Below, piece after piece: positions 1-64,000 of a stretch of DNA of 64,000 nt; within the stretch, counting starts at the first letter, position 1, and each line of letters opens with the position of its first letter. The stretch covers positions 62,001-126,000 of the forward strand of contig CANTFK010000174.1 in NCBI GenBank assembly GCA_947646735.1, given 5' to 3'. The position numbers and the translations under genes were made by a program. Source of the stretch: Peronospora farinosa. Taxonomy: Eukaryota; Oomycota; Peronosporomycetes; Peronosporales; Peronosporaceae. The notes beneath the pieces are model-generated. The model saw nothing but the letters and a program-made list of their open reading frames with translations, had not been told where the DNA came from and searched no databases.

Positions 1-1122
1 CGGTCATACCCCTGACGATACCTCGCCCTCACATCGCGCAGATCCACAGTCAGTTTTGAGACTTGACTCCTGAAATCTGTCACCTGCCAATCCAGCGCAG
101 CGATCTCCGCCTGCGACTGAACGACATCAGGATAGGCAGCTGGGCGTAATCTCCACTCCTATCGGGCGCCAACTGTGTTGGTGGATTCGAATGGGAACAC
201 ATGCTTCCTTGTTGGAAGGTTGTTGGCCCTCCGTCATGCAGAGCAAAAGCTTCAGATCCTTGTCCAGTGCAAAGGATACCCGAAAAATTTCGACTCTTAA
301 GAACTGGTTGATGCGTTGCGTGTCGACGTGCCTGGACTGGTGACTGCTTACGAGCAGAAGCCCCAGCTGTATTCGCTCTGCTAAGTCCTGATGGAAAAGC
401 AGAGGCAGCGTAGAGAGAAGGATTTGGGGGTATGTCATCACCCAACACAATTATCTCGCACGCGTCACAGCGAAGCTGATTTGCTGCGACCGATGATTTT
501 ACTGCATTTGCATGTGGTTTGACACGGCGCAAAAACTCTGCTTCGTATTCGTCGGTTGTTATATTCGAAGCAACACGACGGAGATAGAGAAAGCACCTCG
601 TGCTTTGCCCTGTCTTCTTTACGATGGAAAGAGGCTAGAGATGTAATTGCGTCAATATTGGCTCGTCTTAGAAGCGTCGCACTATTGCCACTCGATTGTG
701 ACCACTCGGATGGTGGTGGCATTGCTGGCAATCCACCTCTCACTTATCCGCCCTCGCTAAGGCAATCTAGTGCGGCCGACTGTGTAGTCGAAGGGGCTTT
801 TTGCTCACCCTCGCCTAAGGCTGACTCTTCATTTATAGATTGTCAAGACATCAGACGTAGGGATAAAAGAGGCGGAAGATTTAAAATCGCCGACCTGCTG
901 TTGAGTCGCGGCTGTTTTTTTCGAAGAAGCGCTCTCAGTTGTGTCCTCTGTGCTCATTGGCGCAGACGAAGAGGCATGACCCTCTCTGTCAGGAATCATG
1001 GAAGCTTCCTGAAGGTTGGGTGTCTCAAATGATGTGGACATATGTCTAATCAATGCACAATGCTCATCACCACTTTGGGGTGATGGCAATGTTGTGCTCT
1101 CATTTTAGTCAACAACGAGATA
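1..1122 (-). pseudogene. Decayed ORF of an unidentified repeat (left copy), runs off the window edge
   Basis: Read on the minus strand, several frames give pieces of one protein. From about 1089 there is a Ser/Thr-rich stretch (PTSDVLTIYK near its end). A segment PAMPPPSEWSQSSGNSATLL follows at about 720, then a Cys/Arg-rich stretch, and near the window edge a heptad-like stretch (AEIAALDWQVTDFRSQVSKL). The same protein pieces occur in the opposite orientation at 63068-63980 (PTSNVLTIYN, PEMPPPSEWSRSNGNSATLL), so this is a dispersed repeat. Frames are broken by indels and stops. I do not recognise the family; a retroelement gag or accessory protein is possible. The copy is cut at about 1122, where the LTR remnant of element A begins. 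Confidence 0.5.
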
Positions 1123-1232
1123 CATGGGAAGGTGAGACGACGCGGTATCGGGGTACCCCCTCCGAAAGTCGGCAGTCCGGCGCAGTGAGTGGTTGTAGAT
1201 CTCCTACGTTGTTTGAGATTTACTCCACCACA
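1123..1232 (+). repeat. 5'-truncated 5' LTR remnant of gypsy element A
   Basis: These 110 bases match the 3' end of the LTRs of element B in transcript orientation. They include the block around CGGGGTACCCCCTCCGAAAG and the terminal CTCCACCACA. The LTR end is followed after one base by a primer-binding-like site. Most of the LTR, expected to be about 1 kb from B, is missing. The break lies against the unidentified repeat ORF on the left. Confidence 0.7.
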
Positions 1233-1365
1233 ATTGTGCGCGTCCAGCATGGGCAAAGAGACCTCATCAAAAGGATGTAATCGAGATGCGAGGGCTCACC
1301 TAGAGATGAGTCAACAGGATGAAAAGGCTGAAGCAGATACTTTCGATGATTAAGTCTGTGTTCAC
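1233..1365 (+). other. Collapsed gag-protease region of element A
   Basis: Only about 130 bases separate the primer site from sequence aligning with the pre-RT linker of element B (CVHESEDLCAEDID against MCSFESGELWAEDIR). In B the same interval holds gag and protease and spans about 3.7 kb. A has therefore lost gag and protease in one internal deletion. Confidence 0.6.
1234..1251 (+). other. Primer-binding site of element A (tRNA primer)
   Basis: TTGTGCGCGTCC begins one base after the LTR end. The matching positions in B (TGGTGCGCGTGCC) and C (TGATGCGCGTTCC) are close variants, so this family uses one tRNA primer type. I did not assign the tRNA. Confidence 0.5.
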
Positions 1366-2320
1366 GAGAGTGAAGACTTATGTGCCGAAGATATCGACAA
1401 AAATTGGGCTGTCATCCTTGAGGTGACCCCATATACGAACGAAGGTACGTTGAAAGACATCCAGATCCTAGACCCCGGTGATACCCCAAAGGAGGAGGTA
1501 GACCGCCTCCGCCAGATTATATGAAGAAAACGACATTTGTTGATGGGAAAAGGTAACGCATTACCCCCGGCGGCTCGAGGAGCAGTGTGCGACATTGACG
1601 TTAAGAACGCACGGCCTTCGCCCAACGGGTACGGAAGGTGGCCCCTCAATTTAGGGAGAAGCTGGCAAACCTGATAAAAGGCCTCTTGTCATCCGAGATA
1701 ATCCAGCATTCCACCTCCCCATGGGCCAGTCCAATTGTAATTATTGTTAAGAAGAATGGGGTGGATATAAGGCTGTGCATTGACTACCGGATGGTGAATG
1801 ACTTAACGCGGCTTATGGTGTACCCTATGCCTCTCGTGAATGAGTTGCTGGAAGACCTAGATAAGGCCCTGTGGTACTGCTCACTGGATATGGCTAGCGG
1901 TTTTTGGGTGGTCAGCATGACTGAACGAGCTCGTTTAGTCTCGGCGTTTGTAACCCCACTCGGATTGTTTGAGTGGAGACGAATGCCGATTGGACTGAAG
2001 AATGCACCGCAGATCTATCAGAGATTGTTGGATAATGCTTTATATGGATTTCTAAGGATTTCCTCGAAGCCCAACGCGGAAAAACAGGTTGACCTGTTCG
2101 AAATAGTTCAGCCTGAAGCGGACCACAAGGAGTCCATATTAGGAGGCCGGTCTTATATCGATGATATTTTGGTAACCTCTGGATCATGGGATGACCTATG
2201 CTTAAAAGTGGAAAGACTATTGAAGGTTTGTGATAAGTAATATTTATCGATCAGCGCGGTCAAAAGTTTATGGGGATGTAAAAAAGTTGATTATCTTGGG
2301 CATCGAGTATCCGCGGAGGG
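1366..2320 (+). pseudogene. pol: Element A reverse transcriptase (decayed)
   Basis: Ty3/gypsy reverse transcriptase domain. The open part from 1638 shows SPIVIIVKKNGVDIRLCIDY, LDMASGFWVV and the catalytic box SYIDDIL at about 2153-2173 (YIDD in place of the usual YVDD). Upstream, reading from about 1366 gives the linker CVHESEDLCAEDID and EEVDRLRQII. Breaks are an in-frame TGA near 1524, a frameshift near 1620 and TAA near 2238. Protein similarity to the RT of element B is high along the whole stretch. It is part of the pol that runs to 4524 and resumes at 16825. Not expected to be functional. Confidence 0.85.
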
Positions 2321-3527
2321 GTTGAAGGCCCACCCTAAGGATCTTCAGTCATTTATGGACTTACCGCTGCCCACCACCCTAACAGCCATGCAGCCGTTTC
2401 TTGGAAGTCTCAATAACTATAGCCGGTTTCTAGAAGACTTCGCGATTTATGCGTCAATATTGTACGAGCTAATAAAAGTGGATTATCACGTATTACGACG
2501 CCGGATGAGTGAGACTGAGGACACCCAGAGGAGTGACCAGGAGGAAGACCGATGGACTTGGGTGCAGGTGGCCTTTGCGATATTGAAGAATAAAAAAGCT
2601 ACCACCCCAATCCTCCGCCATTTTGATCCAGACCGGGAACATGTCATTATTGTCTATGCCAGTGAGTGGGCCATCTCGGCATCCCTGGTGCAGGAGTATG
2701 AGGAGGTGTATATGCCGGTAACTTTCACGAGTTGGACTTTGAAGCCAAACGAGATCAACTATGGGCTGGTGGACAAGGAAGTGTTGGCGCTATTGCGAAT
2801 ACTAGACCTTTGTTACACGTCGTTGGTCACCCGACCTATTAAGGTCTTGACCCGACACTCAACACTGGCGTGGATAGTCCGGTCACCGGGTCTACAAGGT
2901 CGCCTTGGAAATTGGGCTGCGCTCCTGTCCCAATGGACGTTAGAAGTGGTCAAGTGTAAGCGCGGCGAAGATGAAATACTGGGAACATTAGCGGCAAGCA
3001 TTACGCCTCGCGAAAATGTGGACTCTATTCTATCTTCAATCGTCCCCAAGAAACACCCGCGCCAAGCTATCACGGTGGTTCCTCCTACAGTCGAACCCGA
3101 GGAAGTATTGTACGTGGTCAGTTTCGATGGGTCTGCACGAGTTAAACGTGGGGGCGGAGCCTGCAGTGCTATCGTATGGCAACTCCCAGGGTGGACCGTG
3201 ATTGCAGCAGCATCAAGATATTTAACGGAGGCAACGGTAAAAGAAGCAGAGTATGAGGGCCTTTTGTTATGTTTTAGCCTACTGGAGAAATTGAATCGTA
3301 GACGTCTGGTGGTGTGCGGTGATTCCAATCTGGTCATCCGACAAATGCGAGGGGAAATTAAATGCAAGGCGCCAGGTCTCACGGTACGAAGATTGGAGGC
3401 CCCGGACCTGCTCCTTTCCTGGCCAGCCCATGGGTTTCTACACATCAAGCGTGAATGGAACCAGAGTGTGGACCGTCTCGATAACGCGGCCCTGCAACAG
3501 CAACAAGGGGTCGAAATAAATACCTGA
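2321..3527 (+). pseudogene. pol: Element A RNase H plus second, archaeal-like RNase H
   Basis: A long open stretch (2322-3527, 401 codons). It begins with the RT thumb/connection (FLGSLNNYSRFLEDFAIYAS). Next is the normal gypsy RNase H (IIVYASEWAISASLVQEY, residues about 108-125). From about residue 268 a second RNase H fold carries a D-E-D-D set: FDGSARVK, EAEYEGLL, VCGDSNLVIRQMRGE and NQSVDRL. Ty3/gypsy elements with an extra archaeal-like RNase H are known from plants and oomycetes. The open frame survives although RT upstream and integrase downstream are broken. This is the best preserved part of A. Confidence 0.85.
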
Positions 3528-4524
3528 GGAAGAGTGGAAAGACCTCGAAGAGATTAATCGTCTTCCTGAACTCTTGGTACCCAAGAATCCCAGCCCAGCA
3601 ATGCGAATTACAGCTGTCACGAGGTCTCGGGTCCGGTCCAGGATGACGACAGAGGTTGTGCAAGAAGAGGTGGTGCAACGGATACGAATTGAGCGAATTT
3701 CGGCTGCCCAAGACGAAGAAATGTGGATACGGGATTTGTAGCTCTACTTACGAAGTGAGTGGAGCAGTTTACCCGCAGAAGTGGCGTTGGCATGCGGCAA
3801 GATCGAGACGAATTACGCTTTGGATGAGGACGGACTTCTATTGTATTGCCCGGGTCTGGGGACAGCTGAAGAGGATCGCGATGGGTGGATCCGGCTAGTG
3901 ATACCCGAAAGCCTACAACAAGATTTTCTGCACCATTACCACAAGAGTCTTGAAGGGGGACACCAAGGAATCGGCCGCACATACCAGCGGATACGAAGGC
4001 ATTTCCATTGCAGAGGGTTGTTTCGAAGTGTACAGCGCTTCGTTGGTACTTGTGTCGACTGTGAGACCGGAAAAGGTGGACCCACCTTACGAGGGAAGAC
4101 CCCAGAGAATGTTCGGGGAACCTAACCATTTCAGGTCATCGCGATGGATCATATTCCATCGTTGCCTAAGTCGTTCAAGGGAAACACGGAGCTATTGATA
4201 TGGGTGGACCTGTTTACTAGTTATGTAATTGCTAAGGCCAGCTCGTCGAGGTCGGCCCAAACCGTGGCAGAAGGGTACGAAGAATGTGTATTTCGAAGGT
4301 TTGGGGCCAGTGAGGCGTCCGACACGACAGGGAACCAAGTTTCATGTCGGATTTCTTTCGCGCCTTCAACCGCATGATTGGACAGAAGCAACGGCAACTA
4401 TGGCCAACCGTCCTCAGGATAATGGAACAGCGGAAATGATGGTACAGACGATCAACAGATCTATCAAAATGTATGTGTCGGAGTGGGCCATAAATATTGG
4501 GATGCGTATGCGGAGAGGCTTACA
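3528..4524 (+). pseudogene. pol: Element A integrase, N-terminal part, interrupted by element B
   Basis: The HHCC zinc domain is intact in one frame at about 3930-4075 (HHYHKSLEGGHQG through CVDCETGKG). The catalytic core starts MDHIPSLPKSFKGNTELLIW, with VDLF holding the first catalytic Asp. After that the frame shifts repeatedly: around the second Asp (4310-4330) and again near 4380. The last codons before the insertion read AERLT, and the reading resumes at 16825 with HALN, matching AERLTFALNTAQ of element B. B therefore inserted inside the integrase coding sequence. Confidence 0.85.
4521..4524. repeat. Target-site duplication of element B, left copy (TACA)
   Basis: TACA directly precedes the left LTR and recurs directly after the right LTR at 16821-16824. 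Four- to six-base duplications are usual for LTR elements. Confidence 0.8.
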
Positions 4525-5255
4525 TGTGGTGGAGTGGGTTCTCAAAATTGTATGATGAGACCCCAAACCACTCACTGTGCCGGACTGCCGACTGTCGGAG
4601 GGGGTACCCCGATGCCGCGTATGAACCTTCTCTCACCTTGTTTACCCGTCGGCTGGCGGGTTGCACTCTTCGGAGGACTTGGTGATGATGTAAACGTCTG
4701 CCTTGAGGGAGGTAGACCTGGGGGGCCTCGAGTGGATGTGCTTCACTCGGTGGGCCGGTAGGTGGCCACTCGATCGACCTTGTCGAGAGTGGACTTAGAG
4801 CCAAATTCTTCAGGGGCGCTTGTCGTCCCTGGCCTTTTCCTTCTGTTTCAGAGATATTAACCACCTGACCTTTACGTTGCCCCCGGACCTTGAGGTGAGG
4901 GAGACCACTTCCGATAGCGGGTCTTGGGGGGTGTTGCTACTCGAACGAGCTCACAGGCCAAATATATCCTGGAGCTCTACTCGCACTTGAACTTCGCTAC
5001 GCAACTGTCTTCGACGAGGGGCCAAAATATATCCCTTCCCGGAACAGTGAGTAACTTAGAACAAGTCCTTCTTGGGTGACGGAGTCGTGCCACGTAGATC
5101 GCAAATTGAGTAGTATTTAGTATAGTCCTATCCTTTTACCTCCTTTACTCTATCCTTGCCTGATGCTTTGATTCCTTGCGTCGACTGGTCTGATCCTTGT
5201 ATTAGTTGGTCCGGAGTGGCTGAACCCCGAGGGGCCGAGGTGGATCGATGAGGGA

Positions 5256-5400
5256 CCGGGTCGACTGATAAGGGACTCAGGGCTACCAATGAGGGACCCA
5301 GGTCTACTGATGAGGGACCGGGTCGACCAATGAGCGACCCAGGTCTACCAATGAGGGACCGGGTCTACCAATGAGGGGCCAGGTCGATCAATGAGGGGCC
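5256..5400. repeat. LTR minisatellite, about 20-bp unit (left LTR)
   Basis: About seven imperfect units of the form GACCGGGTCTACCAATGAGG. The same array in the right LTR (16344-16620) has six more units. It lies in the LTR part distal to the primer-binding site (U3-like position). Confidence 0.85.
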
Positions 5401-5416
5401 ATGATTAACTCCCTTT

Positions 5417-5436
5417 GGTACCGGTTAACCGGTACC
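5417..5436. promoter_or_regulatory. Perfect 20-bp palindrome in element B LTR
   Basis: GGTACCGGTTAACCGGTACC is its own reverse complement. It is unchanged in the right LTR at 16636-16655 and lies next to the minisatellite. It could be a dyad binding site; that is inference. Confidence 0.6.
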
Positions 5437-5729
5437 CTGATACTGATTTTTCTTCGGCGGATCCTGCGGATTGTTCTCCACCAACGGTCGCTCCCCTTCG
5501 AGGCCCCTGTCTCTCTGGTCCCCTGTCCCTGACCCACGGCCTATACTACGAATCCAACTGGAGTCTGGGACCTCCACATCACAAAATTAGCACTTCACCA
5601 CAGCCGCCCCCTGCACTTGCTCAACCATACAACGGATTGAGCACGCGCATGTCTTCACTTCCTTCGTCACGTAGGTCCTTTACTGTCCCCTTTGTTGCTC
5701 ATCCATTTCTAACTCGTGTCTGTCCAGCC

Positions 5730-7581
5730 ATGTCTTCCCCTGGTTCTGACCCACCGTCTGCTGACCCACCTTCCGCTGATCCACCGTCTAAAGAGCCGAA
5801 CTCGGTCGCCCCAGCTGATTCAATCGCCCTTGGTTCTAACCCCCATCTGCTGACCCACCGTCCGCTGACCCGCCGTCTAAAGAGCCGACTTCAATCGTCG
5901 TCGCGCCTTCGGTTGACTCTCCATGTAGAGAGGCGTCTTTGGCCGACCTTCCCAGGACGGTGTCTTCGCCGTTGAGTGCTGCCGAAACTGTTGTCGTTCA
6001 CAGCTCTCCTGTTTCCACCGCTTTGCCTCCTGCCGAGACGGCAGGTCCTCCTGTCACGCCGGCCCCCATGTTGACCATCCGTCTTCCGTACCCGTCAACG
6101 TACGTGTAGCTCTGCAGGAACTGCAAGCTCTCGCGGACGCCCATTCCCGCCGCATAGAAGACTGCGAGGGTCGGCTAGGTGTCCTTCCCCCTTCGGCCAC
6201 CTTGTTGTCCACTCGTTGTGAGCGGTTGGAGGAGACATTGCGCGAAAAGTCCCGGCTGGTGGCCCAACTTCGCGAAGCTCTCCAGCGCGAGACTGCACTG
6301 GTGGACCGTCTGCGATGGAAGGTCGACCACATCCGAAGCCAGTACTCGCTTCTCGCCGCAGAGCTCGACCACGTCGACTTCTCTGACGGGCCAACTCCGG
6401 GACCAGCTCCTCCTTCAGCGACTTCGCCCCCGGTCGTATGTTCCCCTTCGAGGCCGGCAAAAGCTCTTGGCAAGCGGACCAGGCGGCCATCACCCCGGGT
6501 ACCCGCCAAAACCTCCAAGCCTCCGAGGCCCGACGCCTCTGCGATACCGCTGTCGGCAGTCTCTGGTGGTCGTTCTCCTGTCGTGCTTGAGTCTTCGGAC
6601 GACGACCTCAGCGACGACAGCGAGACCCTTCGGGCGGCTCTGGCCAAGTCTCGTTCTGCTAATCGTCGCCCTGCCAGCGCGAACCCTGTACGTCTTCCGT
6701 CGACGTCCACTCCTCCATTGAGGACCACCTCGGCTACCGGCCTCTCGTTGAAACGGGCGATTTTCGGGACATCGGACTCGGAGACCGAGTCGTCTGCGGA
6801 GAAAAACACGAGTGCGCCTCCTGTCGCGGACAACACTTCGCCCCTTCTGGCCGACTCCAGCCTGCTTCCCAGAGACGCCATGATCCCCGGATACATGCAG
6901 TCGAAGACCTTTTCCGCTGCGGAAGTGGCACCTTTGCCGGTCGACCTGGTCAATTCGTGGTGCATTGTTACAATGTCTTCCACAGACTTGATCGACCAGC
7001 TGGATCTACCTTGGGGTTGGTTTGGCCCTCCGGACGGAAACCTCGACCGGCCCCCCAAATGGAAGAGGTCGTTGGTGAACCCTCCAATGATCCAGAGATT
7101 GCTAGCGGTGGAACCTTGGGTGGAAGCTCGTGTTCCCTTGCAGCCCGTTTCCTTCCGACCTGTTGGCTGGTTCACCCAGTTGGCAGCGGCCTACATCCAG
7201 TTTGACGAAGAGCATAGTCAAGCACTTTGGGAGGCGACCCACTGCTTGTGGATCTCCAAAGACCAAGCGCGCGCGAATTCTTTCCTCGCGTCCTACTACA
7301 AAGCGCGCGCGAATTCTTTCCTCGCGTCCTACTACAAAGCGCGTAAGAAGCGTCGGAGTCGGGCGACTCGAGCGTGGCGGGAGGTGGTCGACCTTATATT
7401 CATTGCGATGAACAAGGGCCACTGCGATCTCAAAATTTTCCTGGACCCCTTCTTCCGTCATCTTCCTCGAACCCGCCGTGTGATTTATTGCTTCCCTGGT
7501 CGTGAAGAGGGGTCGGATCCGGTCGATCTGCTTGAGGCCCTTCGGGTGTCGGATTCCGCGTGGCCGTGGCTCACCCAGTAA
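5730..7581 (+). pseudogene. Antisense accessory gene of element B (coiled coil, Ser/Pro linker, conserved C-terminal domain)
   Basis: This gene runs opposite to pol, between the chromodomain gene and the 3' LTR. The intact part is 6202-7581 (459 codons). Upstream, the frame from ATG 5730 (MSSPGSDPPSADPP, Pro/Ser repeats) joins it through two frameshifts near 5850 and 6105, giving an original protein of about 610 residues. Order: Pro-rich N-terminus; coiled coil (VALQELQALADAHSRRIED through RLEETLREKSRLVAQLREAL); acidic Ser/Pro-rich linker (LESSDDDLSDDSETLR); C-terminal domain with GYMQSKTFSAAEVAPLP, LDLPWGWFGP and WFTQLAAAYIQF. Element A carries a homologue in the same relative position. No known enzyme motif is seen. 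A 36-bp in-frame tandem duplication lies at 7265-7336. The start lies about 130 bp outside the LTR, so LTR antisense transcription is plausible. Confidence 0.75.
7265..7336 (+). repeat. 36-bp exact tandem duplication inside the antisense gene
   Basis: Two identical adjacent 36-bp units (7265-7300, 7301-7336) duplicate 12 codons (ARANSFLASYYK twice) without disturbing the frame. Confidence 0.9.
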
Positions 7582-7907
7582 CGGTTGTCTTCTGTGCCCC
7601 ATCCTGGCGCTCTAGTTCCACGCCTCAAAGGCAAATTTGGGCCATCCGTTTAAATCTTCCCTTGAACATGAATCTTCTTTTCCCTTCGATCCTATTTTGT
7701 GTGCTTGTCCATCTTCTATCTCCTCTTGCCATGTTTTCCTCTGTTCTAATTGAGCTTGGTAATCTCCCTCCTTTGTTCTCCATTTTCCTATACTCCTAAC
7801 TCGTGGAAGTTCAAGGCCGCCCCGCAGGCGACCCAAGTCTTCCAACGAGGGGCTGGGCCGACCATTGAGGGACTCGGTCCACCTTCCAAGAAACTTGCTA
7901 CCGTCTG

Positions 7908-8405
7908 CTAGTTTTCATGGCTATGCATTACTTCGAAGCGGTTATGGCTTGTCTTCTTGCGCTCGAAGTCCCGGAGCAAGGCTCCGCAATTCAGTTTCAC
8001 TTCGTCCACCCACGAGGGGTCAGGGTGTCCCTTCCATTGCACGAGGAATTCTCGTTGTTGCCTCCCATACCGAGTCTTCTTGCCGGTACGACTTTCTAAA
8101 ATTTCTTCGACTTCATACTCGCCCTCTTTCAATTCCCGCACCCAGCTGTCTTCTGGTAACAGACATTCATCGAAGTCGACTCGATCTGTTCCATCCACTT
8201 TCAGCTCGCTGCTCGGTCGATCGGGGAACTCTCTGACGGGCTTGAGCTTGGAGATGTGCATGATTGGGAATAGTCTGTATTCTGTACCTCGTAACTCCAT
8301 ACGTACTGCATGATCTCCGACTAATTCATGGACTCGGAACGGTCCGTGCCATAGGTGGGCCAATTTCTTGGCATACCCCTCCTTCACTCGGTCTAGTATA
8401 GCCAT
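7908..8405 (-). CDS. pol: Element B integrase C-terminus (GPY/F-like) and chromodomain
   Basis: Residues about 18-50 carry the GPFRVHELVGDHAVRMEL module found after gypsy integrases. From about residue 97 a chromodomain follows: EYEVEEIL, REFLVQWKGHPDPSWV, then a C-terminal helix. Aromatic residues expected for a histone-tail-binding cage are present (Tyr, Trp, Trp). Element A has the same domain at about 17110-17580. Chromodomains guide integration into chromatin in chromoviruses. The piece is in a different frame from the catalytic integrase (8468-9574), so a frameshift lies between 8405 and 8468. Confidence 0.85.
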   Translation of the reverse strand: MAILDRVKEGYAKKLAHLWHGPFRVHELVGDHAVRMELRGTEYRLFPIMHISKLKPVREFPDRPSSELKVDGTDRVDFDECLLPEDSWVRELKEGEYEVEEILESRTGKKTRYGRQQREFLVQWKGHPDPSWVDEVKLNCGALLRDFERKKTSHNRFEVMHSHEN

Positions 8406-8467
8406 ACCCGGGCCCCTGGCTGAATTTTGTGGCCGACTACCCCTTCATTTTGTGCTTGCACCCGAGT

Positions 8468-9574
8468 CTAACTAGCCGCCCGTAAATTCTCGTTGAATTG
8501 GTCTCTTGCTCGCTGAAAGTGACTCTGAATCCGATATCTCCATCTCCGAGGTCCTAATTCTCGACGTCGAGTATTCACCACCGGTAACATAGTCTCAAGA
8601 GTGGTCCTAGCATCCCATCCATGTACCAGATAGAACGGTGTTTCCTCCCGTACTCTGTCTTGAGCCGTATTTAACGCGAACGTTAATCGTTCCGCGTATT
8701 CATCCCAGTCTCGCTGTCCCACGTCGGCTACGTACATCTTGAGCGATCTTGTTAGAGTCTGGACCATTCTCTCCGCAGTGCCGTTCGCTTGAGGTCGGTA
8801 GGCCATGGTCGCTCTCTGACGTTGACCCACCATACGACTGAACGCTCGGAAGAAGTCCGACATAAACCCCGGTTCCCGATCGTGACGGATCGTCTCACTG
8901 GCACCAAAACGGCGGAAAACGCATTCTTCATATCTCTCAGCTACTGTCGGGGCTGTCCGTGACGAACTTGCTTTAGCCATCACATAACCTATGAACAGGT
9001 CGACCCAGATCAGTAGTTCCGTATTTCCTTTATGTGACTTGGGGAGAGATGGTATGTGGTCCATCGCGATCATTTGGAAGGGGTACGTCGCTTCAACATT
9101 CCCCGGAGACTTTCCTTGTAAAGTAGGTCTCCCTTTCCCAGTCTCGCAATCCATGCACTGACCCACATATTTCTGAACACTCCGGAACAGACCCCTCCAA
9201 TGACAATATCGTCGGATCCGATGATAAGTACGCCTGTTCCCCTGATGGCCGCCTTCCAAACTCGTATGATAATGATGGAGGACGTCGTCTTGGAGACTCT
9301 CAGGTATCACCAATCTGGCAGTTATGTCTCGGTCGTCTCCCTTGATTATTTGGCCGGGGCAGTACACCAGCAGTCCTTCTTCACTTATCTCGTAATCCTC
9401 CGACATTTTGCTGCAGTTTCTGGCCGCTTCCACTGACAAGTCTTTCCAATCTCCCTCCAAGTATGCCTTCAACTCGAGTACCCAGATCTCCTCTTCTTGC
9501 GCATCTCGGATCCTATCCATACGGAGTTGTTGTACACACATCTTCTTGCATGACCTCTCCCGATATTTTGACAC
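8468..9574 (-). CDS. pol: Element B integrase (zinc domain and DDE core)
   Basis: An open frame of 368 codons. The HHCC zinc domain is HHYHTSLEGGHQG ... CMDCETGKG. The DDE core shows MDHIPSLPKSHKGNTELLIW, then VDLF (first Asp), HDREPGFMSDFF (second Asp) and NGTAERMVQTL (Glu). All catalytic positions are intact. The family role is to insert element DNA into the genome. It is preceded by the archaeal-like RNase H remnant (9469-10080) and followed by the chromodomain frame. Confidence 0.9.
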   Translation of the reverse strand: MSKYRERSCKKMCVQQLRMDRIRDAQEEEIWVLELKAYLEGDWKDLSVEAARNCSKMSEDYEISEEGLLVYCPGQIIKGDDRDITARLVIPESLQDDVLHHYHTSLEGGHQGNRRTYHRIRRYCHWRGLFRSVQKYVGQCMDCETGKGRPTLQGKSPGNVEATYPFQMIAMDHIPSLPKSHKGNTELLIWVDLFIGYVMAKASSSRTAPTVAERYEECVFRRFGASETIRHDREPGFMSDFFRAFSRMVGQRQRATMAYRPQANGTAERMVQTLTRSLKMYVADVGQRDWDEYAERLTFALNTAQDRVREETPFYLVHGWDARTTLETMLPVVNTRRRELGPRRWRYRIQSHFQRARDQFNENLRAAS

Positions 9575-9994
9575 CTCGTCACCGCAGATACCTTGACCGA
9601 CTGACCCCGGTCTCTAGGGACCAAAACCTCTGGCAGCCGATTGATTGCTTCTAGACCTGACAACTTTCCTCTCGGTATCGACTCAACCCCTTGATGCTGA
9701 TGTAAAGCCGCACTGGCCAACTGGTCTGCGCTCTGATTCCAGTCTCGTTTCACGTGTAGGACAGCATGGGTGGGCCACGACTGGAGCTTACTCAACGCCT
9801 TGGCCCGTAACGGTATAAACCCGAAGCCTTGCACTCAATCTCTCCACGCATCTGTCTTATAACCAGATTGGAGTCTCCACAAATAATCAAACGCCTTCGC
9901 TACATTGGCTCCAACAGGTCAAAGCCCAGTAACATGCCCTCATATTCAGCTTCATTCACCGTAGACTTGTCGAGATATTTCGACGCAGCTGCGA
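9469..9994 (-). pseudogene. pol: Element B archaeal-like RNase H, C-terminal part (frameshifted)
   Basis: The first catalytic block FDGSARVK lies in the preceding frame near 10060. The remaining blocks sit here: LHVKRDWNQSADQLASAAL at about 9700-9760 in one frame and the middle D/E blocks in another. The domain is complete in order but is broken by at least one indel between about 9830 and 10040. Confidence 0.75.
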
Positions 9995-11101
9995 CTATAG
10001 TCCATGCAGGGAGTCTTCACACAATAGCGCTGCAAGCACCTCCCCTTGTTTCACCCGGGCCGACCCATCGAAACTCATCACATACAGTTCTTCATTTAGT
10101 TCCACTGTGGGCGTCGGTAGGTCAGCCACTTGCCTGGATTGCTTCTTGGGAGCAATTGACGACAGAATGGAGTCCACACTCTCTCGAGGCGTGATGCTGG
10201 CTGCTAATGCCCCCAGTACCTGGTCCTCGCCTTTCTTGCATTTCACAATCTCCAAATTACACTGTGACAACAGAGCGTCCCAGTTTCCTAAGCGACCTTG
10301 CAACCCCGAAGACTTCACTAGCCAGGCTAGTGTAAAATGCCTTGTCAGAACCTTGTGAGGTCGGGTGACCAACATCGTGAAGCAAGTTTCCAATATTCGT
10401 AACAACGCCAGCACTTCCTTTTCCACTGTGCTATAGTTCACCTCGTTTGACTTGAGGGTTCGGCTCGTAAACATTACCGGCATGTACATGCCGTCGTAAT
10501 TCTGCACCAACGACGCCGAGATAGCCCAATCACTTGCGTAGACAATTATGACCGCCTCTTTAGCCGGGTCGAAATGTCCTAGGATGGGCGCCGTAGCAAT
10601 TTTGTTCTTGAGCATGGCAAACGCTACTTGTACCTTCGACCATTTTCCTTCGTCGTCTTCCTGGGCCGCCACTTCCTCGTTAGCCTTCAATTTGCACCTC
10701 CAAGCGTGAAAATCCACCTCTCTCAGTTCATAAAGGATCGACGCGTATATAGCATAATCTTCGATGTACCTGCTGTAGTAATTTAGGCTTCCTAAAAAGG
10801 ATTGCATAGCCTTCAGCGTTGTCGGTAGAGGTAGGTCGACCAAAGACGGAAGACCTTTTGGGTGGGCCTCTAGTCCCTCCTTGGAAATTCGATGTCTAAG
10901 ATACTCGACCTTCCGACATCCCCACGTATTCTTGACGGCACTGACCAACAAATTCCAAAAGTCACCCACGTCTAGCAGCCGCTCCACTTTCTGGCATAAT
11001 ACGTCCCACGATTCGGCCGGAACAAGTATATCATCAATGTATGATCGTCGACCCAATATAGAGAGGCCCGATTTTGCATCTGGTTCCCCTGTTGCGAACA
11101 A
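9995..11101 (-). CDS. pol: Element B RT C-terminal part, RNase H and start of second RNase H
   Basis: A 368-codon frame that starts just before the catalytic box (RSYIDDILVPAESW). It continues through the thumb (FLGSLNYYSRYIEDYAIYAS), the gypsy RNase H (IIVYASDWAISASLVQNY) and a tether into YVMSFDGSARVK of the second RNase H. A frameshift near 11100-11150 separates it from the RT fingers/palm frame. Confidence 0.88.
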   Translation of the reverse strand: MFATGEPDAKSGLSILGRRSYIDDILVPAESWDVLCQKVERLLDVGDFWNLLVSAVKNTWGCRKVEYLRHRISKEGLEAHPKGLPSLVDLPLPTTLKAMQSFLGSLNYYSRYIEDYAIYASILYELREVDFHAWRCKLKANEEVAAQEDDEGKWSKVQVAFAMLKNKIATAPILGHFDPAKEAVIIVYASDWAISASLVQNYDGMYMPVMFTSRTLKSNEVNYSTVEKEVLALLRILETCFTMLVTRPHKVLTRHFTLAWLVKSSGLQGRLGNWDALLSQCNLEIVKCKKGEDQVLGALAASITPRESVDSILSSIAPKKQSRQVADLPTPTVELNEELYVMSFDGSARVKQGEVLAALLCEDSLHGL

Positions 11102-11148
11102 ATCCTCGGTTTCCTCTGGGCAGTCCCTGGCGAAATCCGTAAAAATCC

Positions 11149-11841
11149 TTAAAACGCATTATCCAACAACCTTTGATATATCTGAGGCGCAATCTTAATC
11201 CCAAAAGGCATCCGAAGCCATCCAAATAATCCCAGTGGAGTAACGAAACCTGAGATTAGTCTCGCCCTTTCGGTCATAATGACGACCCAAAAACCACTCG
11301 CCATATCAAGAGAACAGTACCACAAAGCTCTGTCCAAATCTTCCAGTAATTCGTTAATCAACGGCATCGGGTATACCATGAGCTGGGTGAGATCATTCAC
11401 CAACCGATAGTCGATACACAATCGAATATCGACCCCATTCTTCTTCACGATAATTACAATTGGTCTGGCCCATGGCGAGGTGGAAGGCCGAATGATCTTT
11501 GCTGAAAACAGTCCCTTGATCAGGTCGGATAGCTTCTCTCTGAATTGGAAGGCTACCTTCCGTACTCGTTGCGCGATCGGTCTTGCGTTCCCCACATCGA
11601 TATCGCATATCGCTCCTCGGGCGGCCGGGGGCAAGGCGTTACCTTTGCCCATCAACAGATGTCGCTTCTTCCATATTATTTGTCGCAACCGGTCCACCTC
11701 TTCGGGAGTGTTCTCATCTGGATCTGGAATCTGTATATCTTCTAACGCAATGCCTTCGGATGAGGGGTCCACTTCCGGTACGACCGCCCACCCTGGCCTT
11801 ATGTCCTCGGCCCAAAGTTCCCCACTCTCGAAAGAACACAC
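11149..11841 (-). CDS. pol: Element B RT, fingers and palm
   Basis: A 230-codon frame holding the pre-RT linker and RT blocks: RPIVIIVKKNGVDIRLCIDY, LDMASGFWVVIMTERARLIS and FVTPLGLFGWLRMPFG. The last codons (RLLDNAF) run into a stop where element A reads through (RLLDNALYGF). This indicates an indel in B. Confidence 0.88.
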   Translation of the reverse strand: MCSFESGELWAEDIRPGWAVVPEVDPSSEGIALEDIQIPDPDENTPEEVDRLRQIIWKKRHLLMGKGNALPPAARGAICDIDVGNARPIAQRVRKVAFQFREKLSDLIKGLFSAKIIRPSTSPWARPIVIIVKKNGVDIRLCIDYRLVNDLTQLMVYPMPLINELLEDLDRALWYCSLDMASGFWVVIMTERARLISGFVTPLGLFGWLRMPFGIKIAPQIYQRLLDNAF

Positions 11842-12636
11842 CTGGTCATCTGCCTGTAAAAGTTTACCAGTTTGGCTTCATTCGCATTGGTGGTGGTCAC
11901 TGCATGTAGGTCTTCTTCAAATACACTCCGTTTTTGGGCGGTCCCCTCCTGCCAATTCACCCTCTCTTCGCACGGTTGCTCTTCTCTGTCGGGTACCGGT
12001 TGGTGCCTCATATTCATCATTGGGGTTGGGGCCGCTGGTCGCTGTAAGATGTGTGACGGAGTCTTATACTCTGGTCTATCCACTAGTGGCCCCTCTTCCT
12101 CTTCCGTTGGGTCGACCTGATGGTCGACTTGGTCGGTGGTAGATTTATAAGCCAGATTTCACCATTCCGCATATCTTCGAGAGCCTACCGAGACAAACCC
12201 TGGCGTTCTCGGAACTTGCTCCTTAGTCAACCACATACCTACCTTGGTATCTTCATGCAATGTTAAGGGGCGAGGGCTGACGTTGGTTATCTTCAAAATC
12301 GGTCGACGCCCTATCCCTTGTATCATGGTGGTCACCCATCGTTCGCCTCTCGTGACCCACAATTTCCACTGTTCTGAGGTCGACTTTTGAGAGACACTTC
12401 CGTACATCCTCCAACGGATATCTGTACATACCGACCCAATTTCACATCCGATACTCGAGTATTGTACAGTGTCCTTCGCCCGGTCAATTGTACTCGAACT
12501 TCATCGGGGAGACAGAGAGTTCCGTCGGCCAAGTCTAACCTGATACCGGCTGGGACCATGAAGTCCATCCCCAAAATTGCATCTTGGCCTACAATAGGGC
12601 CTACCCACACCTTAAAGATGTACACCAAGTTCACAT
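11799..12636 (-). pseudogene. pol: Element B protease C-terminus and PR-RT linker (frameshifted)
   Basis: Piece 12634-12332 carries VGQDAILGMDFMVPAGIRLD, the C-terminal landmark of retroelement aspartic proteases. Pieces 12407-12159 and 12083-11799 are low-similarity linker in other frames. No intact start is needed, because they belong to one gag-pol. Confidence 0.65.
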
Positions 12637-13248
12637 TCAGAGTGACCTTGATGCGAGTGCGCCCCTCCGTGGTGTATACGGCTTCCCCAATGCCAATACA
12701 TTCTTGTCGTTCACTTTCATCAATTTGCAGCCTACCTTACGAGCAAAGGCGATATCCAGAATGGATATCTCGGCACCAGTATCGAACAACAAATTTGCAT
12801 GGTCGTTGTTGACCTTTCCAGAGGCTTTCGCTTGCCTGAACCATTTAGTAGGGGCGTGGTATTTCCAGTACCCCCTAGACTCGCCTGGCAATAAGTCCAA
12901 CTCCATTACTGAACTGTCTCGAACAAAATTATTAGGCCCATTCAAAGAAGCAACATGGACCACAGGGTAATTTCCAATCTTCGATATATTTTCAATCTTA
13001 ACTGGAATACCCGTCTCCTCCTCGGGCTGTTTCTCCACATATGCAAAGATGCAACAATTAGAACGCTCGGCTCGTACCAGATTCCAACCTGGCGAGCGTC
13101 CTAATTTGCCATCTTCTCGAGTTTCTCCGGGAACATCCCTGCATGCTTGGCTGAGTTGTACCATTGACGGAACAAATTGTAGAAATTCTCCATCTGGCAC
13201 TTCCCAATCTCGTGAATCTCTCCACAACCCCGGCACACAAACAGGCAT
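12637..13248 (-). CDS. pol: Element B aspartic protease domain
   Basis: A 203-codon frame with NLLFDTGAEISILDIAFARK, the D-T-G active site of retropepsins, near residues 155-175. It is preceded by about 150 residues of linker that continue the nucleocapsid frame. The family processes Gag-Pol into mature proteins. Confidence 0.82.
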   Translation of the reverse strand: MPVCVPGLWRDSRDWEVPDGEFLQFVPSMVQLSQACRDVPGETREDGKLGRSPGWNLVRAERSNCCIFAYVEKQPEEETGIPVKIENISKIGNYPVVHVASLNGPNNFVRDSSVMELDLLPGESRGYWKYHAPTKWFRQAKASGKVNNDHANLLFDTGAEISILDIAFARKVGCKLMKVNDKNVLALGKPYTPRRGALASRSL

Positions 13249-13249
13249 C

Positions 13250-13375
13250 GATCTGATGGGTGACCCTTCCTTCCACAGCGGTCGCAGGTCAACAGCGGTC
13301 GCAGGTCAATCTTTTCCAGCAATTCAGATCTCCATGTTTCTCGGATCCGCTATAATCACATCTCGTATTTGGGAC
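13250..13375 (-). CDS. gag: Element B nucleocapsid zinc knuckles
   Basis: CDRCGRKGHPSDRC fits C-x2-C-x4-H-x4-C. It is followed by CRGCGEIHEIGKC (C-x2-C-x3-H-x4-C). These bind element RNA. A 17-bp tandem duplication at 13276-13309 disrupts the frame just upstream. Confidence 0.85.
13276..13309. repeat. 17-bp tandem duplication that breaks gag of element B
   Basis: Two identical 17-bp units lie side by side. Seventeen is not a multiple of three, so the frame 13861-13289 ends at LTCDRC and the knuckles continue in another frame. This is a direct visible cause of one gag frameshift. Confidence 0.85.
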
Positions 13376-15267
13376 CGCTGACGACGGGGCGGGTCGCTGG
13401 TCTACTTCCTGGCGATGTTGATCGGCATCCCTGGTTGGTAGATTCTTTGAGAACCTCACACTTGGATCCCTCCCCGCTTCCTTCTCCATAAGGTAGACTC
13501 GTCTTAAATCTCCTTCGTTCTCCGAAGAGTCTGGGCTGGAATCTTCAGATCTCGAGTCTTCCAGGGGCGTCCGTACTGCATGTATGGAGCCGCGATTTAG
13601 ATCTCTCGGCCTCTCGGGTAGTGCCGGTGCCTTCTGACGAAACTTGTTTGATCCAATCAGCATCTTGCCTCGTCTTGCTTTCGTCCGCTGACATGCTGTC
13701 AATACTTCCTCCAATTCTTCCACGTCCGCCAGACGCAACATAGTCAACTTGTCTGCTAGTTCCGGGTCGTCCACCGTCAAAATGTAGTGATCGACATGAT
13801 CCTTCTGAATCTTGGGCGACCCATCCTTAATCTTCATCTTCGCACCTGATTCCAAGCACATTCAGGCGGTACAGATAATCCAGTGGGGTCTCTTCCGACC
13901 TTTTCTTCGCATGGTAGTACTGGCGGGCGACCGGTACCCCCGTGCCACATAACCGAACCATGAACTCTTGGATTAAGTCCTTCCAGTTTCCTCGTACCGA
14001 GCGACCCAGTTGACGATACCAATTCTGCGCCGGTCCAGTCAGCAATCCTCCAAAAACGAGACATCGTTCATCATCTGGTGCTTGGTCTCTTATAAATGCT
14101 GTCTTGACCGTTGATACCCAGCTGCGTGCTCTGTCTTCGTCTTGGTCTCTTCCATGAAATTCTTTAAGATCCGAGGTCGCCGAGAGTTTGATGCGAGGGA
14201 CCATATTTGGCATCTGTTCCAGCGCTGCGTTCGCCATCATCGACTGAGGTCCCCTCAAATACATGTTTTCAGGGTCGAACTCACAGGAACCGACGGATTC
14301 CATATCGACGTCGGTCATCGTGTGGCCTCTTGGCATTTGTATGCCTGGATGCTGGTCATGGTGAGCGGTCGTCCTTTGCGCCTATGGTCTTCCTCCTGCT
14401 AATATCCCGTTAGGGTGTGCCCGCGGTACTTGGCGTTCATTCAAAAATCTTGCCATCGCCGCGTCGAAGAGGGTCTGCAGATCACCTACCGGGTAGGTAG
14501 GTCTTTCCCCCCAGCATCTTCGTCACGGGGCAGAGCAAATTCCAATTTTTTCTCTTTCTGATTTCCCATTGGTTGAAAACGGAATGATTTTCATTCTTGC
14601 CACGCGTCGCCGTTCCGAGACCCCGTGGTTTCTGCTCCGCGCTGCGCGCTCGGGCCTGGAGCAGCGCCGCTCCAGTAGGGCCGAGGGGCATCCTAGTGAC
14701 CGACCCAGTTGAGGACGATCCTGGGGACCACGGTGCTGCTTCCCTCTGGCCGCTTGACATCAGGTGTTGGGATGGGCCTTGACTCGCCCCTGGGCGGCCG
14801 GCGGCTCCGTACATGTGGGGACCCACCGTGATGTCTTGAAGCGTCATCTGGCTGTCCTTGGATCGTGTGTGTGTGGGTGTCACCAGAGGTGGGTGTTCCG
14901 TTGTTGGTGTTGTACCCACCAGGATCGACAGACGCTTGTGCAAATGCTCTAACGTTGTTGTGATTCTGTCGAATACCAGGGGTAGCAGATCGTCCGGGTC
15001 GAACCGACCTGCAACCATGTTCGCTTCACGAAGAAGGTTGACCAGCGCTGTGATCGCGTCCGTGACGGAGTGCAGCCGTGGCAGGGTCAACACCGGCCCA
15101 GTGAGTTGACCCCGCTGCCGGATCTCCAGGATCTTCGCGACGGGGTCGCTCTCCAGGAGCGCGTTCAGCTTGCGTTGGTGGTAGGCCCTCGTGACATCAG
15201 CGTCTGTCCATGACGCCAGTCCTGCCTTCTCGGGGCCTATCGACTTGGTGTTTCCGGGTGCCTTCAT
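13289..15267 (-). pseudogene. gag: Element B gag (three frames)
   Basis: Frame 15267-14482 (261 codons) holds the N-terminal domain (ITALVNLLREANMVAGRFDPD) and a low-complexity region. Frame 14336-13827 carries the capsid-type core (IKLSATSDLKEFHGR, FGGLLTGPAQNWYRQLG, WKDLIQEFMV, DYLYRLNVLG). Frame 13861-13289 is a charged linker to the zinc knuckles. The three frames are separated by indels near 14450 and 13850. Element C has a matching gag remnant (58289-59096). The first ATG in transcript order is at 15267. Confidence 0.82.
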
Positions 15268-15603
15268 CCGGAACTTCGTCGGCTTTGATTGCGCGATCTT
15301 GCTTTATTGTTTTTTTGGGGACCTTAGCCTCTCGGTTTTCACCGTCGGCTGATGGTCCTCTGGATCATGATAGGCTTCATGACCCAAGGTGTCCTTAACA
15401 AGGACACAGGGAGGGTATTTAGGTTTCTCTTCAATAAATTCAACCTCGACGATGTTGACCGGGCCCCTCCCAAGGCCCGGTCGGTCCTTCGATCCTTTGT
15501 TTGTTTCTTCTTGAGTCACTGGCGATCGGTCTTCCAGTGACTCTTCGGTCTTGTGCTCCTTCTTGACATGAACATCTATATCTTCTTGGGACTCGCGGTG
15601 AAA
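15268..15603 (-). other. 5' leader of element B
   Basis: Untranslated leader between primer site and gag ATG in transcript order. It has a purine-rich stretch and minor ORFs with no recognisable domain. Confidence 0.5.
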
Positions 15604-15621
15604 TCCCAGGCACGCGCACCA
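15604..15621 (-). other. Primer-binding site of element B
   Basis: On the minus strand TGGTGCGCGTGCCTGGGA starts one base after the LTR end (...CACCACA). It begins with TGG, complementary to a tRNA CCA end. It is conserved in A and C. Confidence 0.75.
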
Positions 15622-15622
15622 T

Positions 15623-16820
15623 TGTGGTGGAGTGGGCTCTCAAAATTGTATGATGAGACCCCAAACCACTCACTGTGCCGGACTGCCGACTGTCGGAGGG
15701 GGTACCCCGATGCCGCGTATGCACCTTCTCTCACCTTGTATACCCGTCGGCTGGCGGGTTGCACTCTTCGGAGGACTTGGTGATGATGTAAACGTCTTCC
15801 TTGAGGGAGGTAGACCTGGGGGGCCTCGAGTGGATGTGCTTCACTCGGTGGGCCGGTAGGTGGCCACTCGATCGACCTTGTCGAGAGTGGACTTAGAGCC
15901 AAATTCTTTAGGGGCGCTTGTCGTCCCTGGCCTTTTCCTTCTGTTTCAGGGGTATTAACCACCTGACCTTTACGTTGCCCCCGGACCTTGAGGTGAGGGA
16001 GACCACTTCCGATAGCGGGTCTTGGGGGGTGTTGCTACTCGAACGAGCTCACAGGCCAAATATATCCTGGAGCTCTACTCGCACTTGAACTTCGCTACGC
16101 AACTGTCTTCGACGAGGGGCCAAAATATATCCCTTCCCGGAACAGTGAGTAACTTAGAACAAGTCCTTCTTGGGTGACGGAGTCGTGCCACGTAGATCGC
16201 AAATTGAGTAGTATTTAGTATAGTCCTATCCTTTTACCTCCTTTACTCTATCCTTGCCTGATGCTTTGATTCCTTGCGTCGACTGGTCTGATCCTTGTAT
16301 TAGTTGGTCCGGAGTGGCTGAACCCCGAGGGGCCGAGGTGGATCGATGAGGGACCGGGTCGACTGATAAGGGACTCAGGGCTACCAATGAGGGACCCAGG
16401 TCTACTGATGAGGGACCGGGTCGACCAATGAGCGACCCAGGTCTACCAATGAGGGACCGGGTCTACCAATGAGGGGCCAGGTCTACCAATGAGGGACCGG
16501 GTCGACCAATGAGGGACCGGGTCGACCAACGAGGGACCGGGTCTACCAATGAGCGACCCAGATCTACCAATGAGGGACCGGGTCGACCAACGAGGGACCA
16601 GGTCGATCAATGAGGGGCCATGATTAACTCCCTTTGGTACCGGTTAACCGGTACCCTGATACTGATTTTCTTCGGCGGATTCTGCGGATTGTTCTCCACC
16701 AACGGTCGCTTCCCTTCGAGGCCCCTGTCTCTCTGGTCCCCTGTCCCTGACCCACGGCCTATACTCCGAATTCAACTGGAGTCTGGGACCTCCACATCAC
16801 AAAATTAGCACTTCACCACA
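15623..16820 (-). repeat. Right LTR (5' LTR) of element B, 1198 bp
   Basis: Same ends as the left LTR (TGTGGTG...CACCACA). Differences from the left copy are about ten substitutions and six extra minisatellite units (about 16470-16600). It drives minus-strand transcription of gag-pol. Confidence 0.93.
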
Positions 16821-16824
16821 TACA
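16821..16824. repeat. Target-site duplication of element B, right copy (TACA)
   Basis: Matches 4521-4524. Removing B plus one TACA rejoins the integrase of element A at AERLT/HALN. Confidence 0.8.
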
Positions 16825-17590
16825 CATGCGTTGAACAAACACAGGACCGGGTCTGGAAAGAGACTCCAATCTATCTAGTGCACGATTGGGACGCACGAAG
16901 CACATTGGAACCCACTATACCGCTAGACGGCGTGACTGTGATCCCCGCCGGTGGCAATATAGCGTACAGCGACAGTATCGCTGGGCAAAGGAACAAAGCT
17001 AACATATTATTGTGATCAGCAATGAAAAGTCGAGCCAAGATCCACAATGAAGAGGTGGCGGATAGCAAGATTGAGCATAATTCCAAGTGTGTTTGTACCT
17101 AGACCGGGTCCAGGAAGGCTATGCCCGAAAATTGGCCCACCTATGGCATGAGCCATTCAGAGTACGGGAAATGGTGGGTGACCATGCAGCTCACCTGGAT
17201 ATTAGTGAAACAGACTATCACATATACCCGTTGGTACACCTTTAGAAGTTGAAGTTAGTCCTGCAATATCCCGACAGACCAAATACCGTGCTGGTGGTGG
17301 ACGAAACGAATCGGGTGGATTTTGACGAAGCCCTGTTGTCAGAGGATAGTTGAGCTGCAGAATTGGAAGACAATGAGTATGAATTAGAGAAAAATTCTTG
17401 ACAAGTTTATGGGAAGGAAAACTCGGTATGGTCGAATTTAATGTGAATACCTGGTGCAGTGGATAGGATACTTCGACCCGACGTGGGTAGACGAGGTGGA
17501 CCTCAATTGCGGTGGACTACTTTACGACTATGAACAAAGGCAAGTCACTGGGAATCGTTTTGAGGTAATGCAGAGTTATGAGGAGTAGAG
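16825..17590 (+). pseudogene. pol: Element A integrase C-terminus and chromodomain (decayed)
   Basis: Continues the integrase interrupted at 4524. Translation across several frames gives QDRVWKETPIYLVHDWDARS, then RVQEGYARKLAHLWHEPFRV, DRPNTVLVVDETNRVDFDEA and a chromodomain-like end, each paralleling element B. Several stops (for example TAG near 17246, TGA near 17352) and shifts are present. Confidence 0.8.
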
Positions 17591-18175
17591 GGGAGAGTTC
17601 ATTTTGGAAAGGCCAAGATGATACAAGAAGGAGGTGGTATTCGTTGCATGCACAGAAATGGGTCAAGTTATATATTCAAGGGTGCAGCGGAACAAAAAGA
17701 GCGACGTATTGCTAAATTGCAGAGGAACCCGGGGCTCACCTAGAACATGGCTTAAAGTAAGGAAATCACGAATTCATTAGGGAGTTGTGAAATGTAATGG
17801 CATTATCATCTTACGATGTATACGCGGAAAGCTAGTAACGAATCTTAGGCGCTGTCGGGCGGAGAAAAATTTTAATGGAGATGGGGAACCCCGGAGGCGG
17901 AATTATTTTGGATTTTCTTGTGATATAGGATTCGCCAAGGGTCGGTATCATCCACTACCTGCAACGCCTCCATCAGCCCCGTTTAATAATTCCCTTGGTT
18001 GACCCGTGGGTACCAAAAAGACAGCTGACGTGTGGGAGTAACCGGCTGGAAAAAGGGGTCCAGCAGGATGTCCACGTCACATTGGCCTGCCACCATTTCT
18101 TAGAAATTTCTTTAGCACCCCCATCCAAGCCTTCGTCGCCTTATTCCGCCGCTTCTTTCTGGCGTTATAAACCCG
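17591..18175. other. Element A spacer between chromodomain and antisense gene
   Basis: No coding region recognised. It corresponds in position to the 330-bp spacer of B (7582-7907) but is longer. I could not identify a polypurine tract. Confidence 0.4.
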
Positions 18176-18178
18176 AGT

Positions 18179-19760
18179 GATTTACGTGCTGCTGGCGCGA
18201 AGAGCCACAGAAAAAGGAAGATGGTGCCGGTCCTCCCACAGACTTTGTCGTAATGCGTCTACGCAGGCATCTTGGATCGCCACCAGGTCAACAAGCCAGC
18301 CATTCACCGCGAAGAAGAGAGGATATTCAGACACCGTCCGCTGCTTCCATAAACGCAAGTTCATTATCAGCTGAAGCTGAGGTTCCATTAAGAGAACATC
18401 ACTCTCATCTAGGTGGTCAATGAATGCTTTGTCCATAGAGGGGCCCGGGCCCATCCACGAGTACGGAAGGTTCACGTTGGACCATAAGTCCTTTACGCTT
18501 ATCGCGTGATTTTAAAGGAAACCATCATGGAAACCGGACATGGGGCAACGTCTTCGGCTTTTGATACACTTGGCTGTGCATATCCAGAAATTGATGGGCC
18601 CCGATCGTTGGAACTAGCAGGGCCCTTGTGTGCTGGTGCCCCCTGATCATCGGAGTCGAGACTTTCAATATCGAACGCGGAGTGGCCAAAGAGCTGGAAT
18701 GATGGATCGGAATACGTGTATTCTCCCTGCTGAAAGGAGCGGTAGGTGATGCTTGGGCTATGGAGCTCGGGCCAGACTTGTTTTCCCAGTAAACCCCTCC
18801 GATTTTCGAGTAAGACTAGACTTGGGTTTTTCAGTGGACGCCGCCGATGTGGGGGAAGGACTGAATTTAAATTTCCCGGTAGAGCCCACCGATTTGAGAG
18901 AAGGAATGGATTTGATTTTCATAGTAGCCTCCGCCGACATTTGAAAAGGGCCAAATTTGGATTTAATGAATAGGTCTATTGTATCCGGATCAGCTTCACT
19001 TGCAGAAGCCGCCGGACTAGAACGGCGACGGTAGGCACGCGACGGTGCTATCGCGGCTAGAAGTGAATCAACGCTGCTACAGGACTTGCCTTCAGTGGAG
19101 CTAGAAACACATGTAATCCGGCGTTTCTTCGATGCGGAATGTGCTGGAACGCTAGCGACGGGTGAACGAGGTCTTTAAGCCCTTGAGGGTCATATATTTT
19201 TGAACATAGGCGGGTAAGGTTTAGCTGCGGCTCTTCGAGCCACTGCCAGCTGCTTCTGGAGATGGTCCAGTTGGCGAGTGACGTGTTGCACGAGAGCCTT
19301 TGAACGGGCCAGCTCGTCCTGGAGTCGCGATACTGTAGATGCCTTGGCCCTAACGTCGGCCGCGACAGTGTCAAACTTGGCCTCCAGTCTTTCACTCTGA
19401 ACCGTGAAATCCGTCACATCATCTTCATACTGGCCTTTTCAGAAACGTATGTTATACCGAGATGCCTCAACCTCAAGACAGTAGTATTTCCGGTTTGCGG
19501 GTGCATCTCGGTATTTCGCGATGGTCAGCTGATCAAATTTGTGGTTGTAGACGAGTTCCTGATCCAAGCCTCGATCTGGCGAAGATCGACTTCCTCGAAT
19601 CGAATGACTTCATCCACGCGGCACTGCAGGTCTTGGGCCCGACGATGCTCAGCCAGACAGGCCTGTTGGAGGACTCTGTGATCTTCAGCGAGGGTCTCCA
19701 CGGCTTGTGACCGTTATATTGCCAGTTGAATAACGCCCCACGTCTGAGCGACACTAGGAT
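18179..19760 (-). pseudogene. Antisense accessory gene of element A (decayed homologue of 5730-7581)
   Basis: On the strand opposite to pol A, pieces occur in the same order as in element B. A coiled coil comes first (ETLAEDHRVLQQACLAEHRR at about 19640-19695, then SERLEAKFDTVAADVRAK at 19417-19190). A Ser/Lys/Pro-rich linker follows (18758-18940). Last is the C-terminal domain: GYAQPSVSKAEDVAPCPV at about 18530-18590 (B: GYMQSKTFSAAEVAPLPV), VNLPYSWMGPGP (B: LDLPWGWFGPPD) and a Trp/Leu-rich stretch ending at 18182. Several frameshifts and stops show it is dead. Conservation between two diverged elements indicates the gene belonged to their common ancestor. Confidence 0.72.
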
Positions 19761-20100
19761 AATCAGGAGGCTTTCCGAAGAGGTCTACAATCGAAATGAC
19801 CAAGCCAGGGTCGGGTCCAGGCAGCGCGGGGGTAGACCAACGGCCAGGTGCTGGGTACTCGTTGGAGAAGGAATCGGAAGAGGTCACTAGCGTATAAAAG
19901 TTGGGTGAGTTGGTTACAGATGACCAGCAAACTCATGGACACCTACTTCTGCGTTGAAGGGATGCACGGGGTCTTGCCGCAGTTTGGAAGACCAGCGCGC
20001 AAAGAGCAGATGTGTAAAAGCGCCAGGGAAATGAAGGCCCTTCGCAAATATTATAATAATTGGCGTGAAGGGTCTCAGTAACTCTCGCGAATGAATGACA
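19761..20100. other. Non-coding sequence, presumed end of element A
   Basis: A 3' LTR of A should lie beyond the antisense gene, but I find no copy with the TGTGGTG start. It may be diverged or deleted. Confidence 0.35.
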
Positions 20101-20109
20101 GGGAGTGAA

Positions 20110-20250
20110 CAGGACCCAAAGTGGACCAGGACCCAAGGTGGACCGGGATCCCGAAGTGGACCAGGATCCAAGGTAGGCCGGGACCCAAGGGTGACCAGGA
20201 CCCAAGGTAGTCCTGACGCCCAGGTGGACCTAGCACCCCAAGTTGGCCCG
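20110..20250. repeat. Degenerate minisatellite, GGACC/AGGACCCAAGG type
   Basis: About seven imperfect units of 17-20 bases of the type GACCAGGACCCAAGGTG. The composition resembles the LTR minisatellite of B, so this may be a diverged LTR piece of A, but I cannot align it. Confidence 0.6.
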
Positions 20251-20881
20251 GCACCCCACCACCACAGATATCACCGTTGAAATTGCCTCTGCACACCCTT
20301 TAAATACGCAAATCCGCCTCATATAAGTACCTTACGACCGATACCTCGTAACTCACTTAAGTTGAAGAGCTTATCTTTACAGTGTGTCGTTTTACGTATT
20401 ACATCCGACGTTTCCTATGGGAAATTTGTCTGTCTCATGGACCACTGCCAAGCTAACAAAAAAAAAAAATGTCATCGAGTGACGTTATGCAGTTACGACT
20501 ATGATTTAGAGAACGTATCTCCCGTGTCATTCTTGACCAGCTTCTTTATTATCAGCAGGTCATTTCAGAGGAAAAGATAAAGTGTTTAAACCACTAAGCT
20601 GCCAAATGAAGTGAAGTACCTTATCCACACGTTGTAAATACGTACCACTAATTTGTCTTTGTTCATCAGATTCTTTTTGTTATATAGGGCAGCTGGCACA
20701 TTTAGATTTCTCTAGCGGCCTGATACTTGTCCTCTTCGGCAGGGCTCATTAATCCTTTAACCGGTCATGGCTATCGTGCCATGGACGGGCGGTTGATATA
20801 ACCGAATGTTCTCGGTGCCAACCAGTTCGGATAGCCCCAATTATTCTGTATTGGGGTTTCATTCTTCTACGAGAGGTCGTA

Positions 20882-20917
20882 CTCACTGGTACCAGGGTTC
20901 CCGGGGGTACCAGTGAG
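20882..20917. repeat. Perfect 12-bp inverted repeat with 12-base loop
   Basis: Arms CTCACTGGTACC and GGTACCAGTGAG enclose AGGGTTCCCGGG. It could be a terminal inverted repeat trace or a hairpin; no gene is adjacent. Confidence 0.7.
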
Positions 20918-21051
20918 AAAAGTGTGTGCCACATTGTTTTGAGACCTTGGGTTGGTCGAGGGGGATTTGAACCTGCGCCACTACCGACACAGGCCGGTGC
21001 TGAATCAAGGCACCAGGGGGGAACCCCAGAATTTGTTTATCAGATGAGACC

Positions 21052-21119
21052 GGCCACGATATCAACTAGGCCACGATATCAACTAGGCCACGATATCAAC
21101 CAGGCCATGATATCAACCA
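21052..21119. repeat. Four tandem 17-bp repeats
   Basis: Unit GGCCACGATATCAACTA occurs four times head to tail, with two to three substitutions in the last two copies. Confidence 0.9.
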
Positions 21120-22689
21120 TCAAAGCCGCCGAATAAGATGAGGTAAGGATTAGATGGTGAGTTTATATAACTTTAGTAATTGATGCAGTATAAGTTAGTG
21201 TATTAGTTGACATTGCAATTATGTTAACTACAGTTCCTTTTCATCGAATCAATTTGTTTGCACGCTTCCTGTAGTGTACGCGGGGTCACTTTCCCTGAAG
21301 GTACTATACTGTAGTAGAACCTGTTTATACTGGTATATATATAACCAAATGCATCTATTTGTTAACATGGGTTAGTATTGAAAGAAGTCTAGCAGTATCA
21401 AAACATGTACATTTGGTCGGGGCCACATTTATATAGCAGGTAAGAAAGGTTATCAATAAAGGCAGCAGCATGGTTCAACTTTGGTCTATGAGCTGTTAAC
21501 TATCATGTTATTTAGCGGGTAAGTCCTTGTGTCTGTATACATCCTGCATTCAAAGAGGGTAAAAATGGCCAGGAATCACAATGTAATTATTAGTAGAGTA
21601 TATTGTGGCTACTTGAGCTCTTCACTACATTTTTAAAGCAAACTTCTCTAGAAAGAAGGCATTCAACTCTATCTTCTGTATAAGAAAAACTATGGAGAGT
21701 AGTCACCAAAGCACCTTCCTGCTCGCGAAACTCTTATAATTGACATGATGTTTCTTTAAACCACACAGAACAATGCTCTTGTAGCTGGTACACTGAAAAG
21801 TGACTTGATTGCAAGGATAGAGACCAACAAGCGCTATTTATCCGTCACTGCCTTATTAACGTAGGTGCTTGTTCCACAATCGGTCGTATATAGCTACTTC
21901 CTGTCCAAACTTACGTTGAAGCTTGGAATATGACTCTAGACATCGGCAATGGATAGTAATGTCCGATTCGGATGTTTTGAATGTTGTCACGTTACGACAT
22001 GCACCGCTGGCGATTACCAAGATGCATCTTTGCTGGCATCTATACGGACAAGCCTTAGATTTTAGCGCTTATGTGCAAGAATAACTTCTCTGCCAAATGG
22101 CGAAGCCTTCGTACACTTCATTCGTCTTCACGGGTTCTCGAAGAGCAGAAGCTTATGTGTATCTGGATCTCTACCTTCTATCTCTACCAGATATATACCT
22201 GCTTCTTGCTCATTGCACGCGATCGGTGTATCATCAATAACGCAGATTTATCCGTCAACTTGATCAGCACACTCCTTAAGGTTCTTCGCTCAAGCCACGG
22301 TCAATTTTCCTCCGGTAACGCCGCTACCGGAGATCCTGAACCAATCTACCGACATCCCTACAGTTGATACCGCCATTGTACCTTTGCATCACAACGCGGT
22401 CAGCTTATATCCAACAGTCCGTCGTAATTGATGGTTACATCCTTTGTCTTGACAAGGTTGCGCCCCACCTAAATTGTCAAGCATTCCGGTGCTATCGTGT
22501 CCAGGAAGCAATCAGTTAAGTAATGACAATTGTGGTGTCAGGTTGTGTTCATAGGGGGCTTCCATCATGTATGTGACCCTATCATTGCCTTATTTTCAGT
22601 AACCTGAGCTTTGTTGGTGGACATCCTTCCAGACATGATCACTCGAGTGACGAAAGCGATCGATTACGATAACGGATGCTTAACAAAAG

Positions 22690-25625
22690 TCAAAGAGTCC
22701 ATTACTGGACTTGGTGTTTGCAAACTGTGACGCACATATTGGAAGTGCGACGTGATCTCCAGAAATACAAAGAAATCTGCAACGCTAAGATTCCAAGTAC
22801 TGATGAATCGATTTCGCGATGAAGATCGGGTAAAGGTTAGTCGCTAACGCTCAAATTGTTGCGAGGACCGAGAATGTTGCCGCAGAATGGGAGCGTATCG
22901 TGTGGCAAAACACCATTTAAATGCCGGAAGGGAATGTAGCATTCCGGAATGTAACTTTTGGGCCTCTTTGTGACGTTGATAGTCATATTGCTGGAAGAAG
23001 ACACTCAAAATGGCAAGTTTGTGTATATTTCGCAGCTGAAAAGACACTTCAAATCGCATGTAAAGAAATGTTCTGGGCATTGAGACAAGAAGGCAATTGA
23101 AATGACGTAGATTCACATTGATCAGAATTACCTCATTCTTCTGTTGTGGTATCAACGCTTGGTCACACCAACTCTAATTTTCCGTCGGTGACTCGGATTC
23201 ATCCAGCATTTTGGTTCGTTTTGAGGATTCGGTGGCCACAGCCGGCGAGCTCGTACGCGGCCTCTTACCGAGCTGCTTCTTCTCGTGTGACGTCTCCTCG
23301 ACCTTCATCTCAACCGGTGACGACTCCTCAATGTCCATATCCACGGGCGACGTTTCCTCGAGCTCCATCTCCACAGATGACGTCTCCTCAAGCTCCATCT
23401 CCGCAGGTGACATCTCCTCGAGTGACTTTATCATTTCAAACTCGTTCTGCATCTTATTGACAAATGCCTTTGTAACTTTGTCCTTTTTCTCAATGGCCAT
23501 CTTTTCGGATTGCTCGAGCAGTCTTTCCACATCGGGACCGTAATGTCTGTACAGCTGACAAGCAAGCTCAAAATCGTCGTCGCGGCTTCTGCCATTGTTC
23601 AATTCTTTGACATATAATGCCCAATTTTCAAATTCCGGACTCTCAAATACCGCATCCCCCTTCTCCTTCAGCTTCAGAAGATCAAAAACGTCGTCCGGAG
23701 TTTGCTTTGCGATCCGCCACAATCTTTGCTCCCATATGGCGGCAAGCTCCTTGGTCCTATCGACATTTTTGGCTGTAGCGACCAACTTGGGCAGATCTTC
23801 GCTACTAAATCGATTCCTAAGCACTGAGAATATAACCGTTGCGATCTCTCTTTGATCTTCTAATTGTTTTTGCGCCTCCAAGTAGGTCATATACGCAACC
23901 CACAAGCTCCATGCCTCGGTTGCAAACATATCTTGGCCTTTATCTGGGAACTCTAGAAGATCGAAAACATCATCACCACTTTTTCCATCCCTCTGCCACT
24001 CCTCCACCTGTGGATACTCTCGCTTTAGACGCTTCAGTGATTTATAGTTCTCTTGCATATGTAGCAGGGTCTGCCAAATTGTCATATAAGTGCCGTCAAC
24101 TTTTGCCGCAGCAAGAATAGAATCTAGTTTTTCGTCACCCGCGCGCTCCCTCATCGCCAAAAGTAACACTTCATATGGATTTGGTCCCAGCATTTCAACG
24201 TAATTGATCCACGTGCTCAGCGTTGGATTTCTCAAAAGCGTATCTAGATGTTCATTGTTGAGTCCAAAGAGCTTAAAGCTGCGAATCAAACTAATGCTGG
24301 TGTTTTTCCAGATCTTCTTCGCCAATTTAGTTGCTATTTGTCTGGTCCGATCGTCGCGTTCCGCTACAACAAGCAGTTCTACTAGCTCTTTTTCACTGTA
24401 GCGCTTCGTAAAATGCGTGACAAACGGCTCATATGGGTTTATATTCATCTTTCTCAAATAATTGAACCATACCTTCAAGAACGGACTCATCAAAACTTCG
24501 CTCTTACCCTTGTCAAATGTTAGCAGGTCCATAATGTTGTCATCCTTACGATCTGAGACCCATTTTCTCAGCAAACCGAGTCCCAAATTATTGGCCTTCT
24601 CTTGCGTAACTGGGTCTTTTCTTCCAGCCGCTAGCATGCTGATCACAACGTCCTTCTCGTATATACTTAGAAGCGTTGACACCTTAGCTACTTCAGCCCA
24701 CATGGCTACATCAGTGTATGCTACTTCGGCTCGTGTTTCAGATATTTTTTTGTATACTTCGTCCACAGTTTTCGACCACTTCGTATATTGGTCATTCTTG
24801 AACAGGTCTCCTCGGTTCCTGTAAAATTCGATCTGGTCACCCATAGCTTTCCTAAACTCTAGATAAAAAACGTTGTAAATGTTCCCTGGTACGCTAGGAA
24901 TGGCACTAGCCTCGACCGATTCTCCGACCTTTGCTGCTTGATCGTGATTTACGGCGGTGGGTACTTCATGTGTGACACTAGTCTCGATCGATTCTTCAAC
25001 CTTTGCTGCTGGATTGTGGTTTGTGCCGGATACGCTAGGGGTGACGACCGATTCACCAACCTTTGCAGCTAAACCTTGCTCTATGGCGGTGGATACTTTA
25101 GGGGTGACACCAGCCTCGACCGATTCGGTGATCCTTGCTGCTAAACCTTGGTCTATGGTCGAGAATACGTCGCTACCTCTGTCTTCGCTCTCGTCGTCCA
25201 TGCTCTCCGTCGTATCCGTGTTTCTTCTCAAATACCGCTTCACTCGCGCATCGCTTTGGTCGACGACACCAAGTGGTGGCTTTGAAGCAGCAGAACTAGC
25301 GAAAATGGTCTTCGGCTCCACGGTGTTTGGACTAGCACTGACACATGTCAGCGCTGCTAGTACTATGTACCACTGCAGACGCTTTGGCAGGTTTGGGTTG
25401 GGATTGACGATCATACTTGAAAATATCTTCGATGAAGGTCTGAGGGTTCGGAAGCGAATAGCGATGTGAGAACCAACAGCTGCAGCAATTTGACTAGCTT
25501 TTCTACAGTAACATCGACTGGGTCAGCACATAAACACCTATCGACAGTTCTTCCAGCACAGCTGAATGCATTGTAAACAAACGAAAGTGCAGTTGATAGA
25601 GTGGTCTAGCGATTGACTACCAAAG
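22690..25625 (-). repeat. Left arm of inverted segmental duplication carrying the RXLR effector
   Basis: Promoter region (25415-25625), gene and 3' flank (22690-23173) all match 43610-46400 in the opposite orientation. An example is GTTTACAATGCATTCAGCTG on both sides. The arms are separated by about 18 kb. Confidence 0.85.
23174..25414 (-). CDS. Secreted RXLR effector, 746 aa, repeat-rich with nuclear-localisation-like tail
   Basis: The ATG at 25414 opens a protein with an N-terminal signal peptide (hydrophobic WYIVLAALTCVSA, likely cleavage after about residue 27). RYLR at residues 60-63 fits RXLR and is followed by an acidic DDESEDR (73-79) in place of dEER. Residues about 90-180 are a disordered region with about four repeats of AAKVGESVE type. 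From about 185 to 650 come repeated helical modules with spaced W, L and Y (for example FLKVWFNYLRKMNINPYEPF, NPTLSTWINYVEMLGPNPYE), as in W/L/Y-type Phytophthora effectors. The tail has four 10-residue acidic repeats (EMELEETSPV type) and a bipartite basic cluster (KKQLGKRPR ... KRTK). Effectors of this class are delivered into plant cells; the tail suggests a nuclear target, which is inference. No intron is seen. A broken paralogue lies at 43826-45941. Confidence 0.88.
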   Translation of the reverse strand: MIVNPNPNLPKRLQWYIVLAALTCVSASPNTVEPKTIFASSAASKPPLGVVDQSDARVKRYLRRNTDTTESMDDESEDRGSDVFSTIDQGLAARITESVEAGVTPKVSTAIEQGLAAKVGESVVTPSVSGTNHNPAAKVEESIETSVTHEVPTAVNHDQAAKVGESVEASAIPSVPGNIYNVFYLEFRKAMGDQIEFYRNRGDLFKNDQYTKWSKTVDEVYKKISETRAEVAYTDVAMWAEVAKVSTLLSIYEKDVVISMLAAGRKDPVTQEKANNLGLGLLRKWVSDRKDDNIMDLLTFDKGKSEVLMSPFLKVWFNYLRKMNINPYEPFVTHFTKRYSEKELVELLVVAERDDRTRQIATKLAKKIWKNTSISLIRSFKLFGLNNEHLDTLLRNPTLSTWINYVEMLGPNPYEVLLLAMRERAGDEKLDSILAAAKVDGTYMTIWQTLLHMQENYKSLKRLKREYPQVEEWQRDGKSGDDVFDLLEFPDKGQDMFATEAWSLWVAYMTYLEAQKQLEDQREIATVIFSVLRNRFSSEDLPKLVATAKNVDRTKELAAIWEQRLWRIAKQTPDDVFDLLKLKEKGDAVFESPEFENWALYVKELNNGRSRDDDFELACQLYRHYGPDVERLLEQSEKMAIEKKDKVTKAFVNKMQNEFEMIKSLEEMSPAEMELEETSSVEMELEETSPVDMDIEESSPVEMKVEETSHEKKQLGKRPRTSSPAVATESSKRTKMLDESESPTEN

Positions 25626-27057
25626 ATGCGGAGGGAAAGTAATATGATAGCGTCTATCCTCACGGTAATCCCTTACGAGCTTCTGCAAAGCCAGTGGCTC
25701 ATCAGTTTGGTTTCGTCGATACAAAGGTTTAAAAGGTACGCTGACACGAAACGCTAGAGATGCTACAGAACTCAGCGTGGGGAAGTGCGTGGTAGACAGC
25801 AGACGCCAATCAATCTCTGGGCTCATAGAAACGAGCTCACCATGTACAAAGTTTGGGTCGTTGATAGAATGGCAGTGTAGCAACTACATCTTTTTCATCC
25901 AGACCGAAGGCAAGGTAACCGTTGCCGCAAGCTTTACCGCTACCTAAGAGTGAAAGAAACTCTAGAACACATTTGCTGGACATGCCCGTGCGTGCAAAAA
26001 GACGCGTGCCAGGACTATCCAGGAATAGGTCACAAACACCATTCAGACGAGGTGACCACATACGCTGCCGTGTAGAAACGCGTATGGCACATTTTGAGTA
26101 GCGGTTGCATCACCAGCTTGTGGATACAACGCAACCAAGTGACAAACAAGCAAGTAGACGTGACCGTCGCCGGCAGCATTCACTAAATATTTGGGAAACC
26201 AGCAGGAGACAACTTCGAGCCGTAGCGAAGCGAGAGTACTGGCGAACCGATACAAAGATACAAGGAACGTGTCTGATGCTATGCCAACGTGCGATAGCCA
26301 GACAACTCCGAGAGCCGTCACCGCAGATGACACGCTCCGTTCAATTGGACGAGGTACTGGCGTTGGTAACCAGGCTCGATGGACTCTCCATGCCGCCAAG
26401 GCCATAACTTTACGCAGTGATGCTGAGTTCACAGAGGCCGGTCCCGCCTTCGCACGTCTGCCACTGGTTAGCTTTGACAATTCGGACTGGAACCGCTGTA
26501 TTCGTTCACTATCTACCCTTGGTGTTGCTTACATGTATGCCGTGCATATACTAGCGATAACCAAAGAAAATGAATTTCTCCACGAATAGCTGCTTACATG
26601 CTGCCAAGAACCAACGTTCCGACCAACTTCCGCATATCAACGGCTCAATTGCACCGGACACACCGACGTAGGATCGAAGCGTGGTACCACACACTTTGAA
26701 CCGGCAAAAGTGACACCCCTTTGGTGGTGGCCGGATGTCTTGTAGATTTTAAGTGTACATAAGAGCTCTTCCGACTTGACCTATTGTATCCAAAAAACAA
26801 ATGTGCTGCTATTTCATGGTTCCCCCCGCGTCCTATGAGGCAATATGTAACACCTGTAAAATAGAGCATTGTCAATCGGCACCTCAACCATCTCATTGCT
26901 CCATTACGTGCTTGATGTGCAAAATCCACTCATCATAGTGAGCCTCCGTCACTGCGTGTAGTAAGCTCCTAATACACGAACAAGGGTAAAAAATCAAGCG
27001 AGTTAGTTGCAACTAGCCGCAATAAAACCACCTCGAACAACAAACAACATGTCCTTT
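25415..27057. other. Intergenic; effector promoter then non-coding sequence
   Basis: 25415-25625 is the duplicated upstream region of the effector. From 25626 to 27057 only short open frames on both strands (for example 26043-26480 minus, 26191-26589 plus) occur, without any motif or codon pattern I trust. The 3' end of RIC1 lies at 27058. Confidence 0.5.
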
Positions 27058-30000
27058 TTACCTGAGCTGTCTTCGCTTGTTGCTCTGAATGAAGACCTGG
27101 TAAAGCCGGTCTAAGATAGCGGAACGGTCCTCGTCTGATTGGCGCTCTTCTAAAGACTTGTAAGGGAGCTTCGCCTGGAGGTCTTCAATGCACCAGACCA
27201 CACGCTCGTATTCACCACGAACAAGGTTGTCCCAAGCCAGAGATGCGAGCCGCTCATCGATGCTAGTGTGCTTGGCAATTTGAGACGAGGCTCGGCACGA
27301 TGGCTCGTCGAATGGCGGTTGCTCCCAGTCACGCGCGACCCGCACCACCTGCTGTGCAAGTACCCGCTCTTCCTGATCGACGCACTCCGTTAACAGTTCG
27401 GCTGCGCTTTCCATCCGCTGCGGCAAAGAAGAACCTGACGCAATTGAGCACTCGTCTAAGATGAGCAGAAAGTTGGCAGCCGTCTGGAGCTCTGACCGTT
27501 GTCGACAAGTTCTTAGTAGATCTATTGGGTCGCCCGCCGTAGGGAACAAGACCTTCAGTCGGGACGGCTCGCTCTTACGTGCCACGTGAGCAACAATCTC
27601 ACAGTACTCTGCGATGTCACATTGCTCTTCGTCGCTAGGACGCAGAAGCTGGACGGCTGTGTGCAGTTTTTCTAGTGAACATCGCTTTGCAAAGCAAGCT
27701 TCGAGCATGGAATGAAGAAATAGTTCTTGTGTCGAGGTCGACAGCGCAAATTGCTTTCGGATGCCGTCTAGAACGAGACGCGCCCACGAAAGCTGCTCAT
27801 TCTGCACGAGGAAACACAGCAGTGTGTGGAATATGGGCTGCACGCGCGCGAACACATCATAGCAAGGGATCAGCACACCAGACGGCACATATACGTCCTG
27901 TGAGACACCAACAAGCAGTCCGAACGCTTGCTCAATGCCCAGCACCTTCACGTCAAAATCGAAGCGAAGCATGCCATCTTTCGCGAACGGATCATCCACC
28001 GACGTCACACATCCACGCATGTTTGAATACCCGTCGTTCAAAGGCATCCTTCCGGTCCCTACCCCAACACCACTACCACTGGACAAGAAACCATCCAAGG
28101 CTAGTCCGTACTCGCTGATGACTTGCTCGTAGAGCTCAGCCGTGGCTGGAGCGGTACCAAACTCAATCTCGTACGTTTTCGCACGCAGTGGGTCGTGGCA
28201 AGCCAAGAACGTCTCCAGTCGGTGATTATCTTCTTCGAAAGCTTTTGTATGGGTCATATAAACGCCATCCAGTAGCGGAAGCCACACCTTCATGCCTTCC
28301 GGACCATACAACCCGTAAATAAGTCGACATGGTGCTGGCCACTCAGCACAGGCCTGCGGAGATACAAATAGTCTTGCCATCGTGCTCACATTCGAGCACA
28401 ATAATCGCTGTGAACGATTTTCTGGGTCCCATATGATCACATCGCCGACACTATCGACGAACGCGAACCGAGGGAGTACTTCTTCTGGTGTGTACTGGTC
28501 AGGTACTTCGCCACCAACCAGCATATTCACAATATTCGAAAGCCAGCCTTCATCATCATTTTCGTGTTCACGTTCCATCTGATACTCTTGCAGCTGCTTT
28601 TTTCGTAGTTTTTCGTCTTGAATGTGCAGGAAACGTGGTAGCACAGCAAAATCCAAGATAGGATTTCTTCTGCAGGTTCCAACAGGCTGCGACTCCACCA
28701 TCCGTGACGGCAGTTTTACCCGTCGTTTAAGTTGAATTTTCATCCGAAGGTTGTTTTGTTTCATGACACCTTTTTGTTTTAGACTGAAGCACCACAGCTC
28801 GCTTCTGGATACACAAAAGAGGTTATCCTGAGCATTATCGCATTCCATGATTAAGAAACCGTCATCGGCATCACCTCCAAGCGACCGTTCTCCTAATGCG
28901 GCTGATCCTCGACTTAGTGAAGCATTTTTACTTTGACGTGCGAACACTAACTTCTCTAGAATGGATTCTTCATCTAAGTGATTCCTAGGGTACGCCTGCA
29001 GGTGCAACGACTGGTGCTTTTCGCTTAATCGCGTAAAGTTTACCACAATCGCATCATTCCCCACCCACAAAAACGAGTAAACAAACATGTCCTGCTCATC
29101 GTTCACGTTGCCAAACATCCTCCATTTTCCAGTCACAATATTGAGCAAGCAAAAGCCTCTTTGTCCCGCCACCGCCAAGTGGTTACCGCTAGGGCTAACA
29201 GCCACGAGGCGAAGAGGACAGCATTTCTCAAACTCAGTAGGTACACTCCAATTAACACAGGACGTCAAAGCACAAGGGTCATCAAGCGAAGGTGCGGCCA
29301 CCAAACGAACGCTTTTACACTCTATCAACGCAAGTCGAGACGATTTCCCCCCGGAAAGTGGTACAGTTTTTGCGAAATCAAACTGAGCAAATGAAATCAA
29401 CGTCTGCTGACGCATCTTAACGAGTTCTCGGTGAGACTGTAACTCTTTCAGTCTCATTTGTTTAGCACTGTAAAGCTTCTGTGCGAGAAGAGCATTCCAG
29501 TACTCGGTTAGCACATTCAAGAAATGGTTTGGATTCCACACTGGAAACAGAGCAAACAACAGCTTCACATACTTATGCTTTGCGACCTTCGGTGTAGTGC
29601 CCTGAATTGCTTCCCATCCATCAAACTTTGCACGGCACTCCAGCTCCATTAGAGGCGGACGCTCGTCTAAATCGCAGTCTCCATACATCGCTTGCATACG
29701 TAGCGCATACTCGCGAATGCACAAGTTTTCATCGTCGAGCAAGTGGATACCATGTGCATCCATAAATTCAGGTGAAGCTAGTGCTTCGACAGCCAGCGGG
29801 AACACTTCATCCCATTTTAAACGCATAAATGTGAGCGTCACTTCCTCGTTGTCTGGTAGTCCCTTAATTTCACGGACAATCTGCTCAAACGACAAGTTAA
29901 CAACCTTTAAGTTATCGTTGACGCCCACAAGCAAGTCACCACCCTGAATCTGACCGCATGTCTCCGCTGGACCCATGCCACCATCACGCACTCGCTTTAT

Positions 30001-31686
30001 AAAACTTTTGTCGCTTCGAACCCAGGCACCGCAGCGACGAGGTGCACCCGATAGAGACAAACACAGTCCGTCTTCTTCTTTCATAATGTTTGCTTGCACC
30101 ATTTCAAACAAATGTGTAGCTTTTTTCACATCTCCATTGGTTTCTTCCTCCACTTTTCTCAAAATCTCATCTTCCGGTAGCTGTATCAGCTGTGTCCTCT
30201 GTTCTCCTCGGGGCACCACAATCAATGCATTACTTTCTTGTGTCCACAGCAATGCAAGCACACCAAAAGCACACACTTCTTTCATATTGTGTTCATCAAT
30301 CTTTCCTGGTCGTTCCTGCTTATGCTGAGGCAAACTCGACATTAAGCGACATCCATCAATAGAGAAAAGAGAGAAACCGCGTTGTTCGTAACCTACAGCA
30401 ACACTTTGACCGTCATAAGACCACGCTAACGCCGTTACAGAGCCAATATCTGTTGGTGTGTAGCCCCGTGAGACGAGACTTAACTCTCGTATCGGTTCCA
30501 GAGCCAGTGTCATGTGTACTTTTTCTTCACCAGCTACTTCAGTTTGGGTCTTAGTCGTCTTGTTACTTTGTTCCATTGTTTGTAACGATAATCGAAACAG
30601 TGAAACGCCACCGTCCGACCAGCCAAGAGCCAGTTGCGACCCACTTTTGTCCAATGAGGTTGAAGTACAATGACCATTGTCATTACTACCGCCAGTCGAC
30701 GCGGTTATGTCCCTCTCCGTATTAATCAACGATAGTAAATGATTAATCCGTTTCTGAAAAGGAGATAGCGACATTATAAAACATTTTCCGCCTTTGAAAC
30801 TGGCTACAAGGTACAATGACGTAATCTGCAACGGCAACTCAGCCGAAGCACAAGTGAGTTCATAGCAACTTGGTAACTCCGTGTCGTTTGGCATTGCCAA
30901 GTGCGTTCGAACATCAATTTTCCAAATCTTGGTGGAACCATTTGCAGTGCTTTTGTACCAGGACGTTTGGCCATCGTCTGTATTGATTACGTCAACAACT
31001 TCCACGACACAAATCATACCACTTGCCATGCCAACAAACAGGAAATTACTGCCGGGTACCGCACTCATTGAGGCCGCGACATCATCGTAATCACTTTGAG
31101 ACTCGCCCTGATTAAGTGGATAATCTTCAACATACTTGGCTACAAGTTGAAGTTTCGTTGAAGTTGCCTTTGTTCCGTCTTTTCCGTCGTCGGTTTCCTT
31201 TTGCTCTGATTTAGTGGATGACAAGTGGTCCAATTTAGTGGCAACTTCAACAGTTGCATCTTCAAGTGAAATCAGATCATCGTCCGTCAAGTCGTGATGA
31301 CATGTCTCAGCACGCAAAAGCAACTTGTTTAGCCCATCAAATGCATAAAACTCGACGGATTGCGAATCTTTCTCGACCACGGCAAGACGATTACCCGAAA
31401 CCCATACGGCCCACAAGTGACGCAACGTTCCTCGCTCCTTCAATAGCCCGTCTGTTCCCTCATTGTCCCCTAACCGCTCAATCCACTGGCCACTACGGCG
31501 ACAATACGCGAGAAGACGACGCCCCGTGGCTGGCAGACCCAGTGACGCGCTCCATAGCGCCACACGAGTCGACGTTACACGCGCAAACACGCATTGTGAT
31601 GGATGCATGGCCATGGCCACGTCTTCCATTCGCTCACATGCATCAGACACGGCGTAGGTGCGCGGAGGTCCACTACAGAAAAACAT
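27058..31686 (-). CDS. RIC1: RIC1-like Rab guanine-nucleotide exchange factor subunit, 1542 aa, with an inserted PDZ-like domain
   Basis: RIC1 with RGP1 forms the exchange factor for the Golgi Rab (Ypt6/Rab6) and acts in endosome-to-Golgi traffic. I chose ATG 31686 (MFFCSGPPRTYAVSD). The frame runs ten codons further up, but only from a TTG, and the typical N-terminus of the family begins near here. The N-terminal half shows WD40-like repeats (for example SGSQLALGWSDGGVSLFRL, SVTALAWSYDGQSVAVGYEQ). The C-terminal RIC1 domain is at about 1250-1420 (QPIFHTLLCFLVQNEQLSWA; LQTAANFLLILDE). Residues about 542-620 look like a PDZ domain (FIKRVRDGGMGPAETCGQIQ, then GGDLLVGVND, then VREIKGLPDNEEVTLTFMRL), which I do not know from RIC1 of other groups. 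No intron is needed. It diverges from BOLA3 with 157 bp between start codons. Confidence 0.88.
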   Translation of the reverse strand: MFFCSGPPRTYAVSDACERMEDVAMAMHPSQCVFARVTSTRVALWSASLGLPATGRRLLAYCRRSGQWIERLGDNEGTDGLLKERGTLRHLWAVWVSGNRLAVVEKDSQSVEFYAFDGLNKLLLRAETCHHDLTDDDLISLEDATVEVATKLDHLSSTKSEQKETDDGKDGTKATSTKLQLVAKYVEDYPLNQGESQSDYDDVAASMSAVPGSNFLFVGMASGMICVVEVVDVINTDDGQTSWYKSTANGSTKIWKIDVRTHLAMPNDTELPSCYELTCASAELPLQITSLYLVASFKGGKCFIMSLSPFQKRINHLLSLINTERDITASTGGSNDNGHCTSTSLDKSGSQLALGWSDGGVSLFRLSLQTMEQSNKTTKTQTEVAGEEKVHMTLALEPIRELSLVSRGYTPTDIGSVTALAWSYDGQSVAVGYEQRGFSLFSIDGCRLMSSLPQHKQERPGKIDEHNMKEVCAFGVLALLWTQESNALIVVPRGEQRTQLIQLPEDEILRKVEEETNGDVKKATHLFEMVQANIMKEEDGLCLSLSGAPRRCGAWVRSDKSFIKRVRDGGMGPAETCGQIQGGDLLVGVNDNLKVVNLSFEQIVREIKGLPDNEEVTLTFMRLKWDEVFPLAVEALASPEFMDAHGIHLLDDENLCIREYALRMQAMYGDCDLDERPPLMELECRAKFDGWEAIQGTTPKVAKHKYVKLLFALFPVWNPNHFLNVLTEYWNALLAQKLYSAKQMRLKELQSHRELVKMRQQTLISFAQFDFAKTVPLSGGKSSRLALIECKSVRLVAAPSLDDPCALTSCVNWSVPTEFEKCCPLRLVAVSPSGNHLAVAGQRGFCLLNIVTGKWRMFGNVNDEQDMFVYSFLWVGNDAIVVNFTRLSEKHQSLHLQAYPRNHLDEESILEKLVFARQSKNASLSRGSAALGERSLGGDADDGFLIMECDNAQDNLFCVSRSELWCFSLKQKGVMKQNNLRMKIQLKRRVKLPSRMVESQPVGTCRRNPILDFAVLPRFLHIQDEKLRKKQLQEYQMEREHENDDEGWLSNIVNMLVGGEVPDQYTPEEVLPRFAFVDSVGDVIIWDPENRSQRLLCSNVSTMARLFVSPQACAEWPAPCRLIYGLYGPEGMKVWLPLLDGVYMTHTKAFEEDNHRLETFLACHDPLRAKTYEIEFGTAPATAELYEQVISEYGLALDGFLSSGSGVGVGTGRMPLNDGYSNMRGCVTSVDDPFAKDGMLRFDFDVKVLGIEQAFGLLVGVSQDVYVPSGVLIPCYDVFARVQPIFHTLLCFLVQNEQLSWARLVLDGIRKQFALSTSTQELFLHSMLEACFAKRCSLEKLHTAVQLLRPSDEEQCDIAEYCEIVAHVARKSEPSRLKVLFPTAGDPIDLLRTCRQRSELQTAANFLLILDECSIASGSSLPQRMESAAELLTECVDQEERVLAQQVVRVARDWEQPPFDEPSCRASSQIAKHTSIDERLASLAWDNLVRGEYERVVWCIEDLQAKLPYKSLEERQSDEDRSAILDRLYQVFIQSNKRRQLR

Positions 31687-31843
31687 AAAGGGCGAGCTAC
31701 GTGTTGCTTGTATCAAGTGACGTTGCTTTTCTTGTAAATGTATTGGATTGGTTAATATAATGATGCATTGGATTGGTTGAAACTAGTAGAGTGTGTTTTC
31801 AACCAATCGTAATGGTAGGGGATTTATCATTCGCAATTTAAGT
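31687..31843. promoter_or_regulatory. Bidirectional promoter between RIC1 and BOLA3 with clustered CCAAT boxes and an initiator
   Basis: Two ATTGGATTGG pairs (about 31743-31752 and 31768-31777) and AACCAATCG (31801-31809) form a CCAAT-box cluster. TCATTCGCAATTT at 31827-31839 fits the oomycete initiator consensus and sits five bases before the BOLA3 ATG, giving a very short leader. Confidence 0.75.
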
Positions 31844-32250
31844 ATGCTAAGCAGCAGACGGATCCTGGCGACGGTCCACCGGCCATTAAGTCACACGTGG
31901 TTCTCGTCCAATGCAAATGGTGGTGGGTCAAAGGCGGAGCAAGCCATGCATTCAATGCTTCAAAAACATTTGGAAGCCATTTATGTAAAAGTGACGGACG
32001 TATCGGGCGGTTGCGGTTCCATGTTTGATGTGGAGGTGGCGTCTAAGCAGTTTGCAGGCCAATCGCGGGTCAAGCAGCATCGTATGGTTAATGAGGTACA
32101 TATACATAAAAAAGAATGATGGTCAACGCTGAAGTTGCTGATAGTTGTTCTCTTTTTCTTGTGACTAAATAGATCCTTAAGGAAGAAATTAAGAATATGC
32201 ATGGATTAACAATCCGGACCATGACACCTGAGCAGTTGCAAAACAAGTAG
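31844..32250 (+). CDS. BOLA3: BolA-like protein 3, mitochondrial, 109 aa, one intron
   Basis: Exons 31844-32095 and 32173-32250 are joined by a 77-bp GT-AG intron (32096-32172). Exon 2 supplies ILKEEIKNMHGLTIRTMTPE and the stop. BolA3 works with glutaredoxin 5 and NFU1 in handing [4Fe-4S] clusters to mitochondrial enzymes. Residues 1-22 are Arg/Ser/Leu-rich without acids, as in a mitochondrial presequence. The BolA fold follows, with Cys57 (GGCGSMFDVEV) and His79 (VKQHRMVNE) at the metal-ligand positions. The ATG at 31844 is chosen because the initiator lies just upstream; the longer frame begins at GTG. Faces HGPRT tail to tail. Confidence 0.9.
32096..32172 (+). other. BOLA3 intron, 77 bp
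   Basis: Donor GTACAT, acceptor AAATAG. Removing it restores the conserved VNEILKEEIK of the BolA family. Confidence 0.88.
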
Positions 32251-32403
32251 AAGAAGTACAGGCACGTAGACGTGTAATGGAATCAATAGAAACAAAGACA
32301 CATTTACATTGCTCTATAGAATGTGATGTTTTTTTTCGTTGAAACAAATGAGTCTAGAACCTTTTCATTTTGGCCATTGATCGACATACGCAATCCGCCA
32401 TCT

Positions 32404-33151
32404 CTATGAGCTAGACGCATACTTGACAATGCCTGCATCATTAATGACGCAGATATGGTCCAGATCACGAAAGATTTCATTGTAATCGAGACAGTAACCG
32501 ATTACAAACTTGTCGGGGATGTTAAAGCCTACAAAGTCAGCCTGGAAACCGCAGCTTTCGGGGTTGCGCTTTTCTAGCAAACTGGCCACACGTACCGACT
32601 CGGGTTCATACTCGTTAAGCAGCGGTATAAGTTTCGCCATTGTTTTGCCTGTATCGATAATGTCCTCCACTAGCAGCAAGTTCTTTTCCTTAAACTTGGA
32701 CAAATCAGCACCTGAAATCTCCACGTTACCTGTGCTCTTGGTGCCTGCATAGCTCTTGACCTTGATAAAATCAAAAGTAAAAGGCACGTAGTCGCACTTG
32801 TTGTACTTGTGGAATAGTCGCAGCTTGTCCACAAGTGCATTAAAGAAAGCACTGCCACCCTTGAGCACGCAAAGCAAATGCACCGTCTTGCCTTCATAAA
32901 CATAACGAATGTCCTGGGCCAGTTTCTCTACACGGTCCTCAATGAGACCCTTTGGAATAAGCACCGACTCGATACTGTCCAGATAGTGATGTGGCACGAG
33001 AAATTGCGACTTGTCATATATGGCGTCGTCTTCTAAGTAAATGACGCGCTTGAGGTCTGAATTGGCCTGTTAAGTACCCCAAAAGAAAGCAAATTAGCGA
33101 TAAATTTATAAGAATATTGGTGAGAACGCATGGAGAGCGACGTACAGTCAT
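32404..33151 (-). CDS. HGPRT: Hypoxanthine-guanine phosphoribosyltransferase, 222 aa, one intron
   Basis: Salvages hypoxanthine and guanine to IMP and GMP using PRPP. Exon 1 codes for only two residues (33146-33151, Met-Thr). A 79-bp intron (33067-33145) separates it from exon 2 (32404-33066, starting ANSDLKRVIYLEDD). Motifs: CVLKGGSAFF (pyrophosphate loop, about 68-77); the PRPP-binding LLVEDIIDTGKT (about 133-144) with its acidic pair; and FVIGYCLDYNEIFRDL near the C-terminus, contacting the base. Length and motif order match the human enzyme. It ends at TAG-type sequence 32404-32406, 154 bp from the BOLA3 stop (convergent). Confidence 0.93.
33067..33145 (-). other. HGPRT intron, 79 bp
   Basis: On the minus strand donor GTACGT, acceptor TTAACAG. 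It leaves a six-base coding first exon. Confidence 0.8.
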
Positions 33152-33390
33152 GGTGCTGGGAAGAGCTATGATCTAAATTTTACTGTTTTGATCCATCCAA
33201 CTTGATTTACAACTACAAACTAATTTAGAAATTTGATAATACAAAGTAGTACTTATTCATTCATAATGAAGATTGACAGTACTACGTTGGTTATCATTAA
33301 AATAATACATCTAGCGAATACTTTTGCCATAATATTAATAATAATTCTAGGACACATATTATCAGTAGTAATATTAATAGTACTAATACC
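33152..33390. other. Intergenic, AT-rich
   Basis: AT-rich run of ATT/AAT repeats (33280-33400). No gene recognised. Confidence 0.5.
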
Positions 33391-33643
33391 AACGGCAGGA
33401 CCAGATGAGGCCTATCCTTTTTTCTAGTCCAAGCAGATCTTCTAAGCTAGACAGCCGACTTGCAAGCACACTTCTCACCTATATAGCGTCCAGTTTTTTC
33501 TACAGCTACGCTATGTCTAGACTGATATGTGAGCTCGTGGCACCGTTTATACCGTAGTCAGTACATCTAGTCCACTTAATCTTTAATAGACATTCACATG
33601 TTCATTATCGAAATCATCTTCTTCTATCAACCTCTTGAGAGAA
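33391..33643 (+). promoter_or_regulatory. Upstream region of NLP gene 1, shared with the other NLP genes
   Basis: AGGACCAGATGAGGCC and TTCTAGTCCAAGCAG (33400-33440) recur upstream of NLP genes 2 and 3. GTTCATTATCGAAATC (33600-33615), followed by a CTTCTTCTATCAACCTCTTG leader, recurs upstream of gene 2. TTCATTAT...AAATC resembles the oomycete initiator. Confidence 0.65.
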
Positions 33644-34351
33644 ATGAATTGGCTGACTCTTCTTGTGATTGTTCTTAGTTGTCTTGCTTCGGCTTCTTCC
33701 AAGAAGCTTTCTCTTGATAAAGTGGTTCCGTTCGCTGAAGATGCAACAACAACAGATATCAAGAATTATCTTGCTTTGAAATTCAAGCCGCAGCTTGACG
33801 TCAGTTTTGGATGTTACCCATATCCCGCAGTCGATGCAGACGGTAATACGAACGAAGGCCTTGGAGTGACTGGAATCTTTTCTATCTGTGATGGATCACC
33901 ATTAGGATCACAAGTCTATGCACGCATAATTGAGCATAATGGTTTCATAGGTATCATGTACGCATGGTACGTTCCAAAAGCCTTTATGATATCGCCAGTG
34001 TGGATTGACCCAAATTGGATGCATGTTATTGTGTGGATTGGTAATCTCAACAAAGATTCGAAGCTGCTCTCGGTCACAGTGAGGTCTCTTGTTGGCTATT
34101 CGACGTACACCCCTCCGACAGCTGATTTCATGGATGGAAATCACGTGAAGCTCAATTACCGATGGCTATATCAAACTCCACATTATCTGACACTTACAGA
34201 CAAGACTGGAAAGTATCAAGATTTAATCATGTGGAACAACATGACACATGCAGCGCGCGAGGCACTGGAACATACGACATTTTTTGGGTCCAAGGCACCA
34301 ATAAGTCGCAAAAAGTTTGAACGGTATATTCAACAGGCTTATCCATTCTAG
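33644..34351 (+). CDS. NLP-family secreted protein 1, 235 aa, heptapeptide lost
   Basis: Necrosis and ethylene-inducing-peptide-like (NPP1 domain) protein. ATG 33644 is used because the longer frame starts at TTG. A signal peptide (NWLTLLVIVLSCLASAS) covers about residues 1-18. Two cysteines in the order typical of type 1 NLPs (FGCYPYPAVDADG, SICDG) are present. MDGNHVKLNY and DLIMWNNMTHAAREAL are shared with genes 2 and 3. The histidine-rich heptapeptide that cytotoxic members need is absent; the aligned stretch reads DPNWMHV. A non-cytotoxic role is therefore likely by inference. Convergent with NLP gene 2. Confidence 0.88.
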   Translation: MNWLTLLVIVLSCLASASSKKLSLDKVVPFAEDATTTDIKNYLALKFKPQLDVSFGCYPYPAVDADGNTNEGLGVTGIFSICDGSPLGSQVYARIIEHNGFIGIMYAWYVPKAFMISPVWIDPNWMHVIVWIGNLNKDSKLLSVTVRSLVGYSTYTPPTADFMDGNHVKLNYRWLYQTPHYLTLTDKTGKYQDLIMWNNMTHAAREALEHTTFFGSKAPISRKKFERYIQQAYPF

Positions 34352-34523
34352 AATGGCTCTATTGTGAGACAAATAACTTGTTGGTGAAGCACGCAGTACA
34401 GATAATGATCCCACTGAAGAATGATAAGATCATGAAAGAATCGTAACACAAGAACAAAGTTTCAATGGAATGCATGATAGAAAGTAAGTTGTTGTATTTA
34501 CACATTCCTTACCACGTAAACAA

Positions 34524-35255
34524 CTAGGCCTCATCGTTCTTATCGAAAGGATAGGCCTCGTCGATATTATTTTCAAAATTTACGTCATTAAACGGTGTCT
34601 TGGAATCGTAAAAGTCCGTAGTGTCCAGTGCCTTGCGCGCTGCATCCGTCATGTCGTCCCACATGATTAAAGCTTGATACTGTCCATCCTTGTGCGTAAG
34701 TTCCAAATGATGTCCTGAGTGTAGCCAACTTGTCGTATACTTGAGCTTGACGTGGTTTCCATCCATTTCGTCAGCTTCTGGACTGTGTTTTAAGTAATCA
34801 GAAAAAGACTTTATCGTTACCGACAGCAGCTTAGCATCGTGAGAGAGACTGCTGAGCCACAATACCACATTTGCCCACGCATGGCGGTGGCTAAAATTGT
34901 ACCTTGACGCCATGCTGTCTCTTGGAAAGTACCAGGCGAACATGAAACCCCATTTTCCATCCACTTCGAGCACGCGTCCATAGACTTGGGATCCTTTCGA
35001 TGGTTTATTACATCTCTTGAACACATGAAAACTTCCAAGGCCAGCATTCGTATTACCGTCTGCATCGACTGCGGGATATGGGTGACATCCAGAACTGATG
35101 TCAAGCTGCGGCTTGAATTTCAAAGCAAGATATATCTTGATATCTGTTGTATTTGTATCTTCAGCGAACGGAACTACTTTATCAAAAGGAAGCTTCTTGG
35201 AAGAAGCCAAAGCAAGACAACTAAGAACAATCACAAGAAGAGTCAGCCAACTCAT
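34524..35255 (-). CDS. NLP-family secreted protein 2, 243 aa, altered heptapeptide
   Basis: ATG 35255. Signal peptide MSWLTLLVIVLSCLALASS. Two cysteines (SGCHPYPAVDADG, FKRCNKP). NPP1-domain body as in the neighbours (MDGNHVKLKYTT, ALIMWDDMTDAARKAL). The heptapeptide position reads SHRHAWA: the His pair is present but the acidic positions are not, so metal binding and toxicity are doubtful. The C-terminus carries an extra acidic tail (DKNDEA). It shares upstream blocks with gene 1 and lies tail to tail with it, 172 bp apart. Confidence 0.88.
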   Translation of the reverse strand: MSWLTLLVIVLSCLALASSKKLPFDKVVPFAEDTNTTDIKIYLALKFKPQLDISSGCHPYPAVDADGNTNAGLGSFHVFKRCNKPSKGSQVYGRVLEVDGKWGFMFAWYFPRDSMASRYNFSHRHAWANVVLWLSSLSHDAKLLSVTIKSFSDYLKHSPEADEMDGNHVKLKYTTSWLHSGHHLELTHKDGQYQALIMWDDMTDAARKALDTTDFYDSKTPFNDVNFENNIDEAYPFDKNDEA

Positions 35256-35460
35256 TTTCTCTCAAGAGGTTGATAGAAGAAGGTGAATTCAATAATGAAC
35301 ATCTGAATGCTTATCAAAAGAATGAGTGGGCTAGATCTCCCTGGGTAGTTGTGGCTATGCATGCTACAGATGCTTGCCATTGGGCTGTCTGGCTCAAAAA
35401 AAACTGCTCGGACTAGAAACAGAATCGGCATCATCTGGTCCTGTGTCACTCGAGCATGAT
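35256..35460 (-). promoter_or_regulatory. Upstream region of NLP gene 2
   Basis: On the minus strand it contains ACAGGACCAGATGATGCC, TTTCTAGTCCGAGCAG and GTTCATTATTGAATTC. The leader just before the ATG is almost identical to that of gene 1. Confidence 0.65.
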
Positions 35461-36000
35461 GACAAATCTAAGTCAGAAATCACCCGTCTATTTAGAGTAA
35501 TGACCCATGCATCTATTGATATATAGGGGTCGTGCACGGGGATCGTGCTGGAATATGATCTACAACTTTTGTCATTTAGAGCTCATCTCGATCACCGGAC
35601 TTATGCAGAAGGCAGACAAACAGCCAAGTCGTAAATGCGTCTACCTGATTCTATCGACCGTCTCATCTGAATCCAAGATCATACCGGATTTCGATGAATA
35701 ATTGGAATATATCTACGAGAATGAAGGCAGACGAGTCTATTGAACCTTTAAAATATGCTAGTTCTTTACAAAATGGATACGTAGCCGATAGCTTAAATGA
35801 AAAACCAAACACAATCGGCCATTATTTCTGCCTATTACACTGCATCTTCCCTACGTCTTCCCACAGGATCAAGTACTGAATTATTTGCTCCCAAGAATTA
35901 GTGTGGACAACACGGAATCAAAAGTGAGAGCCATATTCGATTCTAACCAATCACATGTTGGCAGCTTTTCCACAGAAATCACTGGCGGAGCTGAACCGTA
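35461..36000. other. Intergenic between NLP gene 2 and the hAT-derived gene
   Basis: Only short open frames. No terminal inverted repeat of a hAT element could be found here. Confidence 0.45.
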
Positions 36001-36034
36001 TCGCCATACAATTTCAAAGTAAAAAGCGGTCAAC

Positions 36035-39014
36035 ATGGAGCCGGACGAGCTCCTGCTCGAACCGCAAGTAGCTGTCGTCCATGACCATCACTCGAAGCCT
36101 GTTGACGAGCACGATGTAACAAGTGTGTCTAATGTTGAACTGCCATCAATGGACGATCCTCTGTCCATCTCTTCTTCATCCTCTTCATCTCTTAATCGTC
36201 GTCGTGGTCGTGGACGTGGCCTTCGTCTTGGGGGGGACAAAGTCGATTCGACAATGGTCCTTCCAAGTTTTATTTGGGACTATTTTGTCAAAGATTCAAG
36301 TGGAAAATACGTCATTTGTACATTATGTCCCGCCCAAACGACACGGTTTGCGTATTCCGGTGGCACGAGTACCATGAACCGTCATTTACGTAAAAAACAC
36401 CAGAAATACGCCCCCGGCAAAGGACCGTCGGATTACGAATCATCCCGTCGTGCCCATCCCCCTCGACAGTCGATCACGTCATCGATTGTTAATCCTATTA
36501 CAACCCCCCTCCCCCCCTGGTCTCTTGCTCGCATCGGAGACTGGAAATGTATTGGGGACATTATCACCAGAGGAAGAGAAACACCAACGTCATTCTCATC
36601 ATCATCATCATCATCATCAACAGGTTTTGGAACTTCGGACTGCTCGTCGACGTGTAGCAAGTGGAAATATCGTCTCAAAAAGAAGAAAATTAGTAACGGA
36701 TCAAGCAACACCATTTGGGACGGACTTTGATCCGTCTGGATTTGTGACGTTATCGGGAACGTCTACAACGGCCACGTCCAGTGCGTTGCAATTTCCAGTG
36801 AATTTTGAATTGAATGACGCAGGAATGGACTCGATGGTGGGCGTTGGACTGGATCAGCGGTTCTTTGACTATTCGACACTTTCAGGAACATCTACAATGG
36901 GACGGACGCGTCGACAGAGTGCTGCTGCCATTAATGGAACAAGTGGTTGTACGGGAAACAATGGGAACGTGAGCGCAACGAATGTGGTAAGTCAGAAAAT
37001 TTTGACCCATCGACTACTCAAGTATCTTATTGCACAGTATGAGCCGCTGGATATGTCGCACATGGGCGCAGAGTTGGGGATGCTGTTGTTTGGAGGAGCG
37101 ACGGAGTGGCCTACGCCTGGACTTACCTTTGGGTATGGAGGAGCAAGCATGGGTGGAGCAGCTCCAAAACTTCCATCTGAAGACGCGATTAAATTAGCGT
37201 TGGCGAACTTGTACTACTCACAGCGAGAGATCTTGAAAGAAGTTATGGTAGACGTTGAAGTGCTGAGTTTATCACTAAACAATTGGACATCGGCGTATGG
37301 GCAAAATGTACTTACTGTTAGTGGTCATTGGATCTCTCGCGGATTTCGACGCCGTGACTGTGTGCTGGAAGTCTACGTTTTACCTCTGGATGAACGTGTC
37401 AACACCATCGCGTTGCTTCGAGATGTCATGGATAAGTGGGATATTCCGTCATCGAAAGTGGCAGCGCTTACTATGCGTCTCCACAAGCCTACCACGGATA
37501 CTACCCAAAAAGACGATACGGATACACCACGGACAGTTGCAGAAGTTCAGGCAGAAGCAAAGGCTGAAGCAAGTGCAATTCATAGTGAATATCCGGGCTT
37601 GGCAGTCGTAAGGTGCTTTGTGGAGGAGCTCGAAGGAGCTGTCTCGAGCGGGTTACAGAAGTGCGCTGATCTCACTCGTAGATGCCGCAACTACGTGTCG
37701 TACTTTATTCAAAACCCATCTGAATACCAGATATTTCTTGCTCTTCAACGCAGTATGGGCGAGGAGGCATCTGCGGCTACCGCTGCATCCACTCAAGCAG
37801 CGTCTATTGCTGCGACAGCGGATGGGGTCAGCGTAAGCGTCGCTGGGAGCGGCAACACCACGATGGAGGACGAGTTGAACGATGTCAGGATAGGTCCACC
37901 TGCGGATGCAGCTAGGGGTGCTGGAGCGTCCTCCACTCAACATGCTAGCGCAATGCCACAGACGTCTGCTTCAAGTGGCAATACCGGTGAGGTATTACCA
38001 GTAATCTGCGACTTTGACGAACGCTGGAATTCGACAACCGAAATGATGTGTAGAATTGTTCAACTAGAACCTATGCTGCTACGTTACAAAACGGGACTAG
38101 ACAGTGATACAAACCCAGCTCGGAGACCGATGCAGCTTCGATTTATGTGCTGCGAGTTGTCATCTGAGGAGTGGGCAGCACTCAAGCAATTGGCTCGACT
38201 GCTTGACCCCATCGAAGGCTTGGTGCACGTTTCGCCACTCGAATACCCCGGTCTATCGATTGTATATCCGCTTTTGCATTCATTGAAGAAACATTTGGCG
38301 GATGCTGGTACATGGGTGACTGATCCGCTTGTGGCGGTGGTACGCCATACTATCGTCAGCAACCTTAATATGGAACTTTGCTCTCCTGGCCAGGCTCCGT
38401 CATCTCCGTACCTGTCGTGTCTACTAGATCCGCGTTTCAAGACGTTGCCGTTTTTATCGACATCCGAGAAGGATCGACTAGTAGAATCATTACATATTCT
38501 TCTCGGAGTACATGATAAGAATGACATCATTGACAACGACCAGCACCAGCATGTCATGGTGACGGAGGAAGATCAAGCAGACGAGCTGAAGAAACAGAGT
38601 CGGAGTGCTAAAGCATTAAGTGGATTCGTTGCGGGTGCTGCTCCCGCAAACAAGAAGGCAGCCGCTCTTCTACACGAGTTTTTTCCGCTGGACGAGCCTG
38701 CGAACGAAATCGACAAACTTAAAGCCCAAGTGCAGCAATACCTGGACTCGCCTTCATTGCCAGCTACAGATAATACTGAACACGATCCTCTCGAGTGGTG
38801 GAGTCGCTATCAGCGATTGTTCCCATCACTAGCGCGACTTGCAAAAAAGTATTTATGCATGAGTGCTGTTTCGACTCCGTTCAAAGAAGCCTTTACAAAC
38901 TATGGGCAGTTAATGCGTGAGAAGAGAGCTCGGCTGGATATCGAAGTGGCAGCTCAGGTGCTTTTTTGCCGTAGTGTTTCTCGGATCCCAGAGATGGAAC
39001 GTATTGGAGTGTAA
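36035..39014 (+). CDS. hAT-transposase-derived gene with BED zinc finger, one frameshift, degenerate catalytic residues
   Basis: Begins at ATG 36035. CATACAATTTC at about 36006-36016 upstream resembles an initiator. The first frame (to 36730) has a BED-type zinc finger at residues about 85-130 (FIWDYFVKDSSGKYVICTLC ... MNRHLRKKH). The body (to 39014) continues in another frame; the switch lies most likely in the C-runs at 36499-36515. The body shows hAT landmarks: DERWNSTTEMMCRI, LLDPRFKTL and the C-terminal dimerisation region (DPLEWWSRYQRLFPSLARLA). The first catalytic acid is replaced (LSLNNWTS), the second (after KVAALT) is missing, and the CxxH motif reads CFVE. A Glu is kept in FKEAFTNYG. 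A long frame with dead catalytic sites suggests domestication, or a recent pseudogene. Confidence 0.75.
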
Positions 39015-39369
39015 AAAAGAAAGCTGCACGAGATCGTAGCATTGGAATTCATATAGATGAAGCTGTTGTTCATTAGCAAAGTTGTCCATATAGCTGCACT
39101 CTGTTCACAAGATGAAGTCTCGAGTTTGACCCACAGACCTTCCAAAAGATTGTTGAATGGATGAAAGCCACGCACGGTCTCAGCAGTAAACTTTGTGGAA
39201 TGATGCGAAATGTAAAGCAGAAAACCCCGACCATGTTCGCAGCCGAAATTTTACAAAGAAATCTGTAACCTATTGATGCTCCATGAGATCGCGTCAGCCA
39301 TTATCTGCATCACATATCAGTAGTGGCAGTGTCAGCCGTGAAGTCGACAAAGAATCTCACTATGTTCTT
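39015..39369. other. Intergenic after the hAT-derived gene
   Basis: No gene or clear terminal repeat seen. Confidence 0.45.
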
Positions 39370-39577
39370 GATTCGCACCAAACAAGACCAGATGCTGCCT
39401 ATCCTCAACCTAGTCCGAACCAGATCGTTTGAGTCAAAGAGCTTGAAGTGCAAGTACACTTCTACCTATGTAAAGTGCATAGCCATAGCTACACTTGTAC
39501 ATTGGTGGCGAATACTGCCATGTATCCTCGCATTCGGATGTTCATTTCAGAATTTGCCTTCTTTTATTAACCCCTCA
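39370..39577 (+). promoter_or_regulatory. Upstream region of NLP gene 3
   Basis: AAGACCAGATGCTGCCTATCC and CTAGTCCGAACCAGATC match the blocks of NLP genes 1 and 2. TTCATTTCAGAATTT (39541-39555) fits an oomycete initiator, 23 bases before the ATG. Confidence 0.65.
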
Positions 39578-40303
39578 ATGAAAATGAGTTGGCTCACTCT
39601 TCTCGTCATTGCTTTAGGCTTGCTTGGTTTGACTTGTTCAGAGCAGATTCCTTTCGATGAAGTGGCTCCGTTCGTGACAGATGAAAACACTACAAGTATG
39701 ATAAATATCCTCGCATTGAAATTCCAACCGCAGCTTTACATTAGTTCTGGATGCTTCCCATATCCTGCTGTCGATGCGAAAGGTAGAACCAGCGCTGGTC
39801 TTCCCATCTTTAAAGTGGCTATTGGCTGTCATGGATCACCGCTAGGATCACAAGTCTATGGACGCGCGGCCGAACTTAACGGATACCTGGGTATCATGTT
39901 CACGTGGTACTTTCCTAGAGACTTCCCGATACCGACTTTGTATATGGGCCATCACCATGCCTGGGAGCATATATTTGTGTGGCTAAGCAGTCGTTCTGAA
40001 GATGCTAAGCTGCTATCGGTGACGGTGCCCTCTGTTGGTTTCTTCTACTCTTCCTACAGCCTGCCGAAAGAAAAACAAATGGATGGAAACCACGTCAAGC
40101 TCAAGTACACCTCTTGGCTATTGCAAACTCCGCATTATCTGAAACCCACACGCAAGGCCGGAACGTATCAAGATCTAATTATGTGGGATAACATGACGGA
40201 TGCAGCGCGTGAGGCACTGGAACAGACGAATTTTTTCTTTCACAAGGCACCGATTAGTACCAGCAAGTTTAAAAGATATCTCCAACAGGCTTATCCTTTC
40301 TAG
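39578..40303 (+). CDS. NLP-family secreted protein 3, 241 aa, near-canonical heptapeptide
   Basis: I start at ATG 39578 (MKMSWLTLLV). The frame extends upstream, but that part is promoter sequence shared with the other NLP genes, and only this start gives an N-terminal signal peptide (LTLLVIALGLLGLTCS). Two cysteines (SGCFPYPAVDAKG, AIGCHGS). The heptapeptide reads GHHHAWE, keeping the His residues and final Glu; one acidic position is changed. Of the three genes this is the least eroded. Body motifs MDGNHVKLKYTSW and DLIMWDNMTDAAREAL are shared. Cytotoxicity cannot be judged from sequence. Confidence 0.9.
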   Translation: MKMSWLTLLVIALGLLGLTCSEQIPFDEVAPFVTDENTTSMINILALKFQPQLYISSGCFPYPAVDAKGRTSAGLPIFKVAIGCHGSPLGSQVYGRAAELNGYLGIMFTWYFPRDFPIPTLYMGHHHAWEHIFVWLSSRSEDAKLLSVTVPSVGFFYSSYSLPKEKQMDGNHVKLKYTSWLLQTPHYLKPTRKAGTYQDLIMWDNMTDAAREALEQTNFFFHKAPISTSKFKRYLQQAYPF

Positions 40304-40920
40304 CTTGGCTCTAGTTTTCTCCTTGGGACGCATGTGTATAATAGAACACCTCTGACCTTGTGTTGCATGGAGTAGTTGTTATTGTATTACAGTCAAGAGA
40401 TGATTCTATCCTCCTTCTCCATCAAAGTTTAATGCTAGCTCGAGGCTAGCTCGAGATTAACCCTTGAGACCGTGTGTCGTCAGCTACGCTGTGTTTAGTA
40501 AGTATGTTAGTCGACCAGACCACTCAACGGACGATCGATATGTTCACAAACCACGTAGAGGACCGTATTCAGAACCTCTTTTCGCTAACTGTCACGAGAT
40601 TCAGCTCGAGTGCTGTATCGAGTTTCATAGTACCGCACAACTCAGAGCAGAATTCACGCCATGCCAGAGCAAATGAATGGTCGGAATGACTGAATGCATG
40701 CTGTGCGAGGCTAGAAGGGAGCAAGGTCTATTGGTGCGACGCAATAATAAATTGTCGTGTACATCCATAACATGCTGCCAAGTGCGTCAAGTCCAGACGC
40801 AAGTCCAATCGAGATTGAGTTCGAGCGCAAGCCACGCATCGGATAATGCGTGTATTGGCAGTGTGTGCTACGCTCACGTCGCTTAGGTGACGCAAGCAAG
40901 CTCAGCGACTCCGGTGTGCA
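40304..40920. other. Intergenic, possible 5' part of copia remnant
   Basis: Short broken frames only. A copia gag or integrase could have stood here but no motif is legible. Confidence 0.35.
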
Positions 40921-42564
40921 TTGTCTGCTACTTGACTACTCGAAGCAGCACAAGACATATCGCCTGCTGAACGCAAGCACAGAGGCAATTGTAATCTAAA
41001 CGTAGCGTGAGGTTTACGGAAGAACTTAAGCACGTCATCTTGCCGCCGTACGTCAGTAGCTACTAAACCAGGGTCAGCTGATTCCCCTGCGTCGACTGAT
41101 GGATTGGCTTCGTCCATGCGCCGGTGAAATCGTGCAGACAGCGAGCCCAGTGTGATCGATGTCTTCGCTTATACTGAGGAAGAGCAAGTGCTAAGCAACG
41201 TGTCAATGGATGGATACATCCGTCAGCATAGTGCCAGTAGAACGACCATCTGCAGCCGTCTTGATGCAACGATCGAGTACGGCGGGACGCGAGGGTGACC
41301 AAGAGCTATACATGCGACCAGTACGCAAGAAATAAGCGTATGCACGAACAAGACCTTTCCAAACTGCTGCACAGCGAACTCAGCTTCGACGACTACAAAG
41401 ACGAGTATGATACCTTTTAATGCTTCATGCCGAGAGCGCATTAACGTATGATCAAGTGCTGCAGAGCAAGCACAAAGACGAATGGCTTTGCGTGGTGATC
41501 AGCAATTTCCAGTCGCTGGCGCAACACATAACGTAGACGCTCGAAGATGTGATAGGCAATCGGGTGCAAGTGTTTTTTCGGGTCGAGCGCAAGCCGAAGC
41601 GCGACTCGTTGCCAATGGCTTTATGCTGCGTTTATGAGTGGACTTCTTCGACGTTAGCTCCGTCAATTCGAAAAGAGTCATTGAATCTTGCTCTTGCGTT
41701 TGCAGCGGAACAAGATGTAGCGATTGAGGTGATCGCCAATTGAGACTGCGTTCATATACACGCAAAGTCAAGAGAAAACATACAGGGATGAGTCGAACAA
41801 ATTGATGGACGAGCGGCAAGAAGTGCGTGTGACGCAAGCGCTGTACGGCACAAATCAGGTGGCGCGCGAGTGAAAGAATAGAGCAAAGCACAATAAGGCT
41901 TTACGCGGGCGGCAGTAGATCTTTGCGTCTACGTGTGGCGTTCGGCTACAAAATTAAATGTGATGATTATTCACGTCGACGACCCTGACATTTGCGTAGA
42001 CGTACAAAGCACATCGATGTGATTAAGCGTGCGTTAAGATTGAGATGAGGAGCTGGACGAGCTACTGTCTCAGCATCGAATTGTGACGTGGCCGAGGACG
42101 GAAAACTATTCACATGAATTAGCGATGCAAACTAAGCGGCTGGCGGAGAACTTATGTGTCGACAAGTGCAACGACATGTACACGCCGACAAACGAGAGCG
42201 AGAAGAAGCGAATCAAGCTTGATGAGGATGACCTGTTCGTGCATCAGCCGAGTAGACGGCATTGTACGCTGCAATGGAAGAGTCGGTCTGGCTGCGTCTG
42301 CTATTAGCTGACATAGGCCATACATTGGAACATGCGGCGACGATCTGTAGAGACAACTAAGGATGTGTCGCGGTGGTTAAGTATCCAGTCTTTCACTCGT
42401 GCACGAAACATCTTGATATTAAGGGTCATATTCTTCGCGAGAAGGTTGATGATGGCGTCATTGAGCTCATATACAAGCCAACAGACGAAATCGTTGCGGA
42501 CGGGTTGACAAAGGTGTTCGGGCGTGTCATATGCGCGAAGCTCATCCCAAGTTTGCATCTTTAG
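40921..42564 (+). pseudogene. pol: Ty1/copia retrotransposon remnant (integrase end, RT, RNase H)
   Basis: In shifting frames: LDYSKQHKTYRLLNASTEAIV (integrase-RT tether, about 40933), then TYDQVLQSKHKDEWLCVVIS (41450) and YEWTSSTLAPSIRKESLNLA (41633), RT blocks. QALYGTNQVARE (about 41840) and IIHVDDPD (about 41965-41990, the VDD box) follow. The RNase H end is HSCTKHLDIKGHILREKVDD ... VADGLTKVFGR (42400-42525). Order and motifs are those of copia. Many stops and frameshifts. No LTR pair recognised. Confidence 0.75.
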
Positions 42565-42631
42565 GAGTAAGAGACCCGCAGCGACAAGTGCAGAGTGTTG
42601 ATCAGAGGTGATGCGTCTCGTGCATGTGTGC

Positions 42632-42701
42632 ATGTGCGTGATAGGATGGGTTTAATATGCATTTGTATGTGCGTGATAGGATGGGCTTGATATGCATTTG
42701 T
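42632..42701. repeat. Two tandem 35-bp repeats
   Basis: Units 42632-42666 and 42667-42701 differ at two positions; each starts ATGTGCGTGATAGGATGGG. Just after the copia remnant. Confidence 0.88.
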
Positions 42702-43609
42702 ATGTGTGAGTAGTTGCACAAGACACTTTGGAAGATTGTGTATGTCGTGACCAGTTGACAGCACTAACTTAAGGTCGTAGATTGGATACTTGGTTGTTCA
42801 GCCGGTCAGCTAAGGGACAATAGAATGACAGCACACGATTCAAAGGTTGACTCATCTTCTTTGGGCTTTTCAATCAGAATTGGCGCAGGTCTAACGAATC
42901 GTTCTTCCCATCGGTGATTCTTATGAGCGACGCTTTCATGGGCTCATGAAGAAAGGCAGCTTCGGCATTAGTGGCGTCAAGGTGGACGAGACAAGATCAC
43001 CAAAGCAACTTGCAGCTTATATCATGGCGTTGTATAACATCCTGTATCTTCTGCAGCTCCTGCTCTGCTTCCACGTGACACGCATAAAATATTCTCTTCC
43101 TACAGCAGTGTAATGAATGATACATATTGTGAACGCGTTACATGCGCTTCAACTACGACTTCTGACATGAACAACCAGCAAGTAGTGACGGCTCTAGCCG
43201 AGCTGCTTCATATATCAATGCTATTGCATTCACTTAGCAAAGCTAAAGTTAGATAAATGCCTTGCACTCGCGTCTATCTCCACATTCATTGTCGAATTGT
43301 TAGGACCGCTCCAATGATGGGAGACCGCAAAGCAGGGGAGCCAAATTTGTCAAGTGTCACAGCAGATTTAATTTATGTGTGGCCTGTGCCTAATGAACAT
43401 GCGGTTCAAAGTGTGGGCTATATACTAATCAAGGTACTCGTCCTCATCCTACGTCGTCTACACACCGACTCTTTCGTAACTCCCCGTCAAAATGTCAAAC
43501 ACGGATCATCAGTAAACCTGCGCTTATTACGTTTGTTATAGTCTCTTTACTTATATGAAGCATATGTAGAGCATGTGTAGAAGAAGCTTTAAGCTGTCAA
43601 CACATGTCT
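42702..43609. other. Intergenic, no gene seen
   Basis: Only short frames without motif. Confidence 0.45.
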
Positions 43610-46400
43610 CGGAGATTATGCCCTGTCAGTCGCTAGACCACTTTATCAACTACACTTTTGTTTGTTTACAATGCATTCAGCTGTTCTGGAAGAGCTGTCG
43701 ATATGTTTTTATGTGCCGATCGGTCGATGTTACTGTAGAAAAGCCAGTCATATTGCTGCGGTTGTTCGTTCTCACTTTGCTATCCGCTTCCAGACCCTCA
43801 GAACTCCATCAAGATATTTTCAAGCATGATCGCCAACCCCAACTCAAACCTGCCAAAGCGTCTGCAGTGGTACATAGTGCTAGCAGCGCTGACATGCGTC
43901 AGTGCTAGTCCAAGTACTGTCGAGCCAAAGACCATTTTTGCTGGTTCTGCTTCTCTTAAGCAACAACTTGGTGTCGTCGGCCAAAGCGATGCGCGAGTGA
44001 AGCGGTATTTGAGAAGAAACTCGGATGCGACGGAGAGCATGGACGATGAGAACGAAGACAGAGGTGGCACCTTAGGCTTCACCATAAAACCAAGGTTTAG
44101 CAGAGGCCATCGATTTGGTCGAGGGTGGTGCCACCTCTGGAGTAATCGCAGCCATAGACCAAGGTTTAGCAGCAAAGGTTGGCGAAGCTGGCAAGTCTGA
44201 TGTCATTTTTGGAGTATCCGGCAAGAACCTCTATTCAACAGCAAAGGTCGGCGAAGCTGGAAAGTCTGATGTCATTCCTGGAAATTCCGGCAAAAACGTC
44301 CATCCAGTAGCAAAGGATGGTAAGTTGGTCAAGGAGACGGTTGGCTCAAGTATCCAAGACGACATAAATCAAGAATTCAAGCGCGTTATGGGTGACAATC
44401 TCGAACTCTACGAAAAGGAAAAATGAGGAAAATGATGTGAGAGCAAACATGTTCAAGAGTGAGGAATTTACGGATTGGAACAACAAAGTGAACGCTAGAT
44501 TTTCTGGACAATATTTAGATGTTGTCGCACAATCTAAAGTTGCAACGCTTCTATCTATATTTGGAAAGGACGATTTGATCAAAATGTTAGCGGCTGCAAG
44601 AACGGGATCCAACAACGAAAGCAATTGCCGGACCATTTGGAAATGGGTCTGCTGGGAAAGTGGACTGAAAGCTGGTGGTGAGGAGGACAAGATTATGGAA
44701 CTGCTAACTGTTGGCAAAGATAAGAGCGAAGTTTTGATGGGCGGGACACATGCGGAAATATTGGTTCAGTGTTTTGACTATTATGAAAAAGAAATCCTTA
44801 CGAGGAGTTTGTCACGCATTTTACGAAGCACTACGGGGACAAAGAGCTAGTAAAACTGCTTGTTGTGGCGGAGTGCCGATAATGGATACCGAAAAGATGG
44901 CAACTAAACTGGCGGATCATCAGCTGGAGATCTGGAAGAAGAGCGGCATAGACGTGAATAGCTGCTTTGAGCTCCTTGAACTCAACAAAGTACATCCAGA
45001 TAAGCTTTTGAGAAGTCCAATGCTGAGCTCGTGGATCAATTACGCTGAATAGCTGAAGCTCGGATCCATATCAAGTGTTACTTTTGACGCTGAGAAAGCA
45101 CAGTGGGTGACGAAAAGCTATAAACTCGATACTTGCTGCGGCAAAAGCTGATGGCACGAATGAGAGCATTTGGCGGATCCTGCTGCATTTGCAAGAGAAG
45201 CGTCAGCGTCTAAAGCGGGAGCATCCTCAGGCGGAGGGGTGGCATATGGATAGGAAAAGGGTTGGCGATGTTTTTAATGATCTGAAGCTCCAAGATAAAG
45301 GCCAAGAGATGCTTGGAACCAAAAAATGGAACGCGTGGGTGTCTTATGTAACCTTCTTGGAGGAGCAAAAACAAGTAAAAGATCAAAGAGAGACCGCAAT
45401 GGTTATATACTCAGTGCTAGAGAGTAAACTTAGTAGCCAAGACCTGACCAAGTTGGTCGCTACCGCCAAAACTGTCGAGGAGACGCAAGAAATTGCCAAA
45501 AAATGGGAGTGGCGAATCGCACAGCGAACTTCGGACGACGTTTTCGATCTTCTGAAACTAAAGGAGAAAGGGGATGCGGTATTTGAAACTCCGGAATTCA
45601 AGTCCTGGATGTTTTACGTCAAAGAGTTGAACAGTGCTAGAAAGCACAAAGACGACGTTGAGCTTGCTAATCGGCTGTACGGACACTACGGTCCCGATGT
45701 GGAAAGAATGCTCAAGAAATCCGAAAAGACGGCCAGTGCGAAAAACGACGAAGATACGAAGTCGATCGTCAGGATGTTGCTCGATGTGATTGAGAGGTAG
45801 AAGGGACTCAAGGAGAAGGAACTCGTGTTGAAGATTATAACAAAGCTTTGAAGCAAGGTACTCAAACCGTGCGTCCTCATACAAGCTCGTCTGCTCCGGT
45901 CATCAAGCTCCCAAACTTCGAAAATGCTGGACAATTCTAAGTTGAGATTGAAGTTGGTGTGACCAAGCGCCGATACCAGAACAGAAGAATGAGGTAATTT
46001 TGATCAATGGGAACCTACGTGTTTTCAAATTGCCTTCTTTTCTCAATGCCCTGGGCATTTCTTTACATGCGATTTGTACTGTCTTTTCAGCTGTGAATAT
46101 ACACAAACTTGCCATTTGAGAATCTTTTTGCAGTCAGTCGTTTGTCTACGTCGTCAATGTGGCCCAAGAGTTAAAAGTTAGAGTCTCGAAAAAAAAATCA
46201 TTACCCTCCGAAGTTCGACCCAACACACGCTCTTATCCAATTCTGCGGCAACATTCTTGATTCTTGGGACACTTTAAGCGGTAGAGACTCACTATACTCG
46301 ATCTTTATCGCAAAATCGATTCATCAGTACTGGGAATCTTAGCGTTGCAGTGTTTCTTTGTATTTTTAAAGATCACGTCGCACTTCCAATATGGTCCTAT
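43610..46400 (+). repeat. Right arm of inverted segmental duplication (effector locus)
   Basis: Matches 22690-25625 inverted. Upstream part 43610-43825 and downstream part 45942-46400 (AATCGATTCATCAGTACT, CTTAGCGTTGCAG) also match, so a whole locus was copied. Confidence 0.85.
43826..45941 (+). pseudogene. RXLR effector pseudogene, paralogue of 23174-25414
   Basis: ATG 43826 opens the same signal peptide (YIVLAALTCVSASPSTVEP), RYLR and acidic patch (DDENEDRG) as the intact copy. After codon about 90 the frame shifts, and the rest is spread over at least four further segments: 44115-44426, 44392-44850, 44750-45052 and 45189-45800. An in-frame TAG stands near 45049. Repeat modules are still readable (for example KSWMFYVKELNSARKHKDDV). 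The acidic 10-residue repeats and the basic tail of the intact copy are missing. The sequence past 45800 shows PNFENAGQF before a stop. It would yield only a short secreted N-terminal peptide of about 125 residues. Confidence 0.88.
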
Positions 46401-46656
46401 GAAGTGGACTTCTAAGCATCTTTTCTTTGGTGAGCATCAGCACGAGATTATCGTCACAACTTCTTCGAGCTCTCGACGACTTCTCCAGCTGTGGATGCTC
46501 CGTTTTTTCTACACAGTCTGGTGCTGAGGACGCAATGCGAACATTGAATCCGCAGCATTAGACTGTCACAAGTGTAGATGAGTCTTCTTTTTTTCTGTGT
46601 TTGAAAAATTAAACGATGTCAATTTAAATGTGTGTAGCCACTTCTTCAGCCGAGCT
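46401..46656. other. Intergenic between effector pseudogene and element D
   Basis: Nothing recognised. Confidence 0.4.
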
Positions 46657-47095
46657 TATAATGGGTCAATATTTATACGAGTCCGTTAAGTATCGAACAC
46701 TTAACGGGCAGGTCTAAAAGGGTACGAGGTATTTTATACCTTCCACTTGGGTGGCGCACATCAATGTGACCCACCCTCTCGAATATGATATGCATGGATG
46801 GATTTACATTCAACGGGGATGACGCCTAGTTGGAACTAGGCATCATGGTGACGCTTCAGACGGACGTAATCAGCGAGCTTTAATATATATTTGAAGCTCA
46901 CACGTAAGGATACGCATCTAGTGAGACGCGTATCCGATTATTACATTAGACCAATTATTAATTAAATTTCTATTTAATTATTTTCTATTAAATATAAGTC
47001 AGCCTTAAATCTATTTACTATCTTTCACTGCGCACGAGAAGCTTACTAAACTGCGTGTCGTAAGTCAAGTACTTGTAAAAAGTTCGTTGCACGGT
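46657..47095 (+). repeat. 5' LTR of gypsy element D (3' boundary approximate)
   Basis: Shares an ordered set of blocks with the inverted LTR at 62643-63037: CAATGTGACCCACCCTC, ATGGATGGATTTACATTCAA and CACTGCGCACGAGAAGCT. It lies directly upstream of gag D. It contains four strong inverted repeats (46683-46707, 46727-46741, 46824-46841, 46908-46935). The 3' limit could be anywhere from about 47045 to 47125. Confidence 0.7.
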
Positions 47096-47272
47096 TTACT
47101 TCGCGTTCGACCAATCATACACGGAAGTTAGACGGATTAATCGCTTCCTTGCGTGTATGAAGGTGTGTGCCAGCGTAGCACGTGGCAGCTTCATTACGAA
47201 GTGCCCGTCTACACTTGGTTGCACTCGTAGTCCTTCCCACGACCCGTCTCTCTGAGCGTGCGTGTGGTTGAG

Positions 47273-48343
47273 ATGGTCCTTAATATGGACTGGAGTGACT
47301 TCCCTCACCTCTCCCAACACCATAGGGAGTTGGCAGAGCATATGGCGCAGGGACTTGGTGAACAAGCCCTGGTCAACCTTTTGCATTGTCCTCTTGAGCA
47401 ACATGCTGCTCAGCTGGAGCAAATCGAGGCGTTTGTGCTCGGGCAGCGTAGAAACGCGTCCGAGGTAAATAGCCAAGCTACGGCTGAGTCCATCAATAAG
47501 ACTCAGGATGAGCTTAGGCTTGAGCAAGCTCGGAATGAGGCGCTCAACAGAACTGTTGAGACGCTCTCTGCACGGTCTACTCAACCGAGGCCCATTCGGA
47601 TGGACCCTCCGAAGTTTGATGGGACTACCCCTTACACGGTTGTTCACTGGCTATTAGCAGTTGAGCAATGTGGAGTGGCGCAGCTCATCGAAGACGACAC
47701 CAGAATGGTATCGTATGCCATGTACAATTTGCGTGGCAAAGCTTCAGATTGGGCTTACTCTGCGCTTATGGCAAATGCCGATGCGTTTCCATCATGGGCG
47801 ATCGTTAGGCCAAAGATTCGTGCCATGCAACAGCCGCCTGTTACTTCAGGCGCGCTTCTTTGGAGAACGACAGGCGAAACGCCTCTGCAAGACTTTGTGC
47901 AGGAGATGCGTTCGCTGTCGGCGTCCATTAATGTGGGTCCGATACCGAAACACATTAAGGTGGCCACGTTCATGAATGGACTACAGCAAGGCTCATCGCG
48001 TCAGGCCCTTTTCAGAAAGGTGCCAAAGACGATGGAGGAGGCAATCAAAATTTCATGGTTTAGGAAGATATTTTACAACAGTGCCTCGGCGACAGATTTT
48101 TATAAGTCGTCGGCCGAGAGGTGGGATGCCACTTCTATGGAGTTAGGCAATGCAGACGTGGTCTACTACAAGTGCGGCAAGCGAGGCCATATGATGGCTC
48201 GCTTCTATGCCAAACTTGCTGCTGGTGCTAAGGCAGCCAGCAAAAGGTCTCCCAACCCGAAGGGAGGTACGAAGAACCAGCGTGCACGACGCACGGGTTC
48301 AACACCTGCCCAAGATGGGTCGGGAAATGCGGGAGCGCAGTAG
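47273..48343 (+). CDS. gag: Element D gag, 356 aa
   Basis: ATG 47273 (MVLNMDWSDFPHLSQ); the frame extends to a GTG a little upstream. Residues about 60-100 are a likely coiled coil (NKTQDELRLEQARNEALNRT). The capsid core shows PRPIRMDPPKFDG, DDTRMVSYAMYNLRGKASDW, TPLQDFVQEMRSL and HIKVATFMNGLQQG. The zinc knuckle is degenerate (YYKCGKRGHMMARFY: two cysteines lost). It ends with TAG 48341-48343, and the same frame continues into the protease. Confidence 0.85.
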   Translation: MVLNMDWSDFPHLSQHHRELAEHMAQGLGEQALVNLLHCPLEQHAAQLEQIEAFVLGQRRNASEVNSQATAESINKTQDELRLEQARNEALNRTVETLSARSTQPRPIRMDPPKFDGTTPYTVVHWLLAVEQCGVAQLIEDDTRMVSYAMYNLRGKASDWAYSALMANADAFPSWAIVRPKIRAMQQPPVTSGALLWRTTGETPLQDFVQEMRSLSASINVGPIPKHIKVATFMNGLQQGSSRQALFRKVPKTMEEAIKISWFRKIFYNSASATDFYKSSAERWDATSMELGNADVVYYKCGKRGHMMARFYAKLAAGAKAASKRSPNPKGGTKNQRARRTGSTPAQDGSGNAGAQ

Positions 48344-48814
48344 GGGCGGGATGCCCCTACTGTCTTGGACTCTGAAGCTACCCCTGAGTTCAGAGTGATC
48401 GAACAAATGGGTAGCATAGTCCCTGAGGTTCCGAAAGGTCGGACCTCAACCCTTTTGGTCTATAGCGCTCGAGTACGAGGCTATGACCAAGTGATGACCC
48501 TTCTCGTGGATTCGGGTGCATCACAAAACTTTGTGAAACTCGCGGCTCTGAAAAGGAGACCGGCGAGTTATGAGTCGCTTTGCCAGGATGGCAAGCGAGA
48601 AGAGGCGATCGTTCGTTTAGCGAACGGCGCGCTCGTTCAATCGGAGGGAGCTCAAGTTGAACTCTTCTTCAGTTTCAATGAACTCTCTTGTAAAGAGAAG
48701 TTCACAGTGCTAGGTATGGAGAGTCCGTATGACCTCATCCTAGGCATGCCTTGGTTGGCTAAACCCCAACCATGGATAGACTGGCGCACACTCACAGTCG
48801 CTAGCTCTACGTAA
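48344..48814 (+). CDS. pol: Element D protease, in frame with gag behind a UAG
   Basis: Directly continues the gag frame after the UAG. It reads VTMLLVDSG-type catalytic sequence (MTLLVDSGASQNFVKLAALK), with the retropepsin D-S-G at about 48510. YDLILGMPWLAKPQPWIDW is the C-terminal landmark. It ends with TAA at 48812-48814, again with the same frame continuing. Whether gag-pol is made by readthrough or the stops are mutations is open. Confidence 0.82.
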   Translation, partial: GRDAPTVLDSEATPEFRVIEQMGSIVPEVPKGRTSTLLVYSARVRGYDQVMTLLVDSGASQNFVKLAALKRRPASYESLCQDGKREEAIVRLANGALVQSEGAQVELFFSFNELSCKEKFTVLGMESPYDLILGMPWLAKPQPWIDWRTLTVASST

Positions 48815-49782
48815 GACACCGGAAAGGATGTGCTCTTGCGAGAGGCTTATGTGGCTGATGCTGTGCTCAACACAGTCGATGGTGCGATGACGATATGTCA
48901 ATCGGCACCAGGAACTACCCAGCTCGAAAGGAGTGGTGTAGTTGGAAGTGCACTGGCGGAAAGCCAGGTGACACATATTCCTACCCAGGTCGAAAAGACT
49001 GGTTTAGTGAATGGGAAGATTACAAGCAGTCATGCGTCCAATAGTCCTGCACAGAGCCGAGAGCCTGTGGCAGCTGATGGTAGGCTGACAGGAAGTCATG
49101 CGCCACAAGAACCGGCACAGAGCCAAGAGCCTGGTGCGGTTGGAAGGAGTGCGTTGGCTAGTACAGCAACGACACCTTCTTCCAGGTCAAAGGTCGTGGT
49201 GACTCGAAGAACGAGCGCCAGAAGTATCAAGACGATTAAGCACACGTCGAAACGAGTGGCCCTTGGATCAGTCTCGGTCCAAGAGGACGGACCTACGAAC
49301 GAGTTGTTCGAGGCCGTCGAAGACAAAATGCCGGCATCCTCAGTTGAGGTGCTCCAACTTGTCTTGGCATCTGCCGAAGAGATAGTAAATCTCTCGGAGA
49401 TGAAGTGGAGTCTGTTCCTGTCCGAAATAAAGGAAGGAAAGATCCACGAGATAGTCGCACCAGTTCCAGAAGATAACGTGGCGGACTGTTGCTCTTCATC
49501 CACAATGGGCGAGAGCGTCTTGGAAACCGACAAGAAGAAACGGTTTGCTGCTCAATGCTGGGAAGCCATGAAGGACAGCCCGCTTTATGATGTTCTGTGG
49601 AAACACCGTGATGTGTTTCCAGCAGAGTGCCGATACGCCTACCGGCCGATAGGGGCATCAGGCACAAGATTGACCTGGAGCCTGGCATCAATTATTTTGT
49701 GACCAGGCAATGGCCGTTGCCGAAGGAACAAGTCGATTACATCGATGAGTTCAACGACAAGCGATCCAAGGCGGGACATGTA
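48815..49782 (+). pseudogene. pol: Element D protease-RT linker and first RT blocks
   Basis: The frame 48830-49702 carries a long linker with repeats (SHASNSPAQSREPV, SHAPQEPAQSQEPG), then CWEAMKDSPLYDVLWKHRDV. Near 49625 it shifts, and RHKIDLEPGINYFVTRQWPL ... KAGHV follows, the start of the RT domain. Element E is inserted right after KAGHV. Confidence 0.8.
49778..49782. repeat. Target-site duplication of element E, left copy (ATGTA)
   Basis: ATGTA precedes the left LTR and follows the right LTR (56401-56405). Confidence 0.85.
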
Positions 49783-50107
49783 TGTAATGAGCCACATTGC
49801 ATTTATAACATTAACAGAAATTAGTAATTACATTTTTAGTCAGGTGCTGTGCCCGAATAGTGGACGCAGCGTGACAATTTATTATTGGGGCCTAAAGACC
49901 CAATATGGGCCAACTTTAATCTAAAAACTGATTGGTTCCCAAAAGGCAAGGAAATGGTCGTATTTATTACGACTTGTGAAAATATACGTAATTAGTACGA
50001 ATTTAACTAACAAAATCAGTTGAATTTACTTAATACCTAATACCTGAGCTTGAGTCTTCCTCAAGCGCACGTGCTAGCTAGTGATGGTACGTTCTAGCCC
50101 CGTTACA
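49783..50107 (+). repeat. 5' LTR of element E
   Basis: TGTAATGAGCC ... CCCCGTTACA; the ends form the inverted repeat TGTAA/TTACA. Confidence 0.92.
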
Positions 50108-50347
50108 CCTAGTAGTCCTTCCTATGCCCGAGTTTGGGATGAGCAAATCGTCGTACATCAATGATCCAAATATATAGTTGGAGCACGCGACCTTTTCTCA
50201 TCTCACTTGTGTTAAGTGGGTTGACCTTAATCGCCTCGCGGCGATATCTGGAGAGGCATTCGTCGCGTCGCTAATGACATCAGCGATCACTGATGCACAA
50301 CGTCACGCCAAACATGAATTTATGGCACGCGAGCTCGCTGAATAATA

Positions 50348-51070
50348 TTGGCGAGGTTTGCTTCCTCGCGACCTTCACGGAATGAGGCCGTGAACATGAA
50401 AACCTCCTCCCACTCAGGAGAGGGTAACTATCGATTGTCGCTAATTCAATGGTTTAGAGAAGCTGACATCGCCATTGCCTCGAAGCTTCTCGAGGCGCCC
50501 CAGGAAAAGGGCAACCACTTTCTTTCCCGCCTCACCAGAAAGCCAAGAAATGAGCCCTTGATATCGGTGTGGCAAGCACGCGCTCTCCATGCATATGGCT
50601 AGACACCTAGCGTCATGTATTATAATTCATCCTATGGACATGTACACGCGATAGAATGTCAGTGCGGATGGTATGCGTGAGAGTCACCCCCTATAACTCG
50701 AGCGCGCGTAGCCTGCCACATTGAAGGATACATTTGCCATTGCCCTCCGTAAGGACTTGAGGGTCACCAAGGCCTACGCCATGCTTTCATTAATTATCGA
50801 ATCTCTACCTTTTGAATATGAAGCTGTGGAGATCGACATGATTAAGTCTTCGGGTGACCGACGACGTGTCACTTCCCATAAGGGTGACGCTCGCACCAAG
50901 AGTCAAATTGTTTGCTTTCGTTGTAGAAAATCAAAACATCGATCGGCTGATTGTCGTGCGCCAGCGCCGATATCGATGCATGTAGTGTACGCCTATCATG
51001 AGGGTGCTGGTTCGGCCGCACGTCCAAAAAAGGTCGAGACCAGTAGGCGCAGGGCGCCTTACTGGTAAAA
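50348..51070 (+). pseudogene. gag: Element E gag with zinc knuckle
   Basis: Piece 50348-50602 has GEGNYRLSLIQWFREADIAI and VWQARALHAYG. Piece 50721-51068 has DTFAIALRKDLRVTKAYAML-type sequence and the knuckle CFRCRKSKHRSADC (C-x2-C-x4-H-x4-C). The pieces are separated by stops. Confidence 0.7.
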
Positions 51071-51900
51071 ATGAAGGTCCGGTACTTCCGGTGGCAGCCC
51101 AACCTTCCAGTCCTCCTGCGCTGCGCGAACGGCTAAATGCCACCACTACGAGTGGTGATTCTTGTCTAATTCTTGTCAGTTTACATGTCGCCAGCGTCCG
51201 GCGACCTCTACGAGCAATCCTGGGCTCAGGAGCGACAAACAAATTTATTTTGTGAATATCGTTAGTCGATGCTACCTCCCAACATTCAGGTTCGTGAGGG
51301 ACCTCCATTTTTTCATGTGAGAACCTCGTCTCGACCACAGTGGGTGATGATGGAAACTTTAGTTCGACCAATACATTCACGTGCGAAAAAAACCTGTTCT
51401 ACCACATTTTTAAAGCGCTAGCGCTAATTTGCGTCTTCCTAATCGTTTATCTTGCTGTAAAGCGAAGGTTCACTGGAAATTGTGTCTCGAAGGACAGCGC
51501 AAGCAGTGCAGAAAGGGACATCGCTCGCTCTGTGCACCGCCTGCATCGTGGAATCACGATGCGCGACTGTGAAGTTCGGCCTGGAGACATCAAGAGATGG
51601 GTAAACACTTCACTGACATCGAACTTGCGCCGGCGTCTCACTGATGTGGCTAACCAGTCGATCCGGGGCTTATAACGTGCCAACCATGGCAATCCCACTA
51701 TGCAATCGAATGCATAATTCATCGCAATCATTAAGAAATCAACAATACTGCAAAATCGTTAAACGTGTCTGCAACGATACTTCGCGCCGCGATACGCGGT
51801 GTAATTTCCCGTCAGCCAACTTGACGACGACTTGGCTAGATTGAGCAAGAGCTCCCACACGGGGTTACGGCGGACGAGCAGAAGCTTCCTTATCAAGTGT
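51071..51900 (+). pseudogene. pol: Element E protease region (active site mutated)
   Basis: The frame 50998-51255 reads RPLRAILGSGATNKFIL, a retropepsin core with Gly in place of the catalytic Asp. After it, on both strands, only broken frames; the linker to RT is not legible. Confidence 0.6.
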
Positions 51901-52300
51901 CGACGGTCGAGTTTGGGCTACTCCCGTCAAGTATTTCTGGAATTACGGGATAAGGACATCCAGTGCCTAGAGGGGGATGATAATTTATCATCTGACTGCG
52001 GCTCGATAGCTTCGAGTAGTGAATCGAAGCACGATGGGGACACCAGCATCGAGATTTAGCGTTGGAATGTGTCCACGTTATCGTGTACGTGGAAGAGAGC
52101 TCACAAATATGCGCCAATATATCGAAGTTTTCGCGTCTTCGATTACAAGCCTTCAGGACTCTCCTGGAAACATTTCCTAACTGACCTTAAGAATGGAAAT
52201 GTTTCTGATCACCAAGGAGGTGGTTAACGTGGCAAACGAGGAGCATATGGCGAGTCCTCGAACCTCTGAGCCCAAGTCAGCGCGTGAAGAAAGATTTGCG

Positions 52301-53226
52301 TTCCAATCATGGTAGGCACTGCGAAAGTCTGGTAACCCTGTCTACGACATTGCTCGTGAGTATGCAGACGTGTTCCCGGACAAGATCCCGGCTGAACTTC
52401 CTGCGGACCGTGATGTTCGGCACGAGATTGATCTCGTGCCAGGGTCGAAGTATTGTGTGACACGGCAGTGGCCGTTGCCTCGAGATCAAGTCGAAGCTAT
52501 TGACGCATTCTTCAAAGGCCGCCACAAAGCGGGTCATGTGCGTGCGAGTATCTCACCACATTCGAGTCCAACCTTCTGTGTGAAGAAGGCTAAGGAAGGC
52601 TGGAAGATAGTGAATGCGTTTTATAAGCTGAACGATGCCACTATTCCTGCACAAACGCCTATCCCCAAGAAAGATATGGTGCTAAATATCATGCCAGGAA
52701 GTGTCATCTTCAGTGCGATTGACTTGACCGATGGCTTTTATCACATTTTGATGCGACCTAGCGATATCCCGCTCACAGCGGTGAGCACATGTTATGGGAG
52801 TGGCTGTTTATGCCACAAGGATTATTGAACGCTCCGGTCACTATCAATCGCATGGTGTCTCAAGTGTTGATTCCGCTTCGGAACTTTGCTCCAAGTAATT
52901 TTGACGACATCTTTGTTCACAGTCTCTTTGGGGGCAACTTTAGCGATGTCCAAGTTCACCTTCAACACCTGAAACAAGTGTTAAAGTCATGCGAGAAAAC
53001 AAGTTGTATGCGATTTTTGATAAAAAATATCTTTTGTGCACCGGAGAATCTGGTGCTGAGATGTTATGTGGGCAAATCGGGAGTTCGAGCTGATCCAAAG
53101 AAGGTGTCGTCCATCTGCTCTTGGCCCACACCCAAGATTTCTACGGAGTTGCGCCAGTGGCTCGGCTTGACTAAATACCTGCGTAAGTATACAAAGGATT
53201 ATGCTGGTCCTACCAGACGACTCTAA
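52301..53226 (+). pseudogene. pol: Element E reverse transcriptase (one frameshift)
   Basis: Frame 52370-52828 has RHEIDLVPGSKYCVTRQWPL, FCVKKAKEGWKIVNAFYKLN, IFSAIDLTDGFYHILM. Frame 52789-53226 continues LWEWLFMPQGLLNAP, the catalytic FDDIFVHS at about 52897-52920 and WPTPKISTELRQWLGL (thumb). The shift lies near 52795. Confidence 0.85.
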
Positions 53227-55200
53227 GCCATTTTACGTGGTATGCGATGCCAGTGATTTCTCAATTGGTTGCCCTCATGCAATTTGATATTGAGAACCGT
53301 GAACGAGTCGTGAGCTACGTCCCAACGGATTGCACGATGGCTCTCATTCTTATCCGAGTACACTTTCGCCGTACATAACGATCCGGGCAAGGCTTAAATT
53401 TTCGTCAATGCTCTGTCACGACATCCCGACTACGAACCACGGACTGCTCTGAGTCGTCAGGCGACTGATGACGAGGATGATGATAATCGATCTGCGATGT
53501 ATGTATCGCTGAATTAAACTCAGGTCACAACCGATCTGTGTTCATTCGACGAGATCGTCGCCGCGTACAAGAGCGATTCAGATTATGCAGACATTATCGA
53601 TTATCTGCGTGCTCCCAGCAATGTTGCACTGGGAGCTTAATCATGAATTAAGCGTAATCACAGTCATCGATATAGTTTGTACGGAGATTTGCTTCTTTGC
53701 AGCATCGATCAACTTGATGCCCCTCGCGCGGTGATCACCAACGACATGAATTTGCGCGCTCATATTATTCACGAGTATCACGATGCCCTGTCTAGGGCCA
53801 TTTAGGCCGCGAAAGACTTTCGCGGCTGTGTCGAGACTTCTTCTGGCTACACATGTATAAGTGGGCACGCAATTGGATTCGAACGTGCGAAATATGCCAG
53901 CGTGTAAAACCACTCCATCACCGCAGGCTCTCCTGCGATCGTTGTCGATTGCAGCCGAGGCCGGGCGCTCAGTTTCGATAGACTTCATTTTTGGGCTCGC
54001 GCCCGATAGTCATGATCGTACGGGTCTCCTGGTATTTGCTGACTAGTTCATCAAATTGACACATCTAGTGCCTGCTCATGATTAGATCACCGCGGCAGAG
54101 ACCGTGGTGCACTTCATTGACGCGGACTCCGTCACCATGGCCTGCCTAAAAACATTGTTTCGGAGTGTGATTCGTGATTCACGTCCGCATTAGAACGTCA
54201 CTGTTCGAGCTTCTCGGAAAAAAAGTGCAGATGTCGACAGCGGCCTATCCGGGAATGAATGGCAACCGATCGCGTGAACCGGGTCCTCAAAGAAGTTCTT
54301 CGAAGTCATGATACGTCAAACAAGAGTTGGACCCCAATTTTACCACTTGCTGAGTTCGCATTCAATATTACTGTACACGTGTCAGCAGGATCAACGCCAT
54401 TTTTGGTAAATCGGCTCGTCAACATCGAGTTACTACTTTTCTTGCCGTGGGTCGACAGCTTCACTTCAAGTGTAAAGGTGTTACAAAAGGATCGAGTGAA
54501 TCTCACGGTAATATTAGCGCGAATGTAGTAACCCGATCGAAGGAAAAGACGTCTGCTACGACTCCACGTGACGTGGCGTCCTCTTTAGCTTGATGGACTG
54601 CACAGACATTAATTGATCATCTTCGGGTAAGCGTCGCCTACTGCCAACTACGCGCCGATTGAGTCTGCGCGACCAATTAATGATATGACTGGGTCGAGTT
54701 TATACTCCAAGGTCAATCCATCACCCGATTTGTACATGACAGCCTTGAGTGGACCAGAAGAAAGAGAACGCAGACAAACATGGCAGAAAGAACATGACCA
54801 AGTTTGAGAAAGGCGATCGTGTATTATTCTCCACCGAAGTTCGTTGGGAATCAGCGATTACTAACCTAGACGCCAAAATATCGTGCCACGCATCATTGGT
54901 CCATTCAAAATTCTCAAGGCAATCGACGATGCGTATACACTAGACGTTTCCACATCATTGCGACTCCACCAGAGGTTCTACGTCGGGCGGCTAACGGATA
55001 TATAGCCAATCTACGCAGTATGGGGTGGTTCCAAAGTCGAAATAATGGGTCCGTAGATCGATAGGCCCTCCCGTCGTGCTCGACGCGAAGATGAAATCGG
55101 GGGCGGTTGTGGGCTTAATGTCTCATTCGATCAGGATATGTTGGAACCACGCTCTTCGCTTCTTCGTGACGTCCACATGCTGTTCAGTTATACGAAACTG
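53227..55200 (+). pseudogene. pol: Element E RNase H, integrase and chromodomain remnants
   Basis: Multiple frames. Legible parts are a zinc-domain remnant near 53760-53900 and the integrase core (VSIDFIFGLAPDSHDRTGLL, then VFAD, at about 53975-54046). NKSWTPILPLAEFAFNITVH (about 54320) and KFEKGDRVLFSTEVRW (54800) follow, then HASLVHSKFS/LDVSTSLRLHPRFYVGRL (GPY/F module, about 54890-54990). A chromodomain end, EPRSSLLRDV, is at about 55145. Stops are frequent. Confidence 0.7.
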
Positions 55201-56061
55201 TTGAGTCGGGCAACTCCGATGCTAGCGCGGACGTAAATATTCTCGTCTTAAAAAAAGCGGTGGGGCGGTCCACGTCGTCGAGAACGAGAGGGCTGACGCG
55301 AGCGAGAACGTTGTGGTGAATATATATCACCACGACTACAAGGCGAGAACCTCGCAACAGGACGGGTAGGCGAACGTATTGCTTTCCTGCGCTGATAATT
55401 TAGCGGAGTCTGACTCCGCTGTCACGAGTGGTGTTGCCAGCAAGGTGCATCACGAATAACTGCAGTCCTCCGTTCGCTAATACTGCGTTCATACTTCGCT
55501 ATACAACATCGATCACATTCGCTGAGTGGACACTCAGCGATATGCCGTCCCTAATTATCGTGAAATGGATGTGACATCGAGTCGCAAGATTAGCATCCCT
55601 CGTTGGCATTTACGAAGCAGATGCGGCACTCATTTCAAGCATTCTCACATACATTTTCGCGTTGCGCGCAGATGAAGTGATCGGTGCGAAAGTCCTCTCG
55701 ATCGACGAACCATTCTTCAAACTACTACCATCCTCAAGCATCCGATATCAACGTCGGATGAAGGAGCACCTGGCTCGTTGCAGGGAATCGTATCCGAGTC
55801 CACGAAGACTTTTTCTACGCAGTTTACGATAACGTCAAAAGAGGTCCTGCTTCATTTCCAGTGAGTTCGGAGCGCGAGCTCCGGACAATTCAAACAGTGC
55901 CCAAGGGATGAGTTGTAGTCCATCACGTGGATGGTTGCACTCCCGCTTTAAGTGCTTGAGATTGTTGCAGTGTTGAAAGTCGTGTGTTTGGCCATTGCTC
56001 GGTTCGGTTGTGAGTGTAGGAGTTTCGACATTTAAGCACTCACGGTTATTGAGTGCTTTTT
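55201..56061 (+). other. Element E 3' non-coding region
   Basis: No coding region recognised between chromodomain remnant and polypurine tract. Confidence 0.45.
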
Positions 56062-56075
56062 CGAAAAGGGAGTAA
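56062..56075 (+). other. Polypurine tract of element E
   Basis: CGAAAAGGGAG directly before the 3' LTR, the expected position for the plus-strand primer. Confidence 0.65.
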
Positions 56076-56400
56076 TTTAATGAGCCACATTGCATTTATA
56101 ACATTAACAGAAATTAGTAATTACATTTGTAGTCAGGTGCTGTGCCCGAATAGTGGACGCAGCGTGACAATTTATTATTGGGGCCTAAAGACCCAACATG
56201 GGCCAACTTTAATCTAAAAACTGATTGGTTCCCAAAAGGCAAGGAAATGGTCGTATTTATTACGACTTGTGAAAATATACGTAATTAGTACGAATTTAAC
56301 TAACAAAATCAGTTGAATTTACTTAGTACCTAATACCTGATCTTGGGTCTTCCTCAAGCGCACGTGCGAGCTAGTGATGGTACGTTCTAGCCCCGTTAAA
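56076..56400 (+). repeat. 3' LTR of element E
   Basis: 325 bp, matching 49783-50107 with few differences. The ends are mutated (TTTAA start, TTAAA end). Confidence 0.92.
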
Positions 56401-56405
56401 ATGTA

Positions 56406-56782
56406 CGTGAGAGCAAGTCGCCTCACTGCATGCCGAACTTCTGTGTGCGTAAAGTAATAATTGGATGGCGCGTGGTTCATGCTTATAATAAGCTGAACAT
56501 CGCCACCATTCCCGCTCAAACGCTGATCCCGCGGAAAGATGTCTTGTTGAACTCCATGGAAAAGTCAACTATCTTTTTCGCGTTGGATCGGAAGGATGGA
56601 TACTATCAAGTTCACATGAAAGAGACGGATGTAGCCAAAACGGCAGTAAGCACCCCAAGCGGTATGCTGTGGGAGTGGCTTGTGATGCCACAAGAGTTGA
56701 AGTGTGCTCCGGCAACATTCAACCAAGTGGTGGCTCACGTGTTGCGTCAGCACCGTGTCTACGCGCCCAATTTTTTTAACGA
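56406..56782 (+). pseudogene. pol: Element D reverse transcriptase, part after element E
   Basis: Reads RESKSPHCMPNFCVRKVIIG, AYNKLNIATIPAQTLIPRKD, IFFALDRKDGYYQVHM, LWEWLVMPQELKCAPATFN and VYAPNFFND. The catalytic box is NFFND, so the first Asp is replaced, and the sequence is cut immediately afterwards by the LTR of element C. Confidence 0.82.
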
Positions 56783-57791
56783 TGTATTAGTGCTAGGGTC
56801 TATTGGAGAGTTTGGGTTAAGTACATGTTATGATTTGCTCGATTATTACGACGTCGAGTTATCGGGACTTTTCTCGCCAACGCTTGGATCTCGTTCCCTT
56901 AACGGTTGGATCCCGTTTCCATAATGGTTGTATCCCTTTCCCATAACCGTTGGTACCCTTCCCATGACGGTTAAATGCATTTCCCATAACGGTCGTATCC
57001 CTTTATCACAACGGTTGGATATCTGTCAAGCAGCTCGCGATTCAGTTCACAAGAATGACGTAGTATAGTCGACCGCGATCTTGAACTGATACGCGATCTG
57101 ATTTAGATCGCGATTTAAGAATAAGGCAAGATCGCCGGTGGATCGGGATGCAGAGGTATTTGAGGTGGACCACATATCGAGATCTGATTTTTCTGGAAGG
57201 ACGACACGTGGTAAAATATCCTGGAATACAGATAGGCAGAATCGTAGGTTTTGGTTTTTGATTGGTTAACACTGAACATAGTTTAATTTTACTTCTTATA
57301 CACGTGCCAACTTCTCTTCCGGGCTGAATTCTTTGACCACCCGACGTCTCGAGGAATCCAACACACTACGCAATTCATATACCTGCATTGTTTGGCCAGG
57401 GATTGCAAGAACTTTAAACACTACTCAACTGCTATCGGACGCAGATGGAACACGTAGCGCAAGGCGAAGCAAGTGCAAGACGGATCAAGTGATCAGAAGA
57501 TCCATGCTTCGTTACATTGGATAACCGTGATCGATTAGAAAGATTACACCAAGTACTCGATCGATCTTGTGAGGATTTTTTTAAGATTACCAACCCTCCT
57601 ATCCCTAACCCAATTAGGATCAACATCGACTCAAGTCCGCCGAGAAGAGAGCAACCCGCCCTACCGACGGGTACACAAGGTGAGGAAGGCTTTATACACG
57701 GAATCGGGGTACCCCCTCCGTTAGTCGGTCGTCCGGGCGCCAGTGTAAAGCTAAAAACGCATCAGCAATTTTGCGAAACCACTCCGCTACA
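56783..57791 (+). repeat. 5' LTR of element C (start approximate)
   Basis: From about TGTATTAG to CCGCTACA. CGAGTTATCGGGACTTTTCT and CGCCAACG recur in the 3' remnant. The end contains the family block CGGGGTACCCCCTCCG. A minisatellite of about 22-25 bp units lies at 56873-57018. Confidence 0.7.
56873..57018. repeat. LTR minisatellite of element C, about 24-bp unit
   Basis: About six imperfect units of the type AACGGTTGGATCCCTTTCCC. The 3' LTR remnant keeps one to two units. Confidence 0.75.
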
Positions 57792-57792
57792 A

Positions 57793-57810
57793 TGATGCGC
57801 GTTCCCGGAT
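57793..57810 (+). other. Primer-binding site of element C
   Basis: TGATGCGCGTTCCCGGATC starts one base after the LTR end; same type as A and B. Confidence 0.55.
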
Positions 57811-58288
57811 CTTCTGGCGACTCAGGATTTCACCGTAAGTCCCTAAGAGAAGATGTTAAGGTCAACATTAAAACTGGGATTGGAGCGTCAGCGGCAAAGG
57901 GATCACCGCAGACGTGTGAAGAAAAAAGATCCCCGGATCATCAGCGTTTTGGGAGTAGCGCAGATGAACAAGAAAACCGAAGAGGAAGATCAATAAATTG
58001 ATTTAAAAATATACCCCCTCCCAGGTCCTTTCGAGGACCCCTACGGATCACGTTGCAAAACGTGATCCGCTGGATAAAAATCCTTCGGTTATAACCGAGG
58101 GAAATTTATCCAAAACCACTTCAAATTCGAAGAAGAAGAAGAATTCGAAGCCATCTCGAGTGAAGATGAAGGCGCGTGAGTCGGATCATGATGATAACGA
58201 CATGAAGCCGGCGCATGAGGGAGACAAGACGGAAGGATGGCAATTCGATCAGATAGAATGGTGTTTTCATTAGAAGGCGCTTTAAGAT
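57811..58288 (+). other. Leader of element C
   Basis: No coding domain recognised. It contains an inverted repeat around GGATCACGTTGCAAAACGTGATCC at about 58044-58067. Confidence 0.5.
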
Positions 58289-59150
58289 TTGTTGTCAAGC
58301 GATTCCGTCCTAAAAATTTTGAAACCGAAGTTGATTGGATCGCTGCGAGGGCCAGTTTCAGCTCCCATTCCGACACCGAACCAAATGGAAGCGATCCGTC
58401 GGCTTATGGAGTTGCTCCAAAACGCTGGATTCACCGCTGGAGCTTTTGACGCACAGGTGCTGTTGGAATGCGATCATGATCGAGTGATCCAAGCAGGGCG
58501 ATCTCTTTTTTCAAAGCTAATTCCGCTTACTGGAGAGTGCGATCCAGTTGATCAGGCAATTCAAACGATCGTAGATATTTTAAAGGATATCATACTGGAT
58601 CGTCACAATATATGTCAGCGGAATTCGAAGGAGATTCGGATTCTCGAATGATATTCAGCGGATCACTTGAACCGGCTGGTGCAGCCCATATTCGCGAACT
58701 ACTTGTACCGACCAAGCCCGATTTACGATCGACGACGAAGTTGCAACTGAAGACATAAATGTGGCTGGAATAGGTCAGCTGCAGTCCTACTCTGAAGCTG
58801 CTATGACAAAGTATGAACAGACTCAAGCTCGCATGAACGCTAGTCGATTTGGGATCCCCACAAATACCTCAAAAGTCTGCATCTCGGATGTGGACATGGA
58901 ATCAGCCGGATCGTGTCAATCGCGATCCAATAATTACGATCCAGACGATTTGGGGCTGAAGAATTTAAGACGGCCCCAAATGGCAAGTGCAAACAATGTA
59001 CCTTATGGTGGACTGGTCACTCAGCGAGTTCGAATGTCTGCGATTGCAGACCTGAAAGAATTTACAGGCCAAAAATCGAGCGGGAAGCTGGGTTAACAAG
59101 GCCAAATCGGCGTTCTTACGCGATCAAGCCCCAGATGATGAAAATGTTAG
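58289..59150 (+). pseudogene. gag: Element C gag remnant
   Basis: 58289-58651 matches the N-terminal gag domain of B (LMELLQNAGFTAGAFDAQVL). 58761-59096 matches its middle (SDVDMESAGSCQ, RVRMSAIADLKEFTGQ). A few capsid codons follow in another frame (KSAFLRDQAPDDE, about 59105-59145), then the internal deletion. Confidence 0.78.
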
Positions 59151-59159
59151 TATTTAATA

Positions 59160-59720
59160 ATTTACTCACGAGTGGACAATTTTGAAGGCAGTGTCTATAT
59201 ATTCAACGGATCTAACAGTGAATAAAGCAGAATACAACGGCATGTTGCTGAGTTTTTAATTACTTTAAAACCAGAACAGGGGACGAGTCATAATTTGTGG
59301 AGACTCAAATTTGATGATTCGACAAATGCGTGGTGAGATTAATTGTAAAGCGCCAGGTCTACAATTGTTGCGACATGAAGCGCTGGAGAAATTGCGGTCG
59401 TGGCTTGCTCATGAGTTTCTACATATAAAACGCGGTTGAAATCAGAGCGCGGATCGATCGGCTTGTATCGAATTGCAACGAGAAGAATGGGCGAGTGTGA
59501 CTACGGATGAGTATCGCAGAGATCTAATAACGCTTTATCGGTTGGATGAATTGCTGAAGCCTCAAGAAACCAAGTCAGTAATTAAAGTAGCGGCGATCAC
59601 CCGATCACCACGAAGAAAACGTCGACAACCACAGATTTTGCAGGAAGAAATGGTTCAACAGATGAGAAGTGATCACATACAGCGTGCTCAAGACGAAGAA
59701 TGTTGGAATATTAATTTGTA
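59160..59720 (+). pseudogene. pol: Element C archaeal-like RNase H remnant and tether
   Basis: RVIICGDSNLMIRQMRGEIN and EFLHIKRG (then a TGA) NQSADRSA match the second RNase H of A and B. 59473-59721 is the tether to integrase. Confidence 0.78.
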
Positions 59721-60796
59721 GACATATTTGGTCGGTAAATCTCGACATTGACGATCGAAGAAGCGACATCATGTGCCAAGATTGCATAAGACTATGAATT
59801 GGATAGAGATGATTTGTTGTATTTCTGCCCTGGAACCACAACAAAACCCGAAGATCGAGACGAGATCGCCCGTCTAGTGGTACCTGAAAATCTGCAGGAA
59901 GATTCTCTGCATCATTAATATTCTAGTTTGGAAGGGGACCACCAGGGAATTGAAAGAACCTACCAGCAGATTAGAGCACATTTTCAATGTAAGGTCTATA
60001 CCGAAGTGTACAGCGCTATGTGAATTAGTGTTCGGATTGTGAAACTGGAAAGGGACGTCCCTTGATTAATAGAGAATCACCGGGTATTTTACAGGTTACC
60101 TACCCATTTTAAATAATCACCATGGATCATATCCCGTCTCTGCCTAAATCGTTCAAAATCAATACCGAGTCACTTATATGGGTGGATTTATTTTCTGGCT
60201 ATGTGGTCGCCAAAGCAAGTACGTCGCGAACGGGCCAAACTATCGCTGAAAACTATGAAGAGTGTGTCTTTCGTCGTTTTGGTGCTAGTGAAGCAATACG
60301 GCAAGACCGAGAACCCGGTTTATGTCCTATTTTTTTTCGTGCATTCAACCGAATTATTGGACAGAAGCAAAGGGCAACGATGGCATATCGACCTCAACCA
60401 AGTGGAACTGCTGAACGTATGGTGCAAACACTTACTCGTGCATTAGATATGTATGTCTCTGACGTCAATCAAAAAGATTGGGACGAGTATGCCAAATGTT
60501 TAACGTTCGCGATCAATACCGCCCAAGATCGGGTGCGTGGCGACACGCCATTTTTCTTGATTTATGGTTGGGATCCGCTATCTACGTTGGAAGCCACATT
60601 AACATTAGGGAGTACTAGACGTCGGGATCGCGATCCACGTTGGTGGAGAATTCATGTGCAACGGCATTATCAGCGGGCGAGGGAAGGAGTCAATGAGAGA
60701 CGAAGAACTGCTATCCAAACACGTTCTGATCACCACAACTTAAGCCTCATAAATATGAACCAGGGGTGCAAGCCTGGTTATATTTGGATCGTGTGA
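59721..60796 (+). pseudogene. pol: Element C integrase
   Basis: The zinc-domain region is broken (LEGDHQGIERTYQQIRAHFQ, then shifts). The core, open from ATG 60122 to 60796, has MDHIPSLPKSFKINTESLIW, VDLF, QDREPGL and SGTAERMVQTLTRALDMYV, so the DDE positions are kept. Confidence 0.85.
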
Positions 60797-61564
60797 AAGA
60801 AGGGTACGCTCGAAAGCTAGCACATATGTGACATTGACCTTTTCGAGTGAAAGAAATGTGTAAAGATCATGCTGTTCACCTGGAGATCGCTAGGACACCA
60901 TATCAACTATTTTCTAGCGTGCATATATCGAAGTTGAAAATGGTAAAGAAGTTTCCGGATCGTCCGAACAATTTGATGACGAAAGAAGAAGAATATCGAT
61001 TCGATTTGGACAAAGCTGTTTGCCGAATGATAGTTTCAAAAGCGATCTTGAAAATTAGAATACGAAGTTTAAAAGATTGTGGATGTACGATCTGATAGAA
61101 AGACACGTTTTGGCCGAGTACATCGACAGTTTAAAGTCTACTGGAAAGTTTATGCCGACCCATCCTGGATGTGATAAATTGTGGTGCATTAGCGAGATTT
61201 TAGGCGTGGCATAATTAGCAGAAATTGTTTTGTAGTGATGCAGTCACATGAAGAAGGATCTGTTGTCTAACGAAGATCGAATGTTGGGAGTGGTACAATA
61301 TGCAACAATATTGCATAGGGTGGTGGAAAGGAAGTTTGCGTGTAATGAGTATAGAGGACGAAGGTCTAAAAGACTGGATCGCGACTAAAAAGGCCAAAAA
61401 AAGAAACTTTTTTACAAAGACCAACGAAATGAAGAAACGTAATCGAATTGTATTAAACGACTAAGAGGTGTTCCTAGTTCAGAAACACCTCGAGAAATAT
61501 CAATCGAACAGACGGTGCACAGCCAAATCGACACTGTATAACTTCTTCCGGTGCAGAGGACGAT
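60797..61564 (+). pseudogene. pol: Element C GPY/F module and degenerate tail
   Basis: FRVKEMCKDHAVHLEIARTP and VHISKLKMVKKFPDRPNN match the module of B. The chromodomain is barely legible (about 61100-61200). No antisense accessory gene was found in the remaining short 3' region. Confidence 0.65.
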
Positions 61565-61688
61565 TGTGATTAAGTCGATTAGAAAAATGGGCTAAGTCCA
61601 TGTAAAAACTTGCTCGATAAATTCGGAGCCGAGTTATCGGGACTTTTCTCGCCAACGGTTGGATCCCTTTCCCACAACGGCCGAATCC
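61565..61688 (+). repeat. Truncated 3' LTR of element C
   Basis: Matches the first about 120 bases of the 5' LTR, then is interrupted by the inverted LTR at 61689. Confidence 0.7.
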
Positions 61689-62642
61689 TGTGGTGAAGTG
61701 GAATCTCAAACAACGTGAGGGAACCACATACACACACAGCGCCGGATTGCCGACTTTTGGAGGGGGTACCCCGATACCGTTTCGCGTCAACCTTGGGTCT
61801 CACCTTGTGTACCCGTCGGCTTGGCTGGTCTTGCTCTTTGTTAAACGCAGAAGACTTATAGACTTGGTCCTTGTATGGGGGCCACGAGTGGGTATACTTC
61901 ACTCGGGCACAAGGTTTCTTGGGCTCAATCGACTGTGTCGAGAGCAATGCACCTGGTACTCTGTACTCTTTTCGGTGTCTAACTGTTTCTTGGTTCTTGG
62001 ACCCCTTTCTCTTGTTCCCCGTAGGGAAACCGCTTCCTGTAGCGGGTGTTGGGTGTTTTGACACTTACTTGACACCTCAAGCCAACTATCCTGAGGTTCA
62101 ACTTGCGTAGCTTAAGCCGTCTATCACCTGCTAAAGTAGGGAGTACAAAGGGTATCCCGCCCGGAAGAGGTGGAGCGACGTAGAAGCTAGGAGGGGGCGC
62201 TTAGCGCTGCCACGTGTAAAGCAAATTCGAGTGTGTTTATTCATCTTATACTTTGTATGCTTTTTCTTGCCTAATCTTTAATCTTCGCTCTGGATAATGC
62301 CACGTGTCGACTCTTATAGGAAGAACTGGCTCCTTAGTACATGTACTTTCTGTAACCTTCGGGGGTCCGTGTACCGTTTTCGCACCCTCAAGCATTGGGC
62401 ATAGGTACCCTGGTACCCTGGGCCCTGTACCCTATACCCTAGGCCCTGGTTATCTGGACCCTGGGGCCTGTACTGGCTCAGCGCTTCTGGGTCCTTATAT
62501 TCTTAATAAGTCTGGGGCCTGGTGTGAGGTTGTGGATCTACAAGGCCGTGTTGTGGTCACTCCCTCGAGGAAGTGACCATAAATTCTATTGCCTCCTGTT
62601 CCTGATTCCTTCATGCTCTGATTTCTTTGGCACTTCTCCACA
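61689..62642 (-). repeat. Solo-like LTR of the A/B family, reverse orientation, about 954 bp
   Basis: On the plus strand it starts TGTGGTGAAGTGG and ends CACTTCTCCACA, paralleling the B LTR ends. It contains the GGGGGTACCCCGATACCG block and GCCACGTGTAAAGCAAATT (B: GCCACGTAGATCGCAAATT). The flanks (AATCC, GAAGC) do not match, so this is not a simple insertion; recombination or deletion is likely. Confidence 0.75.
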
Positions 62643-63037
62643 GAAGCTTGTTCAGCTTCTCGTGCGCAGTGGACGGTAATTAGTAAATTCAAGACTGGCT
62701 TACATTTCATTGAAATTAACTAAACTATAATTAACTACTGATTGGACGAATGTAAAGATCGGATACGCGTCTCTTTAGAAGCGTATACTAACGTGCAGGC
62801 TTCAAATATATTTAAGGTCGCTGATGACGTCTGTCTGAAGCGTCACCATGATGCCTAGTCCCAACTGGGCGTCAATTCCGTTGAATGTGAATCCATCCAT
62901 GGATATCACATTTACGAGGGTGGGTCACATTAATGTGACACACTCAAGTGTCAGGCCTAAGGTACCACGTACGGTTTTAGGTCTGCTCGCTTAGTATTCG
63001 ATACGCTACGAACCGTGTAACGTTTATCCCGTTACAC
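62643..63037 (-). repeat. Truncated LTR of the element D family, reverse orientation
   Basis: On the minus strand it starts TGTAACGGGATAAACGTTAC at 63037 and follows the D LTR block by block to CACTGCGCACGAGAAGCT. It is then cut by the neighbouring LTR. Its start is a 7-bp inverted repeat (TGTAACG/CGTTACA). Confidence 0.75.
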
Positions 63038-63067
63038 CATCTCCTCATACAAGCGATTTTTACATTT

Positions 63068-63980
63068 TTGCAAAACATCGAAAAAGAGACGATGCCGTTG
63101 AAATGTGGTAAGGCTGATGGGTCGCCTGCAAAGGCGCCCATCCAGACCCACACAAAAGGCACGCGCCGCGATATTTCGCAGCCGTTGCTAAGTGTCTCTG
63201 TGACAACGCCGACATCTAATGTCAGCTTGTCAGCAGAAAACACTACTATGGTGCAGATGATGACATGTATCTCATTCTTGACAACAATGAGAGTACACCA
63301 TTGCCATCACCCCAAAGAGGTGATGTGAACAGTGCTCTGATGGGTCATTTGTCCCCATCATTTAAGACACCCAACCTTTAGTAAGCTTCCATGCTTCCTG
63401 ACAGCGAGGGCAATGCCTCTTCGTCTGTTTGAACTAGCGTAACGAATACAACCGAGCTCGGTGTTTTAAAAGAAACAGCCGCGGCACAGCAGTGGGTCGG
63501 CGATTCCAATTGTCTATCTCTGTCAACCCTACGTCTAACGTCTTGACAATCTACAATGAAGAGTCAGACTCAGGCGAGGGTAAGCAAAAAGCCCCTTCGA
63601 CTACACAGTCGTCCTCACTAACACGCCGTCGCAAAGGCGATTACGTGATTGATAGTTTGCCAGAAATGCCACCGCCATCCGAGTGGTCACGCTCGAATGG
63701 CAATAGTGCGACGCTTCTAGAGCGTGCCACTATTGACGCTAAAACGTTTCAGCGTCTTTCCATCATATAAAAGGCAGAGCAAAGCACGAGGTCGTGCTTT
63801 CCCTAACCTCGTCGTGTTGCGTTTGAATGAAAGAACCGACGAATACGAGGAAGAGTTCCTGCGCCGTGTTACACCGCATGAAGATGCAGTGAAACAGCGG
63901 TCGCAGCGTGTCAGATTTCCTATGACGCGTGCGAAAAAAATATTGGGCAGTAATATACCCCCAAATTTTTCTCGTCACGC
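63068..63980 (+). pseudogene. Decayed ORF of the unidentified repeat (right copy)
   Basis: Same protein as 1-1122 in the opposite orientation. Pieces: 63068-63328 (ATPTSNV-type, Ser/Thr-rich) and 63492-63770 (PTSNVLTIYNEESDSGEG, LPEMPPPSEWSRSNGNSATL, ERATIDAKTFQRLS). Further broken text to the edge reads VTPHEDAVKQRSQRVRFPMT. Stops and shifts are present. Function unknown. Confidence 0.5.
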
Positions 63981-64000
63981 CGCCACTGCTTGGCCATCAG

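Follow-up and report, generated by a model that had tools for sequence, protein, structure and literature searches.

A conserved antisense gene between pol and the 3′ LTR of Chronos-like gypsy elements in Peronospora farinosa

Gypsy elements of the oomycete Peronospora farinosa carry a gene on the strand opposite to pol, and an antisense open frame between pol and the 3′ LTR was found in both families with a located LTR (B and C). Frame-specific constraint, omega (dN/dS) values and relatives in other families and species support a conserved, selected, protein-coding antisense gene. At roughly even odds (a probability of about 0.5), the combined evidence describes a coding gene of Chronos-like elements, expressed antisense from the 3′ LTR, whose product would be a trans-acting accessory regulator.

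Elements and copies of the antisense gene

The window, the whole 64,000-nt stretch that was analyzed, contains elements A and B (Table 1). Repeat comparison within the window located the LTRs of B, which has TACA on both flanks (4521–4524 and 16821–16824) and is inserted inside the integrase of A, so that the plus-strand pol of A is split, with matches at 3243–4483 and then 16830–17594. The preliminary description had stated that A and B both carry, antisense to pol, a gene with the same order of parts (coiled coil, Ser/Pro-rich linker and C-terminal domain), which was confirmed; both window copies are decayed or broken. The antisense gene of B includes a 550-aa open frame (5929–7581), which has no ATG before 6880 and falls short of the end of relative L013 by about 24 codons. 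In total, the antisense protein of this copy is split over three frames (5355–5843, 5840–6073 and 6064–7650), and similarity to the L013 protein continues to 7650, beyond the stop. The start of the N-terminal Ser/Pro-rich part lies within the LTR, in a stretch whose coding status is uncertain. The C-terminal domain of the window B copy also contains a short tandem duplication.

Table 1. Features of elements A and B and of a third element in the window
Feature	Position	Strand	Basis
3′ LTR of element B	4525–5602	−	Repeat of 15623–16820; sense strand of B is minus
5′ LTR of element B	15623–16820	−	Repeat match
Chromodomain, end of B pol	7908–8405	−	Chromo, E 8e-7
Integrase of B	8468–9541	−	Integrase_H2C2, E 4e-16; rve, E 4e-6 (below curated cut-off)
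B pol: reverse transcriptase and gypsy RNase H, in two frames	9995–11652	−	RVT_1, RT_RNaseH
A pol: gypsy RNase H, then second, archaeal-like RNase H (RVT_3)	2355–3527	+	RT_RNaseH, E 1e-18; RVT_3, E 4e-10
A pol after the B insertion: C-terminal part of integrase, chromodomain	16830–17594	+	Several frames; 36–54% identity to C pol, 34–61% to B pol
B antisense gene, N-terminal Ser/Pro-rich part	5355–6073	+	Frames 5355–5843 and 5840–6073; 89% and 83% identity to L013 (tblastn)
B antisense gene: coiled coil, basic Ser/Pro-rich linker, C-terminal domain	6064–7581	+	Single open frame; 90% identity to L013 protein
C-terminal domain of B antisense protein	6880–7581	+	Ends about 24 codons early
A antisense gene, decayed, several frames	17848–19767	−	53–70% identity to L049 protein
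A antisense protein, C-terminal domain	about 17848–18600	−	
A antisense protein, coiled coil	about 19190–19767	−	
Third element of this kind	61175–61568		Spacer match 61175–61470 (80%), then weak 59-bp LTR-side match 61510–61568 (E 7e-5)

In same-genome relatives, the longest open antisense frames reach 742 aa (B), about 700 aa (A) and 718 aa (D), and a third family, C, has open frames of 837 and 873 aa. C frames of 905 to 954 aa are open in all seven of the loci L069 to L075, which were picked because of their long frames. Young C copies are marked by 503-bp LTR-end matches at 100% identity, 12 kb apart, on the sequences C13, C132 and C212. The antisense gene occupies one place and orientation in four element families, tail to tail with pol. 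Its start is close to or within the 3′ LTR in B, and in C the ATG lies about 86 bp in from the edge of that LTR. Both genes lie on opposed strands in 67 of 67 fetched loci that contain both (63 distinct places). Among the matches listed (266 match rows plus further rows of a later search), the gene was present at 107 of 150 pol ends and absent from 43, and no other arrangement was seen.

Copies that keep the end of pol and have lost the antisense gene include L004 and L007, which make up two of the eight pol-first loci (L001 to L008), and six C-related places. The third element in the window, with a plus-strand pol match at 59221–61261 and apparent LTR-side sequence almost directly after the pol end, has probably lost the gene as well. 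Such copies suggest help in trans. They also seem to have multiplied, so an element would not require the antisense gene in cis, and the benefit of the gene may be only mild.

Conservation and selection

Open copies of A and B align above chance: their C-terminal domains are 38% identical (166 bits over 247 aa), and the L049 (A) protein matches the window B copy at an E value of 4e-39. The preliminary description had also held that the two elements differ strongly elsewhere, which is too strong: the integrase-chromodomain region is 70% to 73% identical among families A, B and C, whereas the antisense C-terminal domain is only 33% to 38% identical among them. The suggestion of selection on the protein is supported by frame-specific constraint and by maximum-likelihood omega values of 0.41/0.41, compared with 0.50/0.50 for pol. 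The three maximum-likelihood omegas of 0.408, 0.41 and 0.073 all rejected 1, in sets of long-open-frame loci (13 B, 11 A and 8 C/D) that, like the first omega sets (14 of 30 B, 14 of 30 A and 7 of 10 C/D loci, chosen in the same way), favor less decayed copies. Changes common to several copies gave pN/pS values of 0.19 and 0.17 for the antisense gene and 0.17 and 0.06 for pol. Selection on the antisense protein is about as strict as that on the element's own enzymes.

NG86 omega for four B subfamily pairs ranged from 0.16 to 0.20 in the C-terminal domain and from 0.15 to 0.23 in the coiled coil, and in these two parts the antisense-frame omega was below that of each of the other five frames. 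At the start of B, as far as MSSPGSD, the antisense frame does not stand out, its omega being matched by those of other frames. Pairs of A copies are only mildly constrained (0.49 to 0.67). Of the two refuting conditions named in the preliminary description, dN/dS near 1 and failure to align above chance, both turn out in favor of the gene, since omega is well below 1 and the proteins align; the one qualification is that omega is about 1 or more between near-identical copies in B and A (about 1.1 to 6.5, with few changes).

On a rival view, the true gene is the mirrored sense frame, which is open over 397 aa in many B copies, and the antisense frame only reflects it; the omega of the mirrored frame is also below 1 (0.34 to 0.44 over the ORF) and falls slightly below that of the antisense frame in the SP-rich N terminus. 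However, each of the four B pairs has the lower omega in the antisense frame, whether measured over the full ORF, the coiled coil, the linker or the C-terminal domain. Most of the C-terminal domain falls outside the mirrored frame, and the longest mirrored frames in two C loci are only 205 and 194 aa, which makes this explanation extremely improbable. It is also quite improbable that the antisense RNA itself matters, as a silencing decoy or source of double-stranded RNA, with the frame incidental. Such a transcript would be able to base-pair with the 3′ end of the genomic RNA, and small RNAs of both strands are reported along the two most abundant Gypsy elements of Phytophthora infestans (PMC3522703), but an RNA role is at odds with amino acid constraint in the antisense frame alone, with 38% protein identity between families and with open frames of 600 to 870 aa in several families.

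The predicted protein and its possible role

Protein searches returned relatives annotated as hypothetical proteins in Peronospora, Phytophthora and Nothophytophthora, with adjacency to pol being examined in the present genome only. The names of three UniRef relatives begin with "Autophagy-related prote(in)", which, like the coiled coil, would suit a passenger, either a host gene picked up by the elements or a nested element. Four element families sharing one place and orientation, named matches that are all oomycete proteins, and a C-terminal part in which Pfam scans found no domain make a passenger improbable. The C-terminal domain is confidently predicted to be helical (pTM of 0.83), and the structure searches made with it returned no structural match and no known DNA-binding fold. 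The low-confidence full-length model has long helices followed by a disordered linker. NLS-like K[KR]x[KR] motifs occur in all seven proteins examined, as a raw count without a chance baseline.

The likeliest role of the antisense protein appears to be nuclear regulation, with expression starting at the 3′ LTR. Antisense transcription would be driven by a promoter located within that LTR or adjacent to it. In the B LTR region, a search of the antisense strand for the consensus oomycete core-promoter pattern gave no match with as many as 4 mismatches allowed, and C had a match only at 5 mismatches. The coiled coil would serve self-association, the basic Ser/Pro-rich linker would take the protein to the nucleus, and the helical C-terminal domain may contact nucleic acid or chromatin. 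Acting in trans, the protein would then target the copies of its own element and, most likely, control LTR expression or silencing, as is thought for antisense proteins of the HBZ and Grande gene23 types. HBZ, at about 200 aa, self-associates through a helical zipper, which is similar in kind to the coiled coil. In contrast, the oomycete proteins are predicted to be 600 to 870 aa long and have no listed bZIP domain, this family being absent from all 6 Pfam families found at an E value of ≤0.1 for seven members.

A less likely but still credible role is that of a replication or structural cofactor, such as a partner of Gag or of the integration complex, or a factor for nuclear import of cDNA. 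Pol-like constraint, the NLS-like motifs, a coiled coil suited to assembly and possible supply in trans to gene-less copies are all compatible with it. However, a cofactor would be more simply made with gag-pol from the sense RNA, whereas separate antisense expression would suggest separate timing. Furthermore, Pfam scans of the antisense proteins gave no prominent match to a Gag, capsid or integrase family; PNMA, a gag-related family, was matched at an E value of 5e-4 by 2 of 26 members, among coiled-coil look-alikes (in a listing of 25 of 66 families).

Relation to Chronos and to known antisense genes

By their domains, the elements fit Chronos, a Ty3/gypsy clade of Peronosporales and Pythiales with the same dual RNase H and chromodomain and in the same host order (PMC5348765). 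RT_RNaseH is followed by RVT_3 in A, and RVT_3 also occurs in C (L070, where the locus end is cut), while the B pieces searched contained only the first RNase H. The chromodomain match after the integrase is above the cut-off in B (E value of 8e-7) and below the curated cut-off in C (1e-4). The words "antisense" and "opposite" each occur 0 times in the main text of PMC5348765.

The preliminary description had pointed to antisense genes in plant Tat-lineage elements and HTLV-1, and the literature bears this out. Plant Tat/Retand elements contain antisense aORFs (aORF-3R), including those of Grande (gene23) and RIRE2 and Retand ORF4 with TRP28 (PF04195), and the Grande protein is nuclear (PMC7264820, PMC11963269). 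Like the oomycete gene, aORF-3R lies antisense between pol and the 3′ LTR in most copies and is conserved about as well as other element proteins (PMC7264820, PMC11963269). Occurrence in most copies and distant species corresponds here to the 107 of 150 pol ends among the matches listed and to a protein found in three genera. Unlike aORF-3R, the oomycete gene belongs to an oomycete host and an element with a chromodomain, and its C-terminal domain has no listed relative. PF04195 had 0 matches in the present genome at an E value of ≤1, in a search without a positive control, since none of 14 control genomes had a match above the cut-off either; it was also absent from all 6 Pfam families of the seven-member scan and from the best 25 of 66 families of a 26-member scan. 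HBZ/APH genes of HTLV-1 to -4 are likewise antisense and under the 3′ LTR, and encode mostly nuclear proteins that lower provirus expression (PMC10186651). Boty of Botrytis and Sclerotinia is named as a nonplant element with an antisense ORF at the same place (PMC7264820), although its hosts are fungal.

Because plant Retand/Grande and HTLV-1 genes occupy the same place, the kind of gene is already known; of the earlier proposal of an undescribed system, what stands, within the searches made, is that the protein and its host lineage look new. Convergent origin of the plant and oomycete antisense genes is favored but not proven. More tentatively, Chronos elements of Peronosporaceae may have a third gene that acts in trans. 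Its antisense product would be a nuclear factor, built on a new type of helical domain, that controls the expression or silencing of all copies of a family and is exploited by copies that deleted the gene. On this view, plant Tat elements, deltaretroviruses and oomycete Chronos would each have gained an antisense control gene at the 3′ LTR independently, and the plant and oomycete elements would also have the dual RNase H in common.

With this finding, oomycetes join the lineages in which LTR elements retain an antisense gene under selection, here encoding a protein family with no listed relatives. Gene-bearing families, together with natural gene-less copies that keep pol, make its purpose testable by comparison. 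It also suggests a new label for a set of predicted "hypothetical" and "autophagy-related" genes in genomes of crop pathogens: those confirmed to lie next to pol could be reannotated as belonging to transposons.

An antisense gene between pol and the 3' LTR

The antisense gene of these elements, which fit the Chronos clade by their domains, is a coding gene under selection, placed between pol and the 3' LTR and read from the opposite strand. In the window, the integrase of element A is interrupted by element B, and the A pol (+) resumes beyond it. TACA flanks B on both sides (4521-16824 including TACA), and its LTR pair contains an 876-bp stretch with 98.9% identity and another of 374 bp with 91.4%. 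As the preliminary description held, both elements carry the gene opposite pol; both window copies are decayed: that of B needs three frames to be read and stops early, and that of A is fragmented.

Features of the window, with coordinates and strands
Feature	Position	Strand	Remarks
Element B, whole	4525-16820	pol on -	LTR pair
LTRs of B	4525-5602 and 15623-16820		Repeat comparison
Tandem repeats within B LTR	5229-5400		
Antisense frame of B	5929-7581	+	Open; downstream of B chromodomain
Antisense gene of A	17848-19767	-	Counterpart of B gene
Third element of the kind	59221-61568 (pol match 59221-61261)		Antisense gene apparently lost; LTR-side match weak
746-aa ORF	23174-25414	-	N-terminal RYLRRN...EDR stretch, repeated helical units
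Inverted-repeat partners of 746-aa ORF	43811-44097 and 45509-45816		87% and 78%
Suggested paralogue of 746-aa ORF	43811-45816	Other strand	
Direct repeats	49782-50081 and 56075-56374		Identity 98%, spacing 6293 bp; candidate LTR pair of another element
Inverted repeats	33642-33865 and 35034-35257		Complementarity 93%, spacing 1168 bp; may be a small DNA transposon

The 746-aa ORF presumably resembles an RXLR-type effector, judging by its motif. Tandem repeats also occur within the LTR of family C (L069:1-83), and those of B would be translated as GSTNEGP repeats in an antisense frame that began within the LTR.

The genome searched comprised 46.85 Mb in 274 contigs. Both genes were present at 67 of the 78 fetched loci (63 distinct places, four of which were fetched twice), with opposed strands in all 67. 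Two loci had pol without the antisense gene, and nine had the antisense gene without pol, eight of which (L071-L078) were fetched without the pol region. Scoring 150 of 764 candidates gave a list of 150 pol ends, of which at least 107 (87 + 19 + 1) faced an antisense gene tail to tail on the opposite strand within 3 kb; no other gene arrangement was seen among the 150, and 43 had no antisense gene among the matches listed.

Selection on the antisense frame

In four pairs spanning two B subfamilies, the antisense frame had an omega (dN/dS) of 0.27-0.35 over the full ORF, with lower values for the coiled coil (0.15-0.23) and the C-terminal domain (0.16-0.20), while four of the five other frames had values of at least 1.06 over the ORF. 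The mirrored frame (the sense-strand frame opposite the antisense gene) had an omega of 0.34-0.44 over the ORF; it exceeded the antisense frame in the ORF, coiled coil, linker, and C-terminal domain in all four pairs and was slightly lower in the SP-rich N-terminus. A mirrored sense frame of 397 aa is open in many B copies (e.g., L013 1440-2630, - strand), and it is probably a shadow of the antisense gene because its omega, though low, is the higher of the two over the ORF. Constraint was weaker in A pairs, with 0.49-0.67 in the antisense frame, 0.51-0.80 in the mirrored frame, and 0.81-1.48 in the remaining frames.

Maximum-likelihood estimates (kappa estimated; omega = 1 model fitted with kappa on a grid) were 0.408 for B (2dlnL 28.4), 0.41 for A (2dlnL 14.6), and 0.073 for C with D (2dlnL 121.1), all below 1, which bears out the selection on the protein proposed earlier; pol gave 0.499 (B) and 0.495 (A). 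Changes common to at least two copies were taken to reflect transmitting lineages. The pN/pS of the antisense gene was 0.19 (B) and 0.17 (A) for shared changes versus 0.59 and 0.49 for single-copy changes; the corresponding pol values were 0.17 and 0.06 versus 0.40 and 0.46. These values fit a gene that is selected while the element moves and decays after insertion, and near-identical copy pairs accordingly showed an omega of about 1 or more.

Open copies and copies without the gene

The B frame matched at least 108 genomic places (79 of 612 candidates scored), the A C-terminal piece matched at least 150, including B and C places, and the database protein P0003 retrieved a third family, C, with at least 93 matches (60 of 699 candidates scored). 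P0001, recorded from Peronospora effusa, shares 98% identity with one of the open B copies, which makes this species or a close relative the probable host. Counted from the first ATG, the longest B frame is 742 aa, and A frames reach about 700 aa (most A loci are truncated on this side). In C, two loci were measured, at 873 and 837 aa; the frame of L078, which represents a fourth family (D), is 718 aa long from the first Met. Seven C loci (L069-L075) are nearly identical (pairwise dS of ≤0.029), and the C LTR-end sequence has a second copy about 12 kb off, 100% identical over 503 bp, at three places (C13, C132, and C212), as expected for both LTRs of recent insertions; therefore, recently moved copies carry an open antisense gene. 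Start positions relative to the LTR refer to B and C, the LTRs of A and D not having been located. The C start codon is located within the LTR, about 86 bp from its edge, and a start within the LTR is possible for B. In the B stretch before MSSPGSD, changes are few, omega is 0.58-0.63, and other frames are equally low, which leaves the true start uncertain.

Two B loci (L004 and L007) retain the LTR and pol end and lack the gene; the junction of LTR-side sequence with the pol-side spacer differs between them. The linker and C-terminal domain are missing at six C-related places (40 candidates scored), five of which resume at the same query position; in four of these five, the spacer has no more than 69-70% identity to C, suggesting that a single line multiplied. 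Among the 43 pol ends with no gene listed, some have a pol frame that runs open for >1700 aa; these too may have lost the gene. Since copies without it exist, the gene is dispensable in cis. Sharing of its product in trans would account for both the selection and these copies, as would a mild benefit.

Relatives and a possible function

By BLASTP, the C-terminal domains of A and B align above chance, as anticipated (38% over 247 aa, 166 bits); identities were 38% for B-C and B-D, 33% for A-C and A-D, and 57% for C-D. Integrase-chromodomain identity among A, B, and C is 70-73%, so the view that A and B differ strongly elsewhere is too strong; the antisense protein (33-38% among these families in the C-terminal domain) diverges more than pol while remaining recognisable. 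Across 26 aligned members, W, H, R, C, and three D positions are invariant, including part of a basic RK.RR stretch and CDLD..LD. The P0003 C-terminal region retrieved 28 further proteins (E ≤ 0.01; about 5.8 billion sequences), the named ones being from Peronospora matthiolae, Phytophthora fragariaefolia, nicotianae, ramorum, fragariae, and rubi, and Nothophytophthora. Their titles read "unnamed," "hypothetical," or "uncharacterized"; in UniRef, three names start with "Autophagy-related prote." In P0009 (1923-bp contig), reverse transcriptase, RNase H, and the antisense C-terminal domain share one frame; it may be a rearranged copy or an assembly chimera.

The system had been presented as a candidate for an undescribed one. 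Its kind is known, as antisense genes at this place and orientation also occur in plants, deltaretroviruses, and Boty; for oomycetes, no such gene was found among the literature titles listed, and the words "antisense" and "opposite" are absent from the main text of the Chronos paper (PMC5348765). The parallels drawn earlier with plant gypsy elements and HTLV-1 stand: transcription of Grande gene23 starts at an upstream promoter and the encoded protein is nuclear (PMC7264820), and HBZ reduces HTLV-1 expression (PMC10186651). Unlike Retand proteins, the antisense protein had no TRP28 match in the HMM search, and unlike HBZ, it had no bZIP among its domain matches.

By analogy, the best explanation may be a nuclear regulator (probability about 0.5); a replication cofactor is the less likely alternative, given about half that weight. 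For a nuclear regulator, a promoter on the antisense strand, within or close to the 3' LTR, would yield a separate mRNA, and the protein would self-associate, enter the nucleus, and act on the element's nucleic acid or chromatin. It may thereby tune the transcription or silencing of sibling copies.
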